This document shows positions 1-38,955 of a DNA stretch of 38,955 nt, in pieces (positions within the stretch are counted from its first letter, which is position 1; every line of letters starts with the position of its first letter). Both the position numbers and the translations under genes were made by a program. The notes beneath the pieces were generated by a model that worked only from the letters and a program-made list of their open reading frames with translations, ran no database searches and had not been told where the DNA came from. Source of the DNA: Candidatus Saccharimonadota bacterium (GTDB lineage: Bacteria > Patescibacteriota > Saccharimonadia > Saccharimonadales > UBA4665); the NCBI GenBank assembly GCA_025927655.1, contig JAICKY010000007.1, positions 1-38,955 of the forward strand. The letters run 5' to 3'.

Positions 1-105
1 CAAGCTTTTGTCGATGCGGTCTGCGACCGCCTCAACAAAAAGCCCAGGAAGATCCTGGGCTACAGCAGTGCGGTACAATTAGCTTACGAGAAAGGCATTA
101 TCTGA
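1..105 (+). CDS. IS30-family transposase, C-terminal fragment (cut by window edge)
   Basis: The first 34 codons are open and end at a TGA at 103-105. The peptide contains DRLNKKPRKILGYSSAVQL, which matches the typical end of IS30-type (DDE) transposases, where a 'LN.RPRK.LGY.TP' block precedes the stop. Transposases of this family cut and rejoin the ends of their own element. The N-terminal part, including the catalytic residues, lies outside the window, so whether the gene is intact cannot be judged. An inverted repeat follows directly downstream and the 3' end of cyoE lies less than 100 bp away. Family assignment rests on this short tail only. Confidence 0.7.
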   Translation, partial: QAFVDAVCDRLNKKPRKILGYSSAVQLAYEKGII

Positions 106-115
106 ACGAGGTAGT

Positions 116-150
116 GTCCTAACAATGGGCGGAATTTAGGGTGTTAGGAC
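116..150. repeat. Inverted repeat, probable right end of the IS30-type element
   Basis: GTCCTAACA at 116-124 is matched by its reverse complement TGTTAGGAC at 142-150, with a 17-nt loop. It sits 10 nt after the transposase stop codon, where the terminal repeat of an insertion sequence is expected. The opposite end is outside the window, so the true terminal repeat and any target duplication cannot be defined. Confidence 0.5.
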
Positions 151-189
151 GTGCTAAATAATAGTACAATTATTAATGTTTGTCAATAA

Positions 190-1047
190 CTACAACAGAG
201 GCGACAGTGCAAGCATCGCTGACAAAACTACTAATGTGATGAGCGAAAGCCCAAACATGCCGCGCGCCCATTTGACGGGCTCCAATGCCTTAAACCCAGC
301 CAGGCCACGGTATAGCCAGTACAGCCCCAGCACCCCCATGACACTTGCGAACGCAACTCCTGCTGAACCAAATACGGCCAGTGCAATCACCGCTAGCAAA
401 TACAGCGCAGTGTACACCAGTATCCAATACTGCGTATTCCGCACGCCGTACTTCACCGGCCAGATAGGCAGTTTACCGGCTTTGTAGTCGTCGCGCCGAA
501 AGATACCGATGGCATAGAAGTGCGGCATCTGCCAGAAGATCATCACGAGCGCCAGCAACAGCGCCGTTGCATCAAACCGGCCAGTAGCCGCCGTGTACCC
601 GGCGACTAGCGGTGCAGCACCGGAAAGAGTGCCGACGAGCGTGCTGTGCGGCGTGGTGCGTTTGGACCATCCGTACAACACTACATAATCTATGTAGGCT
701 ATAGCGCCAACTACCACGGTAACCCAGTTAACATGCACTGCCAGTACCGCAAACCCAACCAGCCCGAACACAATCGATATAAAAGTCAGCCGCGTCGGCG
801 ATACTTCACCAGTAACGGTTGCTCGCTTTTTGGTACGCGGCATCGTGGCATCGATGTTCCGGTCGATGACATTATTGGCCGCACAGGCTGACATAACAAT
901 AAGTGTCGTACCAAGTAACACATAGAGAAACAGCAGCCACTCGCCATGCCACTTGCTGGCAAACAAAAAACCGGCTGCCGTCGTCATAACGTTGGCGTAG
1001 GTACGCTCCGGTTTGAGCGCATCGTAGTAAGCTTTGAGCTTATTCAT
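190..1047 (-). CDS. cyoE: Protoheme IX farnesyltransferase (heme O synthase)
   Basis: This membrane enzyme of the UbiA prenyltransferase family adds a farnesyl group to heme b to make heme O, the high-spin heme of cytochrome bo3. The 285-aa length is normal. The substrate-binding motif NNVIDRNIDATMPRTKKR is present at about residues 59-76, with several hydrophobic helices on both sides. A second Asp-rich region occurs as the family requires (FRRDDYKAGKLPIWPV). It is the last gene of the cyo operon, separated from cyoD by 72 nt that contain a hairpin. No other heme biosynthesis gene is in the window, so the source of protoheme is unknown. Confidence 0.95.
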   Translation of the reverse strand: MNKLKAYYDALKPERTYANVMTTAAGFLFASKWHGEWLLFLYVLLGTTLIVMSACAANNVIDRNIDATMPRTKKRATVTGEVSPTRLTFISIVFGLVGFAVLAVHVNWVTVVVGAIAYIDYVVLYGWSKRTTPHSTLVGTLSGAAPLVAGYTAATGRFDATALLLALVMIFWQMPHFYAIGIFRRDDYKAGKLPIWPVKYGVRNTQYWILVYTALYLLAVIALAVFGSAGVAFASVMGVLGLYWLYRGLAGFKALEPVKWARGMFGLSLITLVVLSAMLALSPLL

Positions 1048-1078
1048 CGGCCAAGGATTTTCCCATTTTAGTGCAGTT

Positions 1079-1119
1079 TGGAGATTTTTGTCTCAAATGT
1101 GCAGAATGGAAAATCTCCA
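1079..1119 (-). other. Intercistronic hairpin between cyoD and cyoE
   Basis: TGGAGATTTT and AAAATCTCCA form a perfect 10-bp stem (1079-1088 with 1110-1119) directly after the cyoD stop codon. No U-tract follows on the transcribed strand, so it is not a standard terminator. It could set mRNA stability or lower cyoE expression relative to cyoABCD; that role is inference. Confidence 0.5.
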
Positions 1120-1488
1120 CTAGAGACTGTCCTGAGACCGCATGTATTGGTCTATCTGCTGCGGCGTCATACGGTAGTTTAGGTTATTCATAATCCATAT
1201 ACTGCCGCCAACCAATATAAGCACTACGCTGAGCATCAGGCCCATAGTAACCAGCTTCCAATGCGAACCACGCTCTTCGGTAACATGCAAAAACAGAACC
1301 ATTTGTATTATGAACTGCAGCAATGCCAACAGTGCAAGCGTACCGACAATGGCACCCTGCGGCCATGTGCTGCGAGTCACCAGCAAATACGCGGTCAGCG
1401 TTAGCACAACGCACCCCACAAAGCCGACTACGTACCGTACAAGGCTAAGCGGATGCGCTGTTTCGTGCTCTGAAATAACCGGCTTCAT
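1120..1488 (-). CDS. cyoD: Cytochrome bo3 quinol oxidase subunit IV
   Basis: This small subunit (122 aa) has three predicted transmembrane helices and stabilises the copper-containing centre of bo3 oxidase. The family signature is visible: SLVRYVVGFVGCVVLTLTAYLLV, then a helix with TLALLALLQFIIQMVLFLHV, then a third helix ending in IWIMNNLNYRM. Its start overlaps the end of cyoC by 4 nt, which is typical of translational coupling within the operon. Identification rests on both sequence and position between cyoC and cyoE. Confidence 0.93.
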   Translation of the reverse strand: MKPVISEHETAHPLSLVRYVVGFVGCVVLTLTAYLLVTRSTWPQGAIVGTLALLALLQFIIQMVLFLHVTEERGSHWKLVTMGLMLSVVLILVGGSIWIMNNLNYRMTPQQIDQYMRSQDSL

Positions 1489-2093
1489 ATGCCTCGGCTC
1501 CCAAATAAGTACACAATGGTGAAAATGAAAATCCAGATAACGTCCAAAAAGTGCCAGAACAAACTGAGCAGTGTCAGGCGCTTCAGAACACTTTCGGTCA
1601 GGCCTTTTTTAATCATAAACACGCAGGTTACCGCCATCCAGAGCAACCCAAAGGTAATGTGCAGACCGTGTGTACCAACCAGTGTAAAGTAGCTGCTTAG
1701 GAATCCGCTGCGGCGCCAGCTGTTGCCGTCCAGCACCATGTTGTGGAATTCGCTGAGTTCCATACCAAGGAAGGTTAGGCCTAACAGGAATGTCACACCC
1801 AACCAGGCCAATACCTGGGTTCGGTCACGGCGCTGTGCTGCTAGCATTGCCATGCCGCAGGTGAAGCTGCTAGTGAGTAGCACCATAGTCTCAACCAATA
1901 CATATGGCAGTTTGAACAGATCATGGCCGGAAGGACCGCCGAATGTGTTGCCATGCAGCACCGCATATACCGAAAATAGCCCTGCAAACAGTACGCAGTC
2001 GGTCATCAGGTACACCCAGAAGCCAAAGGTCGTTTTTTCGGTAGCGCGGGCCTCTATTTGATGCATGTTCAATGTCGTTGTTACTTCGCTCAT
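1485..2093 (-). CDS. cyoC: Cytochrome bo3 quinol oxidase subunit III
   Basis: This five-helix, heme-copper oxidase subunit III protein has 202 aa, matching E. coli CyoC closely in size. Visible family features include 'FGFWVYLMTDCVLFAGLFSVYAVL' split over the first helix, the conserved acidic 'LGMELSEF' segment, and the 'GTHGLHITFGLLWM' helix with its paired histidines. The C-terminal helix 'LFWHFLDVIWIFIFTIVYLFG' is typical. It overlaps cyoB and cyoD by 4 nt each, so the three genes are probably translationally coupled. It has no cofactor of its own; known roles are structural support and keeping the proton path stable. Confidence 0.95.
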   Translation of the reverse strand: MSEVTTTLNMHQIEARATEKTTFGFWVYLMTDCVLFAGLFSVYAVLHGNTFGGPSGHDLFKLPYVLVETMVLLTSSFTCGMAMLAAQRRDRTQVLAWLGVTFLLGLTFLGMELSEFHNMVLDGNSWRRSGFLSSYFTLVGTHGLHITFGLLWMAVTCVFMIKKGLTESVLKRLTLLSLFWHFLDVIWIFIFTIVYLFGSRGI

Positions 2094-4072
2094 ACGTACT
2101 GTTCCTTTCGGCGAGACAGGGCGTGATCCATTTTCTCGACCTCTTTCGCAGTCAGGATGTACTCCGGTTCGTCATTGCTGGCCCGCACGATAATAGTAGT
2201 CACCAGCGCCAGCAATGCCAGCACCGACAGCCAATATATGTGCCACACCATGCCAAAACCAAACATGAACGCAAAACCAGCTATAAACACGCTGGCACCG
2301 CTGTTTTTGGGCAATAAAACATCCTCGTACTGTTTAACCGGTTTTTTGCCGGATTGCTTATCGACCCAGAATTGGTCGCGGTCTGTTATAACTGGCGTAG
2401 TGGTGAAATTGTAGACCGGAGCAGGGGACGGGACCGACCATTCCAGCGTACGGCCACCCCATGGATCGCCGGTAAGATCGCGCCGCTGGTCTCGCTGCCA
2501 TATACTGACAATCAGCTGTAATAACTGGAATCCAATACCGACACCGACACACAGGGCACCGATGCCTGCCACGATAAACAACGGCTGCCAGCCAAGTGAA
2601 GCATCGTAGTGGTCAAGCCGGCGCGTAGCACCCATCAGGCCTAAAATGTAGAGCGGCATGAACGCCAGTAGGAATCCTCCGATCCAGAACCAAAAGGCAA
2701 GTTTCCCTAGTCCCTCGTGCAGACGGAACCCAAAGATTTTCGGGAACCAGTAGGTTAACCCGGCAAAGTAGCCGAACACCACGCCGCCAACAATCATCAT
2801 ATGGAAGTGCGCCACCAAAAACAGGCTGTTGTGCACCTGGTAATCTATGGCAGGCACGCTCATGAGCACGCCCATAACGCCACCAATGGTAAAGACGACT
2901 ACAAAGCCCATAAACCAAAGCATGGGTGATTTAAAACTGATGCGCCCACGGTACATCGTGAACAGCCAGTTGAATATTTTCACGCCTGTCGGTATGGCAA
3001 TCACGCCAGTCATGATGCCGAAAAATGCATTCACGTCCGCCCCGGCACCCATAGTAAAGAAGTGGTGCAGCCACACCGTAAAGCTCAGCACTACAATAGC
3101 CCAAATAGCCCACACCATACTGGTGTAACCGAACAGTTTTTTACGCGCAAAGGTCGCGACGATCTCCGAATATATACCAAACGCCGGAAGCACCAAAATA
3201 TACACTTCGGGGTGCCCCCAGGCCCATATCAGGTTCACGTACATCATGGCATTGCCGCCGCTGCCCGCCGTAAAGAAATGCATGCCCAGGGTGCGGTCCA
3301 GAGCCAGCAGTGCCAGGGTAACCGTAAGGATAGGGAAGGCAAACGCTACCAGTGTCATGCTGGCCATAACGCTCCAGGCGAACATCGGCATTTTCATAAA
3401 CGTCATACCCGGCGCACGCATTTTTATAATAGTCACCAGAAAGTTTATGCCCGACAGCATACTGCCCACGCCAGCGATCTGGAGCGCCCATATCCAATAG
3501 TCGACACCGACAGTCGGGCTGTATTTGAGCTCCGACAGCGGCGGGTATGATAGCCAGCCGGCAGCCGAGAAATCACCAATCACCAGCGATAGGTTCACAA
3601 GCGCCATACCGGCAAAAAACAGCCAGAAGCTGGTAGCATTCAGGAACGGAAATGCCACATCCCGCGCACCAATCTGCAGCGGCAGCACCAGATTTATCAG
3701 TCCGAACATCAGGCCCATCGCCACAAAGAAAATCATAATAGTACCGTGCGCACTGACGATCTGCTGGAAATGATAGCTGTCCAGAATGCCGCCCGAGGCA
3801 CCGGCAGCCGTTGCTTGCTGGGTACGCATCAGCAGCGCATCACCGGCGCCGCGCAGCAGCATCACTACTGCCACGATGATGTACATCACACCGATTTTCT
3901 TTGGATCCTGCGTGGTCAGCCACTCCTTCCAGAGCCACTTCCAGCGCCCCAGCAGCGTAATGAGCACAACTATAGCGAACACACCCGCGACAATTGAACC
4001 AGCACCCCCGCGCGTAATCGCGTCCTGCGGTAGCTGGCTCCAGCTGAGTTTGCCCAGCAAACTTGCGAACAT
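2090..4072 (-). CDS. cyoB: Cytochrome bo3 quinol oxidase subunit I
   Basis: This is the catalytic subunit that reduces O2 to water and pumps protons. Its 660 aa match the 663 aa of E. coli CyoB. The heme/CuB ligands are all visible: WGHPEVY (His-Tyr cross-link site), the HH pair in WLHHFFTMG, and HNSLFLVAHFHMM near residue 395-410. The D-channel motif IGARDVAFPFLN is intact, indicating proton pumping. The quinol-site residues at the N terminus (RGAGD and the His in SAHGTIM) are conserved, so the electron donor is quinol and not cytochrome c. It overlaps cyoC, and its start touches the cyoA stop. Confidence 0.97.
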   Translation of the reverse strand: MFASLLGKLSWSQLPQDAITRGGAGSIVAGVFAIVVLITLLGRWKWLWKEWLTTQDPKKIGVMYIIVAVVMLLRGAGDALLMRTQQATAAGASGGILDSYHFQQIVSAHGTIMIFFVAMGLMFGLINLVLPLQIGARDVAFPFLNATSFWLFFAGMALVNLSLVIGDFSAAGWLSYPPLSELKYSPTVGVDYWIWALQIAGVGSMLSGINFLVTIIKMRAPGMTFMKMPMFAWSVMASMTLVAFAFPILTVTLALLALDRTLGMHFFTAGSGGNAMMYVNLIWAWGHPEVYILVLPAFGIYSEIVATFARKKLFGYTSMVWAIWAIVVLSFTVWLHHFFTMGAGADVNAFFGIMTGVIAIPTGVKIFNWLFTMYRGRISFKSPMLWFMGFVVVFTIGGVMGVLMSVPAIDYQVHNSLFLVAHFHMMIVGGVVFGYFAGLTYWFPKIFGFRLHEGLGKLAFWFWIGGFLLAFMPLYILGLMGATRRLDHYDASLGWQPLFIVAGIGALCVGVGIGFQLLQLIVSIWQRDQRRDLTGDPWGGRTLEWSVPSPAPVYNFTTTPVITDRDQFWVDKQSGKKPVKQYEDVLLPKNSGASVFIAGFAFMFGFGMVWHIYWLSVLALLALVTTIIVRASNDEPEYILTAKEVEKMDHALSRRKEQYV

Positions 4073-4977
4073 TACAGATTAACCTCCTGTGTTTGTGTGT
4101 TTGTACCGTCACCTATTGGCATCATATATTTCATAACTATCGTATCATACAGATCCGGCTGCACCTTGGAATAATAGGTGACGGGCACGTTTTCGCTCGG
4201 TTTAGCGAGCTGCGCGTAGGTGGTAGTACTAAGTTGTGCCGGATACAGATTATGTACCAGACGCAGCCACGCATTGTAGCCAACTTGCGGCATTGCCCGC
4301 ACCGTGAATTTCATATCCGCAAAACCTTTGCCGCTTATATTAGCCGCGACGCCGCCATAATTATTGGATTTGGAAGCCATAAGGTTCAGGTGTGTCGACA
4401 TACCAGGCATGGCATACATCTGTCCACCGAGTTGCGGTGCCCAGAATGACGTCATAACAGCGTCAGAGGTAATTTCGAAATCTACGGGTGTATCAACCGG
4501 TATCGCTACTTCGTTCACAGTTGCAATATGCTGATCAGGATATATAAACAACCACTTCCAATCCATTGCCACGACTTGAATGTGCAATGTTGGCTTGGTG
4601 GAGGTAAGCGGTTTGAACGGGTCCATAGCGTAGCTGCTGCGCCAGGTAATCACCGATACGATGCCAATAAGAACCGTCGGTATCAGCCACCAGACGGTCT
4701 CTGCCAGACGGTTACCATCGACATCTGGCGTATATTTGGCGTGTGCCGCGTTGTCTTCGCGGTACTTCCATGCAATATGCCACAGCAGCGCGAACACCGG
4801 CACCACGACCGTAACCGACAGCGCCGCGCAAAAGGCCATGAGGTTGCGCTCTTTGGCCCCAACCTTGCCGGCAGGCTGTAGCACCGATATAAGGTGTCCG
4901 TGCAGATACCACCCAGTGACCGCCACGACCGCCAAGCCTAGCAATACCCCTATCCATATCTTACTGCGTTTTTTCAT
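4072..4977 (-). CDS. cyoA: Cytochrome bo3 quinol oxidase subunit II
   Basis: This subunit has two N-terminal transmembrane helices and an external cupredoxin domain. The CuA ligands of cytochrome c oxidases are absent: where Cys-x3-Cys would be there is GGVAANISGKGFADMKF, as in E. coli CyoA. This marks a quinol oxidase. TSFWAPQLGGQMYAMPGM is the matching cupredoxin segment. I prefer the start at 4977 (MKKRSKIWIGVLLG, basic residues followed by a helix) to an in-frame ATG at 5016, because that ATG lies within the TACAAT -10 box of the likely promoter. First gene of cyoABCDE. Confidence 0.93.
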   Translation of the reverse strand: MKKRSKIWIGVLLGLAVVAVTGWYLHGHLISVLQPAGKVGAKERNLMAFCAALSVTVVVPVFALLWHIAWKYREDNAAHAKYTPDVDGNRLAETVWWLIPTVLIGIVSVITWRSSYAMDPFKPLTSTKPTLHIQVVAMDWKWLFIYPDQHIATVNEVAIPVDTPVDFEITSDAVMTSFWAPQLGGQMYAMPGMSTHLNLMASKSNNYGGVAANISGKGFADMKFTVRAMPQVGYNAWLRLVHNLYPAQLSTTTYAQLAKPSENVPVTYYSKVQPDLYDTIVMKYMMPIGDGTNTQTQEVNL

Positions 4978-5014
4978 GTTGTTAGTTAGAATTACCCTGA
5001 TTCCTCTTACGCTC

Positions 5015-5042
5015 ATTGTACCACGCTTTTATTGTCGTCTAT
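5015..5042 (-). promoter_or_regulatory. Probable promoter of the cyo operon
   Basis: On the minus strand an extended -10 box TGGTACAAT (TACAAT at 5015-5020) lies upstream of cyoA, with a weak -35 ATAGAC at 5037-5042 (16-nt spacing). Transcription would start near 5008 and give a leader of about 30 nt before the preferred cyoA start at 4977. No strong Shine-Dalgarno is visible in that leader. Confidence 0.55.
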
Positions 5043-5080
5043 GCAGCCCGCACCTTTGAAGCTTTGAAGCTTTGCAGCCC

Positions 5081-5154
5081 AGGAAAAGAGCAGCCGGAGA
5101 CGGCGAATTTATTTCGCCGCGCCGCGCGGTGAGAGAAACCTAGGTTTCTCTCAC
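5081..5154. repeat. Two-hairpin intergenic element, copy A
   Basis: First of four copies of the same structured element. A purine block (AGGAAAAGA) and GCAGCC lead to hairpin 1, a 7-bp stem CGGCGAA/TTCGCCG (5101-5107/5113-5119) with a 5-nt loop. A linker ending GCGCG follows, then hairpin 2, a perfect 26-nt palindrome at 5129-5154. It lies between the stop of the lactate dehydrogenase-like gene (5159) and the cyo promoter. The linkers diverge slightly from the other copies. No U-tract follows either hairpin in either direction, so a simple terminator is unlikely. Confidence 0.75.
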
Positions 5155-5158
5155 CTGC

Positions 5159-6823
5159 CTAAAAGTGGTCACGAATATGAGAATAGCTATAGTCCCAGTC
5201 CGCGTCGGATTTTTTGTGCGGATTGAAAATATTTGCCGGGTCAAAGGTTTGTTTTACTTCTTTGAACAAACCCAAAATTTCCTTGCCAAATTGGGCCTGC
5301 AGCCACGGCCCACGCACCAAACCGTCGTTGTGTTCGCCGCTTAGGCTACCGCCGTACTTCAGCACCAAGTCGTTGACTTCTTTCTGAGACGGCTCAATCT
5401 TTTTGCGCTCTTTGGGATCTTCGATCTTCATGAGCGGGATCACGTGGAAGTTACCGTCGCCCATGTGCCCGGCGATAGTCGCAAACAGTTTGTACTTTTT
5501 AATGATTTTTTGTAGCTTCGGCAGGAATTCCACCAGGTTTTCAGGGGGCACGATAAAGTCGTCGATGTAGGGCGCGGTGTGCTTGTCTTTGACCTTGCTA
5601 CGCAGAAGCTGAAAGCTGTAACGGCGCATAATCCAGAACTTTTCGCTTTTGCCTTCGGTGGGGTCTTCCTCGAATCCATTAATTTCGTAGCGGGCGCGCA
5701 GGTGGCCGAGCTCGCGGTGCAAGGCTTTGACTTTCTCCCGGACTTCTTCTTCGGTTTGGCCGTTAAATTCGACCATTAAAATAAGCTTGGGGACGCCGCG
5801 GAGCATCTGCAATCCATCCGGAATGAGCGTAATGAGCAGGTGAATAAAGCGTTTTGCGCCGAGCAGTTTTAGGAATGCCGGCATAAAGCGGATACTCAGC
5901 CACAAGGTTGCGTCATCGAAACTCTCGAACGTGGCTGGGTTGTGCTCCAGTATTTTTGGGATCAGTTCGCCAAGATCGTTAATGTTTTTCATAAATAGTA
6001 CCAACAGGCCGGAGTGCGGGCGGTGCGGCACCAGGCGGTAGGTTATATCAGTCACGAACCCGAGCGTACCTTCGGAACCGACGATAAGTTTAGTCAGGTC
6101 AAACATGCCGGTCTCGCGGTCCCAGACTTCCCACAGCGTGTAGCCCATGCTGTTCTTGCTAACGTTGGGTTTTGCAGCCTTGATCTCGTCGTAATGCTGT
6201 TCGCACAGGTCGTAAATCTTTTTGTAAATGTTGCCTTCGTAATCCTTTTGGGCAATCTTTTTGTCGAGCTCTTTTTTGTCGATCGGCTTCACCAGGTATT
6301 CATTACCATCGGCGAACACCACGCGCAGCTCATTCACAAAATCTTTTACCTTGCCGTACTCCAGCGATTTTTCACCGCCACTGTTGTTGGCAACCATGCC
6401 GCCAACCGTGCATAAATCGCGGCTGGCAGGGTAGCTGGGCATCAGCGCGTTCTTTTTGAGTGTTTCGGCCTCAAAATCACGGTAAAACACGCCTGGTTGG
6501 GTTTGGGCCTCTGTAGCAGTCACCCGCTCAACCTTATTGAAGTGAGTGTTGAAATCGACAATCACCGATTCGTTTATAGCCCCGCCAGCCATATCAGTAC
6601 CAGCGCTGCGGGCAGTTACCGAAAGCTCCGGCATGCTTTTCTTTTTGCTGGCGACCAGTTTTACCAGTGTTTGCACATCGGCACTGTCTTTGGGCTTCAC
6701 GACCAGCTTTGGCCGCAGCTCGAACATGCTGGCATCGTGGCTGTATTTTTCTTTTGCTTCGGGGGAGTCGTCCAGCTCGCCCTTAAACCCGTTTTTTTGG
6801 AGCGTATTTTTGAATTCATCCAT
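5159..6823 (-). CDS. FAD-linked oxidase, D-lactate dehydrogenase-like
   Basis: This 554-aa flavoprotein belongs to the GlcD/Dld type. An N-terminal FAD-binding PCMH domain (about residues 30-240) shows TARSAGTDMAGGA and GGMVANNSGGEKSLEYGK, the usual FAD-contact segments. The C-terminal FAD-oxidase domain has GHMGDGNFHVIP and GEHNDGLVRG, which carry the catalytic and metal-binding His residues. Such enzymes oxidise D-lactate or another 2-hydroxy acid and pass electrons to quinone. The neighbouring cyo operon and NDH-2 gene support a respiratory role. The exact substrate cannot be read from sequence; glycolate or D-2-hydroxyglutarate are alternatives. No Fe-S partner gene is present. Confidence 0.85.
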   Translation of the reverse strand: MDEFKNTLQKNGFKGELDDSPEAKEKYSHDASMFELRPKLVVKPKDSADVQTLVKLVASKKKSMPELSVTARSAGTDMAGGAINESVIVDFNTHFNKVERVTATEAQTQPGVFYRDFEAETLKKNALMPSYPASRDLCTVGGMVANNSGGEKSLEYGKVKDFVNELRVVFADGNEYLVKPIDKKELDKKIAQKDYEGNIYKKIYDLCEQHYDEIKAAKPNVSKNSMGYTLWEVWDRETGMFDLTKLIVGSEGTLGFVTDITYRLVPHRPHSGLLVLFMKNINDLGELIPKILEHNPATFESFDDATLWLSIRFMPAFLKLLGAKRFIHLLITLIPDGLQMLRGVPKLILMVEFNGQTEEEVREKVKALHRELGHLRARYEINGFEEDPTEGKSEKFWIMRRYSFQLLRSKVKDKHTAPYIDDFIVPPENLVEFLPKLQKIIKKYKLFATIAGHMGDGNFHVIPLMKIEDPKERKKIEPSQKEVNDLVLKYGGSLSGEHNDGLVRGPWLQAQFGKEILGLFKEVKQTFDPANIFNPHKKSDADWDYSYSHIRDHF

Positions 6824-6914
6824 ATTGCTTAAGCTTACTGTTTTCCATGCAGTGTTGCAAGAAATACTTCGCTTCTAAAACTCAAACCAGGGGATGGATA
6901 CACCCCATCGTTAC

Positions 6915-6977
6915 AAGACAAACCCTACGGGTTTTTCTACTTGGGCGGCCAGGCTTTGCCCAGCCTGCTACTTTTCC
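6915..6977 (+). repeat. Second intergenic repeat family, copy 1
   Basis: AAGACAAACCCTA and GGGTTTTTCT form a 6-bp hairpin with a short loop. A GC-rich foldable segment and then CTACTTTTCCG (6968-6977) follow. The same order occurs at 30509-30576 with nearly identical ends but a different GC-rich middle. This copy lies in the 251-nt gap between the divergent lactate dehydrogenase-like and NDH-2 genes, about 60 nt before the NDH-2 promoter. The first hairpin with its T-run resembles a weak terminator, but no gene on this strand lies upstream that would need one. Confidence 0.6.
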
Positions 6978-7035
6978 GCTGCTGCTCCCAACGATTAGCA
7001 GAAAAACGAAATCAGGAACCACTGGTTGGTTGTTA

Positions 7036-7065
7036 TTGCGTACCACTTGTGGTTATTGCTACAAT
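7036..7065 (+). promoter_or_regulatory. Promoter of the NDH-2 gene
   Basis: A -35 TTGCGT (7036-7041) is separated by 18 nt from the extended -10 TGCTACAAT (TACAAT 7060-7065). Only 9 nt separate the -10 box from the ATG at 7075. Transcription should therefore begin at or just before the start codon, so the mRNA is predicted to be leaderless. Confidence 0.65.
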
Positions 7066-7074
7066 TACGTTGAT

Positions 7075-8274
7075 ATGACAGAAAAACAACAAAAACAGCG
7101 CATCGTAGTCGTGGGTGGCGGCTTCGGCGGAGTAAAAACTGCACTGGAACTCGCCAAACATCATGAACTATTTGAAGTTACCTTAGTGTCAGACCGGCCG
7201 GATTTCTGGTATTTCCCTACGCTATACCACACCGCTACCGGCGGCACCCGCGCACAAAGCAGTATTGCGCTAAAATACCTGTTCAAAAACACCGGCGTTA
7301 GAATCGTGGCCGGCAAAGCAGTCAAACTTGACCGCGAGACCAAAGTCGTAACCCTGGCAGATAAAACTCCCGTGCCGTACGACAAGCTCGTACTGGCACT
7401 CGGCGTGGTTACCAATTATTTCGGTATTCCGGGGCTGCCGGAATATTCATTCGGCATAAAATCCATCGGCGAGGCCGAGGAACTGAAGCGCCATCTGCAC
7501 AAACAAATTCTGGACGAGGGCAAGCCGGACCTGAACTACGTTGTTGTCGGCGGCGGCCCGACTGGCATAGAACTGTCTGGGGCGCTAGGCGAATACCTGC
7601 ATTTCATTATGAAACAGCACCATATCAAAGACCGTCCGGTGCATATCGATCTGGTCGAAAATTCTCCACGGCTTATGCCGCGTATGCCGAAGCCGGTCGG
7701 CAAGGCTATTGAGCGCCATTTGCGTCATCTGGGCGTCAAGCTATACCTGGGGAAGGCCGTACAGGGCGAAACCGCCGACGAACTGACCGTATCGGGCAAG
7801 CCTATCCGCAGCCACACGGTCATTTGGACAGCCGGTCAGGCCAATAATTCATTCTTTAGCGACAATATGTTTGCCCTGAGCCCCCGCAAAAAAGTGGTGG
7901 TGGACGAATTCCTACGTACCGAGAAAGATATATTCGTCGTCGGCGACAACGCCGAAACCATGTACAGCGGCATGGCCCAAACCGCTGTGTACGATGCCGA
8001 ATTTATTGCCCATAACTTCGTGAAAGAAGCCGAAAACGAACCAAAGTTAGCCTACCGGCCCAAAAAGCCCGTATATGTTATGCCTGCCGGCCCACGATGG
8101 GCAGCCGTAGAATGGGGTAAAACCCACATGTACGGCAAGCTAGGTTGGTTCCTGCGCGAAGCCGGCGATTTTGTGGCCTTCACCGATATAGAGCCATTGC
8201 CTCAGGCCGCGCTCCAGTGGGCACACACCTTGCAAGACCAGCATCTGTGCAGCGTTTGCGGCGCTGTAGCGTAG
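7075..8274 (+). CDS. ndh: Type II NADH:quinone oxidoreductase (NDH-2)
   Basis: This single-subunit, non-pumping NADH dehydrogenase oxidises NADH and reduces quinone at the membrane surface. The 399-aa protein has two Rossmann folds: VVVGGGFGG near residue 12 for FAD and VVVGGGPTGIELSG near residue 156 for NADH. The later FVVGDNAET motif (about 288) closes the FAD site. I chose ATG 7075 because upstream in-frame codons run through the intergenic repeat and promoter and give an implausible leader peptide. With no complex I in view, it would be the NADH entry point to bo3 oxidase. Sulfide:quinone reductase is a less likely alternative, as its catalytic cysteine pattern is not seen. Confidence 0.9.
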   Translation: MTEKQQKQRIVVVGGGFGGVKTALELAKHHELFEVTLVSDRPDFWYFPTLYHTATGGTRAQSSIALKYLFKNTGVRIVAGKAVKLDRETKVVTLADKTPVPYDKLVLALGVVTNYFGIPGLPEYSFGIKSIGEAEELKRHLHKQILDEGKPDLNYVVVGGGPTGIELSGALGEYLHFIMKQHHIKDRPVHIDLVENSPRLMPRMPKPVGKAIERHLRHLGVKLYLGKAVQGETADELTVSGKPIRSHTVIWTAGQANNSFFSDNMFALSPRKKVVVDEFLRTEKDIFVVGDNAETMYSGMAQTAVYDAEFIAHNFVKEAENEPKLAYRPKKPVYVMPAGPRWAAVEWGKTHMYGKLGWFLREAGDFVAFTDIEPLPQAALQWAHTLQDQHLCSVCGAVA

Positions 8275-8343
8275 CATATTTTTATTCGCCGAAATATCCC
8301 GGATGTTTATTTTTCCGCTGGATTATGGTACTTTTACCACATA

Positions 8344-10353
8344 ATGAGTGAGATACAAATGGCGCCCCGCAGAGGTGCAGGGGATACCGTCCCCGTTGAG
8401 CCTGAACTACCTGATACTGAATATGCACTAATCCTGCAACGGGCAGCCGCCGATGCCGGTGTAGACATGGCCGACGAAACCATTGCGGACCTGGCTCAGG
8501 GAAAGTATACCCGCTTGAGCGGCAGCGGCCTCAGAAAGCTCGGGAAAATAGTTGATATCCTGCAGCGCGACGAAATAGATGCTAATGCCGAAGACGAGCA
8601 GGCCCAGAAATTGGGCCACTGGCTTGCGGCCGTAAACCCGGAATCAGTACGTGTGTATCGCACCGCCACAACCGACGCCACAGCGTTTGAGCCTGTAACC
8701 CTTACTGATGGTGCCGAACGGTTTTATTTGGGAAGTTTTCTGGGGAACGACGAGAACCTGGCAGCATTATCTTTACCACCAGCCGTCGAAGCGGAGCTGG
8801 CCGAAAAGCGCACAGCCTGCGCCAAGCTCGGCATTGAAAATGGCGGCCAGCTGGAGCGCTTTACCCGAGAGCATTTTGAGTATAGTACCTTTGACCCCTC
8901 AGGGCCCATCGGCGAACAACCAGTCGAAATACAGTGGCTCGCCAGAAATGAACCGGAAGCCTACGAGGTACTTAAAACCAATGCAATCAGCGGTAATACC
9001 TGCGTACTACGCCATCTGAAAACCTCCCCGGATCCGGTCATTAGGGGGCTAAAAAACATCGCTACATACACACAGTACACCTACTACACCAACTGGTTGC
9101 CCGGGCTAATAAAGCATGACACCGACCCAACCATTCTACCCACCGACCGCAAGGGGCTCGAAACAGCTCACACATTATTGTTAGAGGAACTGGACGATCA
9201 GCTGCAAAAGGGCACGATAGATGCTACCACCCACGAGCTGCTCAAAGAGCAGATCAGTAGCCGCTTCGAAAGCGATGTCGATTTCGACGCCGCCCTTGAT
9301 AGCTTGCGGTTAATTCGTGAACTGTCGCTCGGCATAGAAATACATGCGAGCAGCCCGGACACGCCAGAACACACCGAAACAGAACGGCGGGCCATTGCCG
9401 AGCTAAACGACACACTGCAAATGAGGCTTGGCAATCAATACGCGTACAACAAATTGTTGTTTGATGTCGCCCACGGTGACGCCGAAGGCATGATCAAAAT
9501 CCTGCGCCTGATCCCCGCTTTCATCGCCGCAGCCTGGGGCCTGGAACACGTGCCAATCAAAGAGGTGGCACAGGCGGCTAAAATTATGGGCGCGGGGGAT
9601 GACCTGCTCATGGAAGGCGGCACCATCGCAGCACAGCTAGCCAAGGGCGTAACATGGGAAACAATAAAAAGACGTTTTCTGCCTATTGGCACAACTGTTT
9701 TGGCTGCGCTTGGTATGGGGTACAGTGTCGACACCGTTGCGGAGACTAGTTGGCACCTTGCTGGGGGCTTGTTTGCACTGAGTACTATTGCCGTATCGGG
9801 TGTAACGCAGCTCCTGAACGGCCGGTCGTATGCTCAATCATACGTCGCACTCGCGCACGAAGGCAAAATTGCCGGACACAAAGGCATTCTAACCACTGAA
9901 GACCAGGAGACCCTGCACGGCAAAATTGCCGAAATTAGCCAAAACGACGAACAGGCAGATCTGATTGCGGAAATTAGTCCTGTTATTAAAGGCCTGCTCG
10001 ACGACAAGGAACTAAGTCCGCGCAAACTGCGCAAGACTCTAGCACTCATAGAACAAATGGTACGCGACAACCAGATTGAACATATTGGCAACGCAGGAAA
10101 CATACCCACCCACGAACGTTACCATGAAGCATACCGAGAACTACTCGCCACCAACCCAGCCTACAAGCCAATTATCGGTGCGTTGATGGTAATGCCATTT
10201 ATAGGCGCGGCAGCCGGTCCATGGCTGCTCACCAGCCCAGCATATTATGTTCCATCTGGTGCCGGCGAATCAGTGAGTGGCTATGTTGGAGCAAAAGTAA
10301 ACCAGCGCAGTTTCAAAAACCGCTGGCGTAAATGGGTTGAACAGCAGCCCTAA
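8344..10353 (+). CDS. Hypothetical membrane protein, 669 aa
   Basis: I do not recognise this protein. The first 380 residues are soluble, acidic and predicted largely helical, rich in Ala, Glu and Leu, with no signal peptide. Hydrophobic stretches follow at about 386-402, 444-462 and 470-491. A charged helical region (about 500-600) comes next, then a final hydrophobic stretch at 609-634 and a basic C-terminal tail (RSFKNRWRKWVEQQP). This suggests a cytoplasmic domain on a membrane anchor. No catalytic motif is evident. It stands alone between NDH-2 and the helicase-nuclease gene, in the same orientation. The long unbroken frame and normal composition support a real gene. Confidence 0.8.
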   Translation: MSEIQMAPRRGAGDTVPVEPELPDTEYALILQRAAADAGVDMADETIADLAQGKYTRLSGSGLRKLGKIVDILQRDEIDANAEDEQAQKLGHWLAAVNPESVRVYRTATTDATAFEPVTLTDGAERFYLGSFLGNDENLAALSLPPAVEAELAEKRTACAKLGIENGGQLERFTREHFEYSTFDPSGPIGEQPVEIQWLARNEPEAYEVLKTNAISGNTCVLRHLKTSPDPVIRGLKNIATYTQYTYYTNWLPGLIKHDTDPTILPTDRKGLETAHTLLLEELDDQLQKGTIDATTHELLKEQISSRFESDVDFDAALDSLRLIRELSLGIEIHASSPDTPEHTETERRAIAELNDTLQMRLGNQYAYNKLLFDVAHGDAEGMIKILRLIPAFIAAAWGLEHVPIKEVAQAAKIMGAGDDLLMEGGTIAAQLAKGVTWETIKRRFLPIGTTVLAALGMGYSVDTVAETSWHLAGGLFALSTIAVSGVTQLLNGRSYAQSYVALAHEGKIAGHKGILTTEDQETLHGKIAEISQNDEQADLIAEISPVIKGLLDDKELSPRKLRKTLALIEQMVRDNQIEHIGNAGNIPTHERYHEAYRELLATNPAYKPIIGALMVMPFIGAAAGPWLLTSPAYYVPSGAGESVSGYVGAKVNQRSFKNRWRKWVEQQP

Positions 10354-10445
10354 ACATCCGCTCAGTTTCAAGTTCTCTTTGCACTGTACTATTTTCGAGC
10401 ATTTAAAAATGGATAAACTTGGAGTTCTTGAGCAACCTAGTGTGT

Positions 10446-10451
10446 CATAAT
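10446..10451 (+). promoter_or_regulatory. -10 box of the helicase-nuclease gene
   Basis: The extended -10 TGTCATAAT ends 8 nt before the ATG at 10460. No good -35 is visible at the standard distance. The position predicts a leaderless mRNA. Confidence 0.5.
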
Positions 10452-10459
10452 AGGGATAT

Positions 10460-13400
10460 ATGGAGGAGTTTGATAAAGCGTACGCCGCGCTAAACCACGC
10501 GCAGAAGCAGGCCGTAGATGCCATCGACGGGCCGGTGCTGGTAGTTGCGGGGCCGGGAACGGGGAAGACGCAGCTGCTCAGCGCCCGGGTGGCGCAGATT
10601 TTGCGCACCACCGACGCATTGCCGCAGAACATACTGTGTCTGACTTTCACCGAAAGCGGGGCGCAGAATATGCGCGACCGCCTGACGCGGTTCATCGGCA
10701 AAAACGCCTACGACGTGCAGATCGGTACATACCACGCCTTCGGCGGCGATTTGATTCGCCGCTATCCAGAATATTTTACCGAGACCCGGCTGGAGCGGCC
10801 AGTGGACGAACTGGGCAAACGACGAATCCTAGAACAAATCATCGACCAGCTCAGCTACCGTAGTCCGCTCAAACAAACACGCCATCATCTGGGAGACCTA
10901 ATGAGCACTATCAGCGAAGTAAAGCGTGGCTTGCTCTCGCCAAAAGACCTGCGTGATATTGCCGGCGGCAACTTGGCCGTTATAGAAGCATCCAGCAAAA
11001 CCATCGGCGACACACTGGCCGACCACACCAAGCGCCTGCCAAGTAAGCTCGCTACCGCTGAGCCGTTATTTGGTGAGATATACGGTGAACTGGAACAGCT
11101 AGCCGAAACCGCCACCGCACATCCGCCGTTTTCCAACCTGGCGGAACTAGCCGCCAACCAGTTGGAAAAGGCCCTGACCAATGCTGCCGAAATCGGCAAA
11201 ACCACACCGCTTACCAAATGGAAAAACGATTGGCTAGTCAAAAACGCTCACAACCAGTTTGTACTGGCCGGAGCGCTGGAAGCCGCCCGCATGGCCGAGC
11301 TCGCAAACGTACTCGAAGCCTACGAAACGGCGTTGGCCGACCAGGGCCTATATGACTTTGATGATATGATTCTCCGCGCAATCCGTGCGCTGGAGGACAA
11401 TCTGGAACTAAAATACACCCTGCAAGAGCGCTATCAGTACCTGCTGCTCGACGAATTTCAGGACACCAACGCCGCACAGCTGCGGCTGGTGGAGCTGCTT
11501 ACCGACAACCCCGCAAATGAAGGCAGCCCGAACGTGCTGGCCGTGGGTGACGACGACCAGGCTATATACGCCTTTCAGGGCGCGCAGTACAGCAACATGC
11601 TTGATTTCTTCCATCTGTTTAAGGGAGTTCTGGTAATAAACCTGAGCGAAAACTACCGCTCCACCGCGGAGGTGCTGGAAACGGCTAAGAATGTCTCGGC
11701 ACAGATCACCGATAACTTGTCGGCCAGTTTCCCGGAGCTCAACAAAACGCTGGTCGCCGCCAACAAAACGCTGCCGCCATCCGCCATCCGCCGCACCGAA
11801 TACAGCAGCGAAATTGCCGAGCGGGCGGGCGTGTCAGCACAGATTCGCCAACTTATAAAAGACGGCGTGAGTCCGAGCGAAATCGCGGTGCTCGCTCCCA
11901 AACACCGCTTTTTGGAGCCATTAGTGCCATATCTGGACGGCGTACCGCTGCGCTACGAACGCCGCGAAAACATTTTGGACGCGCCTGTTATTCGACAGCT
12001 GCTCACCATGAGCAAGCTCGTGGTAGCACTGCATAACCGCAATTTTGCACTAGCCGACAGCTATTGGCCGGAAGTGCTCAGCTACCCATTCTGGGGATTT
12101 TCGGTCAGCAGCATTTGGCGGCTTAGCTGGGCCGCTACCGGCCAGCGCAAACACTGGAGCGAACTGCTGCTGGCCGATGAACAGCTTCGCCCGGTCGCGC
12201 TTTTGTTTCTAAGCCTGGCAGGACAAGTAGAAACTGAAACTCTAGAAGTCATGCTGGATAGGCTCATAGGCACCGAAGAAGTCGCAACGGGCGAGGCCGA
12301 CGTGCCAAACGTCCGTTCCAAACTCCGCAGCACGCTGTTACAGGATGCCGAAGATGTACTCTACCAGACTGTGACCGAGCTGACCGTGCTGCGAGCAAAA
12401 CTGCACGACCACCAGTTGCAGCAGGGCGCTGCACTTACATTGCCCGATCTGCTCGCTTTTGTGGCTGAGTACGAAGCCGCAAACGAGCAAATGGTAAACA
12501 CCAGTCCCTACAGCGAAGCGCTCGAAGCCGTCCAGCTTATGACCGTCTTCAAGGCCAAAGGCCTTGAATTCGCCCACGTATTTTTACTGAGTTGCCAGGA
12601 CGACGTATGGGGCAGCGCCAGCCGGGGCGCTGGCAACAAGCTGACATTGCCCGCCAACCTTGCACCAATTCGTCATGCCGGCACTACCGAAGACGAACGT
12701 CTGCGCATATTCTTTGTCGCCATTACCCGCGCCAAGCATGGCTTATCCCTAAGCAGCCACGCTGCGACCTATGCAGGCAAGCGGCCGGCACGCCTGAAAT
12801 ATCTAGCCGAGATAGAGCAAGCAAATGGCGACATCGTCAGCCAAGCGCTGCCTGCGGCATTCAGCACGCTCGTTCAAGACCCTACCGAATCGCTGCCGCT
12901 TGAAAGTCTAGAGACAAACTGGCGCACACGGCACACTATACTCACGCCGCCACTCCGCGAGCTGCTGCGTGAACGGCTGGAACACTACCGCTTAAGTCCT
13001 ACGCACCTCACCAAATTCCTGGACCTCGAGCATGCTGGCCCGCAGAGCTTTTTGCTCGAAAATCTGCTGCGTTTTCCCACCGCTCCAGGCGTAGATATCG
13101 CGTTTGGCAACGCCATGCACGAAACACTGGAATGGCTGCAAATAGAAGCCAACCAGCACGGCCAAACACCGTCGCTGCAAGCCGCAATCAAACAATTGAA
13201 CGCACGGCTGATTCTACAGCCGCTTACCAGCGAGCAACTGGCCATGCAGCAGGCCAGGGGAGAAAACGCGCTGGAAGTCGTGCTGAATACTCAGGCATTC
13301 ACACCCGGCAACCGGCCCGAATACAACTTCCGCGACGAAGGCGTGGCGTTCGGCCCAGTACATATGAACGGCAAAATAGATCTGTTGGAAATTGATCAGG

Positions 13401-13783
13401 AAAACAAACTCATAACCATTGTCGATTACAAAACCGGCGCACTCGGCAGCGACCCCGCCAAGCGCCACCGCTACGAGCTCCAGCTGTACTGCTACAAACT
13501 GTTACTCCAAGGTTCGCACACCTTCAAAGACTACACGATAGAGCAGGGGTGCTTAGTGTTTGTAGAGCCAAACGGGGACGGCCAAATCCACCGTCACGCC
13601 ATCACGTTCAAAGACGATGAACTCGCCCGCGTACAAAAACTCGTGATCGCCATGTGGAACCACGTTGCCGCGCTCGACATGCCCGATATTAGCGACTACC
13701 CAGCCACGCTCGCCGGCATAAAGCAATTCGAGCAAGACCTGCTAACACCCCCATCAGCTCAAGATCAAACCACGCTATTGTAG
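10460..13783 (+). CDS. UvrD/Rep-type DNA helicase fused to a RecB-family nuclease
   Basis: This 1107-aa protein combines a superfamily 1A helicase with a C-terminal PD-(D/E)XK nuclease, as in the AddA/AdnB group that resects double-strand breaks. Helicase motifs in order: GPGTGKT (about 31-37), LLLDEFQDTN (about 330), VGDDDQAIYAFQGA, NLSENYRST, TVFKAKGLEFAHV and FFVAITRAKHG. The nuclease core is GKIDLLE (Asp about 972), then IVDYKTG (Asp 989, Lys 991) and the QLYCYKLLL helix. No Cys cluster for a 4Fe-4S site is evident around the nuclease. No AddB or RecC-like partner is adjacent, so it may act alone or with a distant subunit. An intrinsic terminator follows. Confidence 0.92.
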   Translation: MEEFDKAYAALNHAQKQAVDAIDGPVLVVAGPGTGKTQLLSARVAQILRTTDALPQNILCLTFTESGAQNMRDRLTRFIGKNAYDVQIGTYHAFGGDLIRRYPEYFTETRLERPVDELGKRRILEQIIDQLSYRSPLKQTRHHLGDLMSTISEVKRGLLSPKDLRDIAGGNLAVIEASSKTIGDTLADHTKRLPSKLATAEPLFGEIYGELEQLAETATAHPPFSNLAELAANQLEKALTNAAEIGKTTPLTKWKNDWLVKNAHNQFVLAGALEAARMAELANVLEAYETALADQGLYDFDDMILRAIRALEDNLELKYTLQERYQYLLLDEFQDTNAAQLRLVELLTDNPANEGSPNVLAVGDDDQAIYAFQGAQYSNMLDFFHLFKGVLVINLSENYRSTAEVLETAKNVSAQITDNLSASFPELNKTLVAANKTLPPSAIRRTEYSSEIAERAGVSAQIRQLIKDGVSPSEIAVLAPKHRFLEPLVPYLDGVPLRYERRENILDAPVIRQLLTMSKLVVALHNRNFALADSYWPEVLSYPFWGFSVSSIWRLSWAATGQRKHWSELLLADEQLRPVALLFLSLAGQVETETLEVMLDRLIGTEEVATGEADVPNVRSKLRSTLLQDAEDVLYQTVTELTVLRAKLHDHQLQQGAALTLPDLLAFVAEYEAANEQMVNTSPYSEALEAVQLMTVFKAKGLEFAHVFLLSCQDDVWGSASRGAGNKLTLPANLAPIRHAGTTEDERLRIFFVAITRAKHGLSLSSHAATYAGKRPARLKYLAEIEQANGDIVSQALPAAFSTLVQDPTESLPLESLETNWRTRHTILTPPLRELLRERLEHYRLSPTHLTKFLDLEHAGPQSFLLENLLRFPTAPGVDIAFGNAMHETLEWLQIEANQHGQTPSLQAAIKQLNARLILQPLTSEQLAMQQARGENALEVVLNTQAFTPGNRPEYNFRDEGVAFGPVHMNGKIDLLEIDQENKLITIVDYKTGALGSDPAKRHRYELQLYCYKLLLQGSHTFKDYTIEQGCLVFVEPNGDGQIHRHAITFKDDELARVQKLVIAMWNHVAALDMPDISDYPATLAGIKQFEQDLLTPPSAQDQTTLL

Positions 13784-13806
13784 CAAGCTTTAAACATCTA
13801 CAAATA

Positions 13807-13837
13807 AAAAACCGCTGAATAAAATCCAGCGGTTTTT
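13807..13837. terminator. Bidirectional intrinsic terminator
   Basis: AAAAACCGCTG and CAGCGGTTTTT form an 11-bp stem around a 9-nt loop, with A- and T-tracts on opposite sides. It lies 24 nt after the helicase-nuclease stop. It can terminate that gene on the plus strand and transcripts leaving the aquaporin gene on the minus strand. Confidence 0.85.
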
Positions 13838-13850
13838 ATTCCCTCGCAGC

Positions 13851-13923
13851 CTAGGAAAGGAGCAGCCCGACAAAATGTATTCCATTTTGCCGGCGCGTTG
13901 AGGGAAACCTAGGTTTCCCTCAA
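13851..13923. repeat. Two-hairpin intergenic element, copy B
   Basis: The purine block AGGAAAGGA is followed by GCAGCCCGA. Hairpin 1 is CAAAATG/CATTTTG (13871-13877/13883-13889, loop TATTC), then the linker CCGGCGCG, and hairpin 2 is a perfect 26-nt palindrome at 13898-13923. It sits between the bidirectional terminator and the aquaporin stop codon (13930). Since a terminator is already present, this copy is unlikely to serve only as one. Confidence 0.8.
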
Positions 13924-13929
13924 GCTTCC

Positions 13930-14763
13930 TTACGCAGCGTTCGGGTTGCGGCGAGTAGACTTCTTTTTACCAGAAGACTTCTTCGCAGTACTTACGTGCT
14001 TCTTGACTGCTGCGGTTTTACCAGTGGCAACAGCAGTTTTCACGTCAGCCTCAGCTTCGGTAGCAACCTCTGACTGTGTCAGGGTCGCGTTCAAGCGGCT
14101 GGTCTTAGCCTTTTCAGACGCAGATTCTGCAACCTCTGCCAATTCGGTTTCCACGAAGATCAGATTGTACAGGTTGAAACCGATCACTGCACCCAGAACT
14201 GGGCCCAGAACGTAGGTTCCCCAGCCCCATTGGTGCAAACCAAGCGCAACGGCAGGGTTCAGGATACCGGCAGACCCAAGTGACGCCACCAACGACCCTG
14301 CAGCGAGACCACCACCAATAGCAGCAGCCTTTGCGTACAGGCTAAAGCGCTGGTAAATAGCAGCCGCCCATACGAAGGCGAAGACAAACGTACCGACTAC
14401 TTCGGCCACCAGTACGCGTGAGCTGTAGGTACCAGTGTTGTGTACGCCGGTTAGTTTGGTAAGGTAGATGAACAGTTCCCATGCAACTGCACCACCAAGC
14501 AACTGTACTGCCAGGTAGCTCAGCGCCTGCAACGTGCGCAGTTTGCGAACGGTCCACAGACCAATAGTCATCGCCGGGTTAAAGATTGCCCCGGAGATGC
14601 CGGCCAGCGACAAGGTCATCAGTGCGACCATCAGGCCAGCCGCCGATGCGATAAAGTAGCCCAGACTCAACTGAGAATGACTAACCGCGAGCACAATGAG
14701 CGTCAGGGCCGTCGTGCCCAAAAACTCACCCACGAGCATCGCGAGCTTATTCTTACGAAACAT
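13930..14763 (-). CDS. Aquaporin/MIP-family channel with altered pore motifs
   Basis: This 277-aa membrane channel has the two half-helix repeats of the major intrinsic protein family, with NPA boxes at Asn62 (FNPAMT) and Asn169 (LNPAVA). Two usual features are missing. The Arg that follows the second NPA in nearly all aquaporins is Val172, and the His before the first NPA (GAHxNPA) is replaced (GAIFNPA). This changes the selectivity filter, so water or glycerol transport cannot be assumed. The last 60 residues form a hydrophilic, Lys-rich cytoplasmic tail (AKKSSGKKKSTRR) unusual for the family. A strong GGAGGT precedes the ATG. Transcribed alone, toward the helicase-nuclease gene. Confidence 0.88.
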   Translation of the reverse strand: MFRKNKLAMLVGEFLGTTALTLIVLAVSHSQLSLGYFIASAAGLMVALMTLSLAGISGAIFNPAMTIGLWTVRKLRTLQALSYLAVQLLGGAVAWELFIYLTKLTGVHNTGTYSSRVLVAEVVGTFVFAFVWAAAIYQRFSLYAKAAAIGGGLAAGSLVASLGSAGILNPAVALGLHQWGWGTYVLGPVLGAVIGFNLYNLIFVETELAEVAESASEKAKTSRLNATLTQSEVATEAEADVKTAVATGKTAAVKKHVSTAKKSSGKKKSTRRNPNAA

Positions 14764-15002
14764 ATATTACCTCCACTTTGTTTGTGATAATCTTAGCGTA
14801 CCGTGCAATACACTGTTTGTAAAGGGTTAGCCCCCGCGACCAGCGTAATCAACGCTGCATTTCCTCCCCAACAAACATGAACGCCAGCCACCTCCCATAG
14901 CACCCTCATACATACCTTCCGCCAGCAGCACTTCAGCCTTGGCCCGCTTTTTCAGGGCGCGGCGGCTGCGAAAAGCTAGACTTCCAGCCTAAAAATGCAT
15001 AC
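14764..15002. other. Intergenic gap between aquaporin and DabB
   Basis: The aquaporin-proximal end carries its leader: TTTACA and TACGCT with 17-nt spacing on the minus strand, then GGAGGT before the ATG. The rest is GC-rich. On the minus strand it keeps an open frame of about 50 codons (ending 14827) with no ATG at its start and low-complexity translation. I see no recognisable gene, repeat or terminator in it. Confidence 0.4.
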
Positions 15003-16853
15003 CTAAGAAGATCTGTAGGCTATTTCATGATAGCTGGTCTTGTGCGGTCCAAAGAAGACTTTTGTATATAAACGCATAATACTCACCCCTACAAGCAAAT
15101 ACCCCAGGCAAAAGAGTACTATCTGGAAAACATGGCTTACCGGGATAAAACTCAAAAGAATGTCTTGCGCTAAAAAGGAAGGACTAACGGGGAACGCCAT
15201 GAAAAGAAGACATACGATGAAAAACAGATGGCCCAGTTTTTTGAACGCATATATAGAACCATGGTAGTCCTGTAATGCAGTCTGCTCACCTTTTATTTCT
15301 AAGTACCAGAGGCAGGCATGGCCCACTATGAATGCCGTTGCCACTCCTGCGCCGTATATAACAAGGTACTTCCAGTTCCCGGCAGAGGCTAAGCCCAAGA
15401 AAAGCGCCCCAAAAAGGTGTCCCACCAGTATAAGGTTCCAGCATGTTCTGGCAGAGTTCTTCGTCGTATACGCCCGTATATAAAAGACAATGCTTATAAC
15501 GGCTGCGGCGCTGGAAATAGCCAGTTTTGAGCCGGTGGATACTGCCATGGACGCAGCGGCACCAGCAGTGGCCAAAAAGACTGCCACGGAAACCACTTGA
15601 GCGGGGAATCCATCCAGGAACGCGAATACTCGCCCGACGGGCTTAAGCGGCCTCCATACGTAATGGCTCACTGCCGTATTCATGTTCCATTCCTTGATGC
15701 TCAGGACGTAGAAAGTTGCACGAAGCCTGCCCAAGAGGGTGTTTTTGATCTTTTCAGGAGGGAGTACGAAAGAGAAAAACTGGTCATGCACAAGGTAGCC
15801 CACGACCGACGGGGAAATAAGCAGCTGATACGTCCGCAGGGAAGCGTTGCTCACAAAGTGCAGCAGTGCCAGCCACTGGAGCCCGGCAGCGACCTCGACG
15901 AACATAATGCCAATCTGGGTGACGGATGCGTACGCAATCTGTACTTTTATGGATGATTGGACTCGGGTAATGGACGAAACGATGATTGCAGTCACAAATC
16001 CCACGGCTGCAATGGTAATTCGGAGCCACACGCTGCCCTGCCAGAGCGGATACGTTCTGAGTAACAGGAACAGGCCCATGTGCACAGAGAGCGCGCCGTA
16101 AAAGATAGCACTGGACGTGGTGGGGCCTTCCATGGCACGCGGCAGCCAGTACGAGAAGGGGAATTGCGCAGATTTGATCAGAGCGGTTACGAGCAGGAAA
16201 AGGCCGAGCAGGGCCAGCTGGCTTTCGTGCCCCGCAACCAAACCCGAAAGTTCAGAGAAATTCACGCTCTTTTCAAAAATATGGTGCGCATACCAGATGG
16301 CGACCAGTAGGAAAGCATCAGCAATACGGTACACCGAAAAGACTTTCAGCGCGTTTCTGGCCGGCAGAAACCGGTCCCGGTAAAACGCAATGAGCAGCAC
16401 GGAACTTATGCCGATAAACTCCCAACCCAGCAGCAGCACTTCAAAGTTACCGGCGAGAATAATGAGCGTGAGCCCTATAAAGAACAGCAGGACCGTGTAA
16501 TAAAACCTCTTGAAACCTGGCTCGCGGTGCATGTAAAATCTGCTGAAAATGAAAATCAGCGTCGTCATAATCGTAGTCATCCCCAAAAATACCGCCGAAA
16601 GCCGGTCGAAATAGAAAGCAAGCGCAAATGTGTAGTGAGGGCTTGCGTACAAAGAGCCTATGCTCGTAAATACCGGAGAAGCACCCGCGCTGAGCCATTG
16701 GTAGCCCAAAACGAAAAACGTCACCAGCTCCAGAAGTATTGCGGCGATGGCAATGAAAAAGATGGTGCGCTCCCATTTTTTGGGCGTCAGAATACAACCG
16801 GCAAGACCGATGACGGGAACGAGTATTAGTGTGGTGAGAAGTTGCGTTACCAT
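15003..16853 (-). CDS. dabB: DabB, proton-conducting subunit of the inorganic-carbon pump (NuoL/ND5-like)
   Basis: This 616-aa polytopic membrane protein belongs to the proton-conducting membrane transporter family (NuoL, MrpA, HyfB relatives). It has at least ten hydrophobic helices. The LGWEFIGISSVLLIAFYRDR segment with its conserved Glu, and the KSAQFPFSYWLPRAMEGPT helix with its Lys, are hallmarks of this family. No other Nuo or Mrp gene is nearby. Instead, the adjacent gene is DabA (DUF2309), and this pair defines the DAB inorganic-carbon transporter. In DAB systems the cation gradient passing through DabB drives CO2 hydration by DabA. The gap to dabA is only 16 nt, so they are co-transcribed. 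Confidence 0.9.
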   Translation of the reverse strand: MVTQLLTTLILVPVIGLAGCILTPKKWERTIFFIAIAAILLELVTFFVLGYQWLSAGASPVFTSIGSLYASPHYTFALAFYFDRLSAVFLGMTTIMTTLIFIFSRFYMHREPGFKRFYYTVLLFFIGLTLIILAGNFEVLLLGWEFIGISSVLLIAFYRDRFLPARNALKVFSVYRIADAFLLVAIWYAHHIFEKSVNFSELSGLVAGHESQLALLGLFLLVTALIKSAQFPFSYWLPRAMEGPTTSSAIFYGALSVHMGLFLLLRTYPLWQGSVWLRITIAAVGFVTAIIVSSITRVQSSIKVQIAYASVTQIGIMFVEVAAGLQWLALLHFVSNASLRTYQLLISPSVVGYLVHDQFFSFVLPPEKIKNTLLGRLRATFYVLSIKEWNMNTAVSHYVWRPLKPVGRVFAFLDGFPAQVVSVAVFLATAGAAASMAVSTGSKLAISSAAAVISIVFYIRAYTTKNSARTCWNLILVGHLFGALFLGLASAGNWKYLVIYGAGVATAFIVGHACLWYLEIKGEQTALQDYHGSIYAFKKLGHLFFIVCLLFMAFPVSPSFLAQDILLSFIPVSHVFQIVLFCLGYLLVGVSIMRLYTKVFFGPHKTSYHEIAYRSS

Positions 16854-16869
16854 ATGAGTTATTTACCGT

Positions 16870-19452
16870 TTAATGATGCGGGCCGATTATATGTATGGGG
16901 AGGTTTTCCTGTGTGGCATCCAGAATATGATTGGTTTTCATTTTCAGGGTTGTCTCAAACATACGGGACAGATCGTGCACGACAGGCAGTTCTTTGGTAA
17001 GCGGGGCGTACGGCACGAATTTTCTTTCTTTGAAGACGTAGAGAGCTTTTTCTTTTGGATGCAGTACAACTAGTTGGATCCACTCATTGGCGAACCATTC
17101 GTAGAGCGCGGGGTTTGCCCGTATAGTTTTTTTAACCACCTCGGGGTAGTGCTCGACGACCATCAGCAGCCGTACGGGATCATGTACCTCGATCATCTGT
17201 AGCGGAAGTCCGGACCGCAGGTCGCCGTCGCTGCTGTTTGCAACTCCCACCAACCCCATGACGTTATGGGGCAGCTTTGTGCCCGCGCCCAGCTTGTAGT
17301 TGTCCATCCGTGAAAAGAAATATTCCAGATTTATGCCTCCGCACACAACCCCCAGCGGAGCGAGCACATCACTCAATAGCGTGCCTTCCGGGTCGGTCGT
17401 ATAATCGTAAGAATTCAAAAATGCCCGGCGGTCCAGGAACAGACGTTTCGTAAGACTCCTTTTGCCTACGATACACAGCGCGTTGGTGCCATGTCCCAAT
17501 TCGGGCCGGGGCTCGTAGTAGGAAACCGAGCGCTTCTTTATGTCGTTGCGGATCTTCTTTATGTGCTGTTTTGTGCTTATGGACATAAATCTGCGGGATC
17601 GTTCTTTGGCATCCAGGTCCAGAGCATCTTCGAACAGCCGCTTATTTTTAGCATGCAACCAGCTGTTCTCTTCCGTCAGAGCTTTTTCATCGTAAAACCG
17701 GACTTCGTCAGCCGCCGTATCGTGCATGCCGCCTACGAATTGCGTGGCAAGAGGTATAGACAGGCCGCGTTTCTTCAGCAACTCCCGCACCGGCTGGTAG
17801 TTTGCCATCCAGGCGAAAACCCGGGCATTGACCAAGCCTGGCCGTCCGCTGCAGGCACCGCAATCGTGCGCACCATGATGAGGATTGTTGGCGCTGCTCG
17901 ATCCATGGCCTATAGCGTACACGAGCGGTGCAAAATCCCTGGTCATGCCAATGCACCGAAGAAATTTTTCTACGCGATCGGCCATTTCTGCAGTGGTAAA
18001 TCCTACTTGCAAGCCCTTTTCCTTGTCTTGCTCTCCGGTGTGCAGAATGGTCAGGTCTGCGTTCGGGTCCATATGGGAAAACGCGTCGGCAATCGCCGGG
18101 CTCATAGTGGGGTTTACCAGGTTGGCAACGAGCTTACCCAGTGCTGGGATGCCTAGCAGATACGAAAACAGAAAACCTCTGACCAGCTTGTGGGAGTGCT
18201 TGGTGTACATGATTTCTTTCGCGTGCACGGGCGAATCATCCCCGCTAACTTCTTTAATTAGATACTTGGGGGTAACCGGTCCAGGACACAGCTTGTCGTA
18301 AAATTTTGCGTGAGCCGGGCGAAAATAGAACTCCACGCCAAAAAACCCTGGCGCGCCGAACGTTTCGGAACGGTTGTCCAGGCTTTCTAAGTATGTTCGC
18401 AGGGAATATTCCCGTTCATCCAGGCAGAAGATAGACTGAAAGCTCTTTGTGGCCGTGTCCTCTGCGGCCGGCCTGGCGGGGAGCGTAAGCAGCAAGCCGG
18501 AAAGCGCGGTGTCGTAATAGCTCCACTCGAATGCATCCTGCCATATTTTGATAACTTCTTGCAGCTCGCTGTCCGGCTCGTCTGCGAACATATCTACCGG
18601 CGGCTGTGAAACGTTGCTTCCCAGCGGTTTCCATTCTTCTCCCAGGCTGCCCGTCAGCATATCGATCTCGAGCAAAAGCTCTAACATTATCATATCTTTC
18701 AGAGAAATTTTCTTTGGATACAAAAGCGATTCCGGCTTGTCCTCCAGGGTGGACACCATGCCCGACCACCCCTGGTGGCTAAACTGTTGGTCATACACGT
18801 ATTGTGCAAAGTATGCTTCTTTACCTTTACCCACCAGTATTTCCAGGAGTTTTGATATGGTACATGATTTGTCATAAAGAAGATCGCGCGCCTTTTTTGT
18901 TTTGAAAAAGCTTGCCATACTTAGGTCTTCCAGGCTACGCAGTGCATTTAGGAGGCCTTTGTCTTCGAAGGGAAACGGCGAAAGAGCGATACCTTGGTCA
19001 ATATAGCTACAGATAATGCGGAATAGGAGCGGTTGTACTGCATTATCCATATCGATGTGATATTGTCGCTTCCACTCGCTTCGCAGCTTTCCGGCGCGCG
19101 GCTCGAGGGTCCAGCTGTACATTTTGTGTAGAACCCTTAACTGCCACTCTTCGAAATCTTTGCTGCCTTTTCTGTCTTTTATTGTCCTGGCTAAGATTTC
19201 TGGAGTAATCCGGTTGATCCTGTACAGATCCCTATACTCGGTGAGCGAGAATGTAGTTTGGTATCCAAAAATTGCTGACGCTTTAAAGATCGCATCATAA
19301 AATTTCATATCTTGAAACGCGTGCAACGTGTTGTGATGTAAAAAATCCTTGAGCGGACCTTGGGTGGGCAAATAGTGCTTTAGCTCGTGCAACAAGTGTT
19401 GCTCATCGAAATGATGATCATGTTTTTGAGAGATAGTTGCGGTTGTATTCAT
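16870..19452 (-). CDS. dabA: DabA, zinc-dependent CO2-hydrating subunit (DUF2309/UPF0753)
   Basis: This 860-aa cytoplasmic protein resembles beta-carbonic anhydrase around its zinc site and captures CO2 as bicarbonate when coupled to DabB. The expected zinc ligands are all present: Cys343 and Asp345 in IFCLDERE, His516 in IGHGSSS, and Cys531 in HDCGAC. As I recall the Halothiobacillus DabA2 ligands (C351, D353, H524, C539), all four match with the same offset of 8 residues. A further CxxC-type Cys follows at 534. It is the first gene of the dabAB operon, with a leader of roughly 120 nt and no clear Shine-Dalgarno. The start at 19452 leaves a normal N terminus (Asp/His-rich, then HELKHYLPTQGPLKDF). 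Confidence 0.93.
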   Translation of the reverse strand: MNTTATISQKHDHHFDEQHLLHELKHYLPTQGPLKDFLHHNTLHAFQDMKFYDAIFKASAIFGYQTTFSLTEYRDLYRINRITPEILARTIKDRKGSKDFEEWQLRVLHKMYSWTLEPRAGKLRSEWKRQYHIDMDNAVQPLLFRIICSYIDQGIALSPFPFEDKGLLNALRSLEDLSMASFFKTKKARDLLYDKSCTISKLLEILVGKGKEAYFAQYVYDQQFSHQGWSGMVSTLEDKPESLLYPKKISLKDMIMLELLLEIDMLTGSLGEEWKPLGSNVSQPPVDMFADEPDSELQEVIKIWQDAFEWSYYDTALSGLLLTLPARPAAEDTATKSFQSIFCLDEREYSLRTYLESLDNRSETFGAPGFFGVEFYFRPAHAKFYDKLCPGPVTPKYLIKEVSGDDSPVHAKEIMYTKHSHKLVRGFLFSYLLGIPALGKLVANLVNPTMSPAIADAFSHMDPNADLTILHTGEQDKEKGLQVGFTTAEMADRVEKFLRCIGMTRDFAPLVYAIGHGSSSANNPHHGAHDCGACSGRPGLVNARVFAWMANYQPVRELLKKRGLSIPLATQFVGGMHDTAADEVRFYDEKALTEENSWLHAKNKRLFEDALDLDAKERSRRFMSISTKQHIKKIRNDIKKRSVSYYEPRPELGHGTNALCIVGKRSLTKRLFLDRRAFLNSYDYTTDPEGTLLSDVLAPLGVVCGGINLEYFFSRMDNYKLGAGTKLPHNVMGLVGVANSSDGDLRSGLPLQMIEVHDPVRLLMVVEHYPEVVKKTIRANPALYEWFANEWIQLVVLHPKEKALYVFKERKFVPYAPLTKELPVVHDLSRMFETTLKMKTNHILDATQENLPIHIIGPHH

Positions 19453-19612
19453 ACACGATTACCGGCAGTTCTGCTACCGATTAGATTAATTCAGATTTCA
19501 CCTTCAAGTGATGCACCGCGCCGAAGCAGTAAGAACACCCTTTTGTTTCAGGGAGGAGAAACCTCCAAATCCGTCAGCAACAATCATACGCCTGTCTCAA
19601 GATAAAAGTAAA
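19453..19612 (-). promoter_or_regulatory. Promoter and structured leader of dabAB
   Basis: On the minus strand TTTACT (19607-19612) and TATGAT (19583-19588) are spaced by 18 nt. Transcription from there gives a leader of about 120 nt before dabA. The leader contains several short hairpins: GGAGG/CCTCC, CCCT/AGGG, and one with CAC/GTG arms. No Shine-Dalgarno precedes the ATG. I match it to no riboswitch family I know. Confidence 0.4.
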
Positions 19613-19628
19613 GTTTTATTTTGCAGTT

Positions 19629-19664
19629 CGTGCTTCATCCGCAACTAGCTGCGGATGAAGCACG
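19629..19664. repeat. Perfect 15-bp inverted repeat between divergent dabA and amidohydrolase genes
   Basis: CGTGCTTCATCCGCA (19629-19643) and TGCGGATGAAGCACG (19650-19664) flank a 6-nt loop. There is no T-run on either side, so it is not an ordinary terminator. It lies upstream of both divergent promoters. It could be an operator, a cruciform or part of an untranslated RNA. The remaining parts of the 19453-19815 gap show only the two promoters. Confidence 0.6.
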
Positions 19665-19778
19665 GTAGCGCGTTCAAGCGCACCAGATCAGCTGATGCAG
19701 GCGAGGCGGTACGGATTTCTGGTCATACCCCACTAAGGAGCGTGATTACTGTTGGAATGTGAATGATTACTGGTCAAA

Positions 19779-19808
19779 AATTGCTTTTTTCTATAGAAAT
19801 GTTATTAT
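19779..19808 (+). promoter_or_regulatory. Promoter of the AstE/AspA-type gene
   Basis: A TTGCTT-like -35 and the extended -10 TGTTATTAT (TATTAT 19803-19808) are spaced by about 16 nt. The -10 ends 7 nt before the ATG at 19816. This supports the shorter start and predicts a leaderless mRNA. Confidence 0.55.
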
Positions 19809-19815
19809 TTTACAA

Positions 19816-20700
19816 ATGGCACGATTACATTTTGAAGCAGCCGACCAAGAGCAGGTGTGGATCGGTGATAGTGGCGAACCAGGCCCTACCGCCGTTATCC
19901 TGGGAGGTATACATGGTTCTGAAGTTTCAGGCGTGCAGGTAATCGATGGCCTGCGGCAAAGCCTGTCGGTCGATGCCGGCCGCGTAATCCTGGTCAAGGG
20001 CAATCCGCGCGCAATCGAGACAGGCATCCGTCAAACGGAGGTAAACCTAAATCGCCAGTTTCGCGAGTTAACATCCGAAGAACAGTTGCGCGACCCCAAA
20101 GACTTGCCTTATGAAGTCCGACGAGCCCAGGAACTGATGCCTGTTTTAGAACTCGGCGATAGTTCACTCGACATCCACGGTTATAGCCGTCCGGATGGTA
20201 CGCCATTTATCATTACCGAGCGCAACGGCTTTGCCGTCGCGCAATCTATTGGTGCACCTATTATTTCTTCGGGCTGGGCCGAAGCCGAACCTGGCGGTAC
20301 CGACGCATATATGTATGCATTGGGACGTATTGGCCTGTGCTACGAAGTGGGTTGGAACGGAGCACCCGAAGCAGGGCGCAAACGTGGCCTTGCGGCTGTG
20401 AGTCGTTTTTTGGGCACAAGCGGACTCATCGAGCTTACTGGTGCGCCGCTGGATGGCAAGCCACGCTACATCCAAACACTCCACGCTGTTATTGCTGGCG
20501 AACATGGGCTGGATATGAGCGGGGCTTACCATTCATTCGAACGGCTACAGCCAGGCGAGATAATAGCCTGGAACGGCGCAGAACCCATTTATGCCAAAGA
20601 GAATCAAGTGATTATCTTCCCGCCAGATGCCGACCATCTCCGTCAGGAACCAGGCGAAGAAGCCTTTAACCTAGGTCAGGAATTTGACCTGGCTGCATAA
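19816..20700 (+). CDS. Zinc-dependent amidohydrolase of the succinylglutamate desuccinylase/aspartoacylase family
   Basis: This 294-aa enzyme shows the M14-like AstE/AspA zinc site: GGIHGSE (His33, Glu36), then LNRQF, then LDIHG (His121), with the likely catalytic Glu177 in CYEVGW. Family members cleave an amide bond to a free amino acid, such as N-acetylaspartate or N-succinylglutamate. ATG 19816 is chosen over an upstream in-frame ATG at 19759, because the promoter lies between them and the extra 19 residues look unnatural. Its 3' end overlaps the convergent ATP-grasp gene by 25 nt. Two ATP-grasp ligases nearby suggest that it cleaves, edits or recycles their product; the substrate is unknown. 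Confidence 0.82.
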   Translation: MARLHFEAADQEQVWIGDSGEPGPTAVILGGIHGSEVSGVQVIDGLRQSLSVDAGRVILVKGNPRAIETGIRQTEVNLNRQFRELTSEEQLRDPKDLPYEVRRAQELMPVLELGDSSLDIHGYSRPDGTPFIITERNGFAVAQSIGAPIISSGWAEAEPGGTDAYMYALGRIGLCYEVGWNGAPEAGRKRGLAAVSRFLGTSGLIELTGAPLDGKPRYIQTLHAVIAGEHGLDMSGAYHSFERLQPGEIIAWNGAEPIYAKENQVIIFPPDADHLRQEPGEEAFNLGQEFDLAA

Positions 20701-21980
20701 TCCGTTTGTTGAACCGTAATAGTAACTAGCTCGCGGAGCCGGGCAACATCACGCTCCAGCTGCTCTGAATTTTCGTTGCTCAATATGGCATCGACGATAA
20801 GTTCGCCGCCGGCATCTGCAAACAGCGCCATATCGCCCGGCTTGGCGTGTGATTCGACAAACACAACACTCTCCAGTTTGCGGGCTTCCTCGACACCAGC
20901 AATTTCGGTGATGATGCCTTCTTCTTCGGCGTAAATATTGACACCCGCTGCGTGCTTAACTGGCTGAGCCGGAATTTCCGGTTCCAGACCGATGCGCACG
21001 GCCAGATCATTGTAATAATGATCGATATCGTAGGCTTCGCGATATAGCCCCTCGCGGTATCCGCCAATACGCGGACCAAGCTCTATAACTTTCCAGCCGT
21101 GCTCCGTCAGAAACATTTCAATATGTGCCGTCGAAGCACGTAGGTTCAAAGCACGCACAGCAGCCTCTGCAGTCCGATACGCTCCGGCTGTTTCCTCGTC
21201 TGACAGCGCCGTAGGAATAATGTGGCGATAGCTGTAAAAGCCAGGCAAGCCAACGGCATGAGCAGTAATCACTTTGACTGGCGGCAGGCAATAGAGCGTG
21301 CCGGTGGGATCCGCATAGGCATCCACCGAATACATATCACCTTGCATCATTTCCTCTACCAATACACTCGGCTGACCGGTGCCGTTTTCGCGTTCGTATA
21401 CTTCGTGTACAACTTCGAATGTGCGATCCAAGCAAGCTTCCAGCTCCGCCTGATCATTACAGCGGCTCACCAGTAGTGAAGCATACAAACCGTTCGGCTT
21501 CACAATAACAGGGAATTCAAACCCCTTAATAGTTTCCGTAAGCGTTGCAGGGTCATATTCCGTTAGTCGAACATATTTTGGCGTCAGATTTTCATCGTAC
21601 GCACTCAGCCGGTCACGCATCAGGATCTTTTCAGTAGACCAGAGCAAAGAAGATTCGGTCGGCAGGTTGATGTACGGCATGAACGGAATAGCCTTACGAA
21701 AGTCCTGTATCGCAGTCTCAAACCGGCAGGTTGCGGTCAGCAAACGATCGGTATACGGCTTGAGTGTACGCTGCAGTTCGTCGGGGTTGTCAAAGTCACA
21801 AATAACTTCCTTAAAGAAGCCGGTTTCGTCCTTTACCCGATGTTTGTTGTCTACGAAGTTTTTGTCCACGAGGGTGATACCCTGCAGGGGTCGTCCCAGC
21901 TTTTCGGACAATTTCTTAACAGCCGCCACCAAACCTGGTTCTACTTCACGGATTGATACTATGATGTCTCTTTCTGACAT
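20676..21980 (-). CDS. ATP-grasp ligase, carnosine synthase/amino-acid ligase-like
   Basis: This 434-aa protein belongs to the ATP-grasp family, which activates a carboxylate as acyl phosphate and joins it to an amine or similar group. Visible parts are the ATP-binding lysine strand FPVIVKPNGLYASLL, the hinge segment VLVEEMMQGDMYSVDAY, and the metal-binding residues Glu288 (HIEMF) and Glu300 (VIELGPRIGG). This pattern is close to stand-alone amino-acid ligases such as BacD or carnosine synthase, and differs from biosynthetic purine or carbamoyl-phosphate enzymes. A Shine-Dalgarno-like GAAAGG precedes the ATG. It is convergent with the AstE/AspA-type gene and divergent from a second ATP-grasp gene, with an operator-like palindrome between. 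Confidence 0.82.
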   Translation of the reverse strand: MSERDIIVSIREVEPGLVAAVKKLSEKLGRPLQGITLVDKNFVDNKHRVKDETGFFKEVICDFDNPDELQRTLKPYTDRLLTATCRFETAIQDFRKAIPFMPYINLPTESSLLWSTEKILMRDRLSAYDENLTPKYVRLTEYDPATLTETIKGFEFPVIVKPNGLYASLLVSRCNDQAELEACLDRTFEVVHEVYERENGTGQPSVLVEEMMQGDMYSVDAYADPTGTLYCLPPVKVITAHAVGLPGFYSYRHIIPTALSDEETAGAYRTAEAAVRALNLRASTAHIEMFLTEHGWKVIELGPRIGGYREGLYREAYDIDHYYNDLAVRIGLEPEIPAQPVKHAAGVNIYAEEEGIITEIAGVEEARKLESVVFVESHAKPGDMALFADAGGELIVDAILSNENSEQLERDVARLRELVTITVQQTDYAARSNS

Positions 21981-22079
21981 CGCCTGTAACCTTTCTATGC
22001 TACAAACGAAAGATGTTAAATGCCACTAGCATAAACACATCGTCCGTAGTACAATTATTAACCGTTGTGATATAAAGGT

Positions 22080-22105
22080 GTGATATATATCACCGGTATT
22101 ACATT
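22080..22105 (+). promoter_or_regulatory. Operator-like palindrome and -10 box of the second ATP-grasp gene
   Basis: GTGATATATATCAC at 22080-22093 is a perfect 14-bp palindrome; a partial copy (GTGATATA) occurs about 13 nt upstream. A -10-like TACATT (22100-22105) ends 9 nt before the ATG at 22115. The palindrome falls where the -35 and spacer would be, so a bound protein would block the promoter. A second TACAAT (22050-22055) lies further upstream. No regulator gene is adjacent. Confidence 0.45.
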
Positions 22106-22114
22106 GTAACATTT

Positions 22115-23434
22115 ATGCATACAATCCAATCCACTATTTTTTGGAAGACCGCGTTGTGGCGGGTTATGCCTGCAAAGCGTACATTATCGTATTATCTTCC
22201 TGCTGGCACTCAGTATTTTTATGGATATCCCGCCGGTGAAGATGCAGGTTTTGTTAATCTGGTACCTCCAGAGACAGAAGAATTGGTCGCAGTGCGGCCT
22301 TTTTGTTGCGCGGGCAAGGACGTATCCGTCATTAGTTTTGCTGCCACCGACCGTTCCTGCATTGGCCCAAAGCTAAGCCAGCAGCTAAGGCTACCCCGTA
22401 TAATTTCTAGACAAAATACGGTACTGCCTGCATCCATTGATGTCACTCTAAGGGGTAAGGAGCGGAACGACGCCATAAAGCAGGCGCTGCTTAAACACGT
22501 TAAGCCAGGGACTTTTATGATGGCCCAGCCGTACACTGATGCAGCGTTGGCTCATCTGTACCAAATCCCGCCGTCGCTCTCTTTTTGGCTCAACGACAAA
22601 CACAGTATGCCCGAATATATCAGCCCGGAGTTTCTGCCTAAGCGGCTAGGAGAATACGAAAGCGGACAGGCCTTCGTAGAACAGGCAGCAACGCTCCCAC
22701 TGCCGTTCGTAGCCAAGGCTTCGGCTTCCAGCTCGGGCGATGGCGTGTACATTTGCAGAACGCCGGCAGATGTCGAACGGTCAGCCAAAAAACTCGGGCA
22801 GCTCGAAATGACCGTTATCGTCGAACAATACATCGATGCGGTAAAAAACTACGGCGTACATTTTGGCATACCGGCTGACAGTAGTAAACCAATCGATATT
22901 ATCGGCGTTAACGAACAGCTGACTTCCCCCGAAGGACAATTCCTGGGTGGCGTCATCCGTTCCCAGGAACTGCCTGTAGAGCTAGTGGATGCCAGCCGCT
23001 ACCTGCGACATGAAGTACTGCCCTGGATCCGCAAAATGGGCTGGTACGGAATCGGTGGCTTTGACGTACTAATTGACAGTCAGGGTATGGCCTATTTTAT
23101 TGACTGCAACTTCCGGATGACAGGCATGTCGGCGTTTCACTTTATGGTCAGAAACGAGCGGCTGCATACTCCGCTTATCAGTTTTAGTGCCAGTTTTACC
23201 GGCACCCAAGCGGCTTTTGAACGAGCAGTACTGGCTCCGTTAGGGCCAGGTATCTGCCTCCGGCTCATTGCAGTAAGCCACCACGATGGCGTTTGGCGAT
23301 GCAACGGAGCGATATGTTACCAAAATCATGATAATGATTTACCAGTTGAAGCGATTGAACAGTTGCTCGGCCGCGGTTTAGAATCAGAGGCACTCACGCA
23401 GGTCGTTGAATCTGCAACGCAAAAGCAAATGTAG
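22115..23434 (+). CDS. ATP-grasp ligase, second and divergent type
   Basis: This 439-aa protein has a C-terminal ATP-grasp domain (about residues 180-350). The phosphate-binding LPFVAKASASSSGDGVYI strand, the hinge MTVIVEQYID, and the metal-binding pair Asp317 (GGFDVLID) and Asn332 (FIDCNFRMTG) are visible. The N-terminal 170 residues fit no family I recognise and may bind the acceptor. It differs clearly from the neighbouring ATP-grasp protein, so the two are not recent duplicates and probably catalyse successive ligations. It is transcribed divergently from that gene. Its 3' end faces atpC, with a weak CTAGCA/TGCTAG hairpin (23439-23463) between. Product unknown. Confidence 0.78.
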   Translation: MHTIQSTIFWKTALWRVMPAKRTLSYYLPAGTQYFYGYPAGEDAGFVNLVPPETEELVAVRPFCCAGKDVSVISFAATDRSCIGPKLSQQLRLPRIISRQNTVLPASIDVTLRGKERNDAIKQALLKHVKPGTFMMAQPYTDAALAHLYQIPPSLSFWLNDKHSMPEYISPEFLPKRLGEYESGQAFVEQAATLPLPFVAKASASSSGDGVYICRTPADVERSAKKLGQLEMTVIVEQYIDAVKNYGVHFGIPADSSKPIDIIGVNEQLTSPEGQFLGGVIRSQELPVELVDASRYLRHEVLPWIRKMGWYGIGGFDVLIDSQGMAYFIDCNFRMTGMSAFHFMVRNERLHTPLISFSASFTGTQAAFERAVLAPLGPGICLRLIAVSHHDGVWRCNGAICYQNHDNDLPVEAIEQLLGRGLESEALTQVVESATQKQM

Positions 23435-23459
23435 ATACTTCTAGCAACTTGTGCACATG

Positions 23460-23887
23460 CTAGTGTTTCTGGTGGCGTCGCTTCAGGCCTGCCACTTGCA
23501 GTCGGACCGCATGGCGATCAACTAACTGTTGGGCATGTTCCAGGCTGACTTCGTCTTTCGCTTCGGCCTTCAGTTTCTTGGCGCGCTCCATGGCGGCTTC
23601 AGCCTCGGCTTCGTTGATGTCGTCAGCATGGTCAGCTTCATCTACCAGCACGCGCAGCGTGTTGTTGCTGACTTCGATAACACCGCCGCTAATCGCAAAA
23701 TATTCACGATTCCTGTCAGCATCTCTCACGTCTTTACGTATGGCAATCACACCGTACTTGGCGACACTGACGAGCGGCATGTGGTCTTGCAATACACCAA
23801 TCTCACCATCCAGCGTTGGCAGGATGATTTCGTAGGCATCGCCATCGAACTTCGTACCGGTCAGGGCTACTAGCTGGAAGTGAATCA

Positions 23888-23888
<1 letters not shown>
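23460..23888 (-). CDS. atpC: ATP synthase F1 subunit epsilon
   Basis: This 142-aa central-stalk subunit has an N-terminal beta sandwich with the signature EIILPTLDGEIGVLQDHMPLVSV and a C-terminal helical hairpin rich in Ala, Glu and Lys. It couples rotation of gamma to the c-ring and can inhibit ATP hydrolysis. It begins with GTG, whose G is shared with the atpD stop (TAGTG), so translation is coupled. The tail ends in a short basic His-containing stretch (KRRHQKH). Last gene of the operon. Confidence 0.95.
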
Positions 23889-25345
<1,457 letters not shown>

Positions 25346-25348
25346 CTA

Positions 25349-26215
25349 TCAGCCATTAAGCGCCTCCGCACCACCGGTGATCTCGGCCAATTCCTGGGTG
25401 ATTGCCGCCTGGCGGGCTGTGTTTAGCTCCAACGTGTAATCATCTATCAGTTCCTTGGCGTTGTCGGTAGCGTTCTTCATGGCAACCATACGCATGGCGT
25501 GCTCACTGGCCAAGCTTTCCAGAACAGCCTGCCATAGCTGGGCCTCTATGAGCCGGATAGCCACCTGGTCCACAACTGTTTCAGCATCTGGTTCGAAGTT
25601 GCTGATAGCCTCGGTGCTGGCATCGGCCGCGAGAGCCTGAGCAGGCAATAGCTGCTGGCTTTGCGCTTCCTGGGAAACAGTGGACTTGAACTTCGTAAAT
25701 AAGATACGGACTTCGTCGGCAGATTCTGTTTTATATTGTTCGACAATAGTATTGAGCAGCGGACGGATGTCGTTCGCCGTTGGCTGATCGCCGTAGGAAG
25801 AATATGCAGCCAGCAGCTCCACGCCATGCAAGCGCCGCACAAACTGTGCACCGCGGCTACCGATAACAATCACACTGGTACGAATTTTAGCATCCTGATC
25901 TGCCTGCAAACCACGTGTCAGTTGTTTAAGCACATTGGCATTGTAGGCGCCGGCCAGGCCGCTGTTGCTGGTAACGACCACATACAGACGGGTTTTCACC
26001 GGACGCTTAGTGAACAGGGGCTGACGCTCCACTTCGCCGATACCGCTCAGGCGAGTCAACAGTTCGTTGGCTAGGTCCGCATAGGCACGGCTGCGCGTCG
26101 CGTACTCCTGCGCGCGGCGCAGTTTGCTAGCGCTCACTAGCTGCATCGCCTTGGTGATCTGACGCGTGTTCTTGATGGAGGTTATCCGTCGTTTGAGTAC
26201 AATTGTGCTCGCCAT
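25349..26215 (-). CDS. atpG: ATP synthase F1 subunit gamma
   Basis: This is the central rotating shaft, 288 aa. The N-terminal coiled-coil helix LKRRITSIKNTRQITKAMQLVSASKLRRAQ and the C-terminal helix RMVAMKNATDNAKELIDDYTLELN are both intact and carry the conserved contacts to alpha/beta. The internal SNSGLAGAYN matches the usual SDRGLCGxxN segment with the Asp replaced. No redox-regulatory insertion of the chloroplast type is present. It follows atpA by 11 nt. Confidence 0.96.
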   Translation of the reverse strand: MASTIVLKRRITSIKNTRQITKAMQLVSASKLRRAQEYATRSRAYADLANELLTRLSGIGEVERQPLFTKRPVKTRLYVVVTSNSGLAGAYNANVLKQLTRGLQADQDAKIRTSVIVIGSRGAQFVRRLHGVELLAAYSSYGDQPTANDIRPLLNTIVEQYKTESADEVRILFTKFKSTVSQEAQSQQLLPAQALAADASTEAISNFEPDAETVVDQVAIRLIEAQLWQAVLESLASEHAMRMVAMKNATDNAKELIDDYTLELNTARQAAITQELAEITGGAEALNG

Positions 26216-26226
26216 AGTGGATTAGC

Positions 26227-27777
26227 TTACTTCGCTTCCTTCTTAGGCTTTACTTCGTAGGTTGCAGCGATGCTCTTTGCAACCTTCATGACCTGTTCGT
26301 TCTGCTCGTCAGTCGGCTTGTCGCCGGTGTTGATTGCCTCGATAAGCTTGGCGTGCTTACTTTTCAGTTCACGGAGCAAGGCTTCGCGCGCAGTATCGAT
26401 TTTATCAAGCGGCACCACGTCGAATGCACCGTTGTTGGCAGCGTAGAGCACGCTGTACATTTCCCAGATAGCGTACGGAGCAAACTGCGGCTGCTTCAAT
26501 AGCTCAGTCAAACGTTGGCCCCGCTCGATGGTATGACGGGTGTCGTCATCGAGGTCGGTACTGAACTGGCTAAAGGCGGCAAGTTCGCGGAATTGCGCGA
26601 GTGACAGCTTCATACCGCCACCGGCAGCCTTGATAGCTTTGGTCTGCGCATCACCACCCACACGGGATACCGATAGACCAACCGAAATGGCCGGGCGAAT
26701 ACCCTGGTAGAACAAGCTCGTATCGAGGAAGATCTGGCCATCGGTAATGGAGATGACGTTGGTAGGAATGTAAGCAGAGATATCTCCAGCCTGGGTTTCA
26801 ATAATCGGCAGCGCAGTTAACGAGCCCGCGCCCAGATCGTCAGAAAGCTTAGCGGCGCGCTCAAGCAAACGAGAGTGCAGGTAGAACACATCGCCAGGAT
26901 AGGCTTCGCGGCCTGGTGGACGGCGGAGCAGCAGTGACATTTGGCGGTACGCCTGAGCGTGCTTGGTCAGGTCATCGTAGATGATAAGCGCGTGCTGCTT
27001 ATTGTCGCGGAAATATTCGCCCATTGCAGCACCGGCGTATGGCGCCAGGTAGAGCATAGCTGCGGGGTCAGACGGAGAAGTAGCCACGATAATAGTCTGG
27101 TCCATCACGCCTTCGCGCTTCAGGCGTTCCTGCAGGGCAGCCACCTTGGACAGTTTTTGACCGATGGCAACGTAGACGTTGACGACACCGGTCTTCTGAC
27201 GAGCCTGGTTTACCATAGTATCGACAGCAATAGCGGTCTTACCGGTCTGGCGGTCGCCAATGATAAGCTCACGCTGGCCCCGGCCAATTGGTACCATGGC
27301 GTCGATGGCAACCAAACCGGTCATCATTGGTTCGTGCACGTGCTTGCGTGCCAATACGCCAGGGGCAGGGCGTTCTATGCGGCTCATCTGCTTGGCATTG
27401 ATGGGATCGCCGCCATCGATAGGATTACCCAGTGGGTCGACTACGCGGCCAACCAGCTCAGGACCAACCGGTACTTCCAGCACCTGGCCGCTTAGACGCA
27501 CTGTAGCGCCTGCTTTTACATCGGTGGTGTCGCCAAGGATCACGGCACCGATTTCGTCTTCTGCGAGGTTAAATGCAAATGCGGTAACTTTCCGGCCCGA
27601 AAGGCCATCGATTTCGAGCATTTCGTTGTAGCCTGCCTTTGCCAGACCGTAGATCTGAGCGATACCGTCACCCACGCGTGTTACCACGCCTACATCTTCG
27701 ATTTCAGGACGAGCCTTCAGCTCAGCAATGGCTGCGCGAATATCGTGTGAAAGTTCCGTTATTGATAATTCAGCCAT
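26227..27777 (-). CDS. atpA: ATP synthase F1 subunit alpha
   Basis: This is the non-catalytic nucleotide-binding subunit, 516 aa. The P-loop [15 protein letters not shown] is near residue 170, and the [30 protein letters not shown] block and the arginine-finger segment [18 protein letters not shown] are conserved. The N terminus starts with a helix that meets delta. An AAAGGA-type ribosome-binding site lies within the 3-nt gap region after atpH. The C terminus is Lys-rich. Confidence 0.98.
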
Positions 27778-27780
27778 CCG

Positions 27781-28215
27781 TTATTCCTTTCCGGCTCCCG
27801 TTAACTGTTTGAACTTGTTCAATTTGCCTTGGACGCTCAGGTCCAGCTGTTGGTTGGCAACGCTGATGCGTACGCCACCAATCACCGCCGGGTCGGCGAC
27901 TTCCGTCACTACAACCTTTTCTGCCTGAGGATAAAGTTTCTTAACCTGGGCAGCGATATCCTGCTTGGTGGCATCAGTCAAGATGTGCGCAGTTCGCGCG
28001 ATCACCTCGACATAGCCAACACGCGCCCAATCAGCGGTAATGTCACGTAATATACTGTCCAGCTCACCCGTGCGTCTGGTCTCTAAAAGATACGACGCTA
28101 CCGAATCGATATATTTTTTTCGATCGCGTACATATTCTTTAGTTTCATAAACATCGGTGTAGTACATATGGGCAGCCACCGCTTCAGATATAACGCGACG
28201 AGGAGCCTTTGCCAT
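27781..28215 (-). CDS. atpH: ATP synthase F1 subunit delta (OSCP)
   Basis: This peripheral-stalk subunit links alpha to b. At 144 aa it is shorter than the usual 175-180 aa. The C-terminal signature is clear: VVVTEVADPAVIGGVRISVANQQLDLSVQGKL split over the last 50 residues. The shortening is at the N terminus, where the alpha-binding helical domain is reduced. Position between atpF and atpA supports the call. The start overlaps the atpF stop by 1 nt. Confidence 0.9.
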   Translation of the reverse strand: MAKAPRRVISEAVAAHMYYTDVYETKEYVRDRKKYIDSVASYLLETRRTGELDSILRDITADWARVGYVEVIARTAHILTDATKQDIAAQVKKLYPQAEKVVVTEVADPAVIGGVRISVANQQLDLSVQGKLNKFKQLTGAGKE

Positions 28216-28745
28216 TACGCTTGGCCCTTCAGAGCTTTGTCGATAAGCGCTGCATCTTTTGCAGCATCAACTTTTTCGCCGATAATCACTTCAGTGGCGT
28301 CGCTCACCAAGCCTACGATTTCACTTTCGAGCTTCTTCCGAGCGCGCGCCATTTCGTTTACAGCACGTTCTTCGCCCTCTTTTATGATTACGGCGGCTTT
28401 GGCAGAAGCTTTTTCCTCGGCGTCACGAATTGCCTGACGGCCTGCGTCGTGAGCTTCTGCTATGAGACTATCAGCTTCGACCCGGGCATCGGCCAATGTC
28501 TCAGAAATTTTAGCTTCAAGCGCAGCCTTATCCTTCTTCATCTGTTCGCCCAGCGACACGCCTTCTTCGATGATTTTGCGGCGCTGTTCGAGCAGCTTGG
28601 AAATCGGCTCAAACGCGTAGCGTTTGAGCACCAAGAATGCCAGTACGAACGTCACCAGCTGGATGATGAACGCTTTGCCATCAACACCAAGAGAACCAAG
28701 TCCCGAGGAGCTGTCCGCAAATTGTGTCATTGTAGTTGTTAGCAT
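28215..28745 (-). CDS. atpF: ATP synthase Fo subunit b
   Basis: This peripheral-stalk subunit of 176 aa has one N-terminal helix (FIIQLVTFVLAFLVLKRYAF) and a long, charged coiled coil (about residues 40-165) that runs along F1. The pattern LEQRRKIIEEGVSLGEQMKKD is typical. An alternative start at MTQFADSS (28730) is possible; neither ATG has a clear Shine-Dalgarno. Only one b gene is present, so the stalk is a homodimer. Confidence 0.93.
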   Translation of the reverse strand: MLTTTMTQFADSSSGLGSLGVDGKAFIIQLVTFVLAFLVLKRYAFEPISKLLEQRRKIIEEGVSLGEQMKKDKAALEAKISETLADARVEADSLIAEAHDAGRQAIRDAEEKASAKAAVIIKEGEERAVNEMARARKKLESEIVGLVSDATEVIIGEKVDAAKDAALIDKALKGQA

Positions 28746-28776
28746 TAATTTTCTACCGTTTAACTGTTTACTGGGA

Positions 28777-29028
28777 TTATTTTACAAAGAAGGTTGAAGC
28801 GAAGGCCAGAAGTCCGTAGACCTCGATCAGGCCAACGAACACCAAGGCCTGGCCAAGGAATTTGGAAGCTTCTGGGTTGCGGCCAACGGCTGCCAGGTAG
28901 TTTGCACCTACCAAGCCGATACCAATGGTTGGCCCGATAAAGCCGCCGCCGATCATGATACCGTGAGCAATGGTCTGCATTGCTTCAGGCGAGGTTACGG
29001 TGCTGGCTACTGTTACTAATGGTGACAT
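28777..29028 (-). CDS. atpE: ATP synthase Fo subunit c
   Basis: This is the ring-forming proteolipid: 83 aa in two helices joined by the polar loop GRNPEA. The ion-carrying carboxylate is Glu69 in GLIEVYGLLAF. The next residue is Val, not the Ser/Thr that helps bind sodium in Na+ rings, and no Gln is seen at the matching site of helix 1 (GGGFIGPTIGIG). This points to proton coupling. AAGGAG lies 9 nt before the ATG, suggesting strong translation for the multicopy subunit. Confidence 0.95.
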   Translation of the reverse strand: MSPLVTVASTVTSPEAMQTIAHGIMIGGGFIGPTIGIGLVGANYLAAVGRNPEASKFLGQALVFVGLIEVYGLLAFASTFFVK

Positions 29029-29131
29029 GTGTTTTCTCCTTATTACTTGCTAGTGTTTGCCATCTCGGTCGAAATCGAGGCATCTTCCTTGCCAGAAGAT
29101 CACTCTGTCCGACCGCGAGGCGGTCTTATTT
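29029..29131 (-). other. Structured spacer between atpB and atpE
   Basis: The 103-nt gap holds three small hairpins: GACCGC/GCGGTC (29111-29125), ATCTTC/GAAGAT (29082-29100) and CTCG/CGAG (29064-29079). They precede the AAGGAG of atpE. The other operon gaps are mostly overlaps or under 60 nt. In several bacteria atpE is translated more than its neighbours with the help of its leader; a similar role here is inference. Confidence 0.45.
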
Positions 29132-29995
29132 TTATTCTTTTGCCTCCTGCGAAACCGCCACCATTGTTTCAGCTGTTGCCGGCCCGGTCAAGTCGTGGTC
29201 ATATGCCGTATTAACGGTGATGGCCAGATAGTTAACCGCCAGGATAACAAAGATATAAGCCTGCAATGCGCCCACGCCAAGCTCCAACAGCGTGAACGGC
29301 AGCGCCGTGATAGGTTCTAGCGCACTGGCAGGCACCAGCAGGCCGCCCAGATATGCGAACACGGCAATGACGATTTCGCCGATAGCCATGTTCAGGAAAA
29401 GCCGGAGCGCCAGGCTGAATGCGCGTGTAAGGTCAGTAATCATTTCGATCAGGCCAATCACCAGATACAGCGGATTCAGCGGGCTGCCCATAAAAAAGTG
29501 ACGAATATATTTAAAGAAACCACCGACCTCACGAACGGAAGCGATATAGACAAAACCCATCGTCACCAGACCCAACGCAACAGTTGTGTTCAGATCGGCT
29601 GTCATAGGACGGAACAGGGGATGACCGTGGATCTGGATAGCATCGCCAACGCCCGGTACCAATCCGGACCAGTTGTTAAGCAACACAAAGAAGAAAAGCG
29701 TTACGAAGAACGGCACATATTTTCGGGCAACGGCTTTATCGGTAAAAGCGCCCTCTACCAGATCTGAGGCAAAGGTTACACCTGCCTCCACGAACTGGGT
29801 CAGCCCGCCCTTCGGGCGGATGGTGACTTTACGGGCAACATACATCAGCCCGGCCACGATCAGGATACAAATAAGCCATCCATACAGAATGGAGTTGGTG
29901 ATATGCAAACCCGCAATGGTGAAATCCGACCCAGGTGCCACATGGACCACGGGGCCGTCATCAGCAAACCGGTTTAGCAACATTGCTCTAAACAT
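29132..29995 (-). CDS. atpB: ATP synthase Fo subunit a
   Basis: This is the static half of the proton channel, 287 aa with five to six membrane helices. The essential Arg is Arg198 in SLALRLFLNMAIGE, matching the E. coli Arg210 motif. The last-helix signature ELGVGALQAYIFVILAVNYLA is conserved. The N-terminal segment (HVAPGSDFTIAGLHITNSILYGW) is typical of the family. Its start overlaps the stop of the upstream small membrane-protein gene. Confidence 0.95.
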   Translation of the reverse strand: MFRAMLLNRFADDGPVVHVAPGSDFTIAGLHITNSILYGWLICILIVAGLMYVARKVTIRPKGGLTQFVEAGVTFASDLVEGAFTDKAVARKYVPFFVTLFFFVLLNNWSGLVPGVGDAIQIHGHPLFRPMTADLNTTVALGLVTMGFVYIASVREVGGFFKYIRHFFMGSPLNPLYLVIGLIEMITDLTRAFSLALRLFLNMAIGEIVIAVFAYLGGLLVPASALEPITALPFTLLELGVGALQAYIFVILAVNYLAITVNTAYDHDLTGPATAETMVAVSQEAKE

Positions 29996-30354
29996 TACTC
30001 CTCATCCTCCTCTTCGTACGATTTCTGGACAGCGCGTTTCTGGGCCTCTGTCAGTTTCGGCACCGGCAGACGATTGGCGGCCTGCATAGCCTGCCACATA
30101 ACCAGGCCGGAACCAATAAGCGCCAGGCCCAGGCCAGCAAACGTCCAAGCCGAAGTAGCGCCCAGCTTCTTACCCAGCTCCACACCACCGATGATTGGCA
30201 CCAGCACCACGACTGCCAGCTGCCAGCTCATAGTCAGAGCAGCGGCCAGAAACTGCTGGCGCCCAGCAGTTGTTTTTTGGTCTAAAGTGGAAGGTGTGTC
30301 AGCACCTTTGGTAGAAGTCGGCGCGTTAATCGCTGGCTTGTGTGAAACTGTCAT
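29995..30354 (-). CDS. AtpI/AtpZ-like small membrane protein, first gene of the ATP synthase operon
   Basis: This 119-aa protein has two hydrophobic helices (ALTMSWQLAVVVLVPIIGGVELG, about 37-60, and WTFAGLGLALIGSGLVMWQAM) and an acidic C terminus (SYEEEDEE). This fits the AtpI/AtpZ group (ATPase gene 1), implicated in c-ring assembly or Mg2+/Ca2+ transport. I place the start at ATG 30354 because the operon promoter lies 10 nt upstream; longer in-frame reading would run through that promoter. Sequence similarity to characterised AtpI is weak, so the name is positional. Confidence 0.75.
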   Translation of the reverse strand: MTVSHKPAINAPTSTKGADTPSTLDQKTTAGRQQFLAAALTMSWQLAVVVLVPIIGGVELGKKLGATSAWTFAGLGLALIGSGLVMWQAMQAANRLPVPKLTEAQKRAVQKSYEEEDEE

Positions 30355-30364
30355 CGTTAGATTC

Positions 30365-30394
30365 AGTATAGCATCTCTGTTACGCCGGTGGCAA
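30365..30394 (-). promoter_or_regulatory. Promoter of the ATP synthase operon
   Basis: On the minus strand TTGCCA (30389-30394) and the extended -10 TGCTATACT (TATACT 30365-30370) are separated by 18 nt. The -10 ends 10 nt before the ATG at 30354, predicting a very short or absent 5' UTR. Confidence 0.7.
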
Positions 30395-30445
30395 GAGCGG
30401 AAACCTGTACATACGCTGAATCGCTGCACGTTTTCAGCCTGTGGG

Positions 30446-30577
30446 CCGGAAAAGTAGGTTATGCCCTGATCTGCAGACCCGGGAAACAGGGATCTCATTC
30501 ATGGTCTGAAGACAAACCCTAAAGGGTTTTTCTGCGCCCCTTGGCCCTGACGGGCCTGCGGGGCACTACTTTTCCGG
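30446..30577 (+). repeat. Second intergenic repeat family, copy 2, enclosed by a long-range stem
   Basis: The conserved part is 30509-30576: AAGACAAACCCTA, GGGTTTTTCT, a GC-rich nested hairpin (GCCCC/GGGGC enclosing GGCCC/GGGCC) and CTACTTTTCCG. It matches copy 1 at 6915-6977. In addition CCGGAAAAGTAG (30446-30457) pairs perfectly with CTACTTTTCCGG (30566-30577), closing a domain of about 130 nt. CAGACC and GGTCTG inside can also pair. It occupies most of the 347-nt gap between the divergent atp and glutaredoxin promoters. No known RNA family is recognised. Confidence 0.6.
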
Positions 30578-30667
30578 TCTGCTAGTGAGGGCTGGTGAAC
30601 ACGGGGGTAATGTCTGGGTATTTTTCGGTCGGCGACCGGGGATAATGAGCGCATATATCACGCTGTG

Positions 30668-30694
30668 CTATACTATGTATAGTAAAAGGAAGGA
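30668..30694 (+). promoter_or_regulatory. Glutaredoxin promoter, palindrome and ribosome-binding site
   Basis: The extended -10 TGCTATACT (TATACT 30669-30674) lies within the palindrome CTATACTATGTATAG (30668-30682), a possible operator. AAGGAAGGA follows at 30686-30694, 7 nt before the ATG. This gene therefore has a leader with a strong Shine-Dalgarno, unlike many neighbours. Confidence 0.55.
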
Positions 30695-30701
30695 TTATTC
30701 G

Positions 30702-30953
30702 ATGACTCAAACAACTCCTCAGGTGACCGTATACAGCGCCACTTGGTGCGCATTCTGCCACGCTGCCAAAGATTACCTCGACAAAAAGGGCGTAAAATAC
30801 ACCGACAAAGATGTTGACAGCGATATGGCTATCGCCAAAGAAGCTATGGAAGTCAGCGGTCAAACTGGCATCCCGGTGCTGAATATCAACGGCGAAATCA
30901 TCATTGGTTTTGACCGCCCGCGCATCGATGCCGCGCTTGCCGCAACAGCGTAA
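30702..30953 (+). CDS. Glutaredoxin-like protein
   Basis: This 83-aa thioredoxin-fold protein has the redox motif CAFC (Cys16-Cys19) and the cis-proline segment TGIPVL (Pro58), followed by the usual GFDRPRI helix start. It would reduce disulfides or glutathione mixed disulfides, or serve as NrdH-type donor for ribonucleotide reductase. No signal peptide, so cytoplasmic. Which thiol reduces it cannot be read here. Strong Shine-Dalgarno and promoter suggest good expression. Confidence 0.92.
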   Translation: MTQTTPQVTVYSATWCAFCHAAKDYLDKKGVKYTDKDVDSDMAIAKEAMEVSGQTGIPVLNINGEIIIGFDRPRIDAALAATA

Positions 30954-31028
30954 AACTGTAAGATTTTTTACATACCCACCACTAGCAAAACACTATGATA
31001 AAGGTGCAGAAGCTAAAAGGAGGGTATC

Positions 31029-31502
31029 ATGTCAGTTACAGAACACGGTCCCGGTGAACAATTCGCTCAGGCAGAGATACCCAGAAAAGACGGCTTTACG
31101 GAGCCGTCTTTTCTTATTGACGAGGGTGCCGCCCCGGAGACAATAGTGACCCTATTGGAGTTTCGTATCCAGTTCAATGCAGATCCACAGAGAAGTCTTG
31201 CCGATCTGCAACGTTTCAAAGCCAATCCCACCGTGCCGCATGCTACCACAAGCGTTGAGTCACCCGAACCCGACAAAATATGGCATGATCTAACGGACCA
31301 CTCCCGGGAAACCAGCTCGAGCTTCGATTTCGACCCGGCTACACGGAGCGTTATACGGCAGGACAGAGTCTGTCAACGCCTGCTACGAGAAACAGATCCT
31401 GCGGCGGGAGTACGGCTGCGCGTGCGGCGCCTCGAGATATTCCTGGAAAGGCTGGCGCTGGCACAAGGCCTGGGGAAGACGTCGATTGAATCCGCGGAAT
31501 AG
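31029..31502 (+). CDS. Hypothetical protein, 157 aa, with an intragenic terminator-like hairpin
   Basis: I do not recognise this protein. It is hydrophilic, without signal peptide or membrane helix. The N-terminal half is acidic and the C-terminal 60 residues are Arg-rich and helical (VRLRVRRLEIFLERLALAQGL). AAAAGGAGGG (about 31016-31024) precedes the ATG, and a TATGAT lies further upstream, so translation initiation is well supported. A perfect 13-bp terminator-like hairpin lies in codons 19-29. It may be regulatory, or the reading frame may be misread downstream. It ends 15 nt before the corrinoid adenosyltransferase gene. Confidence 0.6.
   Translation: MSVTEHGPGEQFAQAEIPRKDGFTEPSFLIDEGAAPETIVTLLEFRIQFNADPQRSLADLQRFKANPTVPHATTSVESPEPDKIWHDLTDHSRETSSSFDFDPATRSVIRQDRVCQRLLRETDPAAGVRLRVRRLEIFLERLALAQGLGKTSIESAE
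31083..31114 (+). terminator. Terminator-like hairpin inside the 157-aa gene
   Basis: AGAAAAGACGGCT and AGCCGTCTTTTCT form a perfect 13-bp stem around TTACGG. The T-rich 3' arm, with an A-rich 5' arm, resembles an intrinsic terminator that works in either direction. It starts 55 nt after the ATG of the 157-aa frame and 130 nt after the glutaredoxin stop. It could end glutaredoxin transcripts or act as an attenuator overridden by translating ribosomes. Confidence 0.6.
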
Positions 31503-31504
31503 TC

Positions 31505-31510
31505 TACACT
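31505..31510 (+). promoter_or_regulatory. -10 box of the corrinoid adenosyltransferase gene
   Basis: TACACT ends 7 nt before the ATG at 31518 and overlaps the end of the preceding gene. No Shine-Dalgarno is present. A leaderless start is likely if this promoter is used. Confidence 0.4.
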
Positions 31511-31517
31511 AGACCAT

Positions 31518-32087
31518 ATGGCGTTTGAAGATTTTGACACGAAAGAGTCAGTTGTAGTGGTGTACACCGGCGAAGGTAAGGGAAAGACCAGTGCGTCCTT
31601 AGGCCTTATGACGCGCGCCCTCGGCAATCGCTGGAATGTGGCATTCGTGCAGTTCATAAAATACTGGGGCGTGGGCGAACACACGTTTATCCGCGATATT
31701 ATGCCGCTATTCAAAGACCAGCTGCTGTTCTATAAAGGTGGCAAAGGCTTCTATAACGCCGGTGATCTTTCACCGCAGCAGATCACGCCCGAACAGCACA
31801 AGCAAGCCGCACAGGAAACGTACGAAAAGGCGCTGGAATGCGCCGCATCCGGTGAATTCCAGCTGGTTGTTTGCGACGAAATAAACAATGCCGTACACGA
31901 TGGGCTACTAACCGAAAAGCAACTGCGCACACTGATTGAGACACGATCCCCAGGAACCAGCCTATGTCTAACCGGCCGAGATTTCCCGGAAAGCCTGCTG
32001 AAACATGCCGACATAGCCACCAACATGACCAAAATCAAACACCATTTCGACGACAAGTTCCTGGCAAATAAGGGGATCGACTTCTAG
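31518..32087 (+). CDS. cobO: ATP:corrinoid adenosyltransferase, CobO/CobA type
   Basis: This 189-aa enzyme adenosylates cob(I)alamin or its precursors. The unusual P-loop GEGKGKTS (18-25), AFVQFIKYWGVGE, the VVCDEINNAV segment (Walker B-like), the TGRDFPESLLKHADIATNM block and the IKHHFDDKFLANKGIDF tail match the CobO/CobA/BtuR family throughout. No cobalamin biosynthesis, transport or B12-dependent enzyme gene is in the window and no cobalamin riboswitch is seen. It may salvage corrinoids from a partner organism. Two nt separate it from the next gene, implying an operon. Confidence 0.88.
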   Translation: MAFEDFDTKESVVVVYTGEGKGKTSASLGLMTRALGNRWNVAFVQFIKYWGVGEHTFIRDIMPLFKDQLLFYKGGKGFYNAGDLSPQQITPEQHKQAAQETYEKALECAASGEFQLVVCDEINNAVHDGLLTEKQLRTLIETRSPGTSLCLTGRDFPESLLKHADIATNMTKIKHHFDDKFLANKGIDF

Positions 32088-32089
32088 CC

Positions 32090-33133
32090 ATGTTCCTGCC
32101 ACGGCGACCGCTTCCAGCAGAGTCGTTCGGTGGGTCTTACGGTGCGGTTGACTTGCCGGAAGTTGATGCAGACGTCAGCCCAGTCGCTGACACCTTTTCA
32201 TTGGGCGACTACAGTCGGATTATGGTATATGACAATCCTGCCGCCAGGCGAGCCGCAGCAACAACCGGAGTTATTAAAAACTTCAAAACCACAGGTGACC
32301 AGCATGGACTCACCATCAACAGGGCCGAGACATCAGCATCTCTGGCTGACAATGTCAGCTCACTACACGAAAATTTATTGCCAGGAGACATCCTGGCAAT
32401 CATAGCCGGCGACGGTGGAGTCAGCGCCATGCTGGAAGCAGTCCGGCTTGGTGGGCATGAGAACCCGGTACTTATCATCGGCGGTGGCAACAAAAATGAC
32501 ATCGCTCATCAGCTGCTCCAACCGCGGCACATAAAACACCCCGAGCAGGCGCTGGCCGTCGCGGCCATACGGCAACTTCGCCCGATACTGGCGGCATTCC
32601 GCGGTGCAGACGGTGCCGAGCAAACCGTGGGCGCTTATGGATACATCAGCAGCGGTGTTAGTTCTACTGTTGCGCGCGATGTTACCACTGCCGAATACCG
32701 AAAAGCACGGGAACACGACGCGTTGGGGGACCGGCTCGTTGCCGAGTGGCGAACAACCATACGGGACTACCTGCGGGCACAGCCGTTTCACGTTAGACAC
32801 ACGGGACAGCCCTCACGACCCGCCATCGACATCGTCGCCAGCAATGGCAACCGTATGGCAGGCTTGCTGCACCCCCGGGCAGAGCTGCTGGAACCGGGCT
32901 TTCGATTTATAGAGGTCCGGAATAGACTCCTGGGGCTTGCCGCACTAAGCGGTATGGCAGCAGGTATGCCTGTGGGCCGGAACGTCGGGCCTGATGCGTC
33001 TGTTGAACTCGCTATGAGCCGCACGCCAGCTGCGTTTCTGCAAATTGACGGCGAAGTCCAGCAGCTGGTTGGCGACACAATGTTGCATCTGAGCGTCGCG
33101 CCCACGGGTGTCAATGTCCTGACCACCCGTTAG
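32090..33133 (+). CDS. Diacylglycerol kinase-like lipid kinase (DAGK catalytic domain)
   Basis: This 347-aa protein shows the pattern of the DAGK/NAD-kinase superfamily: LAIIAGDGGVSAML (Asp108) in place of GGDGTxxE, then IIGGGNKNDIAH in place of PxGTxNDFA, and a C-terminal beta-rich domain with LQIDGE. The kinase nucleotide loop is divergent (GDGG for GDGT). The likely substrate is diacylglycerol, undecaprenol or another lipid, but this is not shown by sequence. It is co-directional with and 2 nt after the corrinoid adenosyltransferase gene. No obvious functional link to that gene exists. Confidence 0.7.
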   Translation: MFLPRRPLPAESFGGSYGAVDLPEVDADVSPVADTFSLGDYSRIMVYDNPAARRAAATTGVIKNFKTTGDQHGLTINRAETSASLADNVSSLHENLLPGDILAIIAGDGGVSAMLEAVRLGGHENPVLIIGGGNKNDIAHQLLQPRHIKHPEQALAVAAIRQLRPILAAFRGADGAEQTVGAYGYISSGVSSTVARDVTTAEYRKAREHDALGDRLVAEWRTTIRDYLRAQPFHVRHTGQPSRPAIDIVASNGNRMAGLLHPRAELLEPGFRFIEVRNRLLGLAALSGMAAGMPVGRNVGPDASVELAMSRTPAAFLQIDGEVQQLVGDTMLHLSVAPTGVNVLTTR

Positions 33134-33223
33134 CAAAAGGACGTTGCTCACCAGGCAAGATGCAATAGAAGCTGGCCATAATACTGTAAGGAATCTTACA
33201 ATTTCTACCATACTTACATCTGT

Positions 33224-33229
33224 TATACT
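33224..33229 (+). promoter_or_regulatory. -10 box of the thermonuclease gene
   Basis: The extended -10 TGTTATACT ends 8 nt before the ATG at 33238, predicting a leaderless mRNA. No Shine-Dalgarno is present. Confidence 0.5.
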
Positions 33230-33237
33230 AGCTGCAA

Positions 33238-33825
33238 ATGAGTTGGAAGGTACGACGCACGCATAAGATCAGCCTGGTTTCCGTGCTGCTGATTTTGTTT
33301 GTGGCGATTGGGCAGCAGCAAGGATGGTTCGAACAAGCCGGCAAAGGAGTGCTGACCAACCAGCCGGGACTTTACACCATAAACCACTTTGTGGACGGCG
33401 ACACGATTGCCGTCCACATGAACGGCACGAGCGAGACCATCCGCTTTATTGGTATAGACACGCCCGAAACACATAAACCAAACACGCCAGTGCAGTGCTA
33501 TGGCCCGGCCGCAGCGGCCTACACCCAGGCCCGCATCAAAGCAGCCGGGAGCAAAGTACGATTGGTATCGGACAGCCTGAGTACAAACCGCGACCGGTAT
33601 AACCGTCTGCTGCGGTATGTGTACCTGCCTGACGGCACCGATTTGAACCAGCAAATCGTAGCAAACGGCTATGGATTTTATTACCCCTACTTTCCGTTCA
33701 GCAAAAAAGCGCAGTTTAAGGCCGATGAACAGGCTGCCGTGTCAGCGCACAAGGGTCTGTGGGGCAGCTGCAAGCCCACGCCAACAGACGATGGCGGCTA
33801 CAAAATGGACGAACCCGTCAGCTAA
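33238..33825 (+). CDS. Thermonuclease (SNase-like), membrane-anchored or secreted
   Basis: This 195-aa protein has an N-terminal hydrophobic helix (ISLVSVLLILFVAIG, residues about 11-25) after basic residues, then a staphylococcal-nuclease domain. Catalytic residues are visible: VDGDTI, RFIGIDTPE (Arg, Asp, Glu) and NRDRYNRLLRYVY (Arg). The enzyme would cut DNA and RNA outside the cell. The helix may be a signal peptide or an anchor; no clear cleavage motif is seen. Reduced CPR bacteria commonly lack nucleotide synthesis, so degrading external nucleic acid would fit. The 3' end overlaps the convergent GT2 gene by 4 nt. Confidence 0.9.
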   Translation: MSWKVRRTHKISLVSVLLILFVAIGQQQGWFEQAGKGVLTNQPGLYTINHFVDGDTIAVHMNGTSETIRFIGIDTPETHKPNTPVQCYGPAAAAYTQARIKAAGSKVRLVSDSLSTNRDRYNRLLRYVYLPDGTDLNQQIVANGYGFYYPYFPFSKKAQFKADEQAAVSAHKGLWGSCKPTPTDDGGYKMDEPVS

Positions 33826-34691
33826 TCGACGAAAGTAACGGGGTTTACACGACGAATGGCGTTTGAGACTGCCAGCGTACGCCAGCTGAACTTATCACGG
33901 CCGGCGTCATAGCCATGATGTAAAATCCACAACGGCACGTAAAAGGCGATGGCCAGAGCTGCCACCGGGTACATATGACGGCGGCTTTTGAGTCCGTGCC
34001 TGGCGTAGGTATGCGGATTGGCAAGTACGTAACGAGCAAATTCACGCCAGCTGCCTTCGGTCTGCCGAAAGCCAATCGACGCCTGCAGTGATTCATCGAA
34101 CTTCACCGTATGACCGGCCCGGTTCAGATGGATTGCCAGATCAAAATCCTCATGCAAACCGCCGCTGCAGCACATCTCGCTGCGGCTGGCCAGCCAGGCT
34201 TCGCGGCGCATAGCCATGTTGGCGCCCTGGAGCGCCACCTCGCGGCCCAGCAGCCGGGCAAACCGGCGGCGAAAATAGAGATCCACCCGGTTGAGCAGCT
34301 CGGCCTGCGCGATATCATGGTAGGCTATCCTGCCGCTAACGGCATCCACGTCCGGCCCGGCAAAGATTTTTTGCACTGTCGCCACCCAGTCTGCCGGCAC
34401 CACCGTGTCGGCATCAATCCGGCCAATCACCGTGCCGCAGGCAGCATCAAAGCCGGTGTTGCGGGCATGCACCACACCTTGGCGCGGTTCATGCAGCAGC
34501 GTTACAAACGGGAAACTGGCGGCAATAGCCGCCGTGCCGTCGGTGGAATTGTTATCCACCACGATAACTTCGTATGGTCTGGCAGTTTGCTGCGCAATGG
34601 CGCGTAAACAGGCGGCGATATAGTCTGCTTCGTTGTAAACTGGTAGTACGATACTTACTCGTATCGCTTGAGATTCCTTAGCGTATGTCAA
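33822..34691 (-). CDS. Family 2 glycosyltransferase
   Basis: This 289-aa GT-A fold enzyme uses a nucleotide sugar to extend a surface polysaccharide or glycolipid. The N-terminal VSIVLPVYNEADYI, VIVVDNNSTDGT and metal-binding RIDADT (DxD) motifs are clear, and GGLHEDFDLAIHL provides the ED acceptor-site motif. A C-terminal hydrophobic helix (YPVAALAIAFYVPLWILHH) suggests membrane contact. The open frame begins with TTG (34691), and no ATG is available before the first motif. A TATAAT box (34702-34707) lies 10 nt upstream. This start overlaps the start of the divergent hydrolase gene by 7 nt. Confidence 0.88.
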   Translation of the reverse strand: MTYAKESQAIRVSIVLPVYNEADYIAACLRAIAQQTARPYEVIVVDNNSTDGTAAIAASFPFVTLLHEPRQGVVHARNTGFDAACGTVIGRIDADTVVPADWVATVQKIFAGPDVDAVSGRIAYHDIAQAELLNRVDLYFRRRFARLLGREVALQGANMAMRREAWLASRSEMCCSGGLHEDFDLAIHLNRAGHTVKFDESLQASIGFRQTEGSWREFARYVLANPHTYARHGLKSRRHMYPVAALAIAFYVPLWILHHGYDAGRDKFSWRTLAVSNAIRRVNPVTFVD

Positions 34692-35800
34692 ATCATAAAC
34701 TATTATATACTGTGCGCTGCACCTCAGCTGTAAAAAAGCTGCTTTTCCAACCCGTCCGCTACTGGCGGGGTGGTTGGTGGCACAAACTAGTCACTATTGC
34801 AGCTGTGTTTATTGCGCTGTGCATAGGCACTATGTACGGCATCGCGCTATGGTATCAGCACAGCCAGAAGGGCAAGCCGGAAGAGCTGGGCGTGACCTTC
34901 ATCGCCGACTATGCAACCTATCTTGGTTTGGATGCGCACCAGACCTATGGCGCTATTTTGGACGACCTGCATGTAAAGCATTTGCGATTAGTAAGCTACT
35001 GGAGTGACATCGAGCCCACCCCGGGTACCTACGATTTTAGCGAACTGGACTACGAAATGACACAAGCGCAGGCGCACGGCGCCAAAGTTACACTAGCGAT
35101 AGGGCTACGACAACCGCGCTGGCCGGAGTGCCACCCGCCGTCTTGGGTCGATACCAGCAGAGCCGAAAGCACCTGGGAACCGCAACTGAACGCCTACATA
35201 GCTGCGGTGGTTGCTCGCTACAAAAACAATCCGGTGCTGGATAGCTACCAACTGGAAAATGAGTTTTATAACCACTTTGGGTCCTGCAATAACTTTGACC
35301 GGACCCGCGCAAATAGCGAGCTGGCACTGGTAAAAAAGTTAGATTCGCATCACCCGGTTATCATGACTCGTAGCGACAATTACGTTGGGTTTTCGCTACG
35401 GAAACCCTTACCGGATGTGATCGGCATATCCGTATACCGCCACGTCTGGAACACCGTACTGGTGCATCGATATTTCACCTATCCATTCCCGAGTTGGTAC
35501 TATGCATTCCTGGCCGGCGCCCAACAAATCCTCACCGGTAAACCGTCAATCCTCCATGAGCTACAAACCGAACCGTGGCCACCAAACGGGCAAGATATAC
35601 TTAGCACCAGTTTGAGCGAGCAGAACAAAACATTCGACGCCGCAACACTGCAAAGCACCGTAAAATTCGGCCAGCAAACCGGGTTAAAACAGATCTACCT
35701 ATGGGGCGCAGAATATTGGTATTACCGCGCCCAAACACTCCATGACCAGTCAGTCTGGAATACTGCCAAGCAGATCTTTTCTAACACTAACAACCAGTAA
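34685..35800 (+). CDS. Membrane-anchored glycoside hydrolase (GH-A clan, GH5/GH39-like)
   Basis: This 371-aa protein has a short cytoplasmic basic segment, one transmembrane helix (about 37-56), and an extracytoplasmic TIM-barrel domain. Clan GH-A marks: LVSYWSDIEPTPGTYDFSELD near the first strand, the acid/base pair Asn192-Glu193 in QLENEF, and a likely nucleophile Glu296 in LQTEPWPP. It probably trims or degrades glycans on the cell surface or the host. The exact GH family and substrate are not resolved. It stands between a GT2 and a GT4 gene, suggesting a cell-surface glycan locus. Confidence 0.8.
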   Translation: MSNHKLLYTVRCTSAVKKLLFQPVRYWRGGWWHKLVTIAAVFIALCIGTMYGIALWYQHSQKGKPEELGVTFIADYATYLGLDAHQTYGAILDDLHVKHLRLVSYWSDIEPTPGTYDFSELDYEMTQAQAHGAKVTLAIGLRQPRWPECHPPSWVDTSRAESTWEPQLNAYIAAVVARYKNNPVLDSYQLENEFYNHFGSCNNFDRTRANSELALVKKLDSHHPVIMTRSDNYVGFSLRKPLPDVIGISVYRHVWNTVLVHRYFTYPFPSWYYAFLAGAQQILTGKPSILHELQTEPWPPNGQDILSTSLSEQNKTFDAATLQSTVKFGQQTGLKQIYLWGAEYWYYRAQTLHDQSVWNTAKQIFSNTNNQ

Positions 35801-35869
35801 ACCACACGACAGATAAAATTTATCGGGAACTGAGCATGTTACCGGTGGACTATTTTGCAGATATATCGG

Positions 35870-35875
35870 TACAAT
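35870..35875 (+). promoter_or_regulatory. -10 box of smpB
   Basis: TACAAT ends 9 nt before the ATG at 35885. No Shine-Dalgarno is present. This supports the shorter smpB start and a leaderless mRNA. Confidence 0.5.
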
Positions 35876-35884
35876 AGAGTAATT

Positions 35885-36343
35885 ATGGCCAAGAAGAAGG
35901 CGAACACGCCCAAATCCATCCAGAACCGCCGCGCCCGTTTCGACTACGAATTAGGCGATTCTTTAGTGGTAGGCTTGGAACTGACTGGTGCCGAAGTAAA
36001 AAGCCTGCGCATGAGCCACGGCCAGCTGCGCGGCGCCTATGTAACCGTCAAAGACAATGAAATCTATCTGTTGAATGCCGCCATCAACGGCACCCATGCC
36101 GTACCGTTGACCGAGCAAGAACAGACACGCACCCGCAAGTTGCTCGCAAAACGCCGCGAAATCGACGCGCTTATCGAAGCAAAGCAGCAGGGGCGCACCA
36201 TTGTACCGCTGGAACTGCTCACCGGTGGCCGGTTTATAAAACTCCGTATTGCCGTCGGCAAGGGCAAAAAGCTCTACGACAAACGCGAAACACTCAAAAA
36301 ACGTGATGAAACACGCCAGATACACCGGCTGATGAAGCCCTAG
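35885..36343 (+). CDS. smpB: SsrA-binding protein SmpB
   Basis: SmpB (152 aa) binds tmRNA and brings it to stalled ribosomes for trans-translation. The OB-fold signatures are intact: NRRARFDYELGDSLVVGLELTGAEVKSLR, the RGAYVTVKDNEIYLLN strand, and the C-terminal basic tail with KGKKLYDKRETLKKRD that reaches the decoding centre. I chose ATG 35885 (MAKKKANTPKSIQNRRAR) because it matches family N termini and the promoter sits just upstream. I did not find a tmRNA gene in the window. Confidence 0.96.
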   Translation: MAKKKANTPKSIQNRRARFDYELGDSLVVGLELTGAEVKSLRMSHGQLRGAYVTVKDNEIYLLNAAINGTHAVPLTEQEQTRTRKLLAKRREIDALIEAKQQGRTIVPLELLTGGRFIKLRIAVGKGKKLYDKRETLKKRDETRQIHRLMKP

Positions 36344-36410
36344 GGGAGAGCAGCCCGAGTTTGAATTCATTTCAAACCCGGCGCGATGAGAGGGGGTATT
36401 CCCCTCTCAT
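36342..36410. repeat. Two-hairpin intergenic element, copy D
   Basis: It begins within the smpB stop codon. Purine block AGGGGAGA, GCAGCCCGA, hairpin 1 GTTTGAA/TTCAAAC (36359-36365/36371-36377, 5-nt loop), linker CCGGCGCG, hairpin 2 ATGAGAGGGG/CCCCTCTCAT (36386-36395/36401-36410). Both stems differ in sequence from copies A-C, but stem 1 length, its 5-nt loop and the linkers are the same. The rest of the gap to 36600 holds an AGAGATCTCT palindrome next to the GT4 start and no gene. Confidence 0.8.
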
Positions 36411-36600
36411 GGGCTAAAAAACGTGACCAGGAACGTGAAAGTTACGCCGCCATAAAACATCCCCCAAGCAGAAGCTAGTAATTCTGAATTTTTGGCCATT
36501 TTACAGGGGTAAAATATTGCTTCGTTCTGCTAAAATTCGCCCTAAGCGTAAGCGAAGCGATTGCAATCCTCCGGCGAGTCCATCATAATTAGAGATCTCT

Positions 36601-37812
36601 ATGAGAGGTGATCGGCTGATCAAGGTGGCAATGATGGTGCGGGGGTATATACCGGCGCCAAAGCCTGCCGATATGCTATACGCACCCATTGACTTAGCAG
36701 TGGAGCTAGCCGATGGCTTGAGTATAAGAGGCCACGATGTTGACTATTACGGACCCCTGGGCACCGAGCTCAAAACGGCGCACAGTGCCACGCTCAATCT
36801 ACGACCGCTCGCCAGCAGCGGCAAGGAATTTCAGGAGCTGCTAGGTGCCCGCGAGCAATTGAACCATTACGTGCCGTCGCTCTGGGACACATACCTGGCA
36901 GAGGACATGTTCCGCCGCGCGCAACTTGGCGAATATGACATCCTGCATTTCCAACACCCCGAGGTCGCACTGCCGCTGGCGCGGCGGTACCGCGACGTAC
37001 CGGTCATGTACACGCTGCACGACCCCGTCTTTCCATGGTACAAAGAGCTGTTCGAGCTATACGATTCACCCAACCAGCACTATGTCTCTATATCCAACAA
37101 TCAGCGGCGTGATGCACCCGACCTCAACTACGCCGCCACTATTTACGACGGCATCGACACTGACGAATTCAGCTTTTCTAACGAGCACGAAGATTATCTG
37201 TTATATCTGGGTCGTATCGTGCCGGAGAAGGGCGTCAAAGAAGCCATACAGATTGCCGAGGCAACCAACAACCGGCTGCTCATCATCGGCCCTGTCTACC
37301 CGGCAGCCCAGGGGTATTTCGACCAATACATTAAACCGTATTTGAACGACAAGATTCTCTATTTGGGATATATCGAACGCGACAAACTTCGCCCATACTA
37401 CCAGAAAGCGAAGGCTCTGCTGTCACCCATACAGTGGGAGGAGCCATTCGGCATGACCAGTATCGAAGCTATGGCATGCGGCACGCCGGTGATCGCCATC
37501 GCCCGTGGTTCCATGCCGGAGATCATCAAACACGAGAAAACAGGCTACCTAGTGAATAGCGTGGGCGAGATGATAGAAGCAGTCCGCAAAGTGAATAAAC
37601 TAGACCGCCGTGCCTGCCGCGAGCACGTGAAGGCACATTTTTCTCTCAAACAAATGATAGACGGCTACGAACAGGCTTACCACGAGATCCTGAACCAGAG
37701 CAGCAGCGTAAAACGCTTGCAGCGCAAGGTAGTGGGCAGCGTGCAGCGCAGTGTAGAGCGCACGACCGAAGTCGCCCGTAAACACACACCGCGCATCAAA
37801 AAGCAGCCATAA
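36601..37812 (+). CDS. Family 4 glycosyltransferase
   Basis: This 403-aa GT-B enzyme transfers sugar from a nucleotide donor. The N-terminal domain begins IKVAMMVRGYIPAPKPADM, and the C-terminal donor-binding domain has GRIVPEKGVKEAI, SPIQWEEPFGMTSIEAMACGTPVIA (EX7E motif) and GSMPEIIKHEKTGYLV. The last 50 residues are basic (KRLQRKVVGSVQRSVERTTE) and may form a membrane-associated tail. A CATAAT box lies 11 nt before the start; a second candidate start at MMVRG (with AAGGTGG before it) is possible. Together with the GT2 and glycoside hydrolase genes it suggests surface glycan synthesis. Confidence 0.9.
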   Translation: MRGDRLIKVAMMVRGYIPAPKPADMLYAPIDLAVELADGLSIRGHDVDYYGPLGTELKTAHSATLNLRPLASSGKEFQELLGAREQLNHYVPSLWDTYLAEDMFRRAQLGEYDILHFQHPEVALPLARRYRDVPVMYTLHDPVFPWYKELFELYDSPNQHYVSISNNQRRDAPDLNYAATIYDGIDTDEFSFSNEHEDYLLYLGRIVPEKGVKEAIQIAEATNNRLLIIGPVYPAAQGYFDQYIKPYLNDKILYLGYIERDKLRPYYQKAKALLSPIQWEEPFGMTSIEAMACGTPVIAIARGSMPEIIKHEKTGYLVNSVGEMIEAVRKVNKLDRRACREHVKAHFSLKQMIDGYEQAYHEILNQSSSVKRLQRKVVGSVQRSVERTTEVARKHTPRIKKQP

Positions 37813-37857
37813 ACAGCCATTTCGATACGATCTACACGACAACTCCAGCGCAAACAG

Positions 37858-37886
37858 TTGCCACTCTGTAATTCTTTCGTTATAAT
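37858..37886 (+). promoter_or_regulatory. Promoter for the element-C/tRNA-Asn transcript
   Basis: TTGCCA (37858-37863) and a consensus TATAAT (37881-37886) are spaced by exactly 17 nt, one of the best consensus promoters in the window. Transcription would begin near 37893 and run through element C into tRNA-Asn, giving a leader of about 125 nt. A CCCTG/CAGGG hairpin lies at the start. Confidence 0.75.
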
Positions 37887-37941
37887 TCCCCCAGTCTTCC
37901 CCTGGGTTTACAGGGAAAAGGAGCAAAACTTTCCACCGACT

Positions 37942-38013
37942 GGAAAGAGCAGCCCGACAAAATGTATTCCATTTTGCCGGCGCGTTGAGAAAACCATGAA
38001 ATGGTTGTCTCAA
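37942..38013 (+). repeat. Two-hairpin intergenic element, copy C, in the tRNA-Asn leader
   Basis: TGGAAAGA, GCAGCCCGA, hairpin 1 CAAAATG/CATTTTG (37958-37964/37970-37976, identical to copy B), linker CCGGCGCG, then hairpin 2 (37985-37997 with 38001-38013; one mismatch). Hairpin 2 differs in sequence from the other copies. It ends 6 nt before the tRNA and lies downstream of a strong promoter, so this copy is probably transcribed on the plus strand and removed when the tRNA 5' end is processed. Confidence 0.8.
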
Positions 38014-38019
38014 AATTAA

Positions 38020-38094
38020 TCCGGGGTAGCTCAGCGGTAGAGCGGGTGGCTGTTAACCACTAGGTCGCTGGTTCGAATCCAGTCCCCGGAGCCA
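38020..38094 (+). tRNA. tRNA-Asn (anticodon GUU)
   Basis: A complete cloverleaf is seen: acceptor TCCGGGG/CCCCGGA, D arm GCTC/GAGC, anticodon arm GGTGG/CCACT with loop CTGTTAA (anticodon GTT at 38052-38054), and T arm with TTCGAAT. The discriminator base is G38091 and the CCA end (38092-38094) is encoded. A terminator follows about 15 nt later. Confidence 0.97.
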
Positions 38095-38109
38095 AGCCAT
38101 AGTAGATAA

Positions 38110-38141
38110 AGTCAGAACTGAATTATCGGTTCTGACTTTTT
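38110..38141 (+). terminator. Intrinsic terminator of the tRNA-Asn transcript
   Basis: AGTCAGAAC pairs with GTTCTGACT, extended by a G-T pair and two more pairs around an ATTA loop (38110-38137), followed by TTTTT. It ends the tRNA transcript before the next promoter. Confidence 0.9.
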
Positions 38142-38186
38142 GTATACCAAGAATGGAATTGAAACCAAAATGACTTCTGCTTTTGC

Positions 38187-38192
38187 TATAAT
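38187..38192 (+). promoter_or_regulatory. -10 box of the RibD-C/DHFR-like gene
   Basis: The extended -10 TGCTATAAT (TATAAT 38187-38192) ends 6 nt before the ATG at 38199, predicting a leaderless mRNA. Confidence 0.6.
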
Positions 38193-38198
38193 TCAGCT

Positions 38199-38810
38199 AT
38201 GTCAAAAGTTACTTCCGGGCTGACAATATCACTTGATGGATTTGGAGCAGGTCTTAATCAAAGCTTCGAAAAACCATTTGGAGACAATTTCGATTCAGAT
38301 TTACTGGATCGCTGGATGTTTGCCGGGCCGGAAAAGTTTAAACATAAAAAAGAAATAGACGCCATTCTTGATGCCGGCGCGTTCATCATGGGTAGCAATA
38401 TGTTTGAGCCCAAAGACAGGAGAGACAATCCTGAATGGAAAGGGTGGTGGGGCGATAATCCTCCATATCACGCTCCGGTTTTTGTGCTATCCGAGAATGA
38501 GCGGGAACCTATAGAAATGGAAGGTGGGACAACATTCATTTTTGTAACCGACGGCATCGAATCGGCACTTTCAAAAGCAAAAGAGGCAGCCGGCAATCGA
38601 AATGTAAAGATCATGGGCGGAGCGAATACTATCAATCAGTATTTAGCGGCTGGACTCATTGACGAGCTGTGGGTTCATATAGTCCCCGTGACTATCGGCG
38701 CAGGCTCGCGACTTTTTGAGGGAGTGCAGGGTCTCAACCTCGAACCAATTGAAGTAAGTGGAGCCAGCATAGTTACACACATTCGATACAAAGTTTTAAA
38801 AAAGCATTAA
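38199..38810 (+). CDS. Dihydrofolate reductase-like protein (RibD C-terminal domain family)
   Basis: This 203-aa protein matches the widespread stand-alone RibD-C/DHFR-like family. Its marks are SGLTISLDGF at the start, AFIMGSNMFEP (NADPH-binding region), VKIMGGANTINQYLAAGLIDELWVHIVP split over the last third, and GAGSRLFEG. These are NADPH-binding reductase folds whose substrate is mostly unknown; a true folate reductase or riboflavin role cannot be assumed. The gene is richer in AT than its neighbours and sits right after a tRNA gene, a common place for acquired DNA. Confidence 0.85.
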   Translation: MSKVTSGLTISLDGFGAGLNQSFEKPFGDNFDSDLLDRWMFAGPEKFKHKKEIDAILDAGAFIMGSNMFEPKDRRDNPEWKGWWGDNPPYHAPVFVLSENEREPIEMEGGTTFIFVTDGIESALSKAKEAAGNRNVKIMGGANTINQYLAAGLIDELWVHIVPVTIGAGSRLFEGVQGLNLEPIEVSGASIVTHIRYKVLKKH

Positions 38811-38823
38811 GCAAAATCAACCA

Positions 38824-38941
38824 CCCCGCCGCAAGCAGCGGGGTATGGGCGTAGTCAGCTGACCGTTATTATATCTGAGAGGAACCTACGGTTCCCCTCA
38901 GACTCCCCTCCGCCAGAGTCCCCACGCGGCAAGCCGCGGGG
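38824..38941. repeat. Cluster of three hairpins at the window end
   Basis: CCCCGC/GCGGGG around a loop with GCAAGC (38824-38843), CTGAGAGGAACC/GGTTCCCCTCAG with one mismatch (38875-38901), and CGCGG/CCGCG around CAAG extended by CCC/GGG (38921-38941). The middle hairpin resembles hairpin 2 of elements A and B, but the GCAGCC and GCGCG linkers are missing. The outer two share GCAAGC-type loops and a trailing GGGGTA. Continuation is outside the window. Confidence 0.5.
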
Positions 38942-38955
38942 TAAGTGCTGGAATC

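Follow-up and report, generated by a model that had tools for sequence, protein, structure and literature searches.

Two divergent genes of a Saccharibacterium, here called agA and agB, encode dissimilar ATP-grasp enzymes. In our estimate, there is an even chance that the two act as a two-ligase module whose product is a small peptide or an amino-acid amide. The characterized members of the two families (the L-amino acid ligase, or LAL, BL00235 and the dipeptide ligase LdmS) join free amino acids with ATP, and the proposal of a module follows from this activity of both families, from the intact catalytic residues, and from the pairing of the genes in at least two lineages. That the nearby hydrolase gene ast belongs to the same module seems rather unlikely. 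The DNA analyzed, hereafter the window, is a stretch of 38,955 nucleotides, the full length of contig G000:C15 in a genome of 871 kb that is 87% complete.

Gene Organization

In the list of open reading frames, ast and agA run toward each other with a 25-bp overlap, agA and agB diverge from a 134-bp gap, and agB converges with atpC (Table 1). The three genes are not a single operon, and the gap between agA and agB may hold a shared promoter region. Promoter and terminator scans of the window and a search with Rfam returned nothing useful, the promoter-like matches being uninformative. The ast reading frame has two candidate starts, GTG at 19759 and ATG at 19816; judged from the homologs, the ATG is the more likely.

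All three are real genes: related genomes hold homologs of each at 30–60% identity that keep the catalytic residues. Invariant residues include H33, E36, and H121 (the zinc ligands) and E177 of ast in 6 aligned homologs, the acidic residues E288 and E300 of agA in 10, and D317, D330, N332, and R334 of agB in 9. A preliminary description of this DNA had reported three genes at this place, convergent and divergent, with intact zinc- and metal-binding residues and with two dissimilar ATP-grasp ligases among them; the reading frames, the conserved residues, and the assignment of agA to the LAL type and of agB to the relatives of LdmS bear this out.

Table 1. Features of the window in and around the slot that adjoins the ATP synthase genes
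Feature	Position	Strand	Size	Assignment and basis
Aquaporin gene	13930..14763	-		Conserved left side of slot, in nearly all relatives' slots; PF00230
dabB	15003-16853	-		Inorganic-carbon pump gene in slot; for dabB and dabA together, PF10070 (675 bits) and PF00361/PF00662
dabA	16870-19452	-		Inorganic-carbon pump gene in slot; basis given with dabB
ast	19816..20700	+	294 aa	AstE/AspA-type Zn-dependent amidohydrolase; PF24827, AF2 model
agA	20676..21980	-	434 aa	L-amino-acid-ligase-type ATP-grasp enzyme; PF13535 and PF18603 LAL_C2
agA–agB divergent intergenic region	21981..22114	.	134 bp	ORF layout
agB	22115..23434	+	439 aa	LdmS-like ATP-grasp enzyme, Patescibacteria subfamily; NF047900, AF2 model
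atpC	23460..23888	-		Conserved right border of slot; PF02823, synteny with relatives

The Two Ligases

Both domains of an L-amino acid ligase are found above gathering in agA: ATP-grasp_4 (PF13535, 67.9 bits against a gathering threshold of 27) and LAL_C2 (PF18603, 36.9 bits against 29.4). Its best solved relative is BL00235 (3vot). The agB protein exceeds the gathering thresholds of generic ATP-grasp models only (PF08443 and PF02786), and its score of 101.9 bits with NF047900, the LdmS equivalog, is below the cutoff of 475. Its AF2 model (pLDDT 88.6) matches LdmS (7r8q) with a Z score of 38.9, the next unrelated entry giving 21.8; the best solved relative is 7r8p. The LdmS-type fold is present and the ATP-grasp catalytic motifs align. 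agB is a divergent relative of the Asp-Met dipeptide ligase LdmS of Staphylococcus aureus.

Of 392 genomes that represent the class, 4 have the gene, the window's among them. Its close relatives come from Patescibacteria only (Saccharibacteria, Magasanikbacteria, Peregrinibacteria, and Doudnabacteria), and the distant ones are cyanobacterial, staphylococcal, and alphaproteobacterial. Among viral contigs, 17 pattern matches included no relative of agB.

In a two-ligase module, agB would make a dipeptide containing an acidic residue, Asp-X by analogy with LdmS, and agA would add another residue or form the partner bond. If ast took part, it would cut or recycle the product, as the M20 and isoaspartyl peptidases encoded beside LdmS homologs may do elsewhere. 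The ligases might instead modify a macromolecule, such as a protein tail in the manner of RimK, a component of the cell wall, or a molecule of the host. These genomes often carry RimK-like ATP-grasp genes, and in G117, a genome of another family, such a gene lies beside agB. Yet the closest characterized members, LdmS and the BL00235-type LALs, use free amino acids, and no candidate target protein is encoded nearby; we regard modification of a macromolecule as improbable.

Recurrence of the Ligase Pair

The pairing that underlies the proposed module is seen outside the window. Strong matches to PF13535 occur in 3 of the 12 Patescibacteria genomes that carry agB, one in each (the window's and two of Magasanikbacteria), and in all three the matching gene is the immediate neighbor of agB, so that co-location recurs in two lineages wherever an agB genome has a strong LAL-type gene. 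In one of the Magasanikbacteria (L083), the neighboring gene overlaps agB and encodes a protein with ATP-grasp_4 and LAL_C2; in the other (L085), it converges with a gene that fuses an ATP-grasp_4/LAL_C2-type protein to a D-Ala-D-Ala-ligase-like domain. Because these two loci share their ileS...ruvA surroundings, with agB inverted, they are counted as one origin. The agA-type proteins of Saccharibacteria and Magasanikbacteria form separate clades in the tree (support 100/100); therefore the pairing probably arose twice, unless one of the two genes was exchanged for another after a single origin. We estimate the chance of such pairing at (2/900)^2, or about 5e-6, taking two neighbors, two lineages, and about 900 genes, a count inferred from the size of the genome.

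At the agA position in G117 stands the RimK-like gene, likewise divergent from agB; it is weaker evidence, since G117 carries, in addition to agB, two further genes of the RimK family. A strong LAL-type gene is absent from 9 of the 12 agB genomes, and agA homologs stand without agB in 27 related genomes; thus neither gene requires its partner.

Other features accompany LAL-type genes in these organisms. Tandem copies occur in L009 and L012, and small ORFs of about 160–170 aa that resemble membrane proteins adjoin LAL-type genes or lie one gene away in three genomes (L011, 7346–7861; L012, 11329–11811; L016, 7232–7747).

The Genomic Slot

In relatives, a conserved slot extends from a uvrD-like helicase gene to atpC and holds the aquaporin gene and usually a gene for a protein of about 300 aa. 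In the window, the aquaporin gene is followed by dabB–dabA, ast, agA, and agB. The contents between aquaporin and atpC vary across 60 sampled loci, and agA, agB, and ast would be cargo of this variable slot, flanked on one side by the conserved uvrD–aquaporin block and on the other by the ATP synthase operon. The identical slot holds agB in G117, and an agA homolog adjoins atpC in G013; this suggests that the agA–agB pair may be old at this place, with one gene or the other since lost in some lineages. Profiles of the agA and agB types gave 0 matches in the 60 sampled slots. The slot does not carry ATP-grasp genes as a rule, for among the slots seen just those of the window, G013, and G117 contain one.

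The slot also carries genes of inorganic-carbon metabolism. An energy-coupled inorganic-carbon pump, dabA plus dabB, stands beside the ATP synthase operon of a Saccharibacterium in the window (15003–19452) and in L060 (8715–13124); G006 has these genes in the identical slot at 79% and 70% identity. The usual slot gene of relatives encodes a carbonic-anhydrase-like protein (for example L035, 930–1850; L036, 14228–15415; L037, 1078–2070). A CxDxR ... H ... C pattern is invariant in the 15 of these proteins sampled, 11 of which match CDCA, the family of cadmium carbonic anhydrases (best E 1.7e-9). An ORF with CxDxR is present in 46 of the 60 slots and in neither dabAB slot (window, L060), as if one bicarbonate system had replaced the other; the evidence for replacement is weak, because about a quarter of slots have no such ORF in any case. 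Elsewhere in the window (190–8274), this reduced genome has an aerobic respiratory block: quinol-oxidase-type respiratory genes (COX1 family), together with genes for an NDH-2-like pyridine nucleotide oxidoreductase, a UbiA prenyltransferase, and an FAD-linked oxidase.

A search of 148 related genomes, the window's own included, found agB in 3 others, ast in 3 others, and agA homologs in 27 others, and no genome besides the window's own combines as many as two of them. A conserved ast–agA–agB trio is thereby ruled out; conservation of the neighborhood across Saccharibacteria, which the preliminary description had put forward as a check, came to 0 of the 148 genomes beyond the window's. That description had proposed a peptide or amide pathway. 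Such a pathway is favored by the second occurrence of the ligase pairing, in Magasanikbacteria, and by the peptidases that recur beside LdmS-family ligases; as a pathway of three genes it does not stand, no two being together in relatives and the relatives of ast sitting with GNAT genes or with nothing relevant. Each enzyme falls in a known family, but none reaches a single-function (equivalog) cutoff.

It is possible, though less likely than not, that these are three independent accessory genes in a common cargo slot, two single-step ligases and a deacylase, each acting alone. The varying slot contents, the lack of any two of the genes together in relatives, the absence of a partner from most relatives of agA and agB, and the pairing of ast relatives with GNAT genes are all as expected for independent genes. 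Independence is disfavored by the LAL-type gene that adjoins agB wherever a strong one is present, in two phylum-level lineages.

The Hydrolase ast

The ast protein has both marks of the AstE/AspA family, a PF24827 domain above gathering (56 bits) and the HxxE...H zinc site with its catalytic glutamate. Its AF2 model (pLDDT 90.4) matches AstE (Z 24.3), DoeB (Z 22.3), CphZ (Z 20.8), and the aspartoacylase ASPA (Z 19.6), and the best solved relatives are aspartoacylase and AstE. It scores 44.5 bits with the aspartoacylase equivalog NF002601 (cutoff 180) and 25.1 bits with the succinylglutamate desuccinylase equivalog TIGR03242 (cutoff 305), reaching neither. D163 may occupy the site of the substrate-binding arginine of aspartoacylase, the residue correspondence being tentative.

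A GNAT gene adjoins the ast relative in 3 of 5 other loci, and an ATP-grasp gene in 0 of 5. The three GNAT acetyltransferase genes (L101, 980–1513; L105, 989–1510; L106, 2300–2815) are those of three Saccharibacteria, where the ast relative and its neighbor may form an acetylation/deacetylation pair. Such neighbors, directly adjoining the relatives in G018, G346, and G352, together with a fold that groups with AstE, DoeB, and aspartoacylase, give some credence to the view that ast is a deacetylase for the salvage of N-acyl amino acids, unrelated to the ligases; a two-ligase module would be compatible with this. Salvage is a fair contender rather than a favored reading, for GNAT genes are absent from the immediate surroundings both of ast in the window and of its closest relative, that of G133 (about 40% identity).

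A link between ast and the ligases is suggested by the surroundings of other LdmS relatives. In S. aureus, the LdmS-type gene shares a single base with the gene for an M20 metallopeptidase; in G624, a PepD-like dipeptidase gene directly follows agB; and in the cyanobacteria Coleofasciculus and Gloeothece, an isoaspartyl peptidase gene directly follows the agB relative. A partial isoaspartyl peptidase match beside the Kovacikia copy makes Kovacikia probably the third such cyanobacterium. LdmS relatives thus recur next to peptidases that are not homologous to one another, and ast is therefore a plausible partner in the window; by analogy, it could be the cutting partner of the ligases, although the relatives of ast itself do not bear this out. 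Four other agB genes (those of Doudnabacteria L086 and L087, G762, and G444) are convergent with a gene for a LysA-like PLP decarboxylase (L086, 6175–7512; L087, 9246–10496; L098, 7403–8686; L099, 4308–5633).

Implications

Since the ligase pairing recurs in a distant relative, an undescribed small-peptide pathway is plausible. A more specific version, which we advance tentatively, is a Patescibacterial pathway in which LdmS-type and LAL-type enzymes jointly build an Asp-containing peptide of two or three residues that a lineage-specific peptidase reclaims. In organisms with near-minimal genomes, such a peptide would serve for storage or buffering or be directed at the host. Saccharibacteria are thought to draw most of their building blocks from hosts, and a dedicated small-peptide route would give their cells a biosynthetic product of a kind that they seldom have. 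The families of ast, agA, and agB are already known, each gene being a divergent member; to our knowledge the pairing of the ligases is new, and a search of the available literature on ATP-grasp enzymes in Saccharibacteria found nothing relevant. Direct assay is feasible, as each candidate enzyme is one protein with no recognized carrier or membrane domain.

Comparison with Known Systems

The closest parallels are partial. agA has the PF13535 and PF18603 domain pair of the L-amino acid ligases (BL00235/3vot and the BacD family) but reaches no equivalog model. ast shares fold and zinc site with the AstE/AspA family (succinylglutamate desuccinylase, aspartoacylase, DoeB, and CphZ) but falls under every equivalog cutoff, and among the Saccharibacteria examined only the window's genome has an AstE/AspA-type gene beside ATP-grasp ligase genes. 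The likeness to the beta-Asp-Arg hydrolase CphZ is one of fold, with a Z score lower than that for AstE.

Cyanophycin metabolism (CphA, cyanophycinase, and CphZ or isoaspartyl dipeptidase) couples ATP-grasp synthesis of an Asp-containing compound to an AstE/AspA-type dipeptide hydrolase (PMC10206079). The window likewise has ATP-grasp and AstE/AspA-type enzymes, but its ligases are of dipeptide-ligase types, and no cyanophycin synthetase or cyanophycinase gene was recognized in it. LdmS, the L-aspartate-L-methionine ligase of S. aureus (SAOUHSC_02373; 7r8p/7r8q), differs from agB in its sequence, at about 20% identity, and agB has a second ATP-grasp gene as partner. The two enzymes nevertheless share their fold over 370 residues and their catalytic motifs, and just as a peptidase gene adjoins the LdmS-type gene in S. 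aureus, the hydrolase gene ast lies near agB.
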